DNA from: Candidatus Pantoea floridensis
GTDB taxonomy: Bacteria; Pseudomonadota; Gammaproteobacteria; Enterobacterales; Enterobacteriaceae
Assembly: GCF_900215435.1 (NCBI RefSeq)
Contig: NZ_OCMY01000002.1
Span: 124,001-188,000, forward strand
Length of the DNA stretch: 64,000 nt
Reading direction: 5' to 3'
Position 1 is the stretch's first letter; the number at the start of each line of letters is the position of its first letter. Both the position numbers and the translations under genes were made by a program. Shown piece after piece: positions 1 through 64,000 of the stretch. A model generated the notes under the pieces. The model made no database searches. It was given only the letters and a program-made list of their open reading frames with translations, and was not told the DNA's origin.

Positions 1-662
1 GTCAGGAACCCTCATCAAACTTTGATTACAAGCTGCGCGGTAATCTAGTGGCCATTTACAGCCAGCTTACGCTGTTCGATCAGGGCTGGATCAACGCTGA
101 TTTGCACTATGCCGATCTCGATTTCGACAGCATAGAGCGTGACATTCATATCGGCCCGGCTACGCGCACCGAACAGGGCAACAGCAGCGGTAAATTACTG
201 GGTATGCGAGTACAAACCGGCTGGTCGTTACCTTTGGGCGAACACCTAAATACCGGGCCCGTAGCGAGTTACGCGCTGGATTATGGCCGGGTTGGCGGCT
301 ACAGCGAAAACGGTGACAGCAGTACCTCAATGCGTTACTCCGATCAAACCACTCATTCTCAGATTGGCGCAGTGGGATGGCGAATTGATAGCAAACAGTG
401 GCTGATTAATCCCTGGGCGCAGGTCAGTTATAACCACCAATTTGGCGATACTGATTCCACGGTACGGGCCGGATTGAAGTCAACCAGCACATCCTTCGCG
501 CGCAGCATTGAGGCGGGCGATAAAAATTGGCTGGATATGTCCGTTGGTGCCAACGTGCCGCTTGGGCAAACTGTCAATGCGTTTGCGGGGGTTTCTACGG
601 TGGGCGGTAACAGTGACTACCATCAGGTGACGTGGAATGTCGGCGTAAACGCCACGTTTTAA
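1..662 (+). CDS. Autotransporter esterase (EstA/ApeE type), C-terminal beta-barrel, 5' end outside window
   Basis: The frame is open from the first base (first whole codon at 3) to the stop at 660-662, so this is the last 219 residues of a longer protein. A GTG at 48 is only an internal codon. Alternating aromatic strands and a C-terminal Phe (NATF) are typical of an outer-membrane autotransporter translocator domain. The stretch LDFDSIERDIHIGPATR resembles the barrel of GDSL esterase autotransporters such as EstA and ApeE, which display a lipase/esterase passenger on the cell surface. The passenger with its catalytic Ser lies upstream, so the enzymatic assignment is inferred from the barrel alone. 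Confidence 0.75.
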   Translation, partial: QEPSSNFDYKLRGNLVAIYSQLTLFDQGWINADLHYADLDFDSIERDIHIGPATRTEQGNSSGKLLGMRVQTGWSLPLGEHLNTGPVASYALDYGRVGGYSENGDSSTSMRYSDQTTHSQIGAVGWRIDSKQWLINPWAQVSYNHQFGDTDSTVRAGLKSTSTSFARSIEAGDKNWLDMSVGANVPLGQTVNAFAGVSTVGGNSDYHQVTWNVGVNATF

Positions 663-666
663 TCAT

Positions 667-694
667 GTGGCCAGCAGCGAGGAGCGCTGGCCAC
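667..694 (+). terminator. Hairpin after the autotransporter gene
   Basis: A 9-bp perfect stem, GTGGCCAGC (667-675) pairing with GCTGGCCAC (686-694), lies five bases after the stop codon. No T-run follows directly, so it may be a processing or 3'-stabilising hairpin rather than an intrinsic terminator. Confidence 0.4.
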
Positions 695-834
695 CCTGCA
701 TCGGTTCAACAGGCTTTTTAATTGATTGCTGAAATAAACAGTCATGTCATTAAGGTATGAGGCTTTAAATGTGATGTTCGCCCGCGTTTATCGTACCGAT
801 GATAACAACATGGCGCCTGCGATTAATCTGTAAA

Positions 835-861
835 GCAGCGAGTGAGCCGCTGCGCTTTTTA
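835..861 (+). terminator. Intrinsic terminator
   Basis: Stem GCAGCG / CGCTGC with a 7-base loop is followed by GCTTTTTAT. The 663-1004 gap also holds the hairpin at 667-694 and the leader of the next gene, with a possible -10 (TATACT near 959). I see no convincing gene in it. Confidence 0.6.
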
Positions 862-1004
862 TCAAAAATCATAGCGTTGCTCTCAAGAGATTAATGGGCA
901 TATTTTAAAAGACTTTAATTAGCATGGCACTCAGTAACATATTAAATTTCAATTACTTATACTCCATGGTGCAGTCACTTCTCTTATTATTTCAGGGGTA
1001 GACC

Positions 1005-2858
1005 ATGGCGAATACGTCAAGCAATACCAATATCACTCCACAAAATGCCCTCACCGGTGCCGCAAGCGTTATACAGCTACGCGACATTGCAGAATTAAAA
1101 GCCACCGAACCTTCAGCGCCTGGCGAAATTGCATCAGTGCTTGAATATACTCGCGGCACCAAAAATGGCGGCGGTGTATTTATTTACGATGCTACCGACA
1201 CCAAAAGTATTGACGATGGAGGTTTGATTTTCGTCACGCCAGGCAATAAGCGCTGGAAACGGGTACTTTTTGATTATAACGCGGTAACCGTGCTGGATTT
1301 TGGCGCCGTAGCCGATGGCAAAACCGACTGTATTGATGCGGTAAAGCGGATGTTCGCCTGGTCACAGCGCGTGCTGCCTTCGGCGGGTATTCGCTTTACG
1401 GCTGGCGTGTTTAGCATGTCGACGTTTGATATCTCAGACACTGAAATTAATCGCTTCAAGGTCACCGGCGCGTCGGTTAATTTTGGCTATTTCCCAACGA
1501 CGACACTGTTGTTTAACTGGAATACTCAACCGCGCGGACTGCATTTCTTTAAGGTTAACGCGCGTTACGTTGAAATCTCTGGATTCGTCGTCAAAGGGAT
1601 GAGTTCGAACAGCGGTGAAGATGGCGGGTCCGCATTCAATAAAGTGGGATTCTTTGCCAATATCATTACTGGCGGCCAATTTCTGCGCGTGAGCAGCATG
1701 GAGTTCCGCTATCTTGGTGGACGCGCCCTGGATTTAATCGACACGTTAGATTGTAAAATCGATCAGTTCTATTCACGCGGTTGTCAGGACAGCATTGTCT
1801 ACGCACGCTGGTCCGATCAAGAGCGGGGCGCATGGGATCACTCAACGGCCATTGAGCTATCAAATTTCAATTTGCAGGGCAGCACAATTAAACCCACGCT
1901 GGATCTGCCGCGCTGTACGCAATCCTTTATTCGTAACGGCTGGATTGAGCACGCAGAATACGCGGGGGATCTCACCAATGGGCAATGGGTGATAGAAGGT
2001 CTGGCGATTGAATCTACGCAGTATCCACTGAAGCTGGGCTATTGTCGCGCCACGATCATTCAAAAAAGTATTCATAATCAAAGTGCTGGTTTTGATTACA
2101 GCACCGAGGGAATTGAACCCTGGACGTTAATTTCAGAGGGCGATCGCGGCGTGCTGGAAATTTCCGACTGGGGCGCGGTGATTCAGGGATCGCTTAATTA
2201 CGATGTGATTACCTCACAGCACCACATGGATAACCGTAAAGATGCCGATCAATGGTTCTATGTCGGTGAATTCAACTTCTCCGGTTCATCAACGCAGATC
2301 CACGTGCGCATTGTCGGTACGGCGCAATATCTTTCGCAAAGTGAAACGCAAACCGATTTTAGTAACCGAACCCCAGAAGGCTCCGCCAATATTTATTTGC
2401 AGGCGCGTGATAATGCCGATTCCATTGGCAGTTGGCACAGCGAAGGTTCCAGTCCGGTGGTGAAAGTGCATATTTCCGGGCCGGGAACGCGGACTAAGCT
2501 GTACGTTAAAATTGCGGCTTATACCGGTTTCTCAATTGCGCTGGTGGAAACTAACGGTAAAGATCGTTATCAGGCTGGTTTGTGCTTTATCTTCCGCAAA
2601 AGTTATACCGCCTGCAGTGCGGAAGAGAGTAAAACCCTGGATGCCGAGAAGGTGGTGGCATTTGAGCAGCACTGGATTGGAAATAAAAATGTGGGTTTTG
2701 GTTACAACGATAATAAAGAACTTCTGCTGCATGGCCCAACCTTCGAAAAAGCCGTACAAGATGCGGACGGCAAATGGCGCACGCGTCGTTTTCTCAAGGT
2801 CCGAGTGAACGGTACTGAACGCAGTATAGAGTTGCTGAGTGCCACCGATCCTTATTAA
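1005..2858 (+). CDS. Tailspike/AmsF-like right-handed beta-helix protein
   Basis: A 617-residue protein. Residues 20-90 form the Gly-rich, DDGG- and KRWKR-containing head segment typical of AmsF-like exopolysaccharide proteins and of phage tailspikes. VLDFGAVADGKTD (96-108) is the entry motif of pectate-lyase-3 beta-helix domains, and the helix probably runs to about residue 400. The C-terminal part is beta-rich and unrecognised. There is no signal peptide or membrane segment. AGGGG lies six bases before the ATG. AmsF acts in amylovoran-type exopolysaccharide biosynthesis, but this copy stands alone, with no capsule genes around it. It could be an exopolysaccharide-modifying enzyme or a domesticated tailspike depolymerase; the fold is well supported and the substrate unknown. 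Confidence 0.65.
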   Translation: MANTSSNTNITPQNALTGAASVIQLRDIAELKATEPSAPGEIASVLEYTRGTKNGGGVFIYDATDTKSIDDGGLIFVTPGNKRWKRVLFDYNAVTVLDFGAVADGKTDCIDAVKRMFAWSQRVLPSAGIRFTAGVFSMSTFDISDTEINRFKVTGASVNFGYFPTTTLLFNWNTQPRGLHFFKVNARYVEISGFVVKGMSSNSGEDGGSAFNKVGFFANIITGGQFLRVSSMEFRYLGGRALDLIDTLDCKIDQFYSRGCQDSIVYARWSDQERGAWDHSTAIELSNFNLQGSTIKPTLDLPRCTQSFIRNGWIEHAEYAGDLTNGQWVIEGLAIESTQYPLKLGYCRATIIQKSIHNQSAGFDYSTEGIEPWTLISEGDRGVLEISDWGAVIQGSLNYDVITSQHHMDNRKDADQWFYVGEFNFSGSSTQIHVRIVGTAQYLSQSETQTDFSNRTPEGSANIYLQARDNADSIGSWHSEGSSPVVKVHISGPGTRTKLYVKIAAYTGFSIALVETNGKDRYQAGLCFIFRKSYTACSAEESKTLDAEKVVAFEQHWIGNKNVGFGYNDNKELLLHGPTFEKAVQDADGKWRTRRFLKVRVNGTERSIELLSATDPY

Positions 2859-2866
2859 TAAATAAA

Positions 2867-2889
2867 GCCAGCAACATCACGTTGCTGGC
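2867..2889 (-). terminator. Bidirectional terminator between the beta-helix and porin genes
   Basis: GCCAGCAAC / GTTGCTGGC is a 9-bp stem with a 5-base loop. Read on the minus strand it is followed by TTTATTTATTAATAA, a good intrinsic terminator for the porin operon. On the plus strand the tail is weaker (GTGATTATT). Confidence 0.7.
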
Positions 2890-2900
2890 GTGATTATTCG

Positions 2901-4172
2901 TTAGAAATCGTACTGCAAACTTAAACGGTTCTGCCAGAATTTCGCATCATACAGCGGCGAGGTTTGTACACCGGCAAAATCGGTGAGACTCAATCCTTTG
3001 AGCACGCCGCTGAAGGCCCAGGTAAAATAAACCAGATATTCAGACTGATTAATACTGTCTGAAGAGGCTGACGGTTTGAGATCCATAAACGAATACTGCG
3101 TACCAAGCGACAGGTTTTCATTCAGTACATAATTGAGATTGGTGGAATAGGCATTTCCGCTCCCCAAATCCTGAGTACTGGTGAAGAACGGTTGTGCGAA
3201 GTATGGACCCGAAGCGCTATTGTGCGCATATGGCACCACCAGCGATCCGTTGCCCCAACTGTTAGCGCTGGCAGCAATGTGATCGTAACCCAACTTCCAG
3301 CTCAGCGCAGGCGTGAAAGCGAGCGCCAGCTGAGCACCGTAGGACGTGCTGTTCACTTCACCTGCTAACGCTTTTCCGTCGCTGGTGCCGCGCATGAATT
3401 GTAGTCCGACATCCGGCTGGAATAACGTCTGCTGCCACTGGATGTGGCTTTCGCCATACACCAGGCGTGAATAGTCGGCGTACTCTTCATACCATAACTG
3501 ACCGGTTAGATTTTTATCGTCCCACTGCGATCCTCGTCCACCGCCAATGGCCCACATACCATTGGTGCGTTCATCAATATCCGTATAGGCGGTGGTGTTC
3601 AGGAACTGATCGTCACCCCACGGCTTATAGCGCCAGACTTTAGTGGCATGCAGATAATTGGTGCTGTCACCGTAATTGGCATCTACACCACGAAACAAAA
3701 TAGGGGTAATACGCCAGTCGTAGTCGCCCACGAACGGAATATTGATACGCTGATCGCCTGCGGTAATTTTAAAGTCATCCTGTTGCCAGCTTAAATAGGC
3801 TTCGCCGACATTGGTTTGGTTAGTGCCAATATCGCTAATGGTATGTGCTTCATCGGGATGATCGATACCGCGTAAAAATATTGCACTGACGCCCGCGCGA
3901 AAACCATATACCGGGGCGGTTTCATATTTCAGGCTACCACCGTAGCTGGTGGTGTCTTGATTAAAGCCTTTAGAAAAATACGCATTGTGCGTGGAGTAAT
4001 AAAGCGTACGCAGACTGCCACTAACCGTACCGCAGGTGAAAATATCGGTGAAACTCTCTACGCCGCTGGCGTCGTACTGACAATCGCTGATATTGCTCTG
4101 CGAGGCCGCCATTGCTACCGGAGCCAGAGGGAAAAACAGCGCAGCCAGTCCGACACTTTTCAGTGTTTTCAT
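2901..4172 (-). CDS. OprD-family outer-membrane porin
   Basis: I place the start at the ATG at 4172 (423 aa), with AGGGA seven bases upstream; a GTG at 4178 is in frame but less well placed. A signal peptide with a basic MKTLK start ends at about residue 22 (VAMA-A). The mature protein alternates aromatic strands and ends in YDF, as expected for a beta-barrel. The sequence resembles OprD-type substrate-specific channels, which admit small carboxylates and amino acids. It lies 28 bases after the FAD-oxidase gene on the same strand, so it is probably the last gene of the catabolic operon and the outer-membrane entry route for its substrate. That substrate link is inference from position. Confidence 0.75.
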   Translation of the reverse strand: MKTLKSVGLAALFFPLAPVAMAASQSNISDCQYDASGVESFTDIFTCGTVSGSLRTLYYSTHNAYFSKGFNQDTTSYGGSLKYETAPVYGFRAGVSAIFLRGIDHPDEAHTISDIGTNQTNVGEAYLSWQQDDFKITAGDQRINIPFVGDYDWRITPILFRGVDANYGDSTNYLHATKVWRYKPWGDDQFLNTTAYTDIDERTNGMWAIGGGRGSQWDDKNLTGQLWYEEYADYSRLVYGESHIQWQQTLFQPDVGLQFMRGTSDGKALAGEVNSTSYGAQLALAFTPALSWKLGYDHIAASANSWGNGSLVVPYAHNSASGPYFAQPFFTSTQDLGSGNAYSTNLNYVLNENLSLGTQYSFMDLKPSASSDSINQSEYLVYFTWAFSGVLKGLSLTDFAGVQTSPLYDAKFWQNRLSLQYDF

Positions 4173-4200
4173 TTGCACATCCCTAATTAAAATAAAATGA

Positions 4201-5589
4201 TTAATTCACACCCGGAATAGAGACATCCGGTAAAGTTTCACGGACTTCCCAGCCGCGTAATTTGCCGGGATTTAATAAATTATGCGGATCGCATGCCCGT
4301 TTCATTGCCACTACATCGGCGCGCACCGTGCCTTGCTTGCCATCTTCAATATGAATAACGTGCGGATTGTTTATTTTCACGCCGTTAGCGCGGTAAATAT
4401 CCATGATGGCGTTAAGACGATCTTCGTCGCTATAGCGCACCAGCGGCAAACCGCTACAGGTGATACTGCCGTTCATGTCGCGCAGGAATTCAATATGCGA
4501 CATCACTTCATCGGAGAGTTGCGCTTCCAGCGCTACAGCTTGCTGCTGATAGTTCTCCGCCTCATAGGCGGTTTGCAGGTAAGTGAGCGTTTTATCAATT
4601 TTCAGCGCCTGCAGCGTGGTGTGGTTCCAGCAATATTCGATCAGCGAATGGCCGCTGTTTTCCCCTTCAGCGAAATGGAGTGCATTGCGGCCAGCGTGTT
4701 GGGCTACCTGCGAAGATAGCAGTGCATCGCTTTCGCTGCCGACCACTGAAATCACGCCATGCTTACCCGCTACATCAGCAGCGGCCAGATCGGTGAAGTA
4801 ATCCAGCACCGGAGCGGCAAATACGGCAATCTGGCGTTTTACTAATCCCGGCGAGCGTGCCAGCGCATCGGCAAATGCCATCGCTGTTGGGAAATCGGCA
4901 AAGGTATCGAGGCGTTCTATCCAGTCATGGCAGGGCGCCAGCGCCAACTCGATCTCTAGCACAATGCCGTTACTGCCGTAGGCGTGATGCAGCAGCAGCG
5001 CGTCTGGCGCCTGTAACGTAATAATGCGCGGCGTCTCTTCCATGGTCATCATCCGCACTGACAACACGTTGCCTGGCGCGGCCAGCGGACCGTAATTGAT
5101 CGAGCCCACGCCGCCAAAGCCACCGCCGAACAGGCCGCCAAGCGTGGCCAGTTTCCACGTGGAAGGCATGCAGCGCAGTTCCCAGCCGAGCGGACGCGTG
5201 TGTGCCTCAAGCTCGCCAAGACGGATCCCCGCTTGCGCGCGCACCGTGCCGTGCCCCATGGCGGTAACGGCGTTGAGGCGTGTCATATCGACCATGACGC
5301 CACCGTTCAGCGGGATGAGTTGACCATAATTGCCGGTGCCGCCGCCGCGCAGATTGAGCGGAACACGCCCTTTGGCGCAGGCTGCGACGATATGCGTGAG
5401 TTCGCGTTCATCACGTGGGCGCACCGCCAGTTCAGCAAATTTCTCTTCCAGTTGGGGTTTCAGCACCGGGCTGAACCAGTGGAAATCACGCGACAGGCGC
5501 TTGACCTTCGGCGCTTCTTTGATCCAGTCAAGTTCAGGCAACGCCGCGACCAGCGCCGCCAGTGCAGACTGGCGATCGGAATCAGACAT
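4201..5589 (-). CDS. FAD-binding (PCMH/GlcD-type) oxidase
   Basis: A 462-residue flavoprotein. A PCMH-type FAD-binding domain covers about residues 50-230, with RGGGTGNYGQ (81-90) as the pyrophosphate-binding segment. The C-terminal FAD-oxidase domain ends with CDPHNLLNPGKLRGW, characteristic of D-lactate/glycolate dehydrogenase-like enzymes. Such enzymes oxidise 2-hydroxy acids or similar C-OH and C-N substrates. AGGA precedes the ATG. It is separated from the ABC permease gene by an 89-base gap that holds a REP-type inverted pair, so it may be expressed at a different level from the upstream genes. The substrate is unknown. Confidence 0.75.
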   Translation of the reverse strand: MSDSDRQSALAALVAALPELDWIKEAPKVKRLSRDFHWFSPVLKPQLEEKFAELAVRPRDERELTHIVAACAKGRVPLNLRGGGTGNYGQLIPLNGGVMVDMTRLNAVTAMGHGTVRAQAGIRLGELEAHTRPLGWELRCMPSTWKLATLGGLFGGGFGGVGSINYGPLAAPGNVLSVRMMTMEETPRIITLQAPDALLLHHAYGSNGIVLEIELALAPCHDWIERLDTFADFPTAMAFADALARSPGLVKRQIAVFAAPVLDYFTDLAAADVAGKHGVISVVGSESDALLSSQVAQHAGRNALHFAEGENSGHSLIEYCWNHTTLQALKIDKTLTYLQTAYEAENYQQQAVALEAQLSDEVMSHIEFLRDMNGSITCSGLPLVRYSDEDRLNAIMDIYRANGVKINNPHVIHIEDGKQGTVRADVVAMKRACDPHNLLNPGKLRGWEVRETLPDVSIPGVN

Positions 5590-5616
5590 GTTTTATTCCT
5601 GTGTAAAAAGGTTTTC

Positions 5617-5675
5617 CGTAGGGTCGCCATTTATGGCGACCTGGTAAGAAGGTCGCCATAAATGGCGACCCTACG
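5617..5675. repeat. REP-like inverted pair (BIME-like), CGCC stem type
   Basis: Two GTAG-headed hairpins in opposite orientation: GTAG at 5618 followed by the stem GGTCGCCATTTATGGCGACC, then its inverted copy at 5651-5675 ending in CTACG. Each half folds alone and the halves also pair with each other. It sits inside the catabolic operon, between the permease and oxidase genes, where it could stabilise or attenuate the transcript. Confidence 0.85.
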
Positions 5676-5678
5676 ATG

Positions 5679-6479
5679 TTAACTGGGGCTCATTTCACTC
5701 TCATGCCAAGCCGCCAGCACGCGGCGCGTCAGCCACGACATCAGGGCGAACAGCAGGAAGCCGGCCAGTGAAATCAGCAACAGCGCGGCAAACATCAGCG
5801 GGATATTCAGCTGATAACCGGCCTGGAGAATCTGGTATGCCAGGCCGGTATCGGTGCCGCCGGTGCCGGCAACGAACTCGGCTACCACCGCACCAATCAG
5901 CGACAAGCCGCTGGAGATGCGCAGCGCCCCGAAGAAGTACGGCAGCGCCGAAGGAATGCGTAACCGCAGTAGAATCTGCATCCGCGAGGCGTGATTGAGA
6001 CGGAAATAGCTCAGCAATCCTGGCGATACGCTACGTAAACCTTGGGTGGTGTTGGAAATGATCGGGAACACCGCCATCAGCGTGGCGCACACCACCAGCG
6101 ACAGCGTGGTGTCCTTCACCCAAATGATGATCAGCGGGGCGATGGCGACAATTGGCGTCACCTGTAAAAACACGATGTAAGGGAACAGCGCGGTTTCAAT
6201 AAAGCGGTTCTGCACCAGCAAAAACGCCACAATCGAGCCGATCACAATCGCCAGGGCAAAAGAGATCACGGTGATTTTCAGGGTGTAAAGTAGCGACATA
6301 AACAGCGTGGAAAAGTTTTGCACCAGGCTTTGCGCCACCACCAGCGGTGACGGCACCAGAAATGCCGGCACCTTAAAGGTGGTGACCAGAAACTGCCACA
6401 GCAGCAGCATGGCGATGGCGACGATGGCCGGGAACAGCCACTGCTGAAATTGACGATGGGCCGCTAACGGTTTCATCAT
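5679..6479 (-). CDS. ABC transporter permease, NitT/TauT (SsuC/ThiX) type
   Basis: A 266-residue inner-membrane protein with about six hydrophobic segments. The inner loop has the EAA-type binding-protein-dependent permease pattern (RLNHASRMQILLRLRIPSAL). The N-terminal half resembles SsuC, TauC and ThiX. Two adjacent ATG codons (6479, 6476) follow GGAGAG, and the ATPase stop overlaps them. With the ATPase and the periplasmic protein just upstream it forms one importer. Members of this class carry sulfonates, nitrate, cyanate or pyrimidine precursors; the neighbouring enzymes suggest a nitrogen-containing organic substrate. Confidence 0.85.
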   Translation of the reverse strand: MMKPLAAHRQFQQWLFPAIVAIAMLLLWQFLVTTFKVPAFLVPSPLVVAQSLVQNFSTLFMSLLYTLKITVISFALAIVIGSIVAFLLVQNRFIETALFPYIVFLQVTPIVAIAPLIIIWVKDTTLSLVVCATLMAVFPIISNTTQGLRSVSPGLLSYFRLNHASRMQILLRLRIPSALPYFFGALRISSGLSLIGAVVAEFVAGTGGTDTGLAYQILQAGYQLNIPLMFAALLLISLAGFLLFALMSWLTRRVLAAWHESEMSPS

Positions 6480-7309
6480 TGACTCTCCTGGCTGGCTGCC
6501 AACAGACCGCGCTGCAGCAGTTGGGCATAGTGAGTGAAGGTCTGGCTGACGCGGAATTCATCATCACGCGGCGAGGTGGCGTCAATGCGGATATCATCCA
6601 CCACGCGCCCGGGACGCGCCGCCATCATGATCACCCGCTGCGACAGGAAAACGGCTTCCTGAATCGAGTGCGTGACAAATACCACCGTCAGCTTCTGCTC
6701 CTGCCACAAATCGAGCAGATCGCTATCCAGCTTGTTGCGCGTGATCTCGTCCAGCGCGCCAAATGGCTCATCCATCAACAACACTTTAGGCCGCGTTACC
6801 AGCCCCCGCGCAATGGATACGCGCATCTGCATACCGCCCGAAAGCTCGCGCGGCAGCACGTGACCAAACTGGCCGAGACCGACCAGTTCGAGAATCTCGC
6901 GTACGCGGGTATCTGCTTCAGCACGCGGTACGCCGGCCAAATCGAGCGGCAGACGCACATTTTTGTGCACGTTGCTCCACGGCATCAGCGTGGCTTCCTG
7001 AAACACGAACGACAGTGGTAGATCGCGCTGGTTCTCACGTCGATCGCGGCGAAACAGCATCAGCTTGCCATCCGTCGGTTCAATCAACCCGGCGATCATC
7101 TTCAATAGGGTGCTTTTGCCGCAGCCAGACGGACCCAGCAGCGAAACAAATTCGCCCTGACGAATGGTGAGATCAACCGGCAGCAGCGCGCGCGTGCCGT
7201 TGGGATAGATTTTCTCTGCCGACAGCACCTCAATCGCCGGTGCCGCCGCCGAACGCGGCACCGCCTGCGCATCCTGGTTGAGCAGCGTTAGATGACTGGC
7301 GCTATTCAT
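6476..7309 (-). CDS. ABC transporter ATP-binding protein, NitT/TauT type
   Basis: A 277-residue ATPase. Walker A is GPSGCGKST (59-67); the signature LSGGMQ, Walker B VLLMDEP and the H-loop VTHSIQEA are all present, so it should be active. The sequence resembles SsuB/TauB-type subunits. It overlaps both neighbours by four bases (ATGA type), which points to translational coupling within one operon. It would power the permease next to it. The first 25 residues are an Ala-rich extension before the nucleotide-binding domain. Confidence 0.88.
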   Translation of the reverse strand: MNSASHLTLLNQDAQAVPRSAAAPAIEVLSAEKIYPNGTRALLPVDLTIRQGEFVSLLGPSGCGKSTLLKMIAGLIEPTDGKLMLFRRDRRENQRDLPLSFVFQEATLMPWSNVHKNVRLPLDLAGVPRAEADTRVREILELVGLGQFGHVLPRELSGGMQMRVSIARGLVTRPKVLLMDEPFGALDEITRNKLDSDLLDLWQEQKLTVVFVTHSIQEAVFLSQRVIMMAARPGRVVDDIRIDATSPRDDEFRVSQTFTHYAQLLQRGLLAASQESQ

Positions 7310-8277
7310 GGCAGTACCTTAACGTCTTGGATGAATTTCAGCGTGTAGCTGCCGTCAAACGGCACTTTGGCGGGATCGATCAGCTTGGTATCGACCAGCA
7401 GTTGCCAGGTTTGTTTGAGACGCGCTTCGGTCATGATGCCGATGCCGCCGGTTTGCGCATCGCCGCCGGTCAGCATCTGGTATTTCTTCATCTGCGCGAT
7501 GCCGAACGCAATCTGATCATCGCTCATCTGTGGGTTCTCTTTTTTGATCAGCACGTTACCGGCACTGGGATCGTGCAGATAGTTTTTCCAGCCCTGCATT
7601 GATGCTTTGACAAATGCCGCGACCGCGGCCGGACGTTTCTCAATGGTTGATTTCATGCACACGATGCTGTTGCCGTACGGCGGATAACCCCAATCGCTGA
7701 TGGGATACACATTGGCCTGCGCGTTAGCTTTCTGCACCGCATAAGGTTCCGAGGTGATATAGCCTTGCTGCACCAGCGTTTTATCGGCAAGGAATGGCTG
7801 AATGCTGAAGGTGTAAGGCCGTACGCGAGCATTTTTCAGCTTCAGCGCGCTCTGCGCCCAGGGCCAGTACGAGGTGTAGGCTTCGGCGGCCAGCAGGAAG
7901 GTTTTACCCTGCAAATCGGCTTGGTTTTTCACATCCGGATGGGTAAGAAAGGCAATCGCCGAGTGTTGGAAGGTGGTCGCCACCGGCATCGCTTCCACGC
8001 CTTGCTGCCAGATTTCCAGCGCCTGCATGTTATCGCTAATGATGCAGTCCGCCTGGCCTGCGGCCATCAACTGCATGGTGTGCACCTGCGGGCCGCCCAT
8101 TTTGATGGTGACGTCGAGACCCGCATCACGATACAGATTCTGCGCCTGCGCCTGATAGAAGCCGCCGTGTTCGGCCTGCGCGTACCAGTTGGTCATAAAG
8201 GTGAATTTTTCAGCCGCCATGCCGGGGGCCGAGAGGGCCAGCGCAAGTGCGGCAACAATGCTCAATGTTTTTTTCAT
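7306..8277 (-). CDS. ABC transporter periplasmic substrate-binding protein, NMT1/THI5-like
   Basis: A 323-residue protein with a classic signal peptide (MKKTLSIVAALALALSAPGMA, cleavage near residue 21). The start is the ATG at 8277 with AGGGA upstream; an in-frame TTG at 8280 is less likely. The mature part, with FMTNWYAQAEHGGFYQAQAQ and the QADCI segment, resembles NMT1/THI5-like binding proteins such as the pyrimidine-precursor binder ThiY. That similarity, together with the amidohydrolases in the operon, favours a small N-heterocycle or N-acyl ligand. The exact ligand cannot be read from the sequence. Confidence 0.82.
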   Translation of the reverse strand: MKKTLSIVAALALALSAPGMAAEKFTFMTNWYAQAEHGGFYQAQAQNLYRDAGLDVTIKMGGPQVHTMQLMAAGQADCIISDNMQALEIWQQGVEAMPVATTFQHSAIAFLTHPDVKNQADLQGKTFLLAAEAYTSYWPWAQSALKLKNARVRPYTFSIQPFLADKTLVQQGYITSEPYAVQKANAQANVYPISDWGYPPYGNSIVCMKSTIEKRPAAVAAFVKASMQGWKNYLHDPSAGNVLIKKENPQMSDDQIAFGIAQMKKYQMLTGGDAQTGGIGIMTEARLKQTWQLLVDTKLIDPAKVPFDGSYTLKFIQDVKVLP

Positions 8278-8286
8278 CAATAGTCC

Positions 8287-9165
8287 CTAGCGCGGTTGTA
8301 AAAAGGCGGCTGCGTCGTTGTGATCTAATACTTTGCCTTGCCACTGGCCGGTGCCCCACGCCGGTTCGGCGCGTGTCACCCACGTCATCTGATGGATTTC
8401 CGTAATAACCTGTGCCCAGCTTTCCGCCAGCGACTCGAGGATCGCCGCACCCTGCTCAGGCGTGGAGGGCAAGGGATCGCCAATTACGCCGCTCGGGCCG
8501 AAATCATAGGAAGCCCAAGCCGCCATTGGTTTGTTGGTTGAAAGCGTCGGACAGGGGAATGCCGGCGGATAGTTGGCGACCGCTTTATCCATCTGCACGG
8601 TATCCGGTGCCAGCGCCAGCATCAGCGAGGTTTCGGCGTGACCGGCGTGCATCGCCATTTGCCGCTCTTGGTCGTCCATAAAGCTTTCAGCGCAGTTCGG
8701 CACTTTGAAGGTGTCTTGCATGATGATGATCATGTCGCCGTGGCGCAGGCGCAGCTCGCGTGCCGCCATCTGTAGCGGCTGCGGCTGGCCACCGTGACCA
8801 TTAACCATCAGAAATTTGCGGAAACCGGCGCGATAAAGCGATTCGCCAATCTCCAGAATGGTGTGCAGCAGGGTTTCGCCGGTCAGCGTCAGCGTACCGG
8901 GAAAATGCAGATGCTCATCTGATTTGCCGTAGGTAATCGGCGGGATGGCGTAAGCCGGAATGTCAGCGGGTAAACGCGCCAATGCATGACCGACCACCCC
9001 CGATGAGATTACGCTATCCACCGCGCACGGCAGATGCGGACCATGCTGCTCAATCGCGCCGGTCGGCAACACGATAACGGTATTGGCTTTATCGTCCAGC
9101 GTGGCGATGTCAGTCCAGCTCAGATACGGCAAAAAGCGGTTTGCCGGAATATAACCATGCAACAT
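8287..9165 (-). CDS. Creatininase-family amidohydrolase
   Basis: The start is placed at the ATG at 9165, six bases after GAGGAG, giving 292 residues; a longer in-frame start at 9195 has no better site. Metal-ligand motifs of the creatininase family are visible: GAIEQHGPHL (Glu39, His41) with Asp50, VNGHGGQ (121-127), and HAGHAETS (His173-Ser180, with Glu178). Family members hydrolyse cyclic or linear amides, for example creatinine to creatine, or formamidopyrimidines. It lies between the RidA and ABC transporter genes. The substrate is not known; an amide or lactam released from the imported compound is the simplest guess. Confidence 0.8.
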   Translation of the reverse strand: MLHGYIPANRFLPYLSWTDIATLDDKANTVIVLPTGAIEQHGPHLPCAVDSVISSGVVGHALARLPADIPAYAIPPITYGKSDEHLHFPGTLTLTGETLLHTILEIGESLYRAGFRKFLMVNGHGGQPQPLQMAARELRLRHGDMIIIMQDTFKVPNCAESFMDDQERQMAMHAGHAETSLMLALAPDTVQMDKAVANYPPAFPCPTLSTNKPMAAWASYDFGPSGVIGDPLPSTPEQGAAILESLAESWAQVITEIHQMTWVTRAEPAWGTGQWQGKVLDHNDAAAFLQPR

Positions 9166-9179
9166 TTGAACTCCTCGTG

Positions 9180-9650
9180 TTATTGCGGCAACCACGCCGT
9201 GGCTTCAACTTCGATTAAAACGTCCGCACTCGGCAGCATTTCACTCACCTGCACCACGGTAGAAACCGGCGGCGCATCGGGGAAAAATTGCTTCCGTACC
9301 CGGCTGTAGTGGGGGAAGTGATCGAGATTGCGGAAATATTGCACCAGCTTGAAGACATCGCTCATCTGACCGCCCGCGCTTTCGATGGTGGCGCGAATGC
9401 TTTCCAGCACGTACCAGCTCTGCGCCAGAATCGGCCCCTCTTTGATGTCGGTAGAGAATTCACCCGTACGACCCAGCAGGCGCTGCGCTGCTTGCGGAAT
9501 GTCGTCGTAACCGCGCACGATAGTGGCAGTTTGCGGATTCACCGGAATAATGCCGGAGAGGAAAATAAAGTCGCCCGCGCGTCGCCACGCAGCATATTTC
9601 GCCAGCGGTTTTCCCGCTCCTTCATCAAGCGCCATTTGTTGTTTCTCCAT
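9180..9650 (-). CDS. RidA-family protein (enamine/imine deaminase type)
   Basis: About 156 residues from the ATG at 9650; a second start at 9635 has GGAG nine bases upstream and is also possible. FLSGIIPVNPQT near the N-terminus and VEVEATAWL at the end are hallmarks of the RidA/YjgF/UK114 fold. These trimeric proteins hydrolyse reactive enamines or imines; RutC does this for aminoacrylate in pyrimidine breakdown. Its place beside two amidohydrolases suggests it clears or converts an unstable deamination intermediate. The gene overlaps the end of the upstream amidohydrolase by 26 bases. Confidence 0.85.
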   Translation of the reverse strand: MEKQQMALDEGAGKPLAKYAAWRRAGDFIFLSGIIPVNPQTATIVRGYDDIPQAAQRLLGRTGEFSTDIKEGPILAQSWYVLESIRATIESAGGQMSDVFKLVQYFRNLDHFPHYSRVRKQFFPDAPPVSTVVQVSEMLPSADVLIEVEATAWLPQ

Positions 9651-10824
9651 AACGCACACCGTTTTTTAGCCGATAGCGCTGGCGTTGACGTAACGGCCAG
9701 CTCGCCACATCGGCATCAGGAAATATCACCAAGTCGTTGCCCTGTAGCGCGTGGCGCTGGCAAATCAGCGCCGAAGCTTCATCAAACGCCGCGCCCAGTT
9801 GCAGGCTGAGCAAGCCGCTAAACAGCGTATCGAGCGGGTCATAACTACCGAACGGGCAGAACGCATCTTGTACGTTGTCGGCACCGAGCAGCAGCGGAAT
9901 GCCTAACGCCTGTGCCTCTTTCACCAACGTCAAACCGCGCTGACGTGGCGTGCGGCCTGGCACCGCGTCCTGTAACAGCAGGTTGGTGAGCGGCAGCGCA
10001 ATCAGCCTGACCTTGTGTTGTGCCAGCACCGCAAGAATCTGCGCTGCGTCATCCTGCTGTGACAGCGCACAGCTGTGGCTACAGGTGATCTGCCCGCTAA
10101 ACGGATGCTGCTGCAAATAGTGCGCCAGCCAGCGTAATCCCTGCGCTTGCGGGTTAAGTTCTTCATCAATATGCAGATCGACATCCAGCTGCCACCGCTC
10201 TGCAGCATCCAGCAGATGCTGAAACGCCTGCGCATCCCAGTTGCTGCTGTGAATAAAGCCGCCCAACAGCGCGCCTGGACCGCTGGTCGCCACCTGTGCG
10301 GCAATGTGCTGCGCATCGCTGGCATCGGTGAAGAAGGGCAACGGAGCCAATGCTACGCGTTCGATGCTGCACAGCGGATGGTGCAGATCGCCCATCACTT
10401 GCCACGCTAATGGTGCATCAACCGAGAACCAGTCAATGTGCGTGCGCAGCAAACCTACGCCGGCTTCTGCCGCCCAGTGCAGCGCCTGCGTGGCGCGCTG
10501 CTGCAAATCTTCGGCGTTCCAATGCACGCGATCCTGATGCATCGCCGCAATCGCCGCCAGCAGCCCTGGTTGTTGCGCCGGGCTCCGTTCGATGGTGAAG
10601 GTTTTATCCAGATGCGCATGCGGCTCGACAAAGGCCGGTAACACCAGCGCACCGTGGAGCGCCAGATAACCCGCAGGTTGTGATGCGTTGGTCGGTTCAA
10701 ATTGCAGGCCTGAGGCGTTGAAATGCAAGGTCGCCAGTTGCGGTTGGTTGTTTATCAACGGCCAGTTTTCTGGCAATAACCAGCGCGGCAAACGTGCGCC
10801 TGTTGCACCTAAAAAGCGGCTCAT
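9625..10824 (-). CDS. Cytosine-deaminase-like metal-dependent amidohydrolase
   Basis: The start is the ATG at 10824, which overlaps the upstream stop (ATGA); this gives 399 residues and removes an unlikely N-terminal extension. Metal-binding motifs follow the CodA pattern: VEPHAHLD (His69, His71), a His in DLHIDEELN near 205, SHSCAL near 243, and GADNVQD with its Asp near 316. CodA-like enzymes deaminate cytosine, isoguanine or related rings, or open cyclic amides. In this operon it probably acts on the imported ring compound. The overall resemblance to cytosine deaminase is clear but the N-terminal 60 residues are divergent, so I do not call it codA. Confidence 0.78.
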   Translation of the reverse strand: MSRFLGATGARLPRWLLPENWPLINNQPQLATLHFNASGLQFEPTNASQPAGYLALHGALVLPAFVEPHAHLDKTFTIERSPAQQPGLLAAIAAMHQDRVHWNAEDLQQRATQALHWAAEAGVGLLRTHIDWFSVDAPLAWQVMGDLHHPLCSIERVALAPLPFFTDASDAQHIAAQVATSGPGALLGGFIHSSNWDAQAFQHLLDAAERWQLDVDLHIDEELNPQAQGLRWLAHYLQQHPFSGQITCSHSCALSQQDDAAQILAVLAQHKVRLIALPLTNLLLQDAVPGRTPRQRGLTLVKEAQALGIPLLLGADNVQDAFCPFGSYDPLDTLFSGLLSLQLGAAFDEASALICQRHALQGNDLVIFPDADVASWPLRQRQRYRLKNGVRYGETTNGA

Positions 10825-11774
10825 AAATCCAGCACCAGCAGAGGAGAATGGGCGCGTGAACAGCACAGCACGATGCAATCATTGGCAGCACGTTCGTGCT
10901 GGCTCAGCACATCATCGCGGTGATCGGGGTCGCCCGCTAATACGCCGGTGATGCAGGCGCCGCACATGCCTTGTTCGCAGGAGAGTTCGATCGCAATGCC
11001 CGCGTCCTCGAGCACCTCGGCGATGCTTTGATCGGCGCTAACGGCGAAGCGCGCACCGGAAGAGGCAATTTCGATTTCAAAAGCGCTATCAGCAACAAGC
11101 CGCGGTGCGTCGCTGGGCCTGAAGCGCTCGCTGTGCAGCTGGTCGAGTTTCCAGCCCTGTTGCTGCGCCAGCTGCTGTAGATGATCCATAAAACCTGCGG
11201 GACCGCAGTAGATCAATGCGCTGTTATGCGGCTGTTTGAGATCGTCCGGGATGCGCTGACGCAGGCTGTCGCTTTCGCTGCTGTAGTGAATGACCGCGTG
11301 CGGCCCCAACGTTGCCAGACGTTCACAAAAGGCCAGTTCATCGGCGCGTTTCAGATAGAGATGCAACGTGAAATCCGCCTGGCGTGCGGCTAATGCTTCG
11401 GCCATAACCAGCAGCGGCGTTAAACCGATACCGGCCGCAAACAGCAGCGTGCGCGGCGCCTGCGGCAGCGGGAAATGGTTGCGCGGAGAAGAGATCTGCA
11501 AGCCATCGCCCGCTGCCAGCTGCTGATGCAGCCAACGCGAACCGCCGGTTGAGCGCGCATCCAAACGCACGCAGATTTGGTAATGATTGGCGGCCGTGGA
11601 GCAGAGCGAATACTGGCGTTTACCGCAGCCGGGAATCTCCACATCAATATGTGCGCCGGGCGTGAAAGGCGGCAGCGGCTGGTCATCTTCACTCGCCAAT
11701 GTGAGTAATACATTGCCTGCACCGTTGGACTGCTTTGCGATGACGGTGACAGCCAGGGAATCTGTCTGCTTCAT
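10821..11774 (-). CDS. PDR/VanB-type oxidoreductase (FMN/NAD(P)H reductase with plant-type 2Fe-2S domain)
   Basis: A 317-residue reductase. An FNR-like flavin and nicotinamide domain fills about residues 1-220, with LLFAAGIGLTPLLVMAEAL as the nucleotide-binding loop. The C-terminal ferredoxin domain has CEQGMCGACITGV and a fourth Cys in VLCCSR. VanB-type reductases pass electrons from NAD(P)H to a Rieske oxygenase, but no oxygenase lies in this operon or elsewhere in the window. It is the first gene of the minus-strand operon and faces the LysR gene across 145 bases. It may serve an oxygenase encoded elsewhere or the FAD oxidase downstream. Confidence 0.85.
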   Translation of the reverse strand: MKQTDSLAVTVIAKQSNGAGNVLLTLASEDDQPLPPFTPGAHIDVEIPGCGKRQYSLCSTAANHYQICVRLDARSTGGSRWLHQQLAAGDGLQISSPRNHFPLPQAPRTLLFAAGIGLTPLLVMAEALAARQADFTLHLYLKRADELAFCERLATLGPHAVIHYSSESDSLRQRIPDDLKQPHNSALIYCGPAGFMDHLQQLAQQQGWKLDQLHSERFRPSDAPRLVADSAFEIEIASSGARFAVSADQSIAEVLEDAGIAIELSCEQGMCGACITGVLAGDPDHRDDVLSQHERAANDCIVLCCSRAHSPLLVLDL

Positions 11775-11919
11775 AGTTTGTCTGCCTGAACAGGGATGTC
11801 ATCAGCCGCAAAGCCGCGCAAACCCTTGTTTTTATCATGGCAGCGATTATTATTTTGCCATGTGTAAGCGTCCATCTGTTTAATTCGCATGATGCGTTGC
11901 AAAAAAGAGAGCACCCTCT

Positions 11920-12840
11920 ATGTTCGCCTTCTCCCGATTTCTGCTCTATTTCACGGAAGTAGCCCGCCAGGGTTCACTGCGCAAGGCTTCTGAGGTATTG
12001 CACGTCTCCGCTTCGTCAATTGATCGACAGATACTCCGCGTGGAAGAACAGCTGGATATGCCGCTATTTGAACGTCATCCATCAGGATTACGTATGACCG
12101 CAGCGGGCGAAATTTTGCTGAATGCCGCGAAAAACTGGCAGCGTGAGTTTGGCCGCGTCTGCACTCAGCTGGACGATCTGCGCGGACTACGCCATGGGCA
12201 TGTGCATATCGCCACGATTGACGCCATCAACCGCGGCTTCTTTTCCTCGATCTTGCAACGGATCCGAGGAGAATATCCCGGCATCTCGTTTACGTTGACC
12301 ACCATGAGCAATATCCATATCGCCAATGCGTTAACCTCTGGCGATGCGGATTTCGGCATCATGCTCAATCCACAAAGCTCGCGCGAACTGCTGGTGAAAT
12401 CCTTTGCGGATTTACGCCTGGGGATTGTGGTGAGTAGCCAGCATCCGCTGGCGAACCGGGAGTCGATCCGCTTTAGCCACTGCGAATCCTGGCCGTTTAT
12501 CGTACCCGCAGCCCCGCTGATGCTGGCCGATCCGCTGGAGGCGCTGATAAACAGTTCAGGGATTAAAATTCAGGAAGTGGCGCGCACCAACAACATTCAT
12601 ATGCTGCGTTCGCTGGTACGCGATGACGTGGGAATTAGCCTGATGTGCTGGCTGGATATCGTGGATGAATATCGACGCGGTGAACTGAAGTTTATTCCGC
12701 TGATTGATAGCGTGCTGAAGCCATTTACGCTGTCGCTGTGCGTGGCGCCACAGCGGCAACTTTCGATTGCCGCTTCGATGATGCTGCGCGAACTGGAGTC
12801 ATTTTTTGCGTTGATGCAGAGTGAGGAGTTGCTGGCTTAA
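11920..12840 (+). CDS. LysR-family transcriptional regulator of the divergent catabolic operon
   Basis: A 306-residue LysR-type protein. The N-terminal winged helix-turn-helix is clear (GSLRKASEVLHVSASSIDRQ, then LFERHPSGLRMTAAGE), followed by a substrate-binding domain from about residue 90. Its divergent position next to the reductase gene is the usual layout for a LysR activator of an adjacent catabolic operon; the shared 145-base gap (11775-11919) should hold its operator. I could not single out an operator by eye. The inducer is probably the imported compound or a metabolite of it. Confidence 0.85.
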   Translation: MFAFSRFLLYFTEVARQGSLRKASEVLHVSASSIDRQILRVEEQLDMPLFERHPSGLRMTAAGEILLNAAKNWQREFGRVCTQLDDLRGLRHGHVHIATIDAINRGFFSSILQRIRGEYPGISFTLTTMSNIHIANALTSGDADFGIMLNPQSSRELLVKSFADLRLGIVVSSQHPLANRESIRFSHCESWPFIVPAAPLMLADPLEALINSSGIKIQEVARTNNIHMLRSLVRDDVGISLMCWLDIVDEYRRGELKFIPLIDSVLKPFTLSLCVAPQRQLSIAASMMLRELESFFALMQSEELLA

Positions 12841-12864
12841 CCCGCCTATCGCGCGGTTTGTGGC

Positions 12865-12960
12865 CAGGTGCGCATCAATGCGTCATTGAATCCTATGCGG
12901 TTTGCATCCAGGTGCGCATCAATGCGCACCCTACATGGTGGGGAGCCATTTATGGCGACC
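12865..12960. repeat. REP-like cluster between convergent genes; right end overlaps digH
   Basis: A minus-oriented unit at 12911-12934 has the stem GGTGCGCATCAATGCGCACC followed by CTAC. A partial copy of the same stem lies at 12865-12881. A plus-oriented unit of another type ends at 12960 with GCCATTTATGGCGACC. This last unit runs through the digH stop codon and its final codons. Confidence 0.8.
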
Positions 12961-14281
12961 GGCCCCAGCGGGTGCGCAAATAATTCACCGCATCCTGGGT
13001 TTGCGGTTGATTAAGGTAATTCTCGCGGAACAAAATCGTACCATTAATTTGCGGCACCGACTCATTGAGATCGAGCTGTTTTTTCAGCTCAGGCACACCG
13101 CCATTTACCGTCCAGTCGGGCTCGCTTTTCGAGGCCTCGCCGATTTTATACAGCGCCACGCCAATATATAGCCGCGTGTGCGTCGGTTTCACCACGTCCG
13201 CCCACCAGTGTGCCAATACGTCATAGCGGGCAGCCTGGCGCGCAAACGGCCAGTAAAGCTGCGGTGCAATGTAATCAAGCAGGCCCATTTGTACCCAGCG
13301 GCGCGTGTCGGCATAGGCTTCGTCATACGCTGCAGCACCGCGCGTGTCGGAACCGGCGGCATCATGTGACACATTGCGCCACACGCCCGCCGGGCTGACG
13401 CCAAATTCAACATTCGGCTTGAGCTGCTTAATGGTGCGCGATACCTGCTCAATCAGCAGTAACGTATTATTGCGGCGCCAGTCGGCCTTTGAGGCAAACC
13501 CCTGACCATATTGACGGAAGGTAGCGTTATCGTTGAGGGTGGAACCCGGCGTTTCAGTATAGAAATAGTCATCGAACTGCACGCCATCGATAGCGTAGTG
13601 CGATACCACTTCCGCAACGATGCTGGTGATCCAGTCGCGGGCTTCAGGGATGCCGGGATCGAGCACAAAGCGGTCGCTGGCGGTGCGGATCCAATCGCGA
13701 TGCAGCACAAATACGCTGGCGGGCTGCAGCGCTAAGGTATTATTCAGCGCGTTAACAGTAGAGGGTTTGACGTTGGTCGAGACGCGATAGGGATTGAACC
13801 ACGCGTGCACCTTCATGCCTCGTTTATGCGCCTCATCCAGCATGAATTTCAGCGGATCGTAGCCGGGATCCTCGCCAATTTTGCCGGTCAGCATATCTGA
13901 CCACGGTAGAATGCGCGATCGCCACAGCGCGGTACCATCCGGTTTCACCTGAAAGAAAACAGTATTGATGCCGAGGCTTTTCAGCTTATCCAGTTTGCTG
14001 GTTAGCGCTTGCTGCTGCTGGCTGATACGGATGGCTGGACTGGCATTAACTGAATTCATCGGCGGCCAGTCGAGGCGTGAAACCGTCGTCAGCCACACGC
14101 CGCGCACCGGCTCATTATGCTGCAATGGTTGGCTCGGCATCGGGGGTTTGGGCACCGACGGCAAAGGGGTGACCAGCGATTTCGGTGGCGGCGATGAGCA
14201 GCTGACGAGGAGCAGGGCAACGGTAATGGCCGCCAGCGCGGTGGATTTCCTGACGCGAAGAAAACGATGTGAACAGGCTAT
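12950..14281 (-). CDS. digH: DigH-like divisome glycosyl hydrolase (YddW, GHL10/DUF187), lipoprotein with non-AUG start
   Basis: The body matches E. coli DigH/YddW closely (RGVWLTTVSRLDWPP, FFQVKPDGTALW, DGVQFDDYFY), a glycosyl hydrolase that acts on denuded peptidoglycan at the septum. The only conventional in-frame start, TTG at 14164, loses the export signal. Upstream the frame stays open to a TAA at 14297-14299. It encodes an intact lipoprotein signal: basic start, hydrophobic core and lipobox LVSC with Cys near residue 28. No ATG, GTG or TTG occurs there. GGGAG six bases before ATA (14281-14279) suggests an AUA start, giving 443 aa, close to the E. coli length of about 440. AUC at 14284 is the alternative. 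The last three residues (RSP) are encoded by the REP unit. Confidence 0.8.
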   Translation of the reverse strand: MACSHRFLRVRKSTALAAITVALLLVSCSSPPPKSLVTPLPSVPKPPMPSQPLQHNEPVRGVWLTTVSRLDWPPMNSVNASPAIRISQQQQALTSKLDKLKSLGINTVFFQVKPDGTALWRSRILPWSDMLTGKIGEDPGYDPLKFMLDEAHKRGMKVHAWFNPYRVSTNVKPSTVNALNNTLALQPASVFVLHRDWIRTASDRFVLDPGIPEARDWITSIVAEVVSHYAIDGVQFDDYFYTETPGSTLNDNATFRQYGQGFASKADWRRNNTLLLIEQVSRTIKQLKPNVEFGVSPAGVWRNVSHDAAGSDTRGAAAYDEAYADTRRWVQMGLLDYIAPQLYWPFARQAARYDVLAHWWADVVKPTHTRLYIGVALYKIGEASKSEPDWTVNGGVPELKKQLDLNESVPQINGTILFRENYLNQPQTQDAVNYLRTRWGRSP

Positions 14282-14367
14282 GATAAACTCCCTTTCTTAC
14301 AACTTTCTGTTCGAAGAGCCTCATTCTCTTATCATGCGAACTAAAGTCAATATTAGTGTCATTCATT

Positions 14368-14430
14368 GCGCGATGAATCGCGCCGCTACAGGAATGTGCA
14401 CTCATCTTGTAGCGGCGCAATTTATTGCGC
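14368..14430. repeat. REP-like inverted pair, GTAGCG subtype
   Basis: A minus-oriented unit at 14368-14389 (GCGCGATGAATCGCGC, then CGCTAC) faces a plus-oriented unit at 14409-14430 (GTAGCGGCGCAATTTATTGC), with 19 bases between. It sits between the divergent digH and DUF600-like genes, just upstream of the latter's ribosome-binding site. Confidence 0.8.
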
Positions 14431-14461
14431 GTCATTTATTCCATTGAGGAACCCAAAACCT

Positions 14462-14788
14462 ATGCAATACGAAGACCTTTATCGCCGTATCGGCCAGATC
14501 ATCTTTAGCTGTGGCCCAGAAGGTGCGCGGGAATTGATCGTCCAGGCCGAATTATTTGCGGACGATGATGGCGGGCAATTCCAGTTCGATTACCTTGATG
14601 AAAACGGTGAGCCGGATTGGTTTGAACCGGATGCGCGCGCGATTGGCGATCTCTCCGAGGCGCTGAAGGAATTTCAGCAGTACTTCGTCGATAACAAGAT
14701 GACCAATGGTTTGCCGGTATGGAGAAAGTGCGTGGTAAACCTTAACGTGCCGGAAGAGGCGATCAGTATCGACGTGCAGTACGATTAA
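14462..14788 (+). CDS. DUF600/YezG-like small acidic protein, possible orphan immunity protein
   Basis: A 108-residue strongly acidic protein starting at ATG 14462 with GAGG upstream. The start (MQYEDLYRRIGQIIFSCGPEGA), the central FDYLDENGEPDWFEPD and the C-terminal Leu/Asn-rich helix-strand pattern resemble the DUF600/YezG family. Family members in Bacillus are antitoxins or immunity proteins to LXG and related nuclease toxins. No toxin gene lies next to it; the nearest secretion system is the T6SS 7 kb away. The family assignment is from recall, without an alignment, and a role in immunity is inference. Confidence 0.55.
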   Translation: MQYEDLYRRIGQIIFSCGPEGARELIVQAELFADDDGGQFQFDYLDENGEPDWFEPDARAIGDLSEALKEFQQYFVDNKMTNGLPVWRKCVVNLNVPEEAISIDVQYD

Positions 14789-14820
14789 GTTCCGCGGCAT
14801 CCTTGCCCGGAATCAACCCG

Positions 14821-16215
14821 TTACGAACGTAACGCCACCATTTTTTCGCTTTTACGCGCCACACGTTTGCGTTGCACAATGCGGCTGGCGGCGACCACTG
14901 CCAGCGTTAACAGGCCAGTGGCGATTATCTCTGGGCGATGCTGTTGATTAAACAGCATGGCAATCAACACGCCGACGATGAACACCATGGTCGCCCACGT
15001 CAAACCTGGGAACAGCCACATGCGATAGCTGAGCGTTTCGCCGCGCGCTTCGCGCTTTTTGCGCAGTACCAGATGTGAAGCGGCGATCACCAGATACACC
15101 AGTAGCGCAATGGCACCCGAGCTGGCCAGCAAAAATTCAAACACCGCGCTTGGTGCCAGATAATTGGCGATGACGGCGAGGAAGGCGGCTGCCGTAGAGA
15201 ACAGCACGGCAACCCATGGCGTACCGCTGCGGGTGGTGCGTGACACCATGGCCGGTGCATCCTGACGGCGTGACAGCGAGTAGATCATGCGCGATGCGGT
15301 ATACAGCGCCGAGTTAAGACAGCTACACACCGCGATTAAGACCACCACATCCACGATCTGTTTGGCGTACGGCACGTTCATCATCTGCATTGCCGTCTGG
15401 TAAGAGCCGGCTTTCATGAGTGACGGCGTATTCCACGGCACCAGCGCGACAACAATAAAAATCGACAGTAAATAGAACAACGCGATACGCCAGATCACTG
15501 AATTGGTGGCTTGGGTGATCTGCTTCTTCGGTTCGCGTGATTCCGCAGCGGCAATAGTGACGATTTCTGTTCCCATAAACGAGAACATGGTAGTGAGAAT
15601 GGCTGCCAGTACCGCGCTAATACCGTTGGGCATAAAGCCTTGCGTATCGTACAGATGTGAGATGCCTTGCGTGCTGCTACCCGGCATCAAACCAAATACC
15701 GCCAGGCTTCCTGCGCACAAGAACGCGACAATCGCCACCACTTTCAGCAGAGCAAACCAGAATTCGAATTCGCCATAGTTTTTCACGCTAAACAGGTTGC
15801 TGATGGTCAGGAACGAGGTGATCGCCAGCGTGTATTCCCATACTGCAACCTGTGGAAACCACGAATGCAGAATGGTGCCCGCCGCGTTGGCCTCCAGCGG
15901 AATCACCAGCACCCAAAACCACCAGTAAAGCCAGCCGATAGTGAACCCGGCCCAGCGACCGAGTGACTTGTCGGCATAGGTTGAGAAGGAGCCCGAATCA
16001 GGGGACGCCACGGCCATTTCCGCCAGCATACGCATAATCAGCACCACCAGCGCGCCCGCCGCTATATAGGCCAGAAGCACCGCAGGACCGGCTTCGGCAA
16101 TGGCATGACCTGAACCGACAAACAGTCCGGCACCGATGACGCCACCAATTGACAACATGCGGACGTGACGCGGTTTCAGGCCTTGAGCCAGTACATCGGC
16201 ATTCTGTGAACTCAT
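14821..16215 (-). CDS. gabP: GABA permease
   Basis: A 464-residue APC-superfamily transporter with about twelve membrane segments. The N-terminal LSIGGVIGAGLFVGSG, the GSFSTYADKSLGRWAG loop, WWFWVLVIPLEANAAG and SCLNSALYTASRM match E. coli GabP over nearly the full length. It imports 4-aminobutyrate by proton symport. GGAG precedes the ATG by eight bases. It follows gabT on the same strand after 102 bases, so the two are likely co-transcribed. The C-terminus is Lys/Arg-rich, and no defects are visible. Confidence 0.9.
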   Translation of the reverse strand: MSSQNADVLAQGLKPRHVRMLSIGGVIGAGLFVGSGHAIAEAGPAVLLAYIAAGALVVLIMRMLAEMAVASPDSGSFSTYADKSLGRWAGFTIGWLYWWFWVLVIPLEANAAGTILHSWFPQVAVWEYTLAITSFLTISNLFSVKNYGEFEFWFALLKVVAIVAFLCAGSLAVFGLMPGSSTQGISHLYDTQGFMPNGISAVLAAILTTMFSFMGTEIVTIAAAESREPKKQITQATNSVIWRIALFYLLSIFIVVALVPWNTPSLMKAGSYQTAMQMMNVPYAKQIVDVVVLIAVCSCLNSALYTASRMIYSLSRRQDAPAMVSRTTRSGTPWVAVLFSTAAAFLAVIANYLAPSAVFEFLLASSGAIALLVYLVIAASHLVLRKKREARGETLSYRMWLFPGLTWATMVFIVGVLIAMLFNQQHRPEIIATGLLTLAVVAASRIVQRKRVARKSEKMVALRS

Positions 16216-16317
16216 CTATATTTCTCCAAAGCGTCTCTCAGGCAGCACGCAGCACTGCCGGGTTACAACAGGTGAGAAGCCCAGCCCGCAGTGCGAGCTG
16301 GGAAGAGCGGCGAAAGC

Positions 16318-17580
16318 CTAAGAATCGTAATGTTGACTCAGCACGCTGCCGAGGATGTCCAGCGCCTGGCTGAACTGCGCATCAGGGATGGTGAGCGGAT
16401 AGAGGAAACGAATGACATTACCCTGTGGACCACATGTCAGCAGCAGCAGGCCTTGTGCCATCGCCTGTTGCTGAAGGGTCTGTGCCGTTTGTGCCGAGGC
16501 AAATTCCACTGCCACCATAGAGCCCAGGCCACGGATATCAATGATGGAAGAACAGCTGCTGCGCGCGCCGTGCAAGAAATTAATCAACTGAGCGCCGAGT
16601 TGTTCTGAACGTTCGCACAGTTTCTCGTCGGCAATCACGTCAAGTACCGCGTGGGCTGCAGCAATCGCCAGCGGATTACCGGCGTAGGTGCCGCCTAAGC
16701 CACCCGGTCCCGGCGCATCCATAATCTCGGCACGGCCGCTGACTGCCGAAAGCGGCATCCCGCCCGCGAGGCTTTTCGCCATGGTGATGAGATCCGGTTT
16801 TACGGCGTAGTGATCCATGGCAAACAGCTTGCCAGTGCGAGCAAAGCCGCTTTGCACTTCATCCGCAATCAGCAGGATGCCGTGTTCATCCGCCAATGTG
16901 CGCAAGCGGTTGAAGAATGCCGGCGGCGCGACGTGGAATCCGCCTTCACCCTGAATGGGCTCCAGCACGATGGCGGCAACATCCTGCGGCGCGATGTCCT
17001 GAGTAAAAATGTCCTGCAGGCTAGCTAACGCATCCTCTACGCTGATGCCGGTTACGCTGTTGGGATAGCGTGCGTGCCATACCGAAGCCGGCATTGGGCC
17101 AAAGTCGCGTTTGTATGGCGCCACTTTGCCGGTCATTGCCATGGTCATAAAGGTGCGACCATGGAAGGCGTTACCAAAGGTGATGATGCCGTGACGACGC
17201 GTGGCCGCTCGCGCCACTTTCACCGCGTTTTCGACCGCTTCTGCGCCAGTCGAGAAAAAGGCGGTTTTCGCTTTGCCAGCAATTGGCACCACGCGGTTTA
17301 GGCGTTCGGCCAACGCGACATAACTCTCATAGGGCGTGACCTGAAACGCGGTATGGGTAAATTTCTCTAACTGATCGGCAATCGCCTGCACGATGCGTGG
17401 ATGGCGATGACCGGTATTCAATACCGCAATGCCGCCGGCGAAATCGATCCAGCTATTGCCCTCACCGTCGCGCAGCGTGGCGTTTTCTGCGTGCTCGACA
17501 TACCACTGACAAAGATTGCCGGTACCGCGTGGCAGGGCATCATCTTTGCGTTGCTGCAACCGGCTGTTTTTACCTTCCAT
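16318..17580 (-). CDS. gabT: 4-aminobutyrate--2-oxoglutarate aminotransferase (GabT/PuuE type)
   Basis: A 420-residue class III PLP aminotransferase. It contains the phosphate-binding STGAEAVENAVK, the cofactor-contacting ADEVQSGFARTG and the Schiff-base lysine in TMAKSLAGGMPLSAV. Full-length similarity to GabT/PuuE is evident. It converts GABA to succinate semialdehyde, passing the amino group to 2-oxoglutarate. AGGA precedes the ATG. It sits between gabP (downstream) and a divergent MocR/GabR-like regulator, a compact GABA-utilisation unit. No succinate-semialdehyde dehydrogenase gene is present nearby, so that step must be encoded elsewhere. Confidence 0.88.
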   Translation of the reverse strand: MEGKNSRLQQRKDDALPRGTGNLCQWYVEHAENATLRDGEGNSWIDFAGGIAVLNTGHRHPRIVQAIADQLEKFTHTAFQVTPYESYVALAERLNRVVPIAGKAKTAFFSTGAEAVENAVKVARAATRRHGIITFGNAFHGRTFMTMAMTGKVAPYKRDFGPMPASVWHARYPNSVTGISVEDALASLQDIFTQDIAPQDVAAIVLEPIQGEGGFHVAPPAFFNRLRTLADEHGILLIADEVQSGFARTGKLFAMDHYAVKPDLITMAKSLAGGMPLSAVSGRAEIMDAPGPGGLGGTYAGNPLAIAAAHAVLDVIADEKLCERSEQLGAQLINFLHGARSSCSSIIDIRGLGSMVAVEFASAQTAQTLQQQAMAQGLLLLTCGPQGNVIRFLYPLTIPDAQFSQALDILGSVLSQHYDS

Positions 17581-17690
17581 AACATTTCCTTAGCGATATG
17601 CGTCTTTACAAATCATCAACAAACACGCTTATTTATCCCTGCGCTGAGGTATCATGCCAGAGCCACTTTTACAGAAAAGGAGGGAGCCAA

Positions 17691-19175
17691 TTGCGGAGTT
17701 TGTACGCAGATCATGTATTGGAGCGCATGCAGTTTATGCAGGAGGGGACGCTGCAGCAGCGTTTGCTGAGCTGTATGCAACTGGCTATCGCCGAGGGCAT
17801 TTTCCCGCGGGCTACGCGTTTGCCCGCCACGCGTGATTTAGCGCGCGAGCTGTCGGTGTCGCGTAATACCGTGCTTAACGTCTATGAAAATCTGATGGCG
17901 CAAGGTTATGTCACGGCGCGCACGGGCAGCGGCACCTGGATTGCGGAAAACTTGCCGGAAGGATCGCTGCATACGCCGCGCAACGCTGCCGTAATCGACT
18001 CAATGACGGCAAAACCGGCGGCGCTCTCAAAACGCGGGGCTTCGCTGCTGGGTCACGCCAATGCCTCACCTTATCAGTGGGGCGCGTTCGTGCCCGGAGC
18101 GCCGGATGTTACGCAGTTCCCGCATAAATTATTCAGCCAGATCCAGGCGCGGTTAAACCGCGAGCCGGATGTCGAACGGCTCATTTACAGCAGCCAGGGC
18201 GGCTGCATGCATCTGCGTGAAGCATTGGCGGAATACCTCAGCGTTGCGCGATCGGTGCATGCCAATGCCGATCAAATCATCATTACCGAAGGTATTCATC
18301 AGGCGGTGGATTTGGTCTCACGCGTACTGTGCGATCCTGGCGATCAGGTTTGGATCGAAGAGCCAGGTTACTGGGGCACGCGCAATTTGCTGCGCATCAA
18401 TGGGCTGAAAATACATGCCGTTGCCGTGGATGAGCAGGGACTAATCCCCGATTTACCGGCGCGTAGCCGTGCCCCAAAAATGATTTTTGTGACACCGTCA
18501 CATCAATACCCGCTTGGCGTGCACCTGAGCCTTGAGCGCCGTAAGCAGCTGCTGGACCTGGCGCGCAAGCATAAGACCTGGCTGGTGGAGGATGATTACG
18601 ACAGTGAGTTCCGTTTTTCGGGCCAGCCATTTCCGTCGCTGCAGGGGTTCGAGCCAGATGCACCCGTAATTTATATGGGCACCTTTAGCAAAACGCTCTA
18701 TCCCGCGCTGCGGCTCGGCTATCTGGTGGTGCCGAAAGCGTTAGCGCAGCCGCTGCGGGTAGCGGCGGCAGAGCTCTATCGTGGCGGTCATCTGCTGGTA
18801 CAGCGCGCGCTGGCAGAATTTATTCAGAAAGGCCATTACATGGCGCACATCCGCCGTATGCGTAAGCTTTACAGCCAGCGCCGACGCTTTATGGTCAGCC
18901 TGATTGAACGCTATCTCGGCGCGGCCTTTTTACCGCTGGTGAATCACGAAGCAGGCTTACATCTGGTGATGAACTTACCGATGGGATGCGACGATGTCGC
19001 CGTCGCCGCGCTGGCACTGCGGCGCGGCGTAAAGGTACGTCCGCTGTCGCAATATTACATGCATCCGCAGGAGCGACGCGGCCTACTGCTGGGTTTTGCC
19101 TGTGTCGATGAGCGGCAGTGCCAGGATGCATTTGGTACGTTGAAAGGGTGCCTGGCGGAGATGGGAATTATTTGA
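17691..19175 (+). CDS. MocR/GabR-type PLP-dependent transcriptional regulator
   Basis: I choose the TTG at 17691 as start: AAGGAGG ends seven bases before it, much better than any upstream codon, giving 494 residues. The N-terminus is a GntR winged helix (RDLARELSVSRNTVLNVYEN, GSGTWIAE). From about residue 110 it is a fold-type-I aminotransferase-like domain with the PLP lysine in GTFSKTLYPALRLGY and the Asp pair VEDDYDSEF. Such regulators sense PLP and an amine; B. subtilis GabR activates gabT in response to GABA. It is divergent from gabT across 110 bases and very probably controls gabTP. Confidence 0.85.
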   Translation: MRSLYADHVLERMQFMQEGTLQQRLLSCMQLAIAEGIFPRATRLPATRDLARELSVSRNTVLNVYENLMAQGYVTARTGSGTWIAENLPEGSLHTPRNAAVIDSMTAKPAALSKRGASLLGHANASPYQWGAFVPGAPDVTQFPHKLFSQIQARLNREPDVERLIYSSQGGCMHLREALAEYLSVARSVHANADQIIITEGIHQAVDLVSRVLCDPGDQVWIEEPGYWGTRNLLRINGLKIHAVAVDEQGLIPDLPARSRAPKMIFVTPSHQYPLGVHLSLERRKQLLDLARKHKTWLVEDDYDSEFRFSGQPFPSLQGFEPDAPVIYMGTFSKTLYPALRLGYLVVPKALAQPLRVAAAELYRGGHLLVQRALAEFIQKGHYMAHIRRMRKLYSQRRRFMVSLIERYLGAAFLPLVNHEAGLHLVMNLPMGCDDVAVAALALRRGVKVRPLSQYYMHPQERRGLLLGFACVDERQCQDAFGTLKGCLAEMGII

Positions 19176-19181
19176 TGGAGT

Positions 19182-19246
19182 GGTCGTCATGAATGACGAC
19201 CCTACAGCGCATATTACCTTCGTAGGGGCGTCATTCATGACGACCC
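19182..19246. repeat. REP-like inverted pair, CGTC stem type
   Basis: A minus unit at 19182-19205 has the stem GGTCGTCATGAATGACGACC followed by CTAC. A plus unit follows at 19222-19246, with GTAG at 19222 and the stem GGGCGTCATTCATGACGACC. The heads face each other across 16 bases. It lies between the convergent ends of the gabR-like gene and pdxI. Confidence 0.85.
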
Positions 19247-19263
19247 GGTGTGCAAAGCGATGG

Positions 19264-20121
19264 TTAGGCGATGCTGTCCAAACGACTGACGATTTCAGGC
19301 GTAAGTTTCACGTCAACACTCGCCAGGTTCTGCTTCAGGTGCGCTGGCGATGAGGTACCTGGAATCAGCAGAATGTTCGGTGAACGCTGCAGCAGCCAGG
19401 CCAGCGCCACCTGTAACGGCGTGGCGTTCAGCTCGTTCGCTACGTCGGTTAGCCGATCGGACTGCAGCGGAGAAAAACCACCCAGTGGGAAGAAAGGCAC
19501 GTACGGAATGCCCTGCGCCGCCAGCTGATCGAGCAGCGCCTCGTCCTGACGATTGGCCAGATTGTAGAGGTTCTGCACGCAGGCAATCGGCGTCATTGCT
19601 TGTGCATCGGCCACCTGTTTGGCAGTGACATTGCTTAAGCCGATATGACGAATCAGGCCGCGCTCTTTCAGTTTGATCATCGCCTCAACCTGCGGCTCCA
19701 GTGAACCTTCTTTTGGTCCATGCACGTCCAACATCGAACGCAGATTCACCACTTCAATCACATCGAGTCCAAGATGACGCAGGTTATCTTCAACCGCCTG
19801 TGTCAGCGCCTCCGGGGTGAACGCCGGCAGCCAACCGCCTTTCTCATCACGACGCGCGCCCACTTTGGTGACGATAACCAGATCGTCCGCGTAGGGATGC
19901 AACGCTTTTTTAATCAGCTGGTTGGTAATATGCGGGCCATAAAAATCACTGGTATCAATATGGTTAACACCCGCGCTGATAGCCTCACGCAGTACCTGCA
20001 AAGCCCGCGCTTCGTCTTTGGGCGGGCCAAAGACGCCCGGTCCTGCCAACTGCATGGCGCCGTAACCAAGGCGCGCTACCTGGCGATCGCCAAGGGTATA
20101 AGTTAATGCTGGATGAGACAT
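19264..20121 (-). CDS. pdxI: Aldo/keto reductase, pyridoxal reductase PdxI (YdbC)
   Basis: The start is the ATG at 20121 with GGAG upstream, giving 285 residues. A longer reading frame running back to 20535 lies under the divergent LysR gene and is rejected. RLGYGAMQLAGPGVFGPP and NHIDTSDFYGPHITNQ (catalytic Asp and Tyr of the aldo/keto reductase fold) match E. coli YdbC, as do VTKVGARRDE and the C-terminal ILLIPGTSS NADPH loop. YdbC was renamed PdxI: it reduces pyridoxal to pyridoxine in vitamin B6 salvage. It faces a LysR regulator across 97 bases, which may control it. Confidence 0.85.
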   Translation of the reverse strand: MSHPALTYTLGDRQVARLGYGAMQLAGPGVFGPPKDEARALQVLREAISAGVNHIDTSDFYGPHITNQLIKKALHPYADDLVIVTKVGARRDEKGGWLPAFTPEALTQAVEDNLRHLGLDVIEVVNLRSMLDVHGPKEGSLEPQVEAMIKLKERGLIRHIGLSNVTAKQVADAQAMTPIACVQNLYNLANRQDEALLDQLAAQGIPYVPFFPLGGFSPLQSDRLTDVANELNATPLQVALAWLLQRSPNILLIPGTSSPAHLKQNLASVDVKLTPEIVSRLDSIA

Positions 20122-20218
20122 GGGAAGCTCCTTTGTCAGTGTGTAGAGTGATTGTAATCGCCCCAGCGCTGTGCAACTATCCGTGCAAATCGGGACACAG
20201 TGTACGAGGTGGCGAACA

Positions 20219-21124
20219 ATGGCAGTAGATATCGCACTGCTGCACGCGGTAGTCGCGGTGGCAAAAGCCGGGGGCTTTCGCGAGGCGGCGCGCATGACGG
20301 GGAGTAATCCGTCGCGTCTGAGTGATGCAGTACGGCGGGCAGAAGAGCAGCTTGGCGTGCGCTTGTTTAATCGCACCACGCGCACCGTGGCGTTAACTGA
20401 AGCTGGCAGGGCGCTGATGTCGCGCTTACTGCCTGCGATGAACGAAGTGGATGCGGCACTGGATGCGCTAAATACCTTCCGTGATACCCCGGGCGGCACG
20501 TTGCGTTTGAATGTCCCGGTCAGCGCCGCGCGCATTGTGTTACCCGCGATTGTGCCGGGCTTTCTCCAGCGCTACCCGGATATCCAGCTGGAAGTGGTGG
20601 CGGAGAGCAATGTTCAGGATGTGTTCCGCGACAGCTGTGATGCTGGCGTGCGTTATGACGATCATCTGGAACAGGATATGGTGGCGCTGCCGATTGGCCC
20701 TCGCACCCAGCGCTTTGCGTTAGCGGCGGCCCCCGCTTATCTGGCCCAGTTCGGCACGCTGCAGCATCCGCGGGATCTCATGCAGCATCGGTGTTTATAC
20801 GGACGCTATGCGACCGGCGTGGTAGCCGAATGGGAATTTACGCGCGGTGAAGAAACCGTGCGCCTGCAGCCAAAAGGCCCGCTGATTTGCAGTATCGGCG
20901 CGGCCATGGATCTCACGGTTCAGGCCGCAATTGCCGGTTCCGGCGTGGTGTATCTGTTCGAGGATTGGCTGAAACCGGCGCTTGACAGCGGTAGTCTGCA
21001 ACCGATTCTGCCCGAATGGTGGCAAAGCTTCACCGGCCTGTGGCTGTATTACAACGATCGCCGTTTAATCCCGGCGCCGCTGCAGGCCTTTCTGGATTAT
21101 GTGCGTGAGCTTAATGCCGCGTGA
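20219..21124 (+). CDS. LysR-family transcriptional regulator
   Basis: The start is ATG 20219 (301 residues), preceded by GAGG; an earlier frame start at 20171 overlaps the promoter region. The helix-turn-helix reads GGFREAARMTGSNPSRLSDAVRR, then LFNRTTRTVALTEAGR, followed by a LysR substrate domain with the subgroup pattern RLNVPVSAARIVLPAIVPGFL. It is of the group often paired with oxidoreductase genes and lies divergent from pdxI, so it is a candidate repressor or activator of that gene. Its inducer is unknown. Confidence 0.83.
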   Translation: MAVDIALLHAVVAVAKAGGFREAARMTGSNPSRLSDAVRRAEEQLGVRLFNRTTRTVALTEAGRALMSRLLPAMNEVDAALDALNTFRDTPGGTLRLNVPVSAARIVLPAIVPGFLQRYPDIQLEVVAESNVQDVFRDSCDAGVRYDDHLEQDMVALPIGPRTQRFALAAAPAYLAQFGTLQHPRDLMQHRCLYGRYATGVVAEWEFTRGEETVRLQPKGPLICSIGAAMDLTVQAAIAGSGVVYLFEDWLKPALDSGSLQPILPEWWQSFTGLWLYYNDRRLIPAPLQAFLDYVRELNAA

Positions 21125-21156
21125 CTGGCTGATAAATTAACGCAACCTAATAAATA

Positions 21157-21176
21157 AAGCGGATTTTCATCCGCTT
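21157..21176 (-). terminator. Terminator at the end of the T6SS operon
   Basis: AAGCGGAT / ATCCGCTT is an 8-bp stem with a TTTC loop, flanked by TTATT on the plus side and TTTATTTATTAGG on the minus side. It is suited to stopping transcription from both the LysR gene and the T6SS operon. Confidence 0.75.
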
Positions 21177-21183
21177 ATTCACA

Positions 21184-21534
21184 TTAAAACTCGCGCTTAG
21201 AGTTGTAGTGCGCCTCTTCAGCAGGCACACCTTTAGCTACCGTATCGCGCAAATCATTCTTCGTTACGTTAAACATTTCAGGCGCATCTTTCATCAATGC
21301 CTGTTTATGCGCCTGTAACTGCTGTTGTAACCCAACAAAGGTGCTGCCCATTTGTTCCATCATGGATTTACATGCGCCATTACTCTGCATAGCAACCGCA
21401 GCGGAAGAATCCATACCGGATAAACTCATTGATGCGCATGACTGCGTAAAATTTTCCTGAAGAGAACGGTGTACGCTATCGGCGGTTGAATTGCCGCTTT
21501 GCGCTGCTGCAAGAATATCTTCTTTATTAATCAT
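21184..21534 (-). CDS. Unknown 116-aa protein, last gene of the T6SS operon
   Basis: A 116-residue, probably mostly helical protein. It has two Cys residues in the central part (QSCASMSLSG, SNGACKSMMEQ), a Ser/Met-rich middle and a charged tail ending KREF. There is no signal peptide or membrane segment. AAGGAG lies seven bases before the ATG and only 25 bases separate it from tssM, with the terminator directly after it, so it belongs to the secretion operon. I do not recognise a family. It could be an accessory component, a chaperone, or a small effector or immunity protein; nothing in the sequence decides between these. Confidence 0.75.
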   Translation of the reverse strand: MINKEDILAAAQSGNSTADSVHRSLQENFTQSCASMSLSGMDSSAAVAMQSNGACKSMMEQMGSTFVGLQQQLQAHKQALMKDAPEMFNVTKNDLRDTVAKGVPAEEAHYNSKREF

Positions 21535-21559
21535 GAATAACTCCTTGTCATTGCTGGGA

Positions 21560-24500
21560 TTAAGGACATTTAAAATTGCGCAACGCGCGGGACCATAATG
21601 GGAAGTTTTGTTGCGCTGAGCGGATAGTAAACGCGAAGCTTCCTGGCATACCGTTCAGCATCATCAACAGCTCTCGCGTATCACTACTCATGTTGCTGAC
21701 CGTCGCGCGATCATAAAGTCGGAATAGGGCCCAGGGACCTTCGAACATCGCGGTCTGCAAGCTGCCGTCATTGGCTTTGAAAGTGAGGCGAATATAGGTG
21801 CCACCTTTTGGGCCTGGCCATTCCACCCGCTCCGGTTGACTTTGACCGTGGCTATAACGGATAACCTGTCCATCAATATCCAGTACGGCTTCAGAGATGT
21901 TGCTGCTGAGCGTCATTGGCGTGAGGAAAAAGGTTAACGCCATATTTCCGCTGCTGTTAAGCCAGCTTTCACGAATTTTCGCCGCACTTTCAAAAGATCG
22001 GACGGTACCTGCTGAAATTAAGCTTGGATCCTTTGCGCGCCAGGGTCGCTGGTTAACATCAACCAGCGACGCGAGGTTTTGGTCGAAAAAGCGCTGTAAG
22101 CTGCCATCTTTTGCAAACAGGCGAGAGAAATCGTTAATGCCAATTTCGTTTTTGGCCGTGGTGGAAAACGGATAACGATTGGCGATGATATTTTTACCTT
22201 CACCGGTGGTCAGTGACGCCGTATTGCTTGAGAGTTTCTGCCGAATCTGCGCCAGGGTCTGGCTTTGGCCGCGTTCAATCAGATCCATCATGACGCTCCT
22301 GACCGGATCGGGATAACGCGCGGCATCAATGCGGGCGCGCTTTAAGCCATCATCCGGCGACTGGGCATTACTCTCGCTGCTATTAAGACGAACCGATGCC
22401 GCCGCCAGCAGATTATAAAGCTCGTTAAAAGTGCGCTGGAGGCTGTCATTGCCAACATTGCTTTTCGCTAACTCAAGTCCCAGCCGCCGCAGTGGCTGAA
22501 AACGATCCTCAACGGCCTGTTCTGGCGTGAGTTTAAAGCGTGAACGATCGCCGGAGATCTCATCGACAATGTCCCGCTTTTGCTTCTGCAAGCTGTAACG
22601 CTGTCGGTCAAACCAACTGGTTGCACCGGCATCATCGCGTCCGGTAAGGCTGGTTTCACGGGTAATGAAGCGGATTAAATTGGCTAACGATGAAGAGGGG
22701 TCCGCTAACTGGCGCGCGAGTGATGCCGCATCATCAATGCTTTGCACCGGTCTGGCACGGATATCTTTAATAAAGTCGGCCCAGTGATTGGCATATTCCA
22801 GCAGATAGAGTTTGCGCGTTTCATCCATCAGACGTTGGGTTGCGGTGACCATTTCAAGGTTCGAGGCGCTGTCCTTGTCCGCCATCACCCAGGATTCCTC
22901 CTCGAGTACCGCTTTGGACATGTTTTCTACTTCCGGCAACACCACATCGCGATAGCTGGATCGAGTATAGAAGCCGGGTACCGCAACATCGTTAACCGTG
23001 GCGTCGCTTTTACGTCTCAGTGTTAGCATGACGTCACTGCCTGCCGCATTCGCGAGCGTTACATCTGGCATCGCCAGCGCATGGGAACTCTCCCTCAAAC
23101 GGTTAATCACCCGCATCTGCTGCGGGATTTCCGCCGCTCTCACCCGTGCCAGCCGCACCAGATTTACATCAGGTTTCAGCGCCGGCGTTGCCGCTAATGA
23201 GAATAACGCCTTCAGATGATAACCAAACAAGGTTTTATTATTGCTGGCGTATCCCGGCGGCGCGAACCGATCCCAGCGCGCCATAAACCAATTATTTAAG
23301 GCAACCGGATCGCGATGTGCCGGATCAACCAGCATCATATAAACTTTTAGCGTGTCGTAGACATCATCTTTATGGGTATTGGCGTCCTGCTGGAGCGCAT
23401 CGACAATATAGGCTTGCACCGCCGGCCAGAAGATTTTGAGCAAATGACGATGCCAGGTAGCGGTCGCGGCATCGTTGAGCGCCAGATGTTCGACATAAGG
23501 ATTCAGGGGCAGGGTATCGACGCTTTCCAGCTGGGCGTTCATATAGCCAAGCTGCTCATAGGCGGCGATCAGATTTTCACCCGGACGCTGCGTCGCCGGG
23601 ACCTCACGCACTAAGCGGCGGGTTTCATCGAAGGTGGCATTCACGTAGCCGATATAATCCTTCTCCCATTGGTAATAACGCAACAGCCCCCAACCCGCAC
23701 CACTCAGAAAAAGTAGTACCAATACAGAGCCGACTAATCGCCGAATCGCTACGGCAGCGGAACGCTGGCCCCCCGAGGTGAGAATATGGCGCTCGGTAAT
23801 GGCATGGTCGAATCCCGATTGCCACAGTTCCGTGGTGGGATGTGTAGTGGATGATGATCCCCATGATGTTGCGACGTTGAGCGGATCCAGCGCTATCTGG
23901 CGAGCGCTGCCCAACCAGATGTGCCGTAGCTGAACTTCGTAGCCTACGGGCGAGGAGGGAAAGATCTGATTGATCAAGCTGAACAGCGGCCTGCTCAGCG
24001 TGCCAAGGCTCTCTATGAGTTGCAGAAGCTGGTGTCGCTCGGTTTCTGAATTCACGTCGTGGATCAGTTCCAGTACGTACTGGCTAATGCGCACCAGTAG
24101 TGCTGCAAATGCCTGCTCGGCATGTTTTTGGCCCGCCTCAATACTGAATCCAATACCCTGCCTGCGTAAATTGTCGCTCATCATGGCGAGCAAAGAGGCA
24201 CCTCCGGGCAGTTGATCGAGGTGTGAAAGCATCAGGTAAACCGGAAGATCGCAGCGCGCATCATTGGCGCAGCCGAGCAGGCGAGCACGCAGGGTGTCCG
24301 CCAGCGCTTTATGCTCGGATAAGGAAGCCTGGAGCAGCCAGTGCGCATCCAGACAGAGGAAGATGCCATCGATCGGCGGAAACCCGCGCTTGCGTCGCAG
24401 CAGGCGAAGTAATGAGGTGCGGGCTTTATCGGCTCTGACGCTGTCTTCACTCTGTGCCCAGCTGCCGGGGGTATCTATCCAGATGGCGTCACGTGTCAAC

Positions 24501-24994
24501 CACCAGTTGCACTCTTGCGTTGGCCCGGTGCCGGTTGTCGCATGCAGTCCATACTGTTCTGCCAACAGGAACGTTTGTTGGCTTTCACTCAGCAGTGAAG
24601 TCTTACCGCTGTCCTGCGGCCCGATGACCAAAAACCACGGACGATCGCGCAGCCAGGGCTGATAAAGCCGATAACACATGCGCCGCCAGTATGTCCGCTG
24701 TTCACTTAATCCGACGTAGCGCAGGGTTGATACTGCATCATAGAAGCGGTGATTGCTCACCGCAGAAACGGGCGCCCGGCGGGCAAACGGCGTGAAGAGT
24801 TTGCCAGACATCCAGCTGAAGCAGCGCGCGATCCACGGCCACACGGCCCAGAACAACAGCAGGCCGACTAAGATGGCGCGAGGCCACTGGCTTGCAAGGG
24901 GAAACCAACGACCAATCGCAATCAGCGGACCAATCCACCAGATCACTGCGCTGACCACAAGAGCAAATATAAGTATAAAAAGATGACGAAACAT
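21560..24994 (-). CDS. tssM: Type VI secretion inner-membrane protein TssM (IcmF)
   Basis: A 1144-residue TssM. Two membrane segments lie in the first 60 residues and a third near 405-430 (LVGSVLVLLFLSGAGWGLL). A cytoplasmic GTPase-like domain lies between them with Walker A GPQDSGKT (125-132). The rest is periplasmic, with the C-terminal region that contacts TssJ. TssM forms the membrane complex with TssL and TssJ that anchors the baseplate and spans the periplasm. The length is normal for the family and no breaks are seen. GGACAG precedes the ATG, and it starts 13 bases after tssL. Confidence 0.92.
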   Translation of the reverse strand: MFRHLFILIFALVVSAVIWWIGPLIAIGRWFPLASQWPRAILVGLLLFWAVWPWIARCFSWMSGKLFTPFARRAPVSAVSNHRFYDAVSTLRYVGLSEQRTYWRRMCYRLYQPWLRDRPWFLVIGPQDSGKTSLLSESQQTFLLAEQYGLHATTGTGPTQECNWWLTRDAIWIDTPGSWAQSEDSVRADKARTSLLRLLRRKRGFPPIDGIFLCLDAHWLLQASLSEHKALADTLRARLLGCANDARCDLPVYLMLSHLDQLPGGASLLAMMSDNLRRQGIGFSIEAGQKHAEQAFAALLVRISQYVLELIHDVNSETERHQLLQLIESLGTLSRPLFSLINQIFPSSPVGYEVQLRHIWLGSARQIALDPLNVATSWGSSSTTHPTTELWQSGFDHAITERHILTSGGQRSAAVAIRRLVGSVLVLLFLSGAGWGLLRYYQWEKDYIGYVNATFDETRRLVREVPATQRPGENLIAAYEQLGYMNAQLESVDTLPLNPYVEHLALNDAATATWHRHLLKIFWPAVQAYIVDALQQDANTHKDDVYDTLKVYMMLVDPAHRDPVALNNWFMARWDRFAPPGYASNNKTLFGYHLKALFSLAATPALKPDVNLVRLARVRAAEIPQQMRVINRLRESSHALAMPDVTLANAAGSDVMLTLRRKSDATVNDVAVPGFYTRSSYRDVVLPEVENMSKAVLEEESWVMADKDSASNLEMVTATQRLMDETRKLYLLEYANHWADFIKDIRARPVQSIDDAASLARQLADPSSSLANLIRFITRETSLTGRDDAGATSWFDRQRYSLQKQKRDIVDEISGDRSRFKLTPEQAVEDRFQPLRRLGLELAKSNVGNDSLQRTFNELYNLLAAASVRLNSSESNAQSPDDGLKRARIDAARYPDPVRSVMMDLIERGQSQTLAQIRQKLSSNTASLTTGEGKNIIANRYPFSTTAKNEIGINDFSRLFAKDGSLQRFFDQNLASLVDVNQRPWRAKDPSLISAGTVRSFESAAKIRESWLNSSGNMALTFFLTPMTLSSNISEAVLDIDGQVIRYSHGQSQPERVEWPGPKGGTYIRLTFKANDGSLQTAMFEGPWALFRLYDRATVSNMSSDTRELLMMLNGMPGSFAFTIRSAQQNFPLWSRALRNFKCP

Positions 24995-25007
24995 GAACTG
25001 TCCTTAG

Positions 25008-26501
25008 TTACGGATTCCTGGCTGCCGCGCGAACGTCCTCAACGGCTTGCTGTGTCGCTTCATCCTGGCGCTGGCCAATCTTCCACAAAATATCAACGCG
25101 TCGGTTGCGCTTACGTCCTGCTTCCGTGGTGTTTTCAGCCAGCGGATCGGTATCACCTTTGCCCGTGGCATCAATGTTGCGTTGATATTTACTGTTGGTT
25201 TGCATGACAGAACGGAGCTTGTTGGCCACCGTATCCGCGCGCTCTTTTGACAAGATCAAGTTGGACTGCGTCGGATTTTTGCGGAACGGTTCGCTATCGG
25301 TATGGCCAATCACTTCCAGATCGCCCGGCCATGGCGCAAGAGCCGCTCCCAGGCGCTCGATGTTGCGCTTATTCACGAAGTCGGGCAGCAAGGTTGCTTT
25401 TCCGGTTGCGAACGCACCATCTGAAGTAAAAATTAACAGCCAGCCCTGAGGATCTTTTCTCACTTCAAGCCAGCCCTCCTGCAGAATTTCTGGCAGCGGC
25501 TGCGGCAAGGTCGACATGATGTTAATCCGCCGCGGTTCTGGTGGCGTCCAGGCAAGGATTGCATTACGTAATGTGCGGGCATCGTCATGCAGTCGCCAGC
25601 TGGCGTAAGCGTAAATAGCGCTCAGCGCCAGTACACCGAACATCAGCAGGCGTAGGGGCGTAATCACGCGCTTTTTAGGCACCACGCGGTGGGACTGTGC
25701 ATCCGCTAGAGTTTGGGTTGGATGGTTTAAGTAGAGCAGTACGTCCAGCTGGTGGCGCAGATCGGCCAACAGCAGCGGACCCCGCTCAATCATGGCGTAT
25801 TTACCATAAAAGCCCAGCGACAAAATCAGGTCATAGAATTGCAGAACATCCTGATGCGTCTGCGGAGATTGCCAGTACTGATTGAGGTGATCGAAACATT
25901 TCTCGCCGCCCCATGCATCCTGGTAATACTCCACCAGCAGCGAGAGCGGCGCGCTGGTGTTATTGCGGTTTAGCGTTTCATCAATCCAGGTGAAGAGGAG
26001 GTAAGTAAGATGATTAATGATCTCACTGGTATAGCCTTGCTGGAGTAAAACCTGTTGAAAATATTGGGCTTCACGTACCCACTGCGCGCGTTGAATGTCA
26101 TCGTGACGTTGTCCGCTTTTTTTATACTGCTCGACCATCAGAATGAGCGGAAAGGCAGCTTTAATCAGCGGATTTGCCCATTCGCTGTAAGTTTGCCCAG
26201 GACGCGATAAGACGTTGCGCGCGGCTAGCAGCGTACTCTCCGTTTGAAACGGCGAGGTGATATCGGCGTTGGCGCTCTCCTTGGAGGGTTCTGCAGCAAG
26301 CGCGTGAGTTGGCGTATGGGCATGCGCATTGCCGCTGCTTTCGGTTTTTTTCAGACCCGCCATCGTGGCACCCACCAGCGAAGTGGTAGCCAGCAGGGAA
26401 GCCTGGTGCGACAGATTTAGCGCGTTGTTCTGCTGACGCGTGTCATCGTTTTCACGCTGCAGGTTAAGCGCCTCACGTATTTTGCGTTCGAAGTCGTTCA
26501 T
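25008..26501 (-). CDS. tssL: Type VI secretion protein TssL with C-terminal OmpA domain
   Basis: A 497-residue fusion form of TssL. The cytoplasmic IcmH/DotU domain covers about residues 95-265. A single membrane span lies at 283-303 (LRLLMFGVLALSAIYAYAS) and a periplasmic OmpA-like peptidoglycan-binding domain at 358-475, with GHTDS (399-403) and NRRVDI (466-471). It is the membrane-complex subunit that holds TssM and contacts TssK; the OmpA part should tether the complex to the cell wall. The first 90 residues are low-complexity. GGGAGG precedes the ATG, which overlaps the tssK stop. Confidence 0.92.
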   Translation of the reverse strand: MNDFERKIREALNLQRENDDTRQQNNALNLSHQASLLATTSLVGATMAGLKKTESSGNAHAHTPTHALAAEPSKESANADITSPFQTESTLLAARNVLSRPGQTYSEWANPLIKAAFPLILMVEQYKKSGQRHDDIQRAQWVREAQYFQQVLLQQGYTSEIINHLTYLLFTWIDETLNRNNTSAPLSLLVEYYQDAWGGEKCFDHLNQYWQSPQTHQDVLQFYDLILSLGFYGKYAMIERGPLLLADLRHQLDVLLYLNHPTQTLADAQSHRVVPKKRVITPLRLLMFGVLALSAIYAYASWRLHDDARTLRNAILAWTPPEPRRINIMSTLPQPLPEILQEGWLEVRKDPQGWLLIFTSDGAFATGKATLLPDFVNKRNIERLGAALAPWPGDLEVIGHTDSEPFRKNPTQSNLILSKERADTVANKLRSVMQTNSKYQRNIDATGKGDTDPLAENTTEAGRKRNRRVDILWKIGQRQDEATQQAVEDVRAAARNP

Positions 26502-27853
26502 GCGATCCTCCCTTGTCGCAGCCCCCAGACGTCAAATCTCAACCCCGGGAAGTCGCCGACAATACTGACGGCCATCGCCGAGGCGTTGTACATCTCACGA
26601 CAAAGCGAGTCATTGTTATCAACTTCGAAGTAAACGCTGTTGGGATACCAGGGGATGTGACGCGGGGCGGAAACCATAGGCAGCAAACGAGCGCCCGGTA
26701 GCTGCAGATCGATGAGATGACTGATTCTTTCCACTGCGCCCATTTTAGTCTGCGCCGGAAACGCCAGTCGCAGCTGGTCGGCTGGTAGATCGCAGCTGAT
26801 GGCAAATACAATTTTCTCCAGCCTGAGCTGCGCGTCAGTAGGGCAAATCCAGATGCCATCTTCGCGTTGTTTGAACAGCAGCGCGACCGCAGGAGCTTCG
26901 ATAACCAACGAGAGCGCGCGGCGGATGGCGGTAAACAGCGGGAAAAACCCCATGTGCGGCTCATCATGCTGATATTGCAAATCCTGCCGTTCCCATAATC
27001 GTTCCCCATCTGGAATGATGCTGAGTTGACCAAGCAGAGTAAGTAGCTGCTGATAAAGTTGCTCAGGATGGACCGGATATTGTTGGCTAAGATGCGCTAA
27101 ATGCAGATGCGCGTGGCTGAGCGTTTGCAGCAGCAGCAGCTCAAGCAGCTCGGAAAGTCCACCGACGGCCGAGTGAACATCATTTCGGAACACACTCTCC
27201 AGCCGTAAGCGAATCAAGCTCATCAATTCGTTAAGGGCATCTTTGAGCCAGCCACAGGCGCGATAGTCCAACAAAGGCGGTAGCATCGTGCTGTCGATAA
27301 CCAGCGCACCGTTGGCACTACGTTCACGGATTGTCAGCAACGGCAGCGCAGTTTCGGCGCCGGTAACGCTATTTTTGAGCTGCAGGCGACAGTTAAGACG
27401 TGCAATTTGCAGCGTGACCATGTCCGGATTCCCGGGTGAGGAAATACCCGCATAGCGATTTTTGATTTGTGCATCTTCCAATGCCAGTCGGCTGCCCTGG
27501 CGTGCGTTTGCCACGCTGGCAAGTTCGGTATCCGGAAGATCGAGGGTGAGCGTGAGGCAAACTTGCTGGCCCTCCATCGCCTCCTCTAATGCTAAGGGCA
27601 GCGGCAGTGGGCCATCGCCAGGCAAGCTGAAGGGCGTTCCATCGGGAAAAATACCTTTCGCCTGAGTGAGGGCGATCTTGCCTTGATCCAATAAAGCACG
27701 ATTGATTTCAATCTGGCTGAAGCCCCAATTCCAGCGCTGAACGGCTCTGAGACGACCATCAATATGGTGTTCAAAAAAACGCTCCTGCTGCTGAAAATGC
27801 TGTGGTTCCATCAGCATGCCTTCAATCCATGCGGTACGACTGGTAGGAAACAT
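26498..27853 (-). CDS. tssK: Type VI secretion baseplate-membrane connector TssK
   Basis: The start is the ATG at 27853 (451 residues), with AAGGA eight bases upstream; the frame extends to 27949 but that part lies inside tssJ. The N-terminal VAWIEGMLM-type segment (here TAWIEGMLMEPQHFQQQERF) is the most conserved signature of TssK. LSELLELLLLQTLSHAHLHL and LPADQLRLAFPAQTKMG lie further on. TssK trimers link the TssFG baseplate wedges to TssL/TssM. The gene lies in the tssJKLM block with overlapping or near-overlapping ends. Confidence 0.9.
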   Translation of the reverse strand: MFPTSRTAWIEGMLMEPQHFQQQERFFEHHIDGRLRAVQRWNWGFSQIEINRALLDQGKIALTQAKGIFPDGTPFSLPGDGPLPLPLALEEAMEGQQVCLTLTLDLPDTELASVANARQGSRLALEDAQIKNRYAGISSPGNPDMVTLQIARLNCRLQLKNSVTGAETALPLLTIRERSANGALVIDSTMLPPLLDYRACGWLKDALNELMSLIRLRLESVFRNDVHSAVGGLSELLELLLLQTLSHAHLHLAHLSQQYPVHPEQLYQQLLTLLGQLSIIPDGERLWERQDLQYQHDEPHMGFFPLFTAIRRALSLVIEAPAVALLFKQREDGIWICPTDAQLRLEKIVFAISCDLPADQLRLAFPAQTKMGAVERISHLIDLQLPGARLLPMVSAPRHIPWYPNSVYFEVDNNDSLCREMYNASAMAVSIVGDFPGLRFDVWGLRQGRIA

Positions 27854-27857
27854 GAGG

Positions 27858-28334
27858 TTAATCCTTGTTGTAAATTTTGGACGCAAGTGTCTGATCGTTA
27901 ATTGAAACAATAATTTTTTCGGCATCAGCATTAGCCACGCGAATTTCAATCAGGCTCTGTGACGAGCCGTATTGTTGAAACTCAGCACCAATCACCAACC
28001 AAAACGGTGTAGTCACCGTGTCAGGCAAATGCAGGCTGCGCTGCATGCCCGGCGCGATAATGTCGTTAAACAAAGGCGCGTTAGCGTCCGATTGCAGCTG
28101 GCAAGTCGCGCCACTAAATACGCCATCGGGTATGAAACCAGGCTGCGCGCGTTGCCAGACGCACACTCTGGTCGGTTGTGCGATGCCGCCTGGCGACAGG
28201 TTGCTGTTCAACGCAGCCGTAAGAGAAAGCGCGGGTGGTTGCGGCACGGCGTGATCCGATGCGGAATCTGCGGCAAACAGGCTACAACCTGAGAGCAGCA
28301 GCGCTCCGATGACGAGACATCCTGGTAAATGCAT
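27858..28334 (-). CDS. tssJ: Type VI secretion outer-membrane lipoprotein TssJ
   Basis: A 158-residue lipoprotein. The signal peptide ends in a lipobox LSGC with the acylated Cys at residue 17. The mature part is a small transthyretin-like beta sandwich, with LNSNLSPGGIAQPTRVCVWQ (the L1-type loop region) and a terminal VSINDQ strand. TssJ anchors the TssM periplasmic domain to the outer membrane. AGGAG precedes the ATG by five bases. It stands first in the JKLM block, just after the DUF4150 gene. Confidence 0.9.
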   Translation of the reverse strand: MHLPGCLVIGALLLSGCSLFAADSASDHAVPQPPALSLTAALNSNLSPGGIAQPTRVCVWQRAQPGFIPDGVFSGATCQLQSDANAPLFNDIIAPGMQRSLHLPDTVTTPFWLVIGAEFQQYGSSQSLIEIRVANADAEKIIVSINDQTLASKIYNKD

Positions 28335-28350
28335 CCCTGCTCCTGAGGCG

Positions 28351-28716
28351 TTAAACGTTGATGAAATACTTCATCTGGCTCGGCACGGTCTGTGTCGTCA
28401 CCATGTTGTTATTGTTGGTCATGCTCATATCGCCTAATCGCGTCGCGGGCATGCCTTGAATAAAGTATTTCGACGATCCCTGTATCGGTAGCATTTGCGC
28501 CGAATGGGTTCCGGAAACCACACCTACCTCGTTGCCTGCGTCGATGGTAGTCGTGCGGATCGTCGCCATGTTTTGCTCATTACTGCCGCAGCAAAAGTAG
28601 TTAGGCACATTTGGAATGCCCATCATGTTTGGCGCGGTATTTGGGCCGGGAGAAGGGATCATGGGATCGGCTCCGACAAAACTCATTCCACCCAGATTAT
28701 TATTTGCTGCTGTCAT
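28351..28716 (-). CDS. DUF4150 PAAR-like spike-tip protein without toxin extension
   Basis: A 121-residue protein rich in Gly, Asn and Met. It has the segments ADPMIPSPGPNTAPNMMGIPN and GTHSAQMLPIQGSSKYFIQGMPATRLGDMS that mark DUF4150, a PAAR-like fold. Members cap the VgrG spike and often carry a C-terminal toxin; this one ends right after the core, so it is a bare tip. It follows DUF3540, pentapeptide and DUF2169 genes, a set that recurs near vgrG genes and is thought to load effectors. GGGTGAG lies just before the ATG. Confidence 0.85.
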   Translation of the reverse strand: MTAANNNLGGMSFVGADPMIPSPGPNTAPNMMGIPNVPNYFCCGSNEQNMATIRTTTIDAGNEVGVVSGTHSAQMLPIQGSSKYFIQGMPATRLGDMSMTNNNNMVTTQTVPSQMKYFINV

Positions 28717-28719
28717 ATC

Positions 28720-29289
28720 TCACCCTACATGCACCTGTCCGCCATCGATTTTCAACACCGTTCTGCCATTCAACGATGTCAGCTCGCCGTCAATGCGATA
28801 GCTGGTTTTGGCGGTGTGGCTGATATGGCCAGCTTCGATCGACTCGATCTCGCTGACCAGACGTTCGGAGGATTTACAGCGAACCTGCACTTTTTCCGCA
28901 ATCTGATTCAGCCGCTCGGCGATCCAGTTACCCGTACGGCTGATGAGCGACAGCGCCGGCGCTTCCAGCGTCATTGTCTGTTGAGCACGCAGCGTTAACG
29001 TTGAGGCATCGATATGCAGGGAATCGTGAGCGGTCTGGATCGCCAATGCGCGCCCCGGATCAGCGCACAACAACAGATCCAGTACCCAATACGCATTCCC
29101 ATCAGCAATGACGCGAACCCGATCGCCTGCTGCTGGCTGTACCAGGCAGCTCACCGCAATATGCAGGCTAACGGTGGGCTCTTCAGCAACGTATAAGTGC
29201 CCATCAGGCATGGCAGCCAGTGTGACTAGCCGGGTTTCGCCCTGCGGCAGAACACAACTGACCGGGGTGAGTTGCAAGAGATTAGACAT
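28720..29289 (-). CDS. DUF3540 domain protein, T6SS accessory
   Basis: A 189-residue beta-rich protein. The N-terminal half (GDRVRVIADGNAYWVLDLLL) and the C-terminal strand-rich tail (SLNGRTVLKIDGGQVHVG) fit DUF3540, which resembles the OB/beta-helix part of a spike protein. It overlaps the upstream pentapeptide gene by eight bases. DUF3540 genes occur with DUF2169 and DUF4150 genes in VgrG neighbourhoods; the protein probably acts as an adaptor between VgrG and the tip. No catalytic motif is seen. Confidence 0.8.
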   Translation of the reverse strand: MSNLLQLTPVSCVLPQGETRLVTLAAMPDGHLYVAEEPTVSLHIAVSCLVQPAAGDRVRVIADGNAYWVLDLLLCADPGRALAIQTAHDSLHIDASTLTLRAQQTMTLEAPALSLISRTGNWIAERLNQIAEKVQVRCKSSERLVSEIESIEAGHISHTAKTSYRIDGELTSLNGRTVLKIDGGQVHVG

Positions 29290-30379
29290 ATTTGCTGGTT
29301 CCTTTGATGGCTAGTGAGGTGTGCAGGTGATCGGGTCCGGGACGACATGTTTGATGCCAATCGGCGATGGCCTTCAGCGCAGGCTCGTTCTCCACGCTCG
29401 CAGCGGGCGTTGCACCAAACCGGCGAGCATCAGTGAGCAGGGTATTGTCGGGTAAACCGCTGAGGTGGGCCGCGCGCAAATCGCTGTAGGAGAAATCGCT
29501 ACTTTCACCCACGCAGTGATGAAATTCAGACTGCTGTAACCAGCAGTGAGACCAGCGGCTGGCGTCCAGGGAGCAGGCGCTAAGCTGTAGTTTTTCACCC
29601 TGAATCGCCTCGGCGTAAAAACCCGCCAGGCAACACTGGCTGAACTGGGATTCCACAAGTACCGTGTGACGAAAATGGGAGGCAGCGAAATTGCATGCAT
29701 CAAATTGGTTACGGTGAAAACTTCCGCCTTCTAATGTCAGCTCATTTAGTTGGCACTGCAGCCACTGGCACTGATACCACGTCTGGCCGGGGCCATGTCG
29801 ATGGCCCAGCACAACATGTTTGAACCGGCATTCGCTGGCTACTTGTCGCTGTATTTCAATATCTTGCCAGCAACCATTTTGAAATTCACACTGGCATATA
29901 TTCCAGTCATGCGCGCTGCCATGCAGTAGTTGCAACTGCGTGATGGGAATCTGAATGAGATTCCAGTGCTCGCTTAGGCAGGTGTTGAGGATAATTGACT
30001 GCCACTGTCCACCCTGGAATGTCATTGCCTTACTGTGATGATAATGAAACTCGCATTGTCGCCATACCGACTGCTGGCTGGTGCAGCGTTGGCAACGGCC
30101 TGCATGCCAATGGCAATCCACCAGTTCACATTGAGCAAAATGACAATCGTTGAGTTCACAGCCCGCAAAATTCACCGACTGAAACCGGCAGCGTTCAAAT
30201 TTCAATCCTGACCAGTTCGCCTGCTGCAACGTGATTGAGCCGAAATGGCAATTGATAAACTCGCAGTCCTGTAGGTTTTGCAGCGCGGCACTTTCGGTAA
30301 ATGCCGTGTCTCGGAAGACCTTTCGTGGCATGGGTATCGCGGCGGTGAGTGCGGCAGCGGGATGAATTTTGCTCATCAT
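29282..30379 (-). CDS. Pentapeptide-repeat protein, T6SS accessory
   Basis: Start at ATG 30379, overlapping the stop of the DUF2169 gene (ATGA); 365 residues. Degenerate pentapeptide repeats of the A(D/N)LXX type fill nearly the whole protein, unusually rich in Cys, His, Trp and Gln (for example FERCRFQSVNFAGCELNDCH). This should fold as a right-handed quadrilateral beta-helix. It is the second of two adjacent pentapeptide proteins in the spike-loading module. Function is unknown; similar proteins accompany DUF2169 in T6SS clusters. Confidence 0.82.
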   Translation of the reverse strand: MMSKIHPAAALTAAIPMPRKVFRDTAFTESAALQNLQDCEFINCHFGSITLQQANWSGLKFERCRFQSVNFAGCELNDCHFAQCELVDCHWHAGRCQRCTSQQSVWRQCEFHYHHSKAMTFQGGQWQSIILNTCLSEHWNLIQIPITQLQLLHGSAHDWNICQCEFQNGCWQDIEIQRQVASECRFKHVVLGHRHGPGQTWYQCQWLQCQLNELTLEGGSFHRNQFDACNFAASHFRHTVLVESQFSQCCLAGFYAEAIQGEKLQLSACSLDASRWSHCWLQQSEFHHCVGESSDFSYSDLRAAHLSGLPDNTLLTDARRFGATPAASVENEPALKAIADWHQTCRPGPDHLHTSLAIKGTSKYV

Positions 30380-32532
30380 GCCACCTCTCTTTGACAAGTA
30401 TCGCGGCGCGGCAACCAGCAGACATCCTGCAACAAGCACGCTGCAAATGCGGTCTGAGCATCACGTTCAACGCGCGCAAGATTAGCACCGCTCAGATTAC
30501 AGTGATGAAAGGTTGTGCCATTGAGTGTTGCGCCGTACAGGCACGCTTGCTGCAGGCTGCTCATCTGCCACTGGCTCTCATTTAACTGCGCCTGTTGCAG
30601 CTGAACGCCGGTTAAATCGCAGCGCACAAACACGGTGCCATTCAACTGGCTGCGTTCGAAGGAGCTCTCCTCAATGGCGCAGGCCGTGAACTGGGTGAAA
30701 CGTAAATTTGATTGAGCCAGACCCACCTTTTTCCATTGGCACCCATCGAGGATTGCCGATGAAAAATCACAGCGCTGACCAAAGGTGACACTGTTGAAGG
30801 TGGAATGTGAAAAATGACTGCCGACGAAAGAGGACGCCAGCGCAGAGCTTTTTTCCATCACCAGGCGGGTGGCTTGCAACTGCTCAAGCGTAGAGTTAAC
30901 GAACATCGCCTGCTGAATGATCACGTCTTCAAAGCAGCTGTGCATCAGTGCTGATTGATGTATTGTCACGGCGCTCAGCGCGTCCTGAGAAAAATGCGCA
31001 TCACACAGGCGGCAATCGTCAAAGGTCAACGCCTCCCACTTACCTTTATGTGAATGCCAATGGTCCAGCTGACAGGCTTTGAACCGCAGGTTGTGGCCCG
31101 AAATGTTCGTCAGCTGCAGGTTTTTCTGCCGGCAATCATAAAAGTGGCACTGCGAGAAGCGACTGTCGTGAATAGTCAGGTTTTGCCAGCGACAGGACTC
31201 AAACGTGCAGTTTTCAAACTGCATGTGCTGCCACGTCCCTGCGGAAAACCGGCAGTTGACGAACTGACAGTGACTGAAAGTTCGCCCCGTAAGATTGCCA
31301 ATCACTGGCTGGCTTAGGCGCTTACCCGTCACGATATCTGCAGCGTCAAGATCGACTATCGGTTCCGGCGGGAACAGCGTGGCGAGTTTCTTCACGTCGA
31401 AAATCGCCGGCTCAGGCGCCGTGGTTTTTTCGCTGTCGATTAGCGCCCGCAGCTGAACATAGTGCTGCTGGGTTACAGCAGGATCACAAGGAAAGGCATG
31501 GCCGTGCTTATCATCATCGGGAACGAAGGCGTCTAAGGCCCCCTTTTCTGGCATGAGATCAGGGTCATACATAAATTCGAAAGGTGATGCGCTGGCGGCA
31601 CAACGACGTTCCATCACCTGTAAAAAATGGGCATCGGGACGTAAAGCCGCACGATCCTCAAGGCCGACCAGCAGCGCAGTAATGCTGTTATCCAGCATAT
31701 GGGATACCGCAACCGAACCGGTGAATACCAAAAGGATGACGTTTTGATCGGGCAGTAACCATATCGTTTTCAACGGCATATCTACTGCAGCCGGTTGCGA
31801 CTTGTCACGCTGTATCCACGCGCGCGCCTCGACATTTGGCAGGGTAAAGCTCAGGTGGCTATCTTCGTCACTGAAGCCATGAAGTACACCAGTAGCCTGC
31901 GCTGGCCAGGCTGGCGTGGCGAGTTGCTGCGCAGCGGACGCGAGCTGGTAGTAGCGCGTGTCAAAGGAGACTGGCATGCCGGGGAAAATATTTTCGCGGT
32001 AATCCTCATCCTGCATGGCGGTGTGAATCGCCTTGATCCAGCGATTTCTCAGCGGGAAATCAGCGGGTATCGGACCCGGTGCGACCATTAAATCTTCGTC
32101 ACGATCTGCCATGAACAACGTGGGCTGACGGCTTCCCCAGGGATTCGCAGACGTATTTGCGGCCACGGAGTGATTTAATGGCATTTTATTGAAGGCAACG
32201 AACTCACCGTTATCGTCCCTTGCCGCTTTCAGGTGCCAGCGTCGGGTTATCTGATTAAGCGTTACTGCAGCCTCAGCCGTTTGCACCGGGTGAGGGCGAT
32301 GAACGTGCCCCGCCAGCAGAAATTCGGCAAAGGGTTTGGGTGTTGCATCATCCAGATATGGGAACTGATGTGGCGCCTGCTGCCAGGCCTGCCAGATTTG
32401 GGATTCAGTCGTGAACTGTGGCTTGCGCTGTAGCCAACATCCGGCCACCACACTGAAACCCAAATAACTCTGGCGACCAAGTTGATAGCCACTTTTAATC
32501 ACCGCGAGTTGTTGAGGTTTGATAATGCGCAT
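30376..32532 (-). CDS. DUF2169 plus pentapeptide-repeat protein, T6SS accessory
   Basis: A 718-residue two-part protein. Residues 1 to about 300 match DUF2169 (QLGRQSYLGFSVVAGCWLQ at the start and the PGMPVSFDTRYYQLASAAQQ segment). Residues from about 415 to the end are pentapeptide repeats, again Cys- and His-rich. DUF2169 proteins encoded beside vgrG are thought to act as adaptors or chaperones for DUF4150-linked effectors. GGAAG precedes the ATG, ten bases after vgrG ends. No effector gene lies in this module, so its client must be encoded elsewhere or be one of these proteins. Confidence 0.82.
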   Translation of the reverse strand: MRIIKPQQLAVIKSGYQLGRQSYLGFSVVAGCWLQRKPQFTTESQIWQAWQQAPHQFPYLDDATPKPFAEFLLAGHVHRPHPVQTAEAAVTLNQITRRWHLKAARDDNGEFVAFNKMPLNHSVAANTSANPWGSRQPTLFMADRDEDLMVAPGPIPADFPLRNRWIKAIHTAMQDEDYRENIFPGMPVSFDTRYYQLASAAQQLATPAWPAQATGVLHGFSDEDSHLSFTLPNVEARAWIQRDKSQPAAVDMPLKTIWLLPDQNVILLVFTGSVAVSHMLDNSITALLVGLEDRAALRPDAHFLQVMERRCAASASPFEFMYDPDLMPEKGALDAFVPDDDKHGHAFPCDPAVTQQHYVQLRALIDSEKTTAPEPAIFDVKKLATLFPPEPIVDLDAADIVTGKRLSQPVIGNLTGRTFSHCQFVNCRFSAGTWQHMQFENCTFESCRWQNLTIHDSRFSQCHFYDCRQKNLQLTNISGHNLRFKACQLDHWHSHKGKWEALTFDDCRLCDAHFSQDALSAVTIHQSALMHSCFEDVIIQQAMFVNSTLEQLQATRLVMEKSSALASSFVGSHFSHSTFNSVTFGQRCDFSSAILDGCQWKKVGLAQSNLRFTQFTACAIEESSFERSQLNGTVFVRCDLTGVQLQQAQLNESQWQMSSLQQACLYGATLNGTTFHHCNLSGANLARVERDAQTAFAACLLQDVCWLPRRDTCQREVA

Positions 32533-32541
32533 CTGGCTTCC

Positions 32542-34698
32542 TTAGTTTTTGCTCTGCATGCCGGCGGTTTTAAGGTCAACACCCACTTGCGAATAGGCTG
32601 CGCTGGTATTGCTGATTGATAATCCGGTTGTGCTGTTACTGGATCCGACCATTGAGGTGGAGACCCCCGTTGTCGAAGTCGACACGCCGGTGGTTGAGGT
32701 GGCAACCCCGGTGAAGCTGGTATCCACGCCCGTAAAACCGGTACTGACGCCAGTGAAACTGGTACCGATCCCGGTAAAGCTGGTGCTGACGCCGGTCATA
32801 CCCGTGCTGACGCCGGTCATGCTGGTGCTCACCCCCGTCATACTGGTGCTTATTCCTGTCATGCCGGTGCTGATACCCACCATGCTGGTGGAGATACCGG
32901 TTCGTGAGGTCGAGATTCCGGTAGTTGAATGACTGATCCCGGTGACGGAACTGCTCTTCGCGGTAAAGGTCGTGCTGGTTCCTTTGGTCGCGGTTTCATC
33001 TTCTGTAGAGGTGACGCTGGTTTTAGTGCTGGTGAAGCTGGTATCTGTTTCCATTACCTGGGTTTTAGTGGTGCTGAAGTAGTTATCGCGGTTAACGATG
33101 TGATCCTGGTAATCTTCAATTTTGGTGCGATTGATGCGTTCATAGGCATCATTTCCCACATCACGGATGTCATTTCGTCCCGAAGATGTCTGCATATCCC
33201 GCTCGGCGTGCAGCATCAGGCGTTCATTGCCGCGTTTATCGTCAAAGGTGATCTGGCTGGCATGCTGGGGCTGCCCCTGTTTAAGCGAGCGCGACACCAG
33301 CCCGGTGTAGTTAATCTGTTCTGGCAAGCGATACGGCGGCGGGTTGTCGCCGTTATAAACGATGCCGCTAACCAGCGGGCGATCGAGATCGCCATCGATA
33401 TAACTCACCAGCACTTCCTGCCCAACACGCGGCATGGCAATCACACCCCAGCCTTTGCCCGCCCAGGCCTGCACCACACGGATCCAGCATGAGCTATCTT
33501 CTTCGCTGGTTTTATAGCGATCCCAATGAAAGTGAACGCGAATACGCCCATAACTGTCGGTATGCACTTCGCTCTCTGGCGCGCCGACTACGGTGGCACT
33601 TTGGATACCGGGAAGCTGCGGTTTGGGCGTAATGCGGGCCGGACGCCAGGTCACATCATCGTTAATAGCGGTAAAACGACAGGTAACGTTACGTCCCTGC
33701 GCGCTGCTATCTGGACCATCCTGGATATAGCGGTAGGCGCAGCTGATGAGTTTGAATCTGCGGTTGCGGTTTTGATCGGGATGCAAGCTGAGACTAAAAG
33801 CATGACCGACTTTCAAGCCGGTAGCATTGCTTTCGCCACTGAGCATTTGCCCTTGAGCGCTGAACTGCTGCAAACGCAGGCGCGCGATAGTTTCTCCGCG
33901 CGTTCGGTCGCTGTAGCCGCTGGCATAGTCGTACCACTCAAGCGGCGTATCAGGCAGGCTTTCGCTACTGTTTGTCGCGTGGGTTTGCAGGTTATTACGC
34001 GGGTTAAGATAATCATAATCGCGCAATACCACGTCGCTTGAGTGCACCTGGCGCGCCCGCTGAATACGTTGTATCCCTTCGCGGATGGCACGTTGCTCTT
34101 CACCATCAGGGCTATAAAGCAGTTGATCGTAGGTGAGCGACAGCGGCTGGAAGGTCTGATTATCAGTAATCACCAGCGTGTGCTGCTCATCTTCCTGCGC
34201 GAAAAACCAGATGATGCCTTCATCTTCCATTAGCCGGCTGATGAAATTGAAATCGCTTTCGGCGAATTGAACGCAGTATTCGCGACCTGGGTAGCTTTCA
34301 CTGAGATCGAGGCGGTAACGAGCTACGCCGTAGCGCGCAAATACCTCCTCAATGATGGTCGGCACATTTTTGTTCTGAAAGATTTTACAGTTGCGGTTCT
34401 GCTGTAAAAACCACAGCCAACAGCTCAGCGTCAGACGATAGACCGATTTCGTTCCCTGTTGCCCGGCATCTTCCCCGCCAACGATATAGAGATGGAAGGG
34501 GCGAGGAAGATCCTGTTTTTGCTCAATTAATACCGTGAGCTGTTTACCTAACAGCTCGCTATAGTCCAGATCGGGCTCTGCAGAGGCGATCTCCAGTTGG
34601 AAAAGCGGAGTGCGTGATAGCTCTTCCTGCGTCTGAAAACTTAAGGGAAAAGCGCGATGTGCAGGCAATTCCTCACTGACTAATTGAATTAAAGGCAT
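32542..34698 (-). CDS. vgrG: Type VI secretion spike protein VgrG (TssI) with C-terminal heptapeptide repeats
   Basis: Start at ATG 34698 (718 residues). The gp27-like part holds SDFNFISRLMEDEGIIWFF. The gp5-like OB domain has VVGAPESEVHTDSYGRIRVHFHWD-type sequence around residue 390, followed by the WAGKGWGVIAMPRVGQEVLVSYIDGD motif. After a Thr/Ser-rich linker come sixteen seven-residue repeats of the form TG(I/V)STS(M/F), residues 585-696, then a 22-residue tail. There is no toxin domain. VgrG trimers form the puncturing spike on the Hcp tube; the repeats may extend its beta-helical needle. The shadow frame on the other strand over the repeats is not a gene. Confidence 0.92.
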   Translation of the reverse strand: MPLIQLVSEELPAHRAFPLSFQTQEELSRTPLFQLEIASAEPDLDYSELLGKQLTVLIEQKQDLPRPFHLYIVGGEDAGQQGTKSVYRLTLSCWLWFLQQNRNCKIFQNKNVPTIIEEVFARYGVARYRLDLSESYPGREYCVQFAESDFNFISRLMEDEGIIWFFAQEDEQHTLVITDNQTFQPLSLTYDQLLYSPDGEEQRAIREGIQRIQRARQVHSSDVVLRDYDYLNPRNNLQTHATNSSESLPDTPLEWYDYASGYSDRTRGETIARLRLQQFSAQGQMLSGESNATGLKVGHAFSLSLHPDQNRNRRFKLISCAYRYIQDGPDSSAQGRNVTCRFTAINDDVTWRPARITPKPQLPGIQSATVVGAPESEVHTDSYGRIRVHFHWDRYKTSEEDSSCWIRVVQAWAGKGWGVIAMPRVGQEVLVSYIDGDLDRPLVSGIVYNGDNPPPYRLPEQINYTGLVSRSLKQGQPQHASQITFDDKRGNERLMLHAERDMQTSSGRNDIRDVGNDAYERINRTKIEDYQDHIVNRDNYFSTTKTQVMETDTSFTSTKTSVTSTEDETATKGTSTTFTAKSSSVTGISHSTTGISTSRTGISTSMVGISTGMTGISTSMTGVSTSMTGVSTGMTGVSTSFTGIGTSFTGVSTGFTGVDTSFTGVATSTTGVSTSTTGVSTSMVGSSNSTTGLSISNTSAAYSQVGVDLKTAGMQSKN
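32611..32946 (-). repeat. 21-bp tandem repeats encoding the VgrG heptads
   Basis: Sixteen imperfect 21-base units lie in tandem in the 3' part of vgrG. The Thr-Gly pair is nearly invariant and the hydrophobic position changes from Met to Phe to Thr along the array. Such arrays can change length by slipped pairing or recombination. Confidence 0.8.
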
Positions 34699-34803
34699 GT
34701 TTAGTTCCCTATGAGTGAATGTCATTCAACGCTGAGAAAAGCGCACCATCCTCAATCTGACGCAGCGCCTTCTTTCTGCCGCTAACGCGATCGATTCCAT
34801 CTG

Positions 34804-35742
34804 TCAGGTTGGGGATTGCCAGACGCGTTGCGAGACCACGCCGTGACGCGGCTTAAGCCAACTGTTACTTCCCAGTTTTGTGGGAAATGCCTGGGCCAGC
34901 TCAGGAGAGGAAAGTAGCAATAAATCAATAGTTAACTGCATCTGATGGCGAACAAAGGTCTGACAGACCGACGCCAGCAGTTGCAATTTCTTCTCTCCGC
35001 GCTGCCAGGATTGATAATCCGGAAATCCGAGCGGGCCGATCTCGATGTGCAGGCTATGTTGTGCGTCAAAAATGCGGCTGCCCAGGCGCGTGGCACCAAG
35101 ATGTCCCATCTTGTGCTGCGCACGCTTTTCCTGCGGTTTTATCCACTCTCCCTTCGTGGTATCCAGGCGGCAGGGAATGGAAAAAAAATGACTCAGCATC
35201 CGCTGTAAATCGCGTAAAGAAGCGCGGCCCGCCAGCCAGGCAGCAGGCCAGACCTGCCGCAGTTGCGTTTGCAGCAGCGGATAACCGCGCACGGGAGGAA
35301 TCCCGGCTATCTGACCAAGGCGAGCCAGGAAACGGTTGTCCTCACCCATGCGATCGTGACTCACCATCGGTTGCAATTGGCTCCAGCTGCGATACCAGAA
35401 AATGGCCTGGCGTTGGCTGAGCAGTGAGAGAAAGTCACCAAACGCATCGCTGGAATGATTCAGCTTTTCGGCGCGGGTATGTTCAGTCACGCTGAGAGGC
35501 ATCGGGCCGTAGGGCGCCAGCAGGCCAAAATGGCGTAACGTAATGGTGATACGCTCACCGGCTGGCAGTACATGCGCCACTTCGCGCGAGGCAAATGCCA
35601 GGTCTGCCTTTTGCAAAATTCTGAGCTGCCGATCGCTATTGTCGTTTAGCGTACCGAGCCGGGAAGCAGCGGTATTGCGGCGCTCAATCTCACGTAGCAG
35701 CGCAAAGTAATCCATGCTGCTCAAATACGTTAAATCAGCCAC
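34804..35742 (-). CDS. tssG: Type VI secretion baseplate protein TssG
   Basis: I take the GTG at 35742 as start (312 residues): GGGGG lies six bases upstream and the codon overlaps the tssF stop by eight bases. A longer ATG start at 35775 is possible. Features typical of TssG are SREVAHVLP followed by ITLRHFGLLAPYGPMPLSVTEH, the FSIPCRLD segment, LGATRLGSRIFDAQHSLHIEIGPL and the final LGSNSWLKPR. TssG forms the baseplate wedge with two TssF copies and TssE. It follows tssF directly and is itself intact. Confidence 0.9.
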   Translation of the reverse strand: MADLTYLSSMDYFALLREIERRNTAASRLGTLNDNSDRQLRILQKADLAFASREVAHVLPAGERITITLRHFGLLAPYGPMPLSVTEHTRAEKLNHSSDAFGDFLSLLSQRQAIFWYRSWSQLQPMVSHDRMGEDNRFLARLGQIAGIPPVRGYPLLQTQLRQVWPAAWLAGRASLRDLQRMLSHFFSIPCRLDTTKGEWIKPQEKRAQHKMGHLGATRLGSRIFDAQHSLHIEIGPLGFPDYQSWQRGEKKLQLLASVCQTFVRHQMQLTIDLLLLSSPELAQAFPTKLGSNSWLKPRHGVVSQRVWQSPT

Positions 35743-37574
35743 CCGATGCCCCCTGTTCCATAAAGCGTTCGCCATCCAACGTGAGAGTGAAGCTGAGCCG
35801 CTGATTGAGCTCGCAATAATCTGTCAAGGCATGAAAAACCATGTAGGCAAACATAAAGGCGCCCTGGTCGGCGTGATCCTGAGGTGCGATGTCGAGGGAA
35901 AGTCGGGTGCCGCGCGTCCAGCTCAGCGGACCCGCTCCCTGCCAGCGTTCGAAATGATGGGTAATGGTCGCCCGGCGAATGCTGGAAAGCTGTTTTGTCT
36001 GCGCGGCATTTTGCTCATTCACAAACAGGCTCAGCCATTCACGAAGCAAGTCGGCGCAGTTTTCAACTTCACTCTCGGCATAATGCAAAGGGTTTACATT
36101 GAGCATCTGTAGCGCATGCCAACTTTTAATTTTTGCCGGTGGAGCCTGCGGCGCGCTGGGATGCCGGGTGAGAATGACGCCTTTAATCGGCATTGACCGC
36201 TCAAGTTCAACGTGGGGACGTTGAAGATGTTCAGGCCGCAAATGTCGCTCGCAGACCAAAGCTTCAACGGCGAAAGCCTTTATCTCCTGGGGCTCAAGCT
36301 GAGCAGGGCCGGTTGAAAAGGACAAAAAGAGTTGCTCAAGCGGCAGGCGTTGGTGACTGGCTTGCGTGGTACGTGGATCGCTACGACGCCGTAATGACCA
36401 ACGTGCCGGTGCGTCAGTGACGGTTTCGTAATGCGCATCGCCGGTCAGTGCAGAAAAGGGGCGTTTTTTCGCCATCCTGCAAAATAGCTTTCACCTCCGT
36501 CAGGCTGTGAATACAAAAATGACGGGCGTTTAATCGATCGACGATCAGCGGGTATTCCGTGTGCTGCTGATTAATCAGCACCGGGCTGCATACTCGGGGA
36601 AAAAGGTTTATGGCCGGTGTGGCAAACAGATGAAAGTGACGGGCATGAATACTCTCTGCCAGTGCAAAGCTGGATTTGTTAAACAGGAAAAAGAGATCAA
36701 ACGTATGGCTGTGCGTCCCGCGTGCTAAAAATTCATGCAGACCGGTTACCAAAAGCGTAGAGAAACGTCCCGGCGCGGCAAAATATTCACGTAACAGACG
36801 ACAGCCCGGTAATTCGCCAATCGCCTGCGGTAATAGCGACTCCTCCGGCGTTAATCCGGCAAGAGAGATAGCGTCAGCATCGAGAATAGTGTATATCGGC
36901 CCCTCCGGCTGGTGGGCGTGCAGTACTATACGCAGCGTGTTGGTCAGTAATAACGTTAGAAGTTGGTTGAGCAGAACAATTTCACAGCTCATCGTTAGAC
37001 GAAGCGGCGAAAAACTCAGCTCGCACAGCGGGATAATCCCGCGCGTGCTTATGGTGAGGTGCAAATAGCTCTGCGAATCCTGAAATTGCTGGCGTACGTT
37101 TTCCGGCAGTTCAAGTGGTGGATGCACCTTGAGTTCAGCTCGCTCGATTTCAACCGGTTGAACATGTACGTCATTGCCGGTAACGAAAACAGCAGGGCGC
37201 TCTTTGAGTGAAGGATCATTCAGCATGACTCTGCTGCCCTTCGGTAAACAGGTTCTGGCGCTCCACTGCGGGTGTGTGAGATCGGGTTGTAGCGCCACCG
37301 TCATCATAGATGGCACCGGCGTTTGCCAGTTCGGTGCTAAATGAGTCAGCATATTTAACGCGAATTCTGCCTGCTCGTTATTGAGGCGCTCATGAACCCG
37401 ACTCGCAAGAAAAGCGGTGCCTTCCAGTAATCGTTCTACGAAGGGATCCTGTACGCCATTACGATGTACACCCAATTGGCTGGCAACCTGCGGATGTTGT
37501 TTTGCAAAAGCATCACCCGCTTCACGGAGATAGCGTAATTCTTCGTTATAGAGCGTGAGAAAATCGGGTGTCAT
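35735..37574 (-). pseudogene. tssF: Type VI secretion baseplate protein TssF, reading frame broken by +1 base in an A6 tract
   Basis: Two adjoining frames together encode a normal TssF. Frame one (37574-36414) begins MTPDFLTLYNEELRYLREAG and carries the N-terminal two thirds up to VKAILQDGEK. Frame two (35735 to about 36475) continues with RPFSALTGDAHYETV and the RGTRLSLDIAP segment to the end. The change falls at six consecutive A residues on the coding strand (T run at 36464-36469); removing one A fuses them into 612 residues, the usual length. TssF is essential for the baseplate. So this is an inactivating frameshift, a phase-variable or slippage-corrected site, or a sequencing error; the intact remainder of the cluster favours a recent event or an error. 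Confidence 0.85.
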
Positions 37575-37587
37575 GGCAATATCTCTA

Positions 37588-38022
37588 TTAAATTATGCTG
37601 ACTGCGCCACAGGAATAATCCAGCGCGATGCGTAAACTAATGGGCGCCTGAAGTTCGGGAATAACGCTCCAGCCGTTAATATCAAATAACAGTGCTAAAA
37701 CTAATGCCTGCCTTTTTTCTACCACCGGCGTCACTTTAATAGAGCGCGGGTCGATGCGCGGTTCAAACAGCACAATAATTGAATGAATGTGATGCGCAAT
37801 GGTTAATGCATCAGCATTGACCGGTAACTGTCGGCTTAATGAGGGTAAGCCAAAATTTAAAACTGAGTTTTTACACCATGGATAGTTATCTAAATGTAAT
37901 TGTCCACTGCGTGCCGCATCATTTAGCAATAACTCTACATCGCGAACTAATGCGCCTCGCCAGAAAGAACGGCTCGTTTTACTACTTAACTTATCAAATA
38001 AAAAGGGTTGTGAAACTTTCAT
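37588..38022 (-). CDS. tssE: Type VI secretion baseplate protein TssE
   Basis: A gp25-like protein of 144 residues from ATG 38022; an in-frame ATG at 38052 would add ten residues. It has the pattern RDVELLLNDAARSG, then VLNFGLPSL and the family motif centred on Glu-Pro-Arg (VLFEPRIDPRSIKV). TssE joins the TssFG wedge and helps sheath assembly. It lies between hcp and tssF with short gaps. Gene order hcp-tssE-tssF-tssG is standard. Confidence 0.9.
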   Translation of the reverse strand: MKVSQPFLFDKLSSKTSRSFWRGALVRDVELLLNDAARSGQLHLDNYPWCKNSVLNFGLPSLSRQLPVNADALTIAHHIHSIIVLFEPRIDPRSIKVTPVVEKRQALVLALLFDINGWSVIPELQAPISLRIALDYSCGAVSII

Positions 38023-38042
38023 ATGATGCTCGTTAAGGAAAT

Positions 38043-38068
38043 AGCTACCCATAGCTACTGAGTAGCCA
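38043..38068 (-). other. Small hairpins between hcp and tssE
   Basis: Two short overlapping dyads (GCTACTGAGTAGC at 38054-38066 and a neighbouring TAGCTACCCATAGCTA) follow the hcp stop in the direction of transcription. There is no T-run. They could protect or process the hcp message, which usually needs a much higher level than the downstream genes. Confidence 0.35.
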
Positions 38069-38089
38069 TTATATTATTAAGCGATATGA

Positions 38090-38608
38090 TTACACTCTGG
38101 CGTTTCTTTTCAGATCGTAGCCTGTTTTAATTGCTGCACCCATTGAGCCATCATTATTTTGCTCTCTATATTCAACTTCAATACGGGCAAAGTTCAATTT
38201 GATGACATCCGTAGGCAGCACCGTTTCCGAGGCTTCGATGCCCATATTATTCAGCGGCATATTACCCACCGTTTGGAAACGAGACACTAAGCAGTTGCTG
38301 AAGGTAATGGTCAGGAAGTCTTTTTGACCTTGTCCTGATTTGCGGCACACCAGCGTAGCCTGGGTAATATGCTCACCCATTGCACACATTAAAAATAATT
38401 TCGGCGAGGCTTTATTGGTGCGCATACGAAATTCGAAATCTTTCATTTCGACTTTGCCCGATCCGCCACCGCTACCTGCTGAGAAATGCCCCGCATTTTC
38501 CTCTGCCCACTGCCACGCATCTAACTGAATCCATCCCGGATAATTCTGGTCAGGGGATTCTCCATCTACTCCATCGATTTTTAAGAAATAGTCAACTAAT
38601 GCCGCCAT
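38090..38608 (-). CDS. hcp: Type VI secretion tube protein Hcp (TssD)
   Basis: A 172-residue Hcp. The N-terminal DYFLKIDGVDGESPD and QLDAWQWAEEN are diagnostic, as are FEFRMRTNKASPKLFLMCAMGEHI and the final beta strand. Hexameric rings stack into the secreted inner tube. AAGGAG precedes the ATG. There is a 97-base gap after tssC and hairpins on both sides, so its mRNA may be handled separately from the rest of the operon. Confidence 0.93.
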   Translation of the reverse strand: MAALVDYFLKIDGVDGESPDQNYPGWIQLDAWQWAEENAGHFSAGSGGGSGKVEMKDFEFRMRTNKASPKLFLMCAMGEHITQATLVCRKSGQGQKDFLTITFSNCLVSRFQTVGNMPLNNMGIEASETVLPTDVIKLNFARIEVEYREQNNDGSMGAAIKTGYDLKRNARV

Positions 38609-38631
38609 ATTTCATACTCCTTGAGTGAGGA

Positions 38632-38647
38632 TGCGACTACTGTCGCA
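38632..38647 (-). promoter_or_regulatory. Hairpin in the hcp leader
   Basis: TGCGAC / GTCGCA with a 4-base loop lies 24 bases upstream of the hcp start codon, between tssC and hcp. It could act in RNA processing or stability; there is no direct evidence of function. Confidence 0.3.
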
Positions 38648-38705
38648 GGGTGTTTTAAACGCCATATTTACAAAGGTTAATTACAGTGCAAAATAGTGGC
38701 GCTGT

Positions 38706-40223
38706 TTATTCTCCACCTTTTTTTGCGGATGGAAGTTTAGAAACTAAGCGAAGCGAAACTGTCATTCCCTCTAGCTGATAGTGAGGGCGTAAATAAAAAT
38801 GGGCGCGGTAATAACCGGGATCATCAGCCACCTCTTCAACATTCACTTCGGCGGCAGCTAACGGACGTCGTGCTTTGGTAGCCTCCGTTGATACCGAAGG
38901 ATCGCCGTCGACATAGTTCATTAGCCAGTCATTTAACCAAACCTGCATATCATTACGAGAGCGGAATGAACCAATTTTGTCGCGTACAATGCATTTTAAA
39001 TAATGCGCGAAACGACAGGTGGCAAAAATATAAGGCAAGCGTGCGGATAGACGAGCATTAGCCGTAGCATCAGGATCTTCATAGAGCTTGGGGGTGTGCA
39101 GCGTGCACGACCCAATAAAGGCGGCGAAGTCAGAATGCTTGCGATAAACCAGCGGTAAAAAACCTGCATCTGACAACTCTTGCTCTCGTCTGTCAGATAT
39201 AGCGACCTCGGTTGGGCAGGTTATTTCATAACCGCCTTCCTCAGAAGGAAATGCATAGGCTGGCAATTCTTCAACAGAACCACCGGACTCAATGCCGCGA
39301 ATACGTGAGCACCAGCCATATTCATGGAATGCGCGGTTAATATTAACACCCATGGCATAAGCTGAGTTCGCCCAGACAAAATCATTATCATTGAGCGGAT
39401 TGACCTCTTCTTCAAAGGCAAACTCATCGACCGGCGCAGTTTTGGCGCCATAGGGGAGACGAGCCATAAAGCGCGGCATCGTCATTACCAGATAGCGAGC
39501 ATCATTACTTTCCCGCAGTCTGCGCCAGGACGCATATTCGGGCGTACTAAAGATCTTGCCGATATCACGTGGATTGCCAAGCTCAGACCAGCTCTTCATC
39601 TGCAGTAGAGCAGGTGAGGCGGAGGCAATAAACGGGCAGTGGGCAGCAGCGGATATCCGGGATATTTCAGTCAACAGCATGACGCTCGTTGGACTGTGAT
39701 CGAACTGATAATCGCCAATCAGACAGCCAAAAGGTTCACCGCCAAACTGGCCATATTCAGTTTCATATATTTGTTTGAATATGGGGCTTTGATCCCACGC
39801 ACTTCCACGGAAACGCCGCAGGCTATTCATTAATTCACTTTGTGTAATGTTCAGGACGCGGATTTTTAACGTTTCATTGACGTTAGTATTATCAACCAGA
39901 TAGCTCAGGCCGCGCCAGGAAGCTTCCAGGTCCTGAAATTTCTTGTTGTGAATAACAGCATTGAGTTGAGAAGATAATTTCTCATCTATTTCCGTAATCA
40001 ACGATTGGATAGTAAATAATACATCCTGATTCACTTTCACCTGGCTACTATTGATTTGACTTGCCAGTGTGCCAATCGCCTGGCGAACCGCGCTCGACGC
40101 TTCCTGCGTCATGGGACGAAACCCTTTTTTGAGCAACCGACCTAATTCGTCATTTTCGCCCAGCATGGGTTGATTAGCATATTCCGTCGTGTGGGCATTC
40201 GTGTGTTGTTGCGTCAGTGGCAT
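38706..40223 (-). CDS. tssC: Type VI secretion sheath large subunit TssC
   Basis: The start is the ATG at 40223 with GGAGG seven bases upstream (505 residues); a TTG at 40229 is less likely. Conserved TssC stretches include FQDLEASWRGLSYLVDNT, FGCLIGDYQFDH, YGAKTAPVDEFAFEEE and the C-terminal RPHYQLEGMTVSLRLVSKLP. TssB and TssC form the contractile sheath around the Hcp tube. It starts two bases after the tssB stop, so the two are translationally linked. The length and all core segments are intact. Confidence 0.93.
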   Translation of the reverse strand: MPLTQQHTNAHTTEYANQPMLGENDELGRLLKKGFRPMTQEASSAVRQAIGTLASQINSSQVKVNQDVLFTIQSLITEIDEKLSSQLNAVIHNKKFQDLEASWRGLSYLVDNTNVNETLKIRVLNITQSELMNSLRRFRGSAWDQSPIFKQIYETEYGQFGGEPFGCLIGDYQFDHSPTSVMLLTEISRISAAAHCPFIASASPALLQMKSWSELGNPRDIGKIFSTPEYASWRRLRESNDARYLVMTMPRFMARLPYGAKTAPVDEFAFEEEVNPLNDNDFVWANSAYAMGVNINRAFHEYGWCSRIRGIESGGSVEELPAYAFPSEEGGYEITCPTEVAISDRREQELSDAGFLPLVYRKHSDFAAFIGSCTLHTPKLYEDPDATANARLSARLPYIFATCRFAHYLKCIVRDKIGSFRSRNDMQVWLNDWLMNYVDGDPSVSTEATKARRPLAAAEVNVEEVADDPGYYRAHFYLRPHYQLEGMTVSLRLVSKLPSAKKGGE

Positions 40224-40225
40224 GC

Positions 40226-40774
40226 TCAAACCTCCTTATTCTCTGATGCGCTATCTTCATTGAAAGACTGCACGGCTTGTTTTGCATCATTGACCAGTCG
40301 CTGCAGAAAATCAGGTTGTTCAAGTAGATTTTTGACCACTTCTTCAGCGCTACTTTTTCCATCCATATAGGTGATGAGCTGCGTCAAATGTTCACGTGCT
40401 TCCAGCAGTGCGGCCATTTGTGGGATGCGTCGGGCGATTTGCGCTGGGGAAAAGTCATCCATTGACTCAAATTCCAGATCCACATCAAGGAGTTCGTCAC
40501 CGTCAGTCAGCGTATTTTTGACGTAGTATTGCAGGTGAGGGCGGATTGCCCGCATCCGGTCATTAAAGTTATCCTGATCGAAGGTTAAAAATTTTCGTTC
40601 TTCCACGGGAAGCAACGCTTTTTTTCGATCGCCAGAAAGATCGGACATCACGCCTGTCACAAAAGGTAATTCAATTTTCTTATGTGAACCATATAGCTCA
40701 ACGTCATATTCAATTTGTACGCGCGGAGCATTATTCTTCCCAATAAACTTTTGCGAGCTTGAATCTTTGGCCAT
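40226..40774 (-). CDS. tssB: Type VI secretion sheath small subunit TssB
   Basis: A 182-residue TssB. The N-terminal KFIGKNNAPRVQIEYDVE and ELPFVTGVMSDLSGD are the hallmark segments, followed by FLTFDQDNFNDRM and LEFESMDDFSP. It pairs with TssC to build the sheath. AGGAG lies six bases before the ATG. It lies between tssA and tssC in the usual order. Confidence 0.93.
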   Translation of the reverse strand: MAKDSSSQKFIGKNNAPRVQIEYDVELYGSHKKIELPFVTGVMSDLSGDRKKALLPVEERKFLTFDQDNFNDRMRAIRPHLQYYVKNTLTDGDELLDVDLEFESMDDFSPAQIARRIPQMAALLEAREHLTQLITYMDGKSSAEEVVKNLLEQPDFLQRLVNDAKQAVQSFNEDSASENKEV

Positions 40775-40795
40775 GAGATTCTCCTGAGTAAGAGG

Positions 40796-41734
40796 TTAAG
40801 ACTTTCCTGCAAATTGCTGTAACGTACTAAGCGCATCGGGTAGCATTTCTTCGACAATCGCCATGAAATCCATGCCAATCATTTTCTTTGAACGTCGAAT
40901 AAAAACGGGCGCGGGATGACTGGGTTCATACTGTTCAAAATAGGTCAGGATATGATCGAGCATAATAATTACCTCGCGCCTATTTTGCGGGATATCTGGT
41001 ATCTGTTGTTCTGATGCTGGTAAGTAAGGCTCTACATGTGTATTAAGCTCTTCATCACTGTTAGAGGCTGGATTAGCCGACAATCCAGACAAGTTTTTCT
41101 GCGCAGAGAGTAAATAGCTGCTCAGATTTGTGGCATTAAACTGATAGCCATCAGACGAAAAATTGACGTTTTCACTGATGTAATTCAGCATTCGCTGACA
41201 ATCAATCAACTGACTATGCAGTGCCGGAATATGTTGTTCCCTGTACCACCGGTCGGCCGTCTCAACAGCAGAAATAATTTCCGGGTAGGGTAAGGAAGAT
41301 CGATCCTCATTTAACTCTCGAGCCTGGCAACGTTCGAGGCTCAAGGTCATTCCAGGTGTCAGCTGCGCATTTTTAAATAACGTAAAACATTGATTTCCCG
41401 CGAGCCAAATTAGCCCGGTTGCGGCATCTCTTCTAACCTCACTATCGGCAGGCAATTGTTCTAACGCTTGTTCTAAAATCTGTAGCGTTATCCACAACGC
41501 AGAAATTCCCTGCAGCATTAATTTTGCACGAAGTTGCCAGAGCAGAACCCGCCAGTTAAATCCCTTTTCAAGTAATTTCTCGCACTGATCATTGATAAGA
41601 GACCATGAAATAATATCTGACGAAATCTCCTCTAATGGATCGTTATTGGAATCCAGCCGTGATATAGCGAAATCTATTTCACTGTAGAGCGGGTCAAACT
41701 CAAGATCAGAATAGAGAAAAAAGTTAGAGCTCAT
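40796..41734 (-). CDS. tssA: Type VI secretion protein TssA (ImpA-like), first gene of the cluster
   Basis: A 312-residue protein whose start resembles the ImpA_N domain: FDPLYSEIDFAISRLDSNNDPLEEISSDIISW, then WRVLLWQLRAKLMLQGISALW. The C-terminal VIIMLDHILTYFEQYEPSHPAPVFIRRSKKMIGMDF is a shared TssA signature. TssA caps the growing sheath and starts assembly. The gene is more AT-rich than the rest of the cluster and its ribosome-binding site is weak. An AT-rich gap of 885 bases lies upstream and should hold the operon promoter. Confidence 0.88.
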   Translation of the reverse strand: MSSNFFLYSDLEFDPLYSEIDFAISRLDSNNDPLEEISSDIISWSLINDQCEKLLEKGFNWRVLLWQLRAKLMLQGISALWITLQILEQALEQLPADSEVRRDAATGLIWLAGNQCFTLFKNAQLTPGMTLSLERCQARELNEDRSSLPYPEIISAVETADRWYREQHIPALHSQLIDCQRMLNYISENVNFSSDGYQFNATNLSSYLLSAQKNLSGLSANPASNSDEELNTHVEPYLPASEQQIPDIPQNRREVIIMLDHILTYFEQYEPSHPAPVFIRRSKKMIGMDFMAIVEEMLPDALSTLQQFAGKS

Positions 41735-42565
41735 ACGGTTGTTACCTATTAAGCGAAAACATTAAATGAACCTCTATTCGAACAATTTAAATCTAAGGCA
41801 AATAAAGTAGCTAAATGATTGTGAATATTAATAAGTTTCAAACGATAGATTTTACCTATTGAAATCAGGAATCATGATCGAACAAACCTATTAGTCGATT
41901 TTACCAATCAAGAAATTTCTTACGGATAAGGTTATTATCTGGGATTTTATTTCATGGAGAGGAAATATATCGTGCCATCATTTCTTTTAACGTTAATTAA
42001 ATTAGCAGTAAAAAATACCTTTACCAGACATTTCCGGGAAGTTTGTTTTTCATTGTTACTTCTTATTATTCAATGAGTTATTTAGAGTCCGTTTTTTACT
42101 TTACTCGTGTTAATGAAATGTTGTTTTTTTGAATGATAAAAGTGAGTGAATAATCTATTATTTGAAGGCTATTTTATTACTTTAATCTATTATTTTTTGC
42201 TGCCTGCAAGCATTAGATAACTCTCTGTATATTTGCTTTAATTTGAGCGGGGGAATGATCAAAATAACTTATCAATTCTCTAGCGAATTGATGCTTTATT
42301 GGACGCTGAGTCAACTGCTTACTCTGATAATAAAGAAGGTTTACTATTTTTGAGCGGTATTATTAGTCTGTCAGTAATGTATCGGTATGGGAAAAGCGAG
42401 AGGTTCTCAGGCAGGAAATTTTACTGTAATGCCGATGTGCTGTAGCCAATCTGCTTACATTGCGTCGCGGCGCAATTTATCACGCAATAAAGTGTGCCGC
42501 TATGATGCCTGCGTTTGTGGTCAGTTTCATCTCTCAACTGACAAGCATCAGTGAGCGATGCAGCC
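41735..42565. other. AT-rich intergenic region upstream of the T6SS operon
   Basis: No convincing gene is seen here. The stretch is clearly richer in A and T than its surroundings, which fits a T6SS control region bound by a silencer such as H-NS, though that is inference. A 40-codon plus-strand frame (41954-42076) with a GAGAGGAAA site before an internal GTG encodes a small hydrophobic peptide, at low confidence. A degraded REP-like unit lies near 42469-42502. Confidence 0.5.
42469..42502. repeat. Degenerate REP-like unit, GTAGCG subtype
   Basis: GCGGCGCAATTTATCACGC followed by AATAAAGTGTGCCGC resembles the pair at 14368-14430, but the GTAG head is changed and one arm is shortened. Confidence 0.45.
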
Positions 42566-42601
42566 AATAAAAAAGCCGATAACCGTTGCCAGTTATCGGC
42601 T
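42566..42601 (-). terminator. Intrinsic terminator of the dat-ddc operon
   Basis: AGCCGATAAC (42574-42583) pairs with GTTATCGGCT (42592-42601) and, read on the minus strand, is followed by TTTTTATT. It lies 18 bases after the ddc stop codon. Confidence 0.85.
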
Positions 42602-42619
42602 TTATTACATCGCGCAGGA

Positions 42620-44086
42620 TTAGGCGTTCAGCAACTGATTCGCGGTTTTCTCAACCAAGGCCAGCAGGACTTTGACATCTTCCAGCGTTACGGTTGGGTT
42701 CAGCAGCGTCAACTTCAGGCAGGTTACGCCTTGATTCTCGGTCACGCCGACGTTAGCGCGGCCTGAATCCAGCAGCGCATCGCCGATTCGTTGATTGAAC
42801 AGCGCAATCTGTGCGACGTCCGACAGCTGCTCTGGACGGTAGCGGAACAGTACGCTGGCCAGCTGTGGCTGCATTACCAGTTCCAGACGCGGTTCAGAGG
42901 CGACAAACTTCGCCACTTCCTGCGCCAGAGTCACGCCGTGATCGATGATCGCCGCATACTGTTTCTGACCCAGCGCTTCGAGGCCCATCCACAGTTTCAA
43001 CGCATCAAAGCGACGCGTTGTTTGCAGAGACTTGGAGACCAGGTTTGGCACGCCTGCCTCTTCATCAAACTCAGAGTTCAGGTAAGCCGCCTGATAGCGC
43101 ATCAGCTCGTAATGACGCTCATCTTTCAGCAGGAATGCACCACAGCTGATGGTCTGGAAATACTGTTTGTGGAAGTCCAGCGTGACGGAATCCACAAGTT
43201 CCAGGCCATCAAGGTAGTCGCGATACTTCTCGGACAGCAGCAGCGCGCCGCCCCATGCGGCATCAACGTGCACCCAGATATTGTGCTCTGCCGCGATGCC
43301 GGCAATTTCACGCAGTGGATCGATAGCGCCCGCATCAGTGGTACCGGCGGTTGCGACGATCGCCAGGATCTGCTCACCGTTGGCCTCGGCCTGTGCCAGT
43401 TTCGCTTTCAGGTCTGACACATCCATACGGGCGAATCGGTCAGACTTCACCTGCACCACAGACTGATAGCCGTGGCCGAGCAGCGCCATGTTTTTCTGCA
43501 CTGAGAAGTGCGCATTTTCAGAGCACAGCACTTTGATCTTCCGCAGATCGCCGGTGATACCGTGCTGCTGCACTGAGTGCCCCTGGCGCTGATAGAACGC
43601 ATCACGCGCCAGCATCAGACCCATCAGGTTACTTTGGGTGCCGCCGCTGGTGAAAACACCCGCGTCGCCAGCCGGATAGCCGACCTGCGCACGCAACCAT
43701 TCGATCAGTTTGATCTCAATGATGGTGGCAGAAGGGCTCTGGTCCCACGAATCCATACTCTGGTTGGTGGCATTAATCAGCACTTCTGCTGCCTGGCTCA
43801 CCACCAGACTAGGGCAGTGCAGGTGTGCCACACATTGTGGGTGATGTACTGAAAGACTGTCTTTCAGGAAATATTCAATCGCACGTTCAATCGCGGCCTG
43901 GTTACCCAGGCCGTTTGGATTGAAGTCGAGCGTGATACGCTCGCGCAGTTCGGCAACGGTTTTGCCTTGATACATCTCAGGCTGTTGCAGCCACTGCACA
44001 ACCGCGGCGCTGCTTTGCGCAATCGCCTGCTGGTACGCCTCAATGCTCTGTGCAGAGGCGGCCAGAATCGGGTTTACTTCAGACAT
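42620..44086 (-). CDS. ddc: L-2,4-diaminobutyrate decarboxylase
   Basis: A 488-residue group II PLP decarboxylase. It has the substrate segment HCPSLVVSQAAEVLINATNQSMDSWDQSP, the Gly-rich TSGGTQSNLMGLMLARD, HVDAAWGGA with the PLP-ring Asp, and the Schiff-base lysine in LDFHKQYFQTISCGAF. Similarity to diaminobutyrate decarboxylases is strong. The product is 1,3-diaminopropane. It lies 12 bases after dat, which supplies its substrate, and a terminator follows. GGAAG precedes the ATG. Confidence 0.92.
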   Translation of the reverse strand: MSEVNPILAASAQSIEAYQQAIAQSSAAVVQWLQQPEMYQGKTVAELRERITLDFNPNGLGNQAAIERAIEYFLKDSLSVHHPQCVAHLHCPSLVVSQAAEVLINATNQSMDSWDQSPSATIIEIKLIEWLRAQVGYPAGDAGVFTSGGTQSNLMGLMLARDAFYQRQGHSVQQHGITGDLRKIKVLCSENAHFSVQKNMALLGHGYQSVVQVKSDRFARMDVSDLKAKLAQAEANGEQILAIVATAGTTDAGAIDPLREIAGIAAEHNIWVHVDAAWGGALLLSEKYRDYLDGLELVDSVTLDFHKQYFQTISCGAFLLKDERHYELMRYQAAYLNSEFDEEAGVPNLVSKSLQTTRRFDALKLWMGLEALGQKQYAAIIDHGVTLAQEVAKFVASEPRLELVMQPQLASVLFRYRPEQLSDVAQIALFNQRIGDALLDSGRANVGVTENQGVTCLKLTLLNPTVTLEDVKVLLALVEKTANQLLNA

Positions 44087-44098
44087 TTACGCTTCCAA

Positions 44099-45484
44099 TC
44101 AAACAGGATTGACGCCAGCACCAATCAGCGCTTGCTCAAATTTATCCAGGAAAATCGCCAACTCATCGTTGGTGATCAGCAGTGAAGGCAGCAGACGCAA
44201 CACTGCGCCATGACGGCCACCGCGCTCCAGAATCAGACCTGCTTCGAAGCACTTCTTCTGTAGCAGAGCAGAGAGCTCGCCGTCAGCTGGGAAGCTGCCC
44301 ATGTGATCGGCTGCTTCGTTCGGTTTAACGATCTCGATACCAATCATCATGCCGAGGCCACGCACGTGACCAATAACCGGGAAGCGTTTCTGCATCGCGA
44401 TCAGCTGCGCTTTCAGCCACTCACCCTGCGCCGCAACTTTATCGGCGATATTCTGCTCTTGCAGAATTTTCAGCGTGGTCAAACCGGTTGCCATCGCCAG
44501 CTGGTTGCCGCGGAAAGTGCCGGTGTGATGGCCAGGTGACCAAACGTCAAACTGCTTTTTGATGCCTAATACTGCCAGTGGCAGACCACCACCAACCGCT
44601 TTAGACATGACGATGATGTCTGGCTCAATGCCCGCATGTTCGAAGGCGAAGAATTTACCGGTACGGGCAAAACCAGCCTGAACTTCATCAAGGATCAGCA
44701 GGATGCCGTGTTCCTGGGTGACTTTGCGGATGCGCTGCAGCCACTCAGCCGGCGCCGGGTTAACTCCACCTTCACCCTGAACGGCTTCGAGGATCACCGC
44801 GGCAGGCTTGCGTACGCCGCTTTCCACGTCATTGATCAGGTTATCAAAGTAGTAGGTCAGCGCTTTTACGCCAGCTTCACCACCGATGCCCAGCGGGCAG
44901 CGATATTGATGCGGATAAGGCATGAACTGGACTTCTGGCATCATGCCGTCAACCGCTTCTTTCGGTGATAGATTACCGGTGACGGACAAGGCACCGTGCG
45001 TCATACCGTGGTAGCCGCCAGAGAAGCTGATGACACCGCTACGGCCAGTGGCTTTTTTCGCCAGTTTAAGCGCGGCTTCAACGGCGTCGGCGCCAGAAGG
45101 ACCGGTGAACTGCAGGCAGTATTCTTTACCCTGGCCTGGCAGCAGCGACAGCAAGGATTCTGAGAACTGATCTTTCAGAGGCGTAGTCAGATCTAGAGTA
45201 TGTAACGGCAAGCCGCTGGTAATGACATTTTGTATGCTCTGCAGAACATCAGGATGGTTGTGACCCAGTGCCAGCGTCCCTGCGCCAGCCAGACAGTCAA
45301 GATATTGTTTATTCTCAACATCTGTGATCCACACGCCATGGGCTTTAGCGATCGCTAAAGGCAATTTGCGCGGGTAACTCCTGACGTTTGATTCAAACTC
45401 GGCCTGACGGGCCAGGAATGCGTCGTTGTTTCCGTTGAATGAGTTGGCACCAAAACTATCAATACGGACTTTATCCGTCATCAT
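44099..45484 (-). CDS. dat: Diaminobutyrate--2-oxoglutarate aminotransferase
   Basis: A 461-residue class III aminotransferase. [44 protein letters not shown] and the PLP lysine in [16 protein letters not shown] are clear. It makes L-2,4-diaminobutyrate from aspartate semialdehyde and glutamate. Followed directly by ddc, it forms the two-step 1,3-diaminopropane pathway. AAGGAG precedes two adjacent ATG codons (45484, 45481). A good sigma-70-type promoter lies about 85 bases upstream. Confidence 0.92.
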
Positions 45485-45567
45485 ATCTCTCCTTCAACCG
45501 GGGCTCGCATTGGCTTGCCGATTGACTAATTGAATAAAAAAGTAACAACCGTGAAAAAAACGCGGCC

Positions 45568-45596
45568 AATATAGAGCCTTTTGACCTACATCACAA
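45568..45596 (-). promoter_or_regulatory. Predicted sigma-70 promoter of dat-ddc
   Basis: On the minus strand, TTGTGA (45596-45591) and TATATT (45573-45568) are separated by exactly 17 bases. The -10 matches the consensus in five of six positions and the -35 in four. It leaves a leader of roughly 75 bases before the dat start. Confidence 0.5.
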
Positions 45597-45643
45597 TGAT
45601 TAATTTTGTTTAGAATTGTTTACTCTTTCCATATATGAATCAG

Positions 45644-45667
45644 GGCGTTGGCCAATAATTGGCCGCC
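45644..45667 (-). terminator. Hairpin after the prepilin peptidase gene
   Basis: A near-perfect palindrome, GGCCAATAATTGGCC (45650-45664), is flanked by GGCG/CGCC arms. No T-run follows on the minus strand, so termination would be weak or factor-assisted. Confidence 0.35.
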
Positions 45668-45693
45668 TGTTTTGCTACCACAAAATGAACTGG

Positions 45694-46461
45694 TTAAAAA
45701 ATAATCGAATGAATAAAGAGACTTATCGCTGAGAGAGCAATCCACGGGCCAAAAGCAATGACGTGATTCACCTCTCGCTGCCAGGCCATTCTGGAAATCA
45801 AAACACATAAAATAGCGCCACTAGAAGCGAACAAAAGCACAGAGGGTAAAAGAGGCCAGCCCAGCCACGCGCCCATCGCGGCGAGCAATTTGGCATCTCC
45901 CATGCCCAGGGCTTCAAACCCTCTTAGCCTTTGATGAATTTTAGCCAATAGCCATAAAGAGAGGTATCCCGCCACAGCACCTATAACGGCTTCGTTTAAC
46001 GGTCCCGCTAGCCAGCCCATTGTTTTAAATAGCAGTCCAGCCCATAGCAACGGCAGAGTAATAACATCTGGCAACAGAAAATGCTCGATGTCGATCCACG
46101 CCAGCACTAGTAACGACCAGATAAACAAGAGTGCTGGCACTAAATGTTTATCGAAGGGTAAATAGCAGGTAAGCGACAGCGCAGAGAGTGAGGTGAGTAT
46201 TTCCACCAGTGGATAACGCATGCTCACCACGCACCCACAGTAACGGCATTGACCTCGCAACCACAACCAGCTCAGTACCGGGATATTATCGCGCCAGCGC
46301 AGAGGCGTTTTGCACTGTGGGCAGTGTGAGGCGGGATAAAACAGGGTGGCCGCTACTTCATCTTGCTGCAATTGTAACGGCAGGCGAGAGATCACCACGT
46401 TGAGAAAACTGCCGATGGCCAAAGCCATTAAACCGCCTATCAACCAATACGCCACTTCCAT
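45694..46461 (-). CDS. Prepilin peptidase (type IV leader peptidase, GspO/PilD family)
   Basis: Start at ATG 46461, six bases after AGAGGA (255 residues); an ATG two codons earlier (46467) is also in frame. It has an N-terminal membrane segment, the zinc-binding CPQCKTP and CRYCGCVVS pairs, and about six further membrane helices. Both catalytic aspartates of the family are present, in WIDIEHFLLPD and GMGDAKLLAAMG. It cleaves and N-methylates type IV pilin and type II pseudopilin leaders. No pilin or Gsp genes lie nearby, so it serves a system encoded elsewhere. Confidence 0.9.
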   Translation of the reverse strand: MEVAYWLIGGLMALAIGSFLNVVISRLPLQLQQDEVAATLFYPASHCPQCKTPLRWRDNIPVLSWLWLRGQCRYCGCVVSMRYPLVEILTSLSALSLTCYLPFDKHLVPALLFIWSLLVLAWIDIEHFLLPDVITLPLLWAGLLFKTMGWLAGPLNEAVIGAVAGYLSLWLLAKIHQRLRGFEALGMGDAKLLAAMGAWLGWPLLPSVLLFASSGAILCVLISRMAWQREVNHVIAFGPWIALSAISLFIHSIIF

Positions 46462-46617
46462 TGTCATTCCTCTTATGCCGTCCAGGCTTGTTGATGGCGA
46501 GAGACATTACGCCGAAGCGTGCATAGCGGCGAGCAAAAAGACGAGATTACAGGGAGTTACAGCAAAATTGCCGATCGGGATCCAGAATTTGGTAAAAAAC
46601 AGGGCAAGGTCAACGTG

Positions 46618-46827
46618 TCACGATTGCTGTTTAAACAGTTGAATCGCCTCCTGTACGTTACTGGTGGCAAGTGACATAACACAGTCATTATTGAGGTACA
46701 CATCATATTGACCGGCATTGTAGCGAAAAACGTACAGATCGCCGCGATAGCGCAGTCCTTTGGTTTTAACGCCAATATGATGGCGGCGCAACGCAGCCTG
46801 AGAAAGTCTGTCTGTCGCTGTTCTCAT
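46618..46827 (-). CDS. Unknown 69-aa basic protein, divergent from arnB
   Basis: Start at ATG 46827, with AAGGAAAG six bases upstream; an earlier in-frame start at 46857 is less well placed. The 69-residue product is basic at its N-terminus (RLSQAALRRHHIGVKTKGLRYRGD) and then has a strand-like YVFRYNAGQYDVYLNNDCVMS and a short helix. There is no signal peptide or membrane segment. I do not recognise a family. A PmrA-box-like repeat lies 57 bases upstream, so it may share regulation with arn. Confidence 0.6.
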   Translation of the reverse strand: MRTATDRLSQAALRRHHIGVKTKGLRYRGDLYVFRYNAGQYDVYLNNDCVMSLATSNVQEAIQLFKQQS

Positions 46828-46883
46828 TGCACTTTCCTTCAAAAGATTAGTCGGCATATCCTGACATAGTGTGAGGTCACAAC

Positions 46884-46900
46884 CTTAACATAACCTTAAG
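46884..46900. promoter_or_regulatory. PmrA (BasR) box-like direct repeat
   Basis: CTTAAC-ATAAC-CTTAAG fits the PmrA pattern YTTAAK-N5-YTTAAK apart from the last base of the first half. On the minus strand it reads CTTAAG-GTTAT-GTTAAG and lies upstream of the 69-aa gene, with a possible -10 (TATGTC) about 15 bases further on. Confidence 0.55.
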
Positions 46901-47087
46901 AAGAGTATAGTTTATAAGTTAACTTATTGTTTAAAAGCGTTTTATTAGTATCGACTCATGTACATGCCGTGCGTTCTGCTCCCCGTCACACAGATGCAAC
47001 CTGGCTATTGCTTAGATAAGGCAACATTCCCTCCTTCCTCTACCAATCTTCAACATCTCAGAAAAAAGCCACTAAGTTAACGACCCA

Positions 47088-47104
47088 TTTAATGTTCCGT
47101 TAAG
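47088..47104 (+). promoter_or_regulatory. PmrA (BasR) box-like direct repeat
   Basis: TTTAAT-GTTCC-GTTAAG has the five-base spacing of PmrA sites, with one mismatch in the second half. It lies 216 bases before the arnB start. Confidence 0.5.
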
Positions 47105-47204
47105 TATTCATCCGTATTTTGTTACATAGGGCGATAAAGCAACAAAATTTATGTTTTTCCGACTGAATCGATTATTAACAGTTCGTGCTACGCAATTTGC
47201 GTGG

Positions 47205-47221
47205 TTTAACCTACGTTTAAA
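47205..47221 (+). promoter_or_regulatory. PmrA (BasR) box-like direct repeat nearest to arnB
   Basis: TTTAAC-CTACG-TTTAAA, again two TTTAA-type halves with five bases between. It lies 99 bases upstream of arnB, the position expected for an activator site at the -35 of the arn promoter. Confidence 0.5.
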
Positions 47222-47319
47222 CAGTAGGTTACTTAATGTTAGTGATGGAAACACTTAGCCGCATATTGCAGCTGGCCCTAATACAGGTAGTTCAAGGCGT
47301 TAAACGTTAAGGTGAGTTT

Positions 47320-48456
47320 ATGAATTTCCTCCCATTTTCGCGTCCATCATTGGGCGACGAAGAGTTAGCAGCCGTTAAAGCAGTGTTTGAATCCGGCTGG
47401 ATCACTACCGGGCCACAAAACGCAGCTCTTGAAGCGGCTTTTTGCCAGCTAACGGGTAATAAGCATGCAATTGCGGTTAGCTCTGCTACTGCAGGAATGC
47501 ATGTCACGTTGCTGGCACTGAATATTCAGCCGGGCGACGAAGTGATTACGCCATCCCTTACCTGGGTCTCTACCATCAACATCATTACCTTGCTGGGCGC
47601 CACGCCGGTCATGATTGATATTGATCGCGATACCCTGATGGTTACGCCTGAACAAATCGAAGCAGCAATTACGCCTCGAACGCGCGCCATCATTCCCGTG
47701 CATTACGCCGGTGCGCCAGCCGATCTTGCTGCCATACGCGCCATTGGCGAGCGTCATGGCATTCCGGTAATAGAGGATGCCGCCCATGCGGCAGGGTGTT
47801 ATTACCAGGGGCAGCATGTTGGCAACCAGGGCACGGCGATTTTCTCATTCCATGCCATCAAAAATATGACCTGTGCCGAAGGCGGCCTGATTGTCACGGA
47901 TGATGATGAGCTGGCCGATCGTATGCGCAGCCTGAAATTCCACGGTTTAGGTGTTGATGCTTACGATCGTCATACGCACGGGCGCAAGCCGCAGGCGGAA
48001 GTGATCATGCCGGGCTTTAAATACAATCTGCCTGATATCAGTGCTGCTATTGCGCTGGTCCAGTTGAAGAAACTTCCTGCCATCAATGAACGCCGCGCCG
48101 CCATTGCGCAACGCTATCTCGTCGGGTTAGCCGATACGCCTTTTATGCCGTTAGTTCAACCGCACTGGCCGCATCAGCATGCCTGGCATCTCTTCATTAT
48201 TCGTGTTGATGAAGCCACCTGTGGCCTAAGCCGCGATGCATTAATGGAAGCCTTGAAAGCACAGGATATTGGCACTGGTCTGCATTTCCGCGCTGCGCAT
48301 ACCCATAAATATTATCGCGAGCGCTATCCGCATCTTTCCCTGCCCAATACGGAATGGAATAGCGATCGCATCTGCTCAATACCGTTGTTCCCTGATATGC
48401 GCGATGAGGACGTTGATCGCGTGATAAGTGCTTTGCGACAGATCGCTGGAGTTTGA
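47320..48456 (+). CDS. arnB: UDP-4-amino-4-deoxy-L-arabinose--oxoglutarate aminotransferase
   Basis: A 378-residue DegT/DnrJ/EryC1-type aminotransferase. It has [29 protein letters not shown], the PLP-contact EDAAHAAG and the Schiff-base lysine in [15 protein letters not shown]. It makes the 4-amino sugar nucleotide of the L-Ara4N pathway. GGTGAG precedes the ATG, and it opens the seven-gene arn operon. The leader of about 490 bases holds the PmrA-box-like repeats. Length and motifs match ArnB of enterobacteria. Confidence 0.95.
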
Positions 48457-48457
48457 C

Positions 48458-49444
48458 ATGCTGGAAGAAAAAACCATTCGTAAAGTCTCCGTGGTAATCC
48501 CGGTGTACAACGAAGCGGAGAGCCTGCCCGAACTGGTGCGTCGAACCGATGCTGCCTGTACAAGTGTTGGGCTCGATTATGAGATTTTGCTGGTGGATGA
48601 CGGCAGCAGCGATCGCTCAGGCGAGATGATCTCTGACGCTGCCACTGTGCCGGGCAGCCATGTGGTGGGCGTACTACTCAATCGTAACTATGGCCAGCAC
48701 TCGGCGATCATGGCGGGATTTAGCCATGTGAGTGGCGATTTGATTATTACGCTGGATGCCGATTTGCAAAATCCGCCAGAAGAAATCCCCAATCTGGTCA
48801 ACGCGGCGCTGCAAGGCTATGACGTGGTAGGAACTGTGCGACAGAACCGTCAGGATAGCTGGTTTCGTCGCCGCGCCTCGCGCACCATCAATCAATTGAT
48901 TCAGCGCGTAACCGGCAAAGCGATGGGCGATTATGGCTGTATGCTGCGCGCTTATCGCCGTCATATCGTCGATGCGATGCTGAACTGCCATGAGCGCAGC
49001 ACGTTTATTCCCATTCTGGCGAACACCTTCGCCCGCCGCACCATTGAATTACCCGTAGCTCACGCCGAGCGCGAGTTTGGTGACTCAAAGTACAGCTTTA
49101 TGCGGCTGATTAACCTGATGTACGACCTCGTCACCTGTTTAACCACCACGCCATTGCGTCTGCTGAGTATCGTAGGGAGTTTGATCGCGCTTCTCGGTTT
49201 TGCCTTCTCTCTGGTGCTGATTGTGCTGCGTTTGTTCCTTGGCGCAGCCTGGGCGGGTGACGGCGTATTCCTGCTGTTCGCGGTGCTGTTTATTTTTGTT
49301 GGCGCCCAGTTTATCGGTATGGGCTTACTCGGCGAATACATCGGGCGTATTTATAACGATGTTCGTGCCCGTCCGCGCTACTTCATACAACGTGTTATTA
49401 ATTCACAGAAAGATGCCTCTTCTGTACAGGAAATTGAGCAATGA
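48458..49444 (+). CDS. arnC: Undecaprenyl-phosphate 4-deoxy-4-formamido-L-arabinose transferase
   Basis: Start at ATG 48458, one base after the arnB stop (328 residues); an earlier frame start at 48428 lies inside arnB. The family-2 glycosyltransferase domain has [29 protein letters not shown] and the metal-binding [13 protein letters not shown]. Two membrane helices near the C-terminus ([20 protein letters not shown] and the following one) place it on the inner membrane. It transfers the formylated sugar to undecaprenyl phosphate. It overlaps arnA by four bases. Confidence 0.95.
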
Positions 49445-51420
49445 AAACAATCGTCTTCGCCTACGCCGAAATGGGCTGTGCTGGTATTTCTGCCTTACTG
49501 AACGCTGGTTTTGAGATCGACGCTATTTTCACCCATGCGGACACCTCGCCTGAGAGCCACGCTTTCCCTTCGGTGGCACGGTTGGCCGCTGAACATGGCA
49601 TTGCCGTGTATGCACCGGAAGATGCCGATCATCCACTGTGGGTTGACCGCATCAAATCGATGGAGCCCGACTTCATCTTTTCGTTTTACTATCGCAAGTT
49701 ATTAAGCGACAACATCCTCAATTGCGCACGCGTGGGGGCTTTTAACCTGCACGGTTCGCTGCTGCCGAAATATCGCGGTCGTGCGCCTCTTAACTGGGTG
49801 CTGGTCAACGGTGAAACAGAAACGGGCGTCACGCTACACCGCATGGTGAAACGCGCCGATGCGGGTGACATTGTGGCGCAGCAGCGCGTGGCCATTGACG
49901 AGCAGGACAACGCTTTAACGCTACATCGAAAACTGGTGACTTGCGCTACCCAACTGCTGGAGCAGGCGCTGCCTGCGTTGCTGCGAGGTGACATTGTCAC
50001 AACACCGCAGGATCATAGCCAGGCTACGATGGTAGGACGCCGTACGCCGGAGGATGGCCGCATCAAGTGGGAGCAATCTGCGAAATCGATCAACAACCTG
50101 GTGCGGGCGGTGACCGATCCGTGGCCGGGCGCGTTTGCCTTTGCCGGTACGGTTAAATTCGTGGTGTGGAAAGGGCGCGTTCATAGCGCTGAGCATCAGG
50201 CAAAGCCGGGCACCGTCTTATCCGTTGAGCCGTTCATGATCGCCTGTGGAGAAGGCGCGCTGGAAGTGGTTACCGGGCAAGTCGATAACGGTGTCTATAT
50301 GAACGGCAGCCAGCTGGCGCAGAGCCTTGGCATGGTGAAAGGGGCATTGCTTTATTCTCAGCCGGTGGCGGCGGTGAAGCGCCGTACACGCGTGCTGATC
50401 CTCGGCGTGAATGGGTTTATCGGGAACCATTTGACCGAGCGCCTGTTGCAGGACGATAACTTCGAAGTCTATGGCCTGGATATTGGTTCTGATGCCATTA
50501 GCCGCTTCCTCGATCAGCCTCGCTTCCATTTTGTGGAAGGCGACATCAGCATTCACTCCGAATGGATTGAGTATCACATCAAGAAATGTGATGTGGTGCT
50601 GCCGCTCGTGGCGATCGCCACGCCAATTGAGTACACCCGCAATCCGCTGCGCGTGTTCGAACTGGATTTCGAAGAGAACCTGAAAATTATCCGCGACTGC
50701 GTTAAATACAAAAAGCGCATTATCTTCCCCTCGACGTCTGAAGTGTACGGCATGTGTACCGACCAGCATTTCGATGAGGATCATTCCAATCTGGTTGTTG
50801 GCCCCATCAACAAGCAGCGCTGGATCTACTCGGTCTCCAAACAGCTGCTTGACCGCGTAATCTGGGCATATGGTGAGAAAGAGGGCCTGCGCTTTACGCT
50901 GTTCCGTCCGTTTAACTGGATGGGGCCGCGCCTCGATAACCTCAACGCCGCGCGTATCGGCAGTTCACGCGCCATCACGCAGTTGATCCTTAATCTGGTG
51001 GAAGGTTCTCCGATCAAGCTGATTGACGGCGGTGCGCAGAAGCGCTGCTTCACCGATATTCGCGACGGTATTGAAGCGCTGTTCCGCATTATCGAGAACA
51101 AGCAGAACAACTGTGATGGTCAAATCGTCAATATCGGCAACCCGGAAAACGAAGCCAGCATTAAAGAACTGGCTGAGCGCCTGCTGGCCAGTTTTGAGCG
51201 CCATCCGCTGCGTAGCAATTTCCCACCGTTTGCGGGCTTCCGCGAAGTGGAAAGCAGCAGCTATTACGGCAAAGGTTATCAGGACGTTGAACATCGTAAA
51301 CCATCGATTAAAAACGCCCGTCGCTTGCTGGATTGGACGCCAACAGTTGAGATGGAAACCACCATTGATAACACGCTGGACTTTTTCCTGCGCACCGTTG
51401 AGCTGCAGGATAAGCCATGA
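49441..51420 (+). CDS. arnA: Bifunctional UDP-4-amino-L-arabinose formyltransferase / UDP-glucuronate decarboxylase
   Basis: A 659-residue two-domain enzyme. Residues 1 to about 300 form the formyltransferase, with the catalytic [18 protein letters not shown] region. Residues from about 315 form an SDR-type oxidative decarboxylase with the NAD loop [12 protein letters not shown] and the [10 protein letters not shown] catalytic pair. It makes the UDP-4-keto sugar from UDP-glucuronate and later N-formylates the amino sugar. ATGA overlaps join it to arnC and arnD. Length is the same as in E. coli within a residue. Confidence 0.95.
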
Positions 51421-52301
51421 AGAAAATAGGTTTGCGCGTCGATGTCGATACCTGGCGTGGTACCAAACTGGGTGTCCCGGCGTTGCTGGAACAATTCAGT
51501 TTGCATCAAATGCAGGCGAGTTTCTTCTTTAGCGTAGGGCCCGACAACATGGGGCGCCACTTGTGGCGCCTGATGAAGCCGCGCTTCTTGTGGAAAATGC
51601 TGCGTTCCCGCGCAGCATCACTATACGGTTGGGATATTTTACTGGCCGGCACCGCCTGGCCAGGACGTGAAATTGGTCGTGGCCTTGAGGAGATCATCAG
51701 TGCCACTGCCGATCATCATGAAGTCGGTTTACATGCCTGGGACCACTTTGCATGGCAAACCTGGGCGGGGGTCTGGCCGCAGGAAAAGCTGGTTGAGCAG
51801 ATAGCAAAAGGTAAAAGTGCGCTGGAAGCAATTATTGGTGACAACGTCACCTGTTCTGCCGTGGCAGGCTGGCGCGCAGATGGCCGCGTGATGGCTGCCA
51901 AAGAGGAATTTGGCTTTCGCTATAACAGCGATTGTCGCGGCTCCGGGCCATTCCTGCCGCTTTTAAGTAATGGCAGCGTAGGCACCGTACAAATTCCAGT
52001 CACCTTGCCAACCTGGGATGAAGTGGTGGGACAAGCGGTCAGCGCTGCCGACTTTAATGACTACATTCTGGAAAAAATGCTCGCTGCAACCGGTTCGCCG
52101 GTTTACACCATTCACGCCGAAGTGGAAGGAATCGTTGGGTTAAAGGCGTTCGCCGATTTGTTGAAGCGCGCTGAACAACACAACATTCAATTCTGCCCGT
52201 TGAGTGCCTTATTGCCAGACGATCTCAGCACGCTGCCGCAGGGCAACGTGGTGCGCGGACATCTTGCCGGGCGCGAAGGCTGGTTAGGCTGCCAACGTTA
52301 A
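51417..52301 (+). CDS. arnD: 4-deoxy-4-formamido-L-arabinose-phosphoundecaprenol deformylase
   Basis: A 294-residue polysaccharide-deacetylase-type protein. [19 protein letters not shown] carries the metal and catalytic Asp, and [12 protein letters not shown] the His pair. [13 protein letters not shown] and TIHAEVEG complete the fold. It removes the formyl group from the lipid-linked sugar in the periplasm-facing membrane pathway. It overlaps arnA by four bases and is followed 18 bases later by arnT. Confidence 0.95.
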
Positions 52302-52319
52302 TTCTTACAGGACTCACGG

Positions 52320-53981
52320 ATGCGAACAGGCACCAAAACCGCGCTGCTCATAGCACTCTTTGCGCTTTATTATCTGATCCCCATTGAATTCCGTGCCTTA
52401 TGGCAGCCGGACGAAGCCCGTTATGCTGAAATCAGCCGCGAAATGCTGTTCAGCGGTAATTGGGTAGTACCGCACTTCTTTGATTTGCGCTATTTCGAGA
52501 AGCCAATTGCCGGGTATTGGGTGAATAACATCGGCCAGTTACTGTTTGGCCATACCAACTTTGGCGTGCGCGCTGGCGCGATTATCAGTACCACATTCAG
52601 TGCGTTACTTATCTACTGGCTGGCTAAAAAAATGTTCGTCAGTCAAAAAGTTGCGTTAAGCAGCAGCGTCATCTTCCTCACCTCACTGTTGGTCTATGGC
52701 ATTGGTACTTACGCCGTGCTCGATCCCATCTTAATGCTGTGGCTGGTTGCGGCGATGTGCAGCTTTTGGCTGGCGGCGCAGGCAACTTCTACGCAACAGC
52801 GCGCGTGTGGGTATGTGCTGCTCGGGGCCGCGTGCGCCATGGGTTTTATGACCAAAGGTTTCCTTGCTCTGGCGGTCCCGGTATTGGCGATTTTGCCCTG
52901 GGCTATCTGGCAGCGGCGTTTCACCGAGTTGCTGCGCTGGGGACCATTGACCATGCTGGTTGCTGCACTACTCAGTTTGCCATGGGCGCTGGCCATTAAT
53001 CGGCAGGAAGGGGACTTTTGGCACTACTTCTTCTGGGTTGAACATATTCAGCGTTTTGCCGAGGCAGATGCCCAGCACAAAGCACCTTTCTGGTATTACA
53101 TACCGGTGCTGCTCGGCGGATGTTTACCGTGGCTGGCACTACTACCGGGATCGCTGGCGGGTGCATGGCGTCAACGCGGTCAAAACGCTAGTGCGGTTTA
53201 TTTATTGAGTTGGGTATTGCTGCCGCTGCTGTTTTTCAGTATCGCCAAGGGCAAACTACCGACCTATATATTGCCTTGCTTCGCCCCGCTGGCGCTGCTG
53301 ATGGCGCATTATGCCCACAGTGGTTCTGCCTCTGTCGTTAAGGCGTTTAAAGTGAATGGCTGGATCAACTTACTGTTCGGCGCCGTGACGACGCTGGTTG
53401 TTCTCATTGTACTGGCTCCGTGGGGGGTAGCGCACCGTCCGTTTTACGCCAGCGATGAACTGCAGCGCGTATTGTGTGCAGCACTGGCTTTTGCTGGCTG
53501 GGGCATATTGGGTTGGATGAGTCGCAAACCGGAAAATGGCCGCTGGCAGTTAGCCGCCCTTTGCCCACTGGTGCTGGCGCTGCTGGTCGGTTTTGCCATT
53601 CCCCAAAAGGTGCGCGATTCCAAGCAGCCGCAGAGTTTTATTAGCGCAGTGCACGACCAGCTGGCGGATAGTCGTTATCTGTTAGCCAACAATCCCGGCG
53701 TGGCGTCAACGGTTGCCTGGGCGTTGCAGCGTAGCGATATCAACTTCTACGATGCCAAAGGGGAGTTGCAATACGGCCTGAGCTATCCGGATGCACAATC
53801 TCACTTTATTGATGCGGACGGATTTGCTGACTGGCTGCGCGTGCATCGTCGCCAGGGAAAAGTTTCGCTGGTGCTGATGTTGAACTCAGGTGACAACACG
53901 CCGGATAAAAACTTGCCAGAACCCGATGATGTCTATCGTCAGGGCCGTTTAGTCTATTACGGCTATGATGCCACACCATGA
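52320..53981 (+). CDS. arnT: Lipid A 4-amino-4-deoxy-L-arabinose transferase
   Basis: A 553-residue integral membrane glycosyltransferase of the ArnT/PMT class with about twelve or thirteen membrane helices. The first periplasmic loop WQPDEARYAEISREM and FFDLRYFEKPIAGYW carry the catalytic acidic residues and match E. coli ArnT. It moves L-Ara4N from undecaprenyl phosphate to lipid A, lowering negative charge and giving polymyxin resistance. AGGA precedes the ATG. It overlaps arnE by four bases. Confidence 0.95.
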   Translation: MRTGTKTALLIALFALYYLIPIEFRALWQPDEARYAEISREMLFSGNWVVPHFFDLRYFEKPIAGYWVNNIGQLLFGHTNFGVRAGAIISTTFSALLIYWLAKKMFVSQKVALSSSVIFLTSLLVYGIGTYAVLDPILMLWLVAAMCSFWLAAQATSTQQRACGYVLLGAACAMGFMTKGFLALAVPVLAILPWAIWQRRFTELLRWGPLTMLVAALLSLPWALAINRQEGDFWHYFFWVEHIQRFAEADAQHKAPFWYYIPVLLGGCLPWLALLPGSLAGAWRQRGQNASAVYLLSWVLLPLLFFSIAKGKLPTYILPCFAPLALLMAHYAHSGSASVVKAFKVNGWINLLFGAVTTLVVLIVLAPWGVAHRPFYASDELQRVLCAALAFAGWGILGWMSRKPENGRWQLAALCPLVLALLVGFAIPQKVRDSKQPQSFISAVHDQLADSRYLLANNPGVASTVAWALQRSDINFYDAKGELQYGLSYPDAQSHFIDADGFADWLRVHRRQGKVSLVLMLNSGDNTPDKNLPEPDDVYRQGRLVYYGYDATP

Positions 53982-54310
53982 ATCTTGTGCTGATCTTACT
54001 GGTAAGTGTGCTGAGCTGCGCCGCCCAACTGTGTCAAAAGCAGGCGGCGTATCTTGGCAGCCGTCAGGGTAAAAAGCGGCTGATATTATGGATTGCGCTG
54101 AGCGTGCTGCTGCTCGGCGTGGCGATGTTGCTGTGGCTGATGGTATTGCGCATGGTGCCTGTCGGCATTGCTTATCCGATGATGAGTCTTAACTTTGTGC
54201 TGGTCGCATTAGCCGCGCGGCTGATCTGGCGCGAAACCTTCACCTTGCAACAGTGGATCGGCACGCTGGTGATAATGGCGGGCGTGGCGCTGATGGGCAG
54301 TCATCTATGA
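53978..54310 (+). CDS. arnE: L-Ara4N-phosphoundecaprenol flippase subunit ArnE
   Basis: A 110-residue small EmrE-like membrane protein with four predicted helices (LVLILLVSVLSCAAQLCQKQ, then VLLLGVAMLLWLMVL). With ArnF it is thought to flip the lipid-linked sugar to the periplasmic face. It overlaps arnT and arnF by four bases each, so production is translationally linked. Position and size match ArnE of the enterobacterial operon. Confidence 0.92.
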   Translation: MNLVLILLVSVLSCAAQLCQKQAAYLGSRQGKKRLILWIALSVLLLGVAMLLWLMVLRMVPVGIAYPMMSLNFVLVALAARLIWRETFTLQQWIGTLVIMAGVALMGSHL

Positions 54311-54672
54311 AAGGACTAATGCTGGCCTTGTGCAGCGTACTGCTGGTGTCGCTGGCGCAGTTGGTGCTGCGCACGGCGATGCTGGATTTTCCGCCGCTGC
54401 GCGAGTTGATCAATCTACAGCACCTCAAGCCACTGCTGCTGTTAGCCATCGGACTTGGCGCATATGCGCTCTCAATGGTGTGCTGGATGCTGGCGCTGCG
54501 CCATTTGCCGCTCAATCGGCTCTATCCACTGCTGAGTTTGAGCTATGTGCTGGTTTGGCTGGCAGCGATTTCATTGCCGATTATGGGGGAGTCGTTCCGC
54601 TGGAGCAGCTTTGCTGGCGTGGTGTTAATTGTCATTGGCTTGCTCATGGTTTCGCTGCCGAGACGGAAATGA
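54307..54672 (+). CDS. arnF: L-Ara4N-phosphoundecaprenol flippase subunit ArnF
   Basis: Start at ATG 54307, overlapping the arnE stop (121 residues); an upstream frame start at 54253 lies inside arnE. It has four membrane helices of the EmrE fold, with LVLRTAMLDFPPLREL and NRLYPLLSLSYVLVWLAAI. It is the partner of ArnE and the last gene of the operon. A ten-pair hairpin follows 27 bases after the stop. Confidence 0.92.
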   Translation: MKGLMLALCSVLLVSLAQLVLRTAMLDFPPLRELINLQHLKPLLLLAIGLGAYALSMVCWMLALRHLPLNRLYPLLSLSYVLVWLAAISLPIMGESFRWSSFAGVVLIVIGLLMVSLPRRK

Positions 54673-54699
54673 TATCTCTGATATCACATGGCCACGCGA

Positions 54700-54722
54700 C
54701 AGAGCGGCATTCTGCCGCTCTG
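54700..54722. terminator. Hairpin between arnF and the convergent transporter gene
   Basis: CAGAGCGGCA pairs with TGCCGCTCTG across a 3-base loop. No clear T-run follows on either side. It lies in the 59-base gap between convergent genes and probably ends both transcripts. Confidence 0.5.
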
Positions 54723-54731
54723 CTCAACAAA

Positions 54732-56075
54732 TTAATGTTGCTGCCATTGATGATATTCGCCGTTGCGACGGCGCGGTGCAGTTTCAGGCAGCCTTATGAG
54801 ACCGATAACGGAAATCACCCCTAATACCGCAACATACAGCGCCAGGCCGTACCAGTGACCGCCGGTCATTTGCAGGATTTTTACGGCCACCAAACCGAGC
54901 ACGCCGCTGCCAATCAGCGAGCCCACCTGCCAAATCACCGCAATACCGCTGCAGCGAATGTGAGTGGGAAACAGCTCCGGAAACCACGATGCCTGCGGCG
55001 CGTAACACATGCTGTGACCCAGCGTCAGGGCGACAATCATCGCAATTTGCGTCAGCCAATAGCTGTTTTGCTGCAGGGCAAGGAAGAACGGCACGATGGC
55101 AATGACAATCAGCAACGTACCCATCATATATACCGGCTTGCGGCCAATTTTGTCTGACAACGCGCCCATGAGTGGAATGGCAAACACCTCGAGAATCACC
55201 GCCACGATCATGCTATTCATCAGAATGCCAGAATCGAGATTGTTAGCTTTGCCCCACGCCAGAATAATCACCGTGAACAGGGCAAAGGCACAGGCTTCAA
55301 TCAGTTTGGCGGCGACACCGTTAATGACCAGGCGTGGATTCCCGCGCATCACCTCTTTTAACGGGCGTGATTCTGCTGCTTTGGTTTCGCGAATAGCGGC
55401 GAACACCGGCGACTCATCAATGCGCAGGCGAATAAACAGCCCAACAATCACCAGCAATGCGCTGAGTAAAAACGGAACGCGCCAGCCCCAATCCATCATT
55501 TGAACCGGGGAGAGCGTGGCATTAAGAACGGCAAACAGCGCCAGCGGCAGCAGGAAACCCACCGGCGCGCCAATTTGTACCCAGCTGGCGAAGAAACCAC
55601 GACGTGCGGGTTGAGCATATTCTGCGGTCATCAATACCGCACCCGCCTGCTCGCCGCCCACGCCAAAGCCTTGCAACAAGCGAATCAAAATCAACAGCAC
55701 GGGAGCCCAGATGCCGATTTTTTCGTAAGTCGGCAGCAATCCGATGCAAAACGTGCCAAGGCCAACAATCAGGATGGTGGCCACCAGGGCTTTTTTACGT
55801 CCAACTTTATCGCCAATGTGTCCGAAAACGATGCCGCCGATTGGACGAGCGAGAAAGCCCACCGCATAGGTGGCAAAAGCGGCGAGGGTGCTGATGAGCG
55901 GATCGTGGCTGGGAAAGAACAGATGGCCAAAGAACAAGACGGCAGCGGTGCCATAAGCAAAGAAGTCGTAATACTCTGCCGCGGTGCCAATGGCGGATGC
56001 GCTTGCCACTCGTTTGATGAGTGAAGCATGATCTTTCTCGATCGCTGGCGTTTGGGTAAGGGTGGAAGAGGCCAT
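54732..56075 (-). CDS. MFS transporter, metabolite:H+ symporter (MHS/ProP-ShiA-like) family
   Basis: A 447-residue twelve-helix transporter. EYYDFFAYGTAAVLFFGHLFFP in the first helix region, ARPIGGIVFGHIGDKVGRKKAL (the loop 2-3 motif) and RLLQGFGVGGEQAGAVLMTAEY are typical of MHS symporters such as ShiA and ProP. These carry shikimate, 2-oxoglutarate, citrate or betaine-like solutes with protons. GGGAC precedes the ATG. It stands alone between arnF and a divergent amino acid permease gene; the substrate cannot be told from the sequence. Confidence 0.85.
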   Translation of the reverse strand: MASSTLTQTPAIEKDHASLIKRVASASAIGTAAEYYDFFAYGTAAVLFFGHLFFPSHDPLISTLAAFATYAVGFLARPIGGIVFGHIGDKVGRKKALVATILIVGLGTFCIGLLPTYEKIGIWAPVLLILIRLLQGFGVGGEQAGAVLMTAEYAQPARRGFFASWVQIGAPVGFLLPLALFAVLNATLSPVQMMDWGWRVPFLLSALLVIVGLFIRLRIDESPVFAAIRETKAAESRPLKEVMRGNPRLVINGVAAKLIEACAFALFTVIILAWGKANNLDSGILMNSMIVAVILEVFAIPLMGALSDKIGRKPVYMMGTLLIVIAIVPFFLALQQNSYWLTQIAMIVALTLGHSMCYAPQASWFPELFPTHIRCSGIAVIWQVGSLIGSGVLGLVAVKILQMTGGHWYGLALYVAVLGVISVIGLIRLPETAPRRRNGEYHQWQQH

Positions 56076-56357
56076 AGCAAAAGTCCCTGAGGGTTAATGT
56101 TCTACTACCATACAAGGATGTTTAAAAGGTTGTTGCGAAAATGATCACATATTGAAGGGGGTAAACAGTACGGCGCAGGTTAATCAATCAGGCTTTTACT
56201 GCGCGACAACCCGCTGCCGTGACGGCGCAACCTGTGGTAATGCATCTTTGCATTGTCACCCCAGCCATCTACCGTCGCACTTTCTGTTGCTTGTAACTCT
56301 CTTCTTAGCGTTATCCCGTGTATCATCGCCGCCTTTAAGCGGTTTTGTAGGGAATAA

Positions 56358-57581
56358 ATGATGACGGAGATGACATTGTCCCGCCGCCAGCCTTCCGTGT
56401 GGTGGGGCGCGATGATTATTTGCGGCACCGTAGTGGGTGCAGGGATGTTTACGCTGCCGGTGGTGATGGCGGGCGCGTGGTTTGGTTGGGCGATGATCAT
56501 GCTACTGGTCAGCTGGGGCGGCATGCTGCTTTCAGGCTTACTTTTTATGCGCGTCAGCCTCAGCTATCCGCCAGGCGCGGGCTATGACACCTTAACGAAA
56601 GATCTGCTGGGGCGCGGTTGGGCGACATTGAACGGGCTCAGTATCTTATTTGTGCTCGGCATTCTTACCTACGCCTATATCTCGGCCAGCGGCCCGGTGT
56701 ATCAGCACTCTCTTAATCAGGCGGGTGTGCCGATTTCCACCGCAGAAGCAAAGGTGCTGTTAACAATCGGCGTGGCGGCAGTGGTGTGGCTCGGCACAAC
56801 CGGCGTGAGTCGGCTGATGACCTTTTGCGTGCTGGCCAAGATTCTGTTTTTGATCCTGTTATTTGGGGGATTGCTCACGCAGGTCAATGTACCGTCGCTG
56901 CTTCAGGCGCCAGGCGCAGGGGAGCGTTACTGGCCCTACGCACTCGGGGTATTGCCATTTTGTCTGGCCTCGTTTGGCTATCATGGCAATATCACCGGGC
57001 TGGTGAGCTACTATGCGGGGAACAAAAAGCACATTACACAAGCGTTGGTTCTGGGCACGCTATTGTCACTGGCGTTGTATGTTTTTTGGCTTACCAGCAC
57101 CATGGGCAACCTGCCGCGCAGCGCGTTCCCTGAAATTGTGCAACAGGGCGGCGATATTGCGGCGCTGATGGCCGCGCTGCGTGCGCAACTGCACGTCAAT
57201 GCGCTGTCATTAATGATGTCGATATTTTCGCATTTCGCGGTGATTGCCTCATTTCTTGGCGTCACGGCCGGCTTGTTTGATTTCATTGCCGATCGTCTGG
57301 GCTTAGGACATTCACCGACTGCGCGTTTTAAAACCGCTTGTCTGACGTTTCTGCCGCCGTTAATGGCCTCGATTTGCTGGCCGAGTGGATTTGTGGCAGC
57401 GATTGGCTTTGCCGGTTTATTTGCCACCCTGTGGGCGGTGATTGTTCCGGCGATGCTGGCCTGGCGATCGCAGCAGCGCTGTTCGATCGCGGTCGTTTTA
57501 CTCTTTGCATTTGGTCTACTGAATATTCTGGCATGGATGCTGAGCTGGTTTAAGCTGCTGCCAGAGTTTGTAGCGGAGTAA
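56358..57581 (+). CDS. Aromatic amino acid permease, Mtr/TnaB/TyrP family
   Basis: A 407-residue HAAAP-family transporter with about eleven helices. WWGAMIICGTVVGAGMFTLPVVMAGAWF, TYAYISASGPVY and LPFCLASFGYHGNITGLVSYY align along the length with tryptophan permease Mtr, more than with TyrP. It imports tryptophan or another aromatic amino acid by proton symport. GGGA precedes adjacent ATG codons at 56358 and 56361. The 282-base upstream gap shows no clear TyrR or TrpR operator by eye. Substrate choice within the family remains open. Confidence 0.82.
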   Translation: MMTEMTLSRRQPSVWWGAMIICGTVVGAGMFTLPVVMAGAWFGWAMIMLLVSWGGMLLSGLLFMRVSLSYPPGAGYDTLTKDLLGRGWATLNGLSILFVLGILTYAYISASGPVYQHSLNQAGVPISTAEAKVLLTIGVAAVVWLGTTGVSRLMTFCVLAKILFLILLFGGLLTQVNVPSLLQAPGAGERYWPYALGVLPFCLASFGYHGNITGLVSYYAGNKKHITQALVLGTLLSLALYVFWLTSTMGNLPRSAFPEIVQQGGDIAALMAALRAQLHVNALSLMMSIFSHFAVIASFLGVTAGLFDFIADRLGLGHSPTARFKTACLTFLPPLMASICWPSGFVAAIGFAGLFATLWAVIVPAMLAWRSQQRCSIAVVLLFAFGLLNILAWMLSWFKLLPEFVAE

Positions 57582-57596
57582 CGGTCGCTGTTAGGG

Positions 57597-57630
57597 ATAT
57601 CCAGGTGCGTTTGGATGCGCACCTGGATAT
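57597..57630. terminator. Perfect 13-bp hairpin between convergent genes, REP-stem-like
   Basis: ATATCCAGGTGCG pairs perfectly with CGCACCTGGATAT across an 8-base loop. It lies between the permease gene and the convergent reductase gene. The inner stem (GGTGCG / CGCACC) is the same as in the REP-like unit at 12911-12934, but the GTAG head is missing. Confidence 0.6.
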
Positions 57631-57635
57631 GATTT

Positions 57636-58739
57636 TCAGCCCTTATTCGCGACCAGCGTCCCTTTCAACCCATGGGGTTCGGAGCGCAAATACTGCGGGG
57701 GAGCCTTCGCTTGTGCGCCCAGTGCTGCAGCGGCATGCCACGGCCAGCGTGGGTCATAGAGTACCGCGCGGGCGAGTGCGATCAGGTCGGCATCGTCTTT
57801 CTGTAATGCATTTTCAGCCTGCTGCGGGTCGGTAATCAAGCCCACGCCAATCACCGGAATCTTCACCTGCTTACGGATATCATGCGCGAACGGCAGCTGA
57901 TAGCCGGGCCCCACTGTAATCTGCTGCTGCGGTGAAAGTCCCCCACTGGAGATATGCACATAATCGCTACCCGCAGTTTCCAGTTGCTGGCTAAAGGTGA
58001 TGGATTGCTCAACATCCCAGCCGCCCTCAACCCAATCTGTAGCTGAAAGGCGAACCCCAACTGCAACTGAATCGGGCAATGCGCTGCGTACCGCGTGGAA
58101 AACTTCAAGCGGGAAACGCAGACGATTTTCCAGTGAACCGCCGTACTCATCCTGACGCTGGTTGCTCAATGGCGACAGGAACTGATGCAGCAAATAGCCG
58201 TGGGCGGCATGAAGCTCAATCAATTGGATGCCAAGACGCGCGGCGCGCTGCGCGCTGTCGACGAAAGCGGATTTTAGTCGCTCCAAATCCTGTTTTTCCA
58301 GTGCCACCGGTGCACGATCTTCAGGGTTAAAAGCGTGTGCAGAGGGGGCTACCGTTTGCCAGCCACCGTCATTCAGTGCCAGCTGGTGACCACCCAGCCA
58401 CGGTGCTGCGCATGAGGCTTTGCGCCCGGCGTGACCGAGCTGAATGCCGATAGGGATATCAGAATAGTGGCGAATATCCTCCAGCACGCTAGCCAGCGCG
58501 GCTTCGGTTGCATCATCCCACAACCCCAGATCGCCCGGCGAAATCCGCCCTGCGGCTTCAACCGCCGTTGCTTCGATAATCAGCAAACCCGCTCCCGAAA
58601 GTGCGAGCTGGCCAAGATGGATGCGATGCCAGGCGCTGGCTTTGCCATCCTGCGCGGAGTATTGACACATCGGGGCGATCACGATGCGGTTGTCGAGCGT
58701 TAACTTACCCAGTTGCGTTGCGCTAAAAAGTAAACTCAT
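57636..58739 (-). CDS. NADH:flavin oxidoreductase, old yellow enzyme family (YqjM/XenA type)
   Basis: A 367-residue FMN-dependent ene-reductase. NRIVIAPMCQYSAQDGKASAWH carries the Cys of the thermophilic-like OYE class, followed by IQLGHAGRKAS (FMN and substrate His), HAAHGYLLHQFLSPLSNQR and the GGSLENRLRFPLEV segment. Such enzymes reduce activated alkenes, nitro compounds or nitrate esters with NAD(P)H. GAGG precedes the ATG. It stands alone; the next operon begins 174 bases away and ends at a possible terminator near 58836-58861. Confidence 0.88.
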   Translation of the reverse strand: MSLLFSATQLGKLTLDNRIVIAPMCQYSAQDGKASAWHRIHLGQLALSGAGLLIIEATAVEAAGRISPGDLGLWDDATEAALASVLEDIRHYSDIPIGIQLGHAGRKASCAAPWLGGHQLALNDGGWQTVAPSAHAFNPEDRAPVALEKQDLERLKSAFVDSAQRAARLGIQLIELHAAHGYLLHQFLSPLSNQRQDEYGGSLENRLRFPLEVFHAVRSALPDSVAVGVRLSATDWVEGGWDVEQSITFSQQLETAGSDYVHISSGGLSPQQQITVGPGYQLPFAHDIRKQVKIPVIGVGLITDPQQAENALQKDDADLIALARAVLYDPRWPWHAAAALGAQAKAPPQYLRSEPHGLKGTLVANKG

Positions 58740-58835
58740 TGAAACCTCATTAACAGTGGCCAGATGCCTTAAAGCTTAGGGCTAAAAGCGCATTTTGCAG
58801 AGTGGTATGAGTTTGAATGTTGTAGCAAAAAGTAA

Positions 58836-58861
58836 GTTAAGCGGAATGTGCCGCTGTTAAC
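58836..58861 (-). terminator. Terminator-like hairpin after the amidohydrolase gene
   Basis: An AGCGG / CCGCT core with GTTAA-type outer arms is read, on the minus strand, into TTACTTTTTGC. It lies about 50 bases after the stop of the amidohydrolase gene and could end that operon. Confidence 0.45.
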
Positions 58862-58913
58862 CGAACAGCATCGTTCGCGCGGTGATAAGCCTAAAACTCG
58901 CCACTGTGCCCCA

Positions 58914-60299
58914 TCAAAACGCGGCTGAACGCCAACCGCGTGTTTTATCATTGCCGGTGCGCACCGCCAGTGACTGCGCCGCTCGTTGTGAACGCGCCAT
59001 CACTTCCCGCTGGTTAAGCTGGGTAAATTCTCCCGCCCGCAACAGATAAGCACCATCCACAAATACATCACTGACTTCGTGGCCCAAAGCGGAGTAGACC
59101 AAAGATGAGACAGGATGGTGGATCGGCGTCATCGCAGGATGCGAGGTATCCACAATCACGACATCCGCTCGTTTACCCACTTCCAGCGAGCCGACCAGAT
59201 GATCAAGACCAATGGCGCGCGCGCCGTCGATGGTCGCCATCTCCAGCACTTTTTCAGCGGTCATTATTGTGGGATCGCGATGCACGCCTTTTGGCAGCAG
59301 CGCTGCCACTTTCATGGCCTGAAACAGGTTGTGGTTATTGCTGCTAGCGGGGCCGTCGGAGCCTAACCCTACGGTTAATCCGGCGGCAAGCATTTCGGGA
59401 ATCGGCGCCACACCTGAGGCAAGATAGAGATTGCTGCAGGGATTGTGTGAGACGCGTGTGTCGTGATGCTTCAGCGCACGGATATCACGGGAGCTGCACT
59501 GCACGCAGTGTACCGCCAGCACATCAGGGCCGAGGAAACCGATATCGCTAAGGAACTCCGTATCGGTCGCCTGAAAGCGCAGCTTAGCCTGCTCGATTTC
59601 AAAATCGGTTTCTGCGACGTGGGTCGTGATCAGTACGCCGGTTTCATTCGCCAGCGCCCGTGTGCCACGCAGTACTTTTTCATCCAGCGCCCAAATCATG
59701 CTTGGCGCGAGACCAACTTTTACCCGTCCATCCGCCTTGTGATAGCGCTGAATCACATTACGTGCATCGGCTAGCGCCTGCTCTGGCGTTTCAATCAGTT
59801 CAGCGGGAATGCCGTGCTCAATGCCGCTGGTGAGGAAACCGCGGCAGACATGGCCGCGAATGCCACTGACTTCAAAAGCGTCAATCACTTTAGCCGTCAA
59901 TCCTGGACGCGGATGGGCGTACATAAAATCAACCAGCGAGGTGACGCCAGAACGCAGCGATTCCACGCAGCCATGCAGCGCAGCGGCGTAGACGTCTTCC
60001 TCCGTCAGCGCCACGGCGCTTGGACCGGTCATGCAGGTGAACCACTTCTTCAGCACCATGTCGTCGCCGAGACCTTTTAGCAGCGTCTGAAACAGATGCG
60101 TATGCGTATTCACCATTCCAGGCATGATAATACGCTCGCGGCAGTCGATGATTTCCGCTTCCGGATAGCGCTGCTGCAAGGCATCACGCGTGCCGATGGC
60201 GGCGATAAGGTTGTCTTCAATCAGCAAACTGGCCTGTTCCAGAATCTCGCGCTGCGGATTCATGGTGATGATCCAGCCGTCAGCCAGCAAGTAACTCAT
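58914..60299 (-). CDS. TRZ/ATZ-family amidohydrolase (8-oxoguanine deaminase-like)
   Basis: The start is the ATG at 60299, six bases after GGAGAG and overlapping the upstream stop (461 residues). VNTHTHLFQTLLKG gives the metal His pair (His66, His68). ITTHVAETDFE, VQCSSRDI followed by SHNPCSNLYLASGVAPI, and GLGSDGPASSNNHNLFQAM complete the site. This subgroup deaminates or dechlorinates triazines, 8-oxoguanine, isoguanine or related rings. It is the last gene of an operon with a RutB-like hydrolase, a cupin and a nucleoside-type importer, so a purine- or triazine-like ring is the likely substrate. Confidence 0.82.
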   Translation of the reverse strand: MSYLLADGWIITMNPQREILEQASLLIEDNLIAAIGTRDALQQRYPEAEIIDCRERIIMPGMVNTHTHLFQTLLKGLGDDMVLKKWFTCMTGPSAVALTEEDVYAAALHGCVESLRSGVTSLVDFMYAHPRPGLTAKVIDAFEVSGIRGHVCRGFLTSGIEHGIPAELIETPEQALADARNVIQRYHKADGRVKVGLAPSMIWALDEKVLRGTRALANETGVLITTHVAETDFEIEQAKLRFQATDTEFLSDIGFLGPDVLAVHCVQCSSRDIRALKHHDTRVSHNPCSNLYLASGVAPIPEMLAAGLTVGLGSDGPASSNNHNLFQAMKVAALLPKGVHRDPTIMTAEKVLEMATIDGARAIGLDHLVGSLEVGKRADVVIVDTSHPAMTPIHHPVSSLVYSALGHEVSDVFVDGAYLLRAGEFTQLNQREVMARSQRAAQSLAVRTGNDKTRGWRSAAF

Positions 60300-61069
60300 A
60301 TGTTGCTCTCCAGCTGCTGTTGTAACTCTGCGGCATTCACCACAAAACCAAAGCACTGCTGTACGTTATACAGCGTGGCATCGCGACAATAGTCGGGCGA
60401 GGTCGTCGCGCTACAATCTTCCAGCAGCAGGCAGTCATAACCGCGGAAGTTGGCCTCTTGCAAAGTGCAGAGCACGCATTGATCGACATTGACGCCGGCA
60501 AACAACAGGGTGGTGACGTTGAGATTGCGCAGGATGCTATCAAGCTCGCTGTCATGAAACCCGGACATTCGGTATTTGTTAACGCGAATATCCGTATCGT
60601 TCGGCATGAGTTCATCCACTACCTCGGCCGCCCAGCTACCCGCCTGCAATACCGGCGCACCCGAAACCGGTAACGGATCGCCTAAACCCACACCAGTGCC
60701 ATACGGATTATAAACGTGCAGCAAAGCCGGACTGAGATTGAGTTTGTCTGCGCGATTGCCCCAGTTGAGCCAAATGACGGGCACTTCGGCGGCACGCAAT
60801 GCTGGCAATAACGCTTGCAGCGGCGCAATCGGTGCGCGCGCGGGCGTGACATCCACACCAATGTGTCCGAGCCAGCCGTCGGGATGGCAAAAATCGTTCT
60901 GCATATCCACTACGATGATTGCAGTACTCTGTAAATCAAAGATCACCGATCGGTCGCGCGTGCCGAGCTTTACTGCGCGTACGGGTTGCTCCGGGCGTCG
61001 CATATCAATGACCTGCGCGGAAACACGCCACTGATTTTGCCGACTGCTGCCTAAAACGTTTTCTCCCAT
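60296..61069 (-). CDS. Isochorismatase-fold cysteine hydrolase (RutB/biuret-hydrolase-like)
   Basis: A 257-residue enzyme with the catalytic triad Asp55 (VVDMQNDF), Lys165 (VNKYRMSGF) and Cys198 (GVNVDQCVL). SELDSILRNLNVTTLLFAG and the tail LYNVQQCFGFV closely follow RutB and biuret amidohydrolase. Such enzymes hydrolyse ureido or carbamoyl amides to release ammonia and carbon dioxide. Together with the ring amidohydrolase it overlaps, it could complete the breakdown of a deaminated ring. GGGAG precedes the ATG. Confidence 0.82.
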   Translation of the reverse strand: MGENVLGSSRQNQWRVSAQVIDMRRPEQPVRAVKLGTRDRSVIFDLQSTAIIVVDMQNDFCHPDGWLGHIGVDVTPARAPIAPLQALLPALRAAEVPVIWLNWGNRADKLNLSPALLHVYNPYGTGVGLGDPLPVSGAPVLQAGSWAAEVVDELMPNDTDIRVNKYRMSGFHDSELDSILRNLNVTTLLFAGVNVDQCVLCTLQEANFRGYDCLLLEDCSATTSPDYCRDATLYNVQQCFGFVVNAAELQQQLESNI

Positions 61070-61070
61070 A

Positions 61071-61493
61071 TCAGGCTCCCGTTAAGATGCGCAAATCTTC
61101 CTCATCCAGCGTGACAGGGTCACCGCTGCGAATCAGTTCGGAGAATCCCTCATTGGGCGTCATGACCGTCAGCGTATAGAGCTTGCACCTGCCGGTGTTG
61201 CGGATCGCATGATCATTACCCGGGTGCAACAGCAGGGAATCGCCTTTCTTAATCACTAACTCCTCATCGTTGCAGCGAGCGACGCCTTCACCATGCAGCA
61301 CATAGAAAAACTCATGCGCGGTGGCGTGTTCATTGGGCGGCGTAGCACCGCCCACGTTGAAGATTTCCACCACAAAGATGTTCTCAATGCCATCGAGCGG
61401 TTTGTCGAACAAAATGGCGAAATAGTTACTGCTATCGGGACTAATACGGAACGCCTTCACATCCGCAAGAGAGTTGAAACGAAACGATTTCAT
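61071..61493 (-). CDS. Single-domain cupin protein
   Basis: A 140-residue small cupin. The motif-1 region is HATAHEFFYVLHGEGVARCNDEE and motif 2 is HPGNDHAIRN, with the metal His/Glu residues largely kept. The small barrel may be an isomerase, a ureidoglycolate-lyase-like enzyme or a sensor. AAGGA precedes the ATG. It lies one base from the cysteine hydrolase gene and just after the permease genes, so it is part of the same pathway. The reaction is unknown. Confidence 0.75.
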   Translation of the reverse strand: MKSFRFNSLADVKAFRISPDSSNYFAILFDKPLDGIENIFVVEIFNVGGATPPNEHATAHEFFYVLHGEGVARCNDEELVIKKGDSLLLHPGNDHAIRNTGRCKLYTLTVMTPNEGFSELIRSGDPVTLDEEDLRILTGA

Positions 61494-61496
61494 CAG

Positions 61497-62435
61497 TTAT
61501 TCCTTTCGATAAGGCTGCGTTAGCGCGCCGGGTTGCAATGTGCGTCCTACTACGCCGGACATTGCCAGGATGGTGAGAAGATAAGGCAGGGCCAGCAGCA
61601 CCTGCGGAGGAAGCTTGTTTTCAAACAGCTGTAGCGACAGCTGTAATGCATCGGCTGCGCCAAAAATAAAGGCAGCCACCACCGCCTTGAGCGGACTCCA
61701 GCGGCCAAAGATAACGATGGCCAGGGCGATAAAACCTTGCCCGCTGACGATGTTGTCGCGGAACAAGCCAATCTGGGCGGTCACCAGATAGCTGCCGGCT
61801 AAACCCGCTCCTAAACAGGAGAACATTACTCCCCATGTGCGGATCTTTACTACGTTAAGCCCGGCTGCATGGGCCGCGCGCGGATTTTCACCCACCGCGC
61901 GCAAAGAGAGGCCGAAGCGGGTATGGAACAGGCCAAAATGCGCCAGTGCCGCCAGTAGTAAAGTAAAATAGAGCGGCAGTGGCTGTTGGAACAGAATCGG
62001 ACCGATGAAGGGTAATGACGAGAGCAGCGGCACATGCCAGGGTTCCAGCATGGGAATGGTTGGCGATGATTCGTTGCCCATCACCAGCGCATAAATCCAG
62101 GTGGCAAGGCCAGCGGCAAGAATATTGAAAACGATGCCGACCACAATTTGGCTGGCGTGGGCACGCAGATAGAGCGCCGCCAGCACGCAGCCGACCAGTA
62201 ATCCTCCTACGCCACCGGCGATGAAGCCGAGTGCCGTTGAGCCGCTTGCTACCGCTACCATGTAGCTGGAGAGCGCACCCAGCAGAATGGTGCCTTCGAT
62301 GCCAATATTTAACACGCCAGAACGTTCGCCATAGATTTCGCCCAGTGCGGCTAACAACACGGGACCGGCAAGCCGCACCGCTGCAGCCAGCCAGCTGACG
62401 AAGAACGCGGTGTCGAGATTAGCCCACAAACTCAT
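61497..62435 (-). CDS. ABC transporter permease, BMP/nucleoside class (second permease)
   Basis: A 312-residue inner-membrane permease with eight to ten helices. GEIYGERSGVLNIGIEGTILLGAL near the N-terminus and the FGLSLRAVGENPRAAHAAGLNV loop are diagnostic for the branched family that imports nucleosides with a BMP-type lipoprotein (YufQ/NupQ-like). GGAG precedes the ATG, and the gene overlaps the first permease by four bases. It forms the heterodimeric channel with that subunit. Confidence 0.85.
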   Translation of the reverse strand: MSLWANLDTAFFVSWLAAAVRLAGPVLLAALGEIYGERSGVLNIGIEGTILLGALSSYMVAVASGSTALGFIAGGVGGLLVGCVLAALYLRAHASQIVVGIVFNILAAGLATWIYALVMGNESSPTIPMLEPWHVPLLSSLPFIGPILFQQPLPLYFTLLLAALAHFGLFHTRFGLSLRAVGENPRAAHAAGLNVVKIRTWGVMFSCLGAGLAGSYLVTAQIGLFRDNIVSGQGFIALAIVIFGRWSPLKAVVAAFIFGAADALQLSLQLFENKLPPQVLLALPYLLTILAMSGVVGRTLQPGALTQPYRKE

Positions 62436-63547
62436 GATTGCTTCTCCACCATTGGGCTGCGGGTTTTACGCAGGATGGGCAGGTTGATACGGTAATAGCG
62501 CAGCAAATCACCCGCCAGAATGAGTAACACCACTAAACTTTGCAGAATCAGCACTACTGACGTCGGTAAACCGGTTTGACGCTGCATCGCGCTGCCGCCG
62601 ACTTCTAAACCGCCATAGAGAATTGCGGTAGGGATCACCAGCAGAGGATTGAGGCGTGCCAGCAAGGCGACGACCACGCCAATAAACCCGACGCCGCCAG
62701 AGATGCCTTCCATCAGCCGATGCTGCACGCCAAGTACCGCGCACAATCCTGCCAGCGCCGCCAATCCACCGCCGAGCAGCACTGCGCCCATTTGCCGACG
62801 ATTGACATCAACGCCGCTGTAGCGTGCGGCGCGCGCATTAAGCCCGGCGATTTTGATTTCGAAGCCGGCGGGTGTGGCGCGCATTAGCCAGAAGACAAAG
62901 ACGGTCGCAACCAGCGCAATGGCGATGCCCCAGTGTGCGCGCATGCCAGTCATGACAAACGGCAACCAGCTATCCACCGGTAAGCGTGGCGTTTGTGGCA
63001 GGTCGCCGGGAGCGCGCATTGGACCAGAAACCAAATATTGCACTATGAACAGCGCCACGTAGTTGGCCATCAGGGAAATCAGTACATCATTGCCGCCAAA
63101 CCTGACGCGTAACGCGCCAACCCAGCCGGCCCAAATTGCCCCGGCGAGGAAGGCGGCGATCAGCACCAGTGGCCAATAAAGCAGCGCTGGAATGGCCCAC
63201 GGAAAACCCTGGGGCGTCCCGGAGAGCGCAATCCAGCTGGCCGCCGCGGCACCCAGCAGAAAGCAACCTTCAAAGCCGATGTAGCCCAATCCAGCACGCC
63301 ACACCACGATGGTTGCCAACGCAATCAACATTAACGGTGTGGATTGCACGATGCTAAGGCCTACGCTACTCAATGAGCCAAACGCGGCGTCAAACAGGAA
63401 GCCATACGCTGACAATGGATTACCGCCGAAAGGGATAAACAGCAGCCCAGCAATCACAAACGCCGTTACGATCCCGCAGCAGCTGGTTAACATCAGTGCG
63501 CTGGTGGATTCAGCGGGAGCCAGACGCCGCTCAAGCAGCTTCTTCAT
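62432..63547 (-). CDS. ABC transporter permease, BMP/nucleoside class (first permease)
   Basis: A 371-residue membrane protein, longer than its partner through an N-terminal extension. The VRFGGNDVLISLMANYVALFIVQYLVSGPMR segment and GFEIKIAGLNARAARYSGVDV match YufP/NupP-type permeases. GGGAGG precedes the ATG, and its start overlaps the end of the ATPase gene by 17 bases. With the adjacent permease and ATPase it should import a nucleoside, base or similar compound. The binding lipoprotein gene is not in the window. Confidence 0.85.
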   Translation of the reverse strand: MKKLLERRLAPAESTSALMLTSCCGIVTAFVIAGLLFIPFGGNPLSAYGFLFDAAFGSLSSVGLSIVQSTPLMLIALATIVVWRAGLGYIGFEGCFLLGAAAASWIALSGTPQGFPWAIPALLYWPLVLIAAFLAGAIWAGWVGALRVRFGGNDVLISLMANYVALFIVQYLVSGPMRAPGDLPQTPRLPVDSWLPFVMTGMRAHWGIAIALVATVFVFWLMRATPAGFEIKIAGLNARAARYSGVDVNRRQMGAVLLGGGLAALAGLCAVLGVQHRLMEGISGGVGFIGVVVALLARLNPLLVIPTAILYGGLEVGGSAMQRQTGLPTSVVLILQSLVVLLILAGDLLRYYRINLPILRKTRSPMVEKQS

Positions 63548-64000
63548 GGTTGCCTCCCCCTTTTTTGAGATGTGCGCCCGCCATCAGCTCGCCGAGGCGT
63601 TCTGGAGAAGCATCGACGGCGTTCATTTCCCCGGCGATCTGGCCGCTGTACATCACTGCGATGCGATCGGAAAGATTCATAATCTCTTCCAGCTCGGCGG
63701 AGATCATCAGAATGGCGCAGCCGCGATCGCGCGCGTCCATTAATCCTTGCCATACGCTCTCAATCGCACCCACATCCAGCCCGCGCGTCGGTTGCTCCAC
63801 AATCAGCAGGCAGGGATTGCTGGCGACTTCACGGCCCAGAATCAGCTTTTGCAAATTACCGCCGGAGAGTTTTCCGGCTTCAAAATCGGCATCTGGCGTA
63901 CGCACTGCAAAGCGCGCGATGATATCCCGTGCGTGCTGGCGAATACGTTGGCGATCCAACAGCCATCCTCGCGCGCGGGTAAAACTGCGCTGGCGACCAA
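63531..64000 (-). CDS. ABC transporter ATP-binding protein, BMP/nucleoside class, cut by window end
   Basis: Only the C-terminal part is present: about 156 residues, open to base 64000. It has the signature LSGGNLQKLILGRE, then VEQPTRGLDVGAIESVW, which are features of the second half of the double ATPases that serve sugar and nucleoside importers. A TTG at 63959 is internal, not a start. The remaining N-terminal domain, and probably the BMP binding protein gene, lie beyond the window. It would energise the two permeases downstream. Confidence 0.85.
   Translation of the reverse strand, partial: GRQRSFTRARGWLLDRQRIRQHARDIIARFAVRTPDADFEAGKLSGGNLQKLILGREVASNPCLLIVEQPTRGLDVGAIESVWQGLMDARDRGCAILMISAELEEIMNLSDRIAVMYSGQIAGEMNAVDASPERLGELMAGAHLKKGGGNHEEAA

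Follow-up and report, generated by a model that had tools for sequence, protein, structure and literature searches.

Layout of the operon

The window, a stretch of 64,000 nucleotides, contains a run of nine minus-strand genes with a divergent LysR gene, and all ten were confirmed where the preliminary description had placed them (Table 1). Gene starts follow the annotation of a sister plasmid and were then checked in the window, where some longest-ORF starts exceed the likely ones. In transcription order, from the reductase to the porin, the intergenic distances are -4, -11, +14, +9, -4, -4, +89 and +28. The three distances of -4 are ATGA overlaps, as had been reported for several of these genes. 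The 89-base gap between the permease and the FAD enzyme contains a REP palindrome, read directly as an inverted repeat; it has many copies across the genome and is not part of the operon's function.

Table 1. Features of the operon and its flanks (window positions)
Feature	Position	Strand	Remark
VanB/PDR-type reductase, C-terminal [2Fe-2S] domain	11774-10821	-	first gene in transcription order
CodA-like amidohydrolase, 399 aa	10824-9625	-	Pfam Amidohydro_3
Rid-family protein	9635-9180	-	Pfam Ribonuc_L-PSP
Creatininase-family amidohydrolase	9165-8287	-	Pfam Creatininase, 245 bits (244.6)
Periplasmic binding protein SBP1, NMT1/THI5-like	8277-7306	-	
ABC ATPase, NitT/TauT type	7309-6476	-	Pfam ABC_tran
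ABC permease of importer	6479-5679	-	Pfam BPD_transp_1
REP palindrome	about 5617-5674	.	permease/FAD enzyme gap
FAD enzyme	5589-4201	-	PF01565
Outer-membrane porin, weakly OprD-like	4172-2901	-	Pfam OprD, marginal
LysR-type regulator, divergent	11920-12840	+	Pfam HTH_1 and LysR_substrate
Putative promoter/operator region, conserved	11846-11896	-	palindrome CGCATCATGCG (11896-11886), then TGGACG-N17-AATAAT (11874-11846)
Terminator-like hairpin	2889-2867	-	operon 3' end; 10-pair stem and T-rich tail

The promoter-like site lies within an intergenic region conserved over nine aligned loci, the window included, and this conserved region may act as operator and promoter. Over the whole scan, 5 promoter-like sites were found against a shuffle mean of 5.6 (no excess), and 16 terminator-like sites against 12.4 in shuffles (sd 3.9, about equal). 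Because the scans show little beyond the shuffles, single sites of either kind are weak evidence.

Recurrence of the gene set

We compared the operon with 57 related loci, all of which (57/57) encode the creatininase-family protein by construction of the search, at 59-97% identity. That protein, the FAD enzyme, Rid, the binding protein, the ATPase and the permease occur together in 50 of the 57, although the counts for ATPase and permease may take in unrelated ABC genes. Seven or more of the nine are found together in 36 loci and all nine in 16; this recurrence shows that the grouping is not due to chance. A match had to cover 40% of the query and exceed 100 bits (70 for TetR), with identity floors of 55% for the deaminase, 50% for Rieske, 30% for 2OG, 33% for VanB, 38% for flavodoxin-type, 40% for TetR and 60% for LysR proteins; loci L045 and L046 lie on contigs that are cut short, and metagenome assemblies are the source of many of the 57.

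Some parts are unevenly kept, with the porin in 18 loci, the CodA-like enzyme in 35 and the VanB-type reductase in 31. The reductase is exchanged between loci: VanB-type and flavodoxin-type NAD(P)H reductases (20 loci) are never found together, and six loci have neither. Regulators, at the thresholds used, are LysR in 21 loci and RutR-like TetR in 24, with both in none and neither in 12. Clusters with the same parts in other gene orders are present in the alphaproteobacteria Rhizobium and Roseobacteraceae. The Rid protein of locus L078 gave no match to that of the window at E 1e-3, and the annotation of locus L079 shows neither a CodA-like gene nor a reductase. Of 148 genomes sampled from the order, 2 (our own included) encode the creatininase-family protein at E 1e-60, and megablast against complete E. 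coli genomes returned no match.

Uptake proteins and enzymes

An OprD-type porin had been named as the outer-membrane channel; the gene is present, but its Pfam OprD score is marginal (25.8 bits, cut-off 25). The best NCBIfam matches of the ATPase include nitrate and taurine ATPase models, all below cut-off. SBP1 falls within the THI5/ThiY-like branch of NitT/TauT importers, shares fold and NMT1 domain with its binders, and has aminopyrimidine or thiamin binders as nearest solved structures; its identity to these binders is 15-18%. A second binding protein, an orphan with 44% identity to SBP1, is encoded on the same replicon at a distance of about 190 kb and probably uses the operon's permease. 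Its gene adjoins those of a deaminase and a 2OG oxygenase, the three forming a set of helper genes outside the operon, and its place beside a deaminase suggests that one permease serves related substrates. The earlier view of a dedicated uptake-and-breakdown route for an N-heterocycle is supported; the restriction to one substrate becomes doubtful given this second binder.

The closest solved homologue of the FAD enzyme is 6V42/6V43, whose role as a flavin oxygenase in folate catabolism is taken from the PDB entry title (released 2020-12-02); no papers on the 6V42 codes were found in the open-licence literature. The match is full-length and well above those to other PF01565 enzymes, and we propose that the FAD enzyme may be a pterin-ring flavin oxygenase. 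Clusters of the 6V42 type have a flavodoxin-type NAD(P)H reductase where the window operon has a VanB-type one, and their PRK07583-type deaminase exceeds the model cut-off (702 versus 403), which the window's CodA-like enzyme does not reach (222). The VanB-type protein has a Pfam Fer2 domain and scores below the cut-offs of the NCBIfam reductase models. Reductases of this type usually partner Rieske oxygenases. A VanAB-like Rieske system was considered and rejected, as a VanA-type oxygenase (PF19112) is absent from this genome (0/1). We propose the VanB-type protein as electron donor to the flavin oxygenase, a partner role that we only infer because the Rieske search covered the VanA type alone.

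In the CodA-like protein, His69, His71, His218, Glu221, His250 and Asp316 (399-aa numbering) are invariant in 41/41 aligned sequences, and the metal-binding residues of the amidohydrolase fold are present; the roles of single metal-site residues are our assumption. Its nearest solved structures are cytosine deaminases (best 101 bits), but identity as a cytosine deaminase was rejected, with scores below every NCBIfam cut-off for such enzymes (222 versus 403, 108 versus 438, 101 versus 483). We propose that it may deaminate a pterin or else a ring-opened aminopyrimidine; with two deaminases in one pathway, its role is not fixed. Excerpts of PMC9513972 describe the pterin deaminase of Variovorax sp. 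F1, together with Arad3529, as a 399 aa amidohydrolase, give folic and pteroic acid as substrates of the Variovorax enzyme, and place its gene in V. paradoxus upstream of one annotated as an endoribonuclease. The window's enzyme is likewise 399 aa long and encoded upstream of the Rid gene, a likeness of description that we treat as a lead only.

The creatininase-family protein passes the Pfam Creatininase (PF02633) cut-off. Residues E49, H51, D60, H134, H183 and E188 are invariant in 21/21 rows, so that the Glu/His/Asp and His-Glu motifs of the superfamily are conserved. Creatininase itself (EC 3.5.2.10) was rejected, the TIGR04448 equivalog scoring 112.7 bits where the cut-off is 235; the alignment places Gly at the position of Glu122, which we take to be a creatininase metal ligand. 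We propose that it may act as the lactam or amide hydrolase of the pathway. The best solved relative of the Rid protein is 3LYB (268 bits). Ser occupies the column of RidA Arg105, as placed with what we take to be the E. coli RidA sequence, in 41/41 proteins (the window, one Rhizobium protein and loci L024-L065, the count omitting L009-L023), and a RidA imine deaminase was rejected on this ground.

The satellite deaminase reaches 749.6 bits against PRK12393 (cut-off 543) and 385 bits against the 8-oxoguanine deaminase model (cut-off 532). It matches 2PAJ, presumably an isoxanthopterin deaminase, over its full length (286/464 identical, 62%). For isoxanthopterin deaminase, excerpts of PMC5270733 and PMC11121863 cite Hall et al. 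2010. Linked members of this family occur in 23 of the 57 loci (at least 55% identity); unlike these, the member in this genome sits outside the operon, among the helper genes. A genome-wide search of 34 genomes, those of 35 of the 57 loci without L016, gave 11 hits, of which three are linked (L025-L027) and eight unlinked. At the threshold used, the deaminase is missing from 23 of 54 core-bearing genomes (the 57 loci without L016, L045 and L046) and from 11 of the 16 searched in Pantoea and near relatives (L009-L024 and L063, without L016). The notion that it always accompanies the core therefore fails, and the two are not tightly coupled. In a sample of 299 genomes around a betaproteobacterium, the core is present in 23, the deaminase in 13 and both in four (hypergeometric p 0.012, relatedness ignored).

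A proposed route for pterin breakdown and its alternatives

Pterin is 2-amino-4-oxopteridine, a pyrimidine fused to a pyrazine; folic acid and insect pigments are built on this ring system. We suggest, with a probability of about 0.72, that the operon serves to take up a pterin, or its deaminated counterpart, a lumazine, and to dismantle the ring for nitrogen. The earlier guess of a pyrimidine-like compound would then be near the mark, since pterin contains a pyrimidine, and the statement that the set matches no known pathway needs amending in light of the folate-catabolism title of 6V42 and the same-part clusters of Rhizobium and Roseobacteraceae. The compound would cross the outer membrane through the porin and pass from the THI5-like binding protein to the ABC importer. 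The satellite deaminase would remove the 2-amino group from isoxanthopterin-type compounds, and the CodA-like amidohydrolase that of the operon's own substrate or of a later intermediate. The FAD enzyme, with electrons from the VanB-type reductase, would oxygenate the pyrazine ring; the creatininase-family hydrolase would open the resulting lactam or amide, and Rid would handle a reactive imine or enamine. Substrate, step order and products are here what we infer from the protein families.

A broader proposal, to which we give somewhat less than even odds, is that operon and satellite together represent a complete, widespread and undescribed bacterial system of pterin-ring opening, built on a flavin oxygenase with interchangeable reductases (VanB or flavodoxin-type), a lactam hydrolase of the creatininase family and a Rid protein lacking Arg105. 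Interchangeable entry modules (a 2OG or Rieske oxygenase, isoxanthopterin deaminase, an extra binding protein) might feed different pterins into it, for example fragments of folate or insect pigments.

For pterin breakdown, single deaminating enzymes are known, and the bacterial fate of the ring afterwards is poorly known. An Alcaligenes studied by McNutt reportedly converts isoxanthopterin to xanthine-8-carboxylate. Whether and how deaminated pterin products are decomposed is left open in the excerpts of PMC9513972, and we found neither this gene set nor a pterin-ring catabolic cluster in open-licence papers. If the pterin reading is true, the operon supplies genes for a breakdown route about whose genetics little is known, candidate proteins for importing, oxidising and opening the ring across three classes of proteobacteria, and a possible function for proteins labelled FAD-binding oxidoreductase, creatininase family protein or RidA family protein. 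It would also bear on the turnover of folates and of pteridine pigments on plants, in soil and on insects.

The strongest alternative, still improbable, is another bicyclic or aminated heterocycle (for example an oxidised purine, a hydroxytriazine or the thiamin pyrimidine) degraded by enzymes recruited from pterin relatives. The atrazine plasmid pADP-1 encodes a 46% relative of the CodA-like protein, next to a BMP-type importer in the vicinity of the cyanuric acid genes; the PRK12393 family has 8-oxoguanine deaminase and triazine hydrolases among its relatives, the binding protein also closely resembles a thiamin binder, and two of the alphaproteobacterial clusters have a solute carrier family 23 protein and a xanthine dehydrogenase-type enzyme nearby. 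Yet the FAD enzyme is far nearer the folate-catabolism enzyme than anything else solved, and the satellite deaminase resembles 2PAJ while falling short of the 8-oxoguanine deaminase cut-off. Because pADP-1 has just the CodA-like gene of the set, bar distant LysR and ATPase matches, we keep the triazine idea only within this alternative.

The Rut pathway has a RutG permease as its importer. A Rut-like oxidative uracil or thymine pathway, a resemblance raised in the preliminary description, would account for Rid, for the pairing of a flavin enzyme with its reductase and for the RutR-like regulators of some relatives, but is very unlikely: none of the ten proteins matches RutA, RutB or RutD, RutC reaches 50 bits against a cut-off of 169, Rid is without Arg105, the flavin enzyme has the PF01565 fold and the importer is of the ABC type. 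We consider a pathway for creatinine or a lactam, with the creatininase as its leading enzyme, equally improbable, and the creatinine-like substrate once suggested is not borne out: family membership at 245 bits speaks for it, but the equivalog score (113 versus 235) and the Gly at the presumed Glu122 position do not, and the annotation of the sister plasmid, which carries the same operon, shows neither creatinase nor sarcosine oxidase next to it. That these are mere neighbours without a common pathway, as the REP element with its 89 bases between permease and FAD enzyme and the frequent absence of the porin might hint, is the least probable reading of all, with six genes together in 50/57 relatives and the set recurring in other orders in alphaproteobacteria.

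Proposed route and its enzymes

The most economical reading of the conserved core is intake of a pterin or lumazine followed by ring oxygenation and hydrolytic opening: the importer would bring in the substrate, the reductase-fed flavin enzyme would oxygenate the ring, and hydrolysis would then open it. We infer the substrate, the order of steps and the products. The individual enzymes were compared with their namesakes. Most metal-site positions are preserved in the creatininase-family enzyme, with one differing from creatininase, and this enzyme scores under the creatininase cut-off; the CodA-like enzyme aligns with all metal ligands present and falls short of the cytosine deaminase cut-off, and both identities were rejected. 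Arg105 is replaced by Ser in 41/41 aligned proteins of this Rid subfamily, which makes it unsafe to assign them the standard RidA reaction; by eye, four further alphaproteobacterial Rid proteins also carry P-V/A-S-T at this position.

The reductase bears on the type of oxygenase. Among 57 loci, 31 have VanB, 20 a flavodoxin-type NAD(P)H reductase, none both and six neither. Such mutually exclusive, unrelated reductases are better explained by a two-component oxygenase than by a Rieske system, the more so because a VanA-type Rieske protein, the kind sought, is absent from the genome, and because the 17 Rieske-bearing loci include no VanB (16 have the flavodoxin-type reductase, one has neither). 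Outside those 17, locus L062 pairs VanB with a distant Rieske match (30%, under the identity floor).

Operon architecture and conservation

All ten genes of the preliminary description, nine on the minus strand plus a divergent LysR gene, were found. From the VanB reductase through the CodA-like, Rid, creatininase-family, binding protein, ATPase, permease and FAD enzyme genes to the porin, intergene distances are -4, -11, 14, 9, -4, -4, 89 and 28 bases. A REP palindrome with many genome copies lies within the 89-base gap, and downstream of the last gene there is a terminator-like hairpin. Nine aligned loci, ranging from Pantoea to Erwinia endophytica and Chimaeribacter, show conservation of the region between the LysR and reductase genes, which contains a palindrome and a promoter-like site (alignment; promoter scan). 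Judged by spacing, hairpin and conserved promoter-like region, the nine genes likely form one transcription unit. The contig is 741,572 bases long and belongs to a 5.45 Mb genome, and the 729 kb plasmid of Pantoea sp. BRR-3P, the nearest named relative found, matches the entire region at 97.8% (megablast).

The 57 loci come from a search with the creatininase-family protein, whose 57/57 presence is by construction. The locus table gives FAD enzyme, Rid and binding protein in 55/57 each, ATPase in 53/57, permease in 51/57, CodA-like amidohydrolase in 35/57, VanB in 31/57 and porin in 18/57, some absences reflecting cut contigs (L045, L046). The first five of these and the creatininase-family gene co-occur in 50/57 loci; seven or more of the nine occur in 36/57 and all nine in 16/57. 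The regulator is of LysR type in 21 and RutR-like TetR type in 24, with both in none and neither in 12. Four Pseudomonadaceae loci (L029, L030, L031, L057) have an adjoining BCCT transporter and lack the CodA-like gene in the locus table; three of them also lack ATPase and permease, so these versions may be served by another importer.

Deaminase and satellite locus

Coordinates of the features (C2, contig carrying the window; L075, satellite locus on C2; L077, Rhizobium cluster)
Feature	Position
Nine-gene operon (minus strand)	window 2901-11774
REP palindrome	window 5617-5674
LysR gene (plus strand)	window 11920-12840
GABA permease and transaminase genes, divergent PLP-dependent (MocR-like) regulator	window 14821-19175
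Type VI secretion TssM-like gene	window 21560-24994
Further TRZ/ATZ-type amidohydrolase	window 58914-60356
2OG-Fe(II) oxygenase, orphan THI5-like binding protein, isoxanthopterin-deaminase-type amidohydrolase	L075:7926-11810
Deaminase	C2:328,349-329,806
PaoABC/xanthine dehydrogenase-type molybdenum enzyme	L077:1-3661

The deaminase, 62% identical to 2PAJ, lies about 190 kb from the operon. The satellite binding protein is 44% identical to that of the operon, and no ABC permease or ATPase was detected among ten scanned proteins (those of the three satellite genes and seven neighbours). An MFS transporter and a TetR regulator come after the three genes. The same trio adjoins the operon's LysR gene in Klebsiella, Rahnella, Raoultella and Prodigiosinella. 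The satellite was matched in 10/10 plasmid records with an operon match (megablast), these being mutually related and hence not ten independent events; the DNA-level match is partial for Klebsiella and Rahnella, and two further records match the oxygenase only.

Ignoring relatedness, core and deaminase co-occur in four of 149 genomes of the family (core 5, deaminase 7; hypergeometric 8.7e-6, or 1.5e-4 with the own genome excluded), and in four of 299 genomes around a betaproteobacterium (core 23, deaminase 13; 0.012). The deaminase is present in 31/54 core-bearing genomes examined (23 linked, 8 elsewhere) and absent from 23/54, and among 16 genomes searched in Pantoea and its near relatives, 11 have the core without it; it is therefore an entry module rather than a fixed part of the core. 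PaoABC/xanthine dehydrogenase-type enzymes oxidise pterins or pterin aldehydes, and the one adjoining the Rhizobium cluster may thus provide an entry step.

Relation to known work and neighbouring genes

Individual pterin deaminases are already known; one from Variovorax was cloned in 2022, with later steps left open (PMC9513972). The PDB entry 6V42 shows that a folate-catabolism flavin oxygenase has been studied by others. A search of open-licence papers returned no publication on 6V42 or on the gene set. On these grounds, we tentatively give a probability of about 0.4 that the gene set represents an undescribed pterin-ring cleavage route.

Elsewhere in the window, the best NCBIfam match of the further TRZ/ATZ-type amidohydrolase is PRK06038, at 348 bits versus a cut-off of 609, and we therefore assign it no specificity. 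The GABA and TssM-like genes take their names from an annotated sister plasmid.
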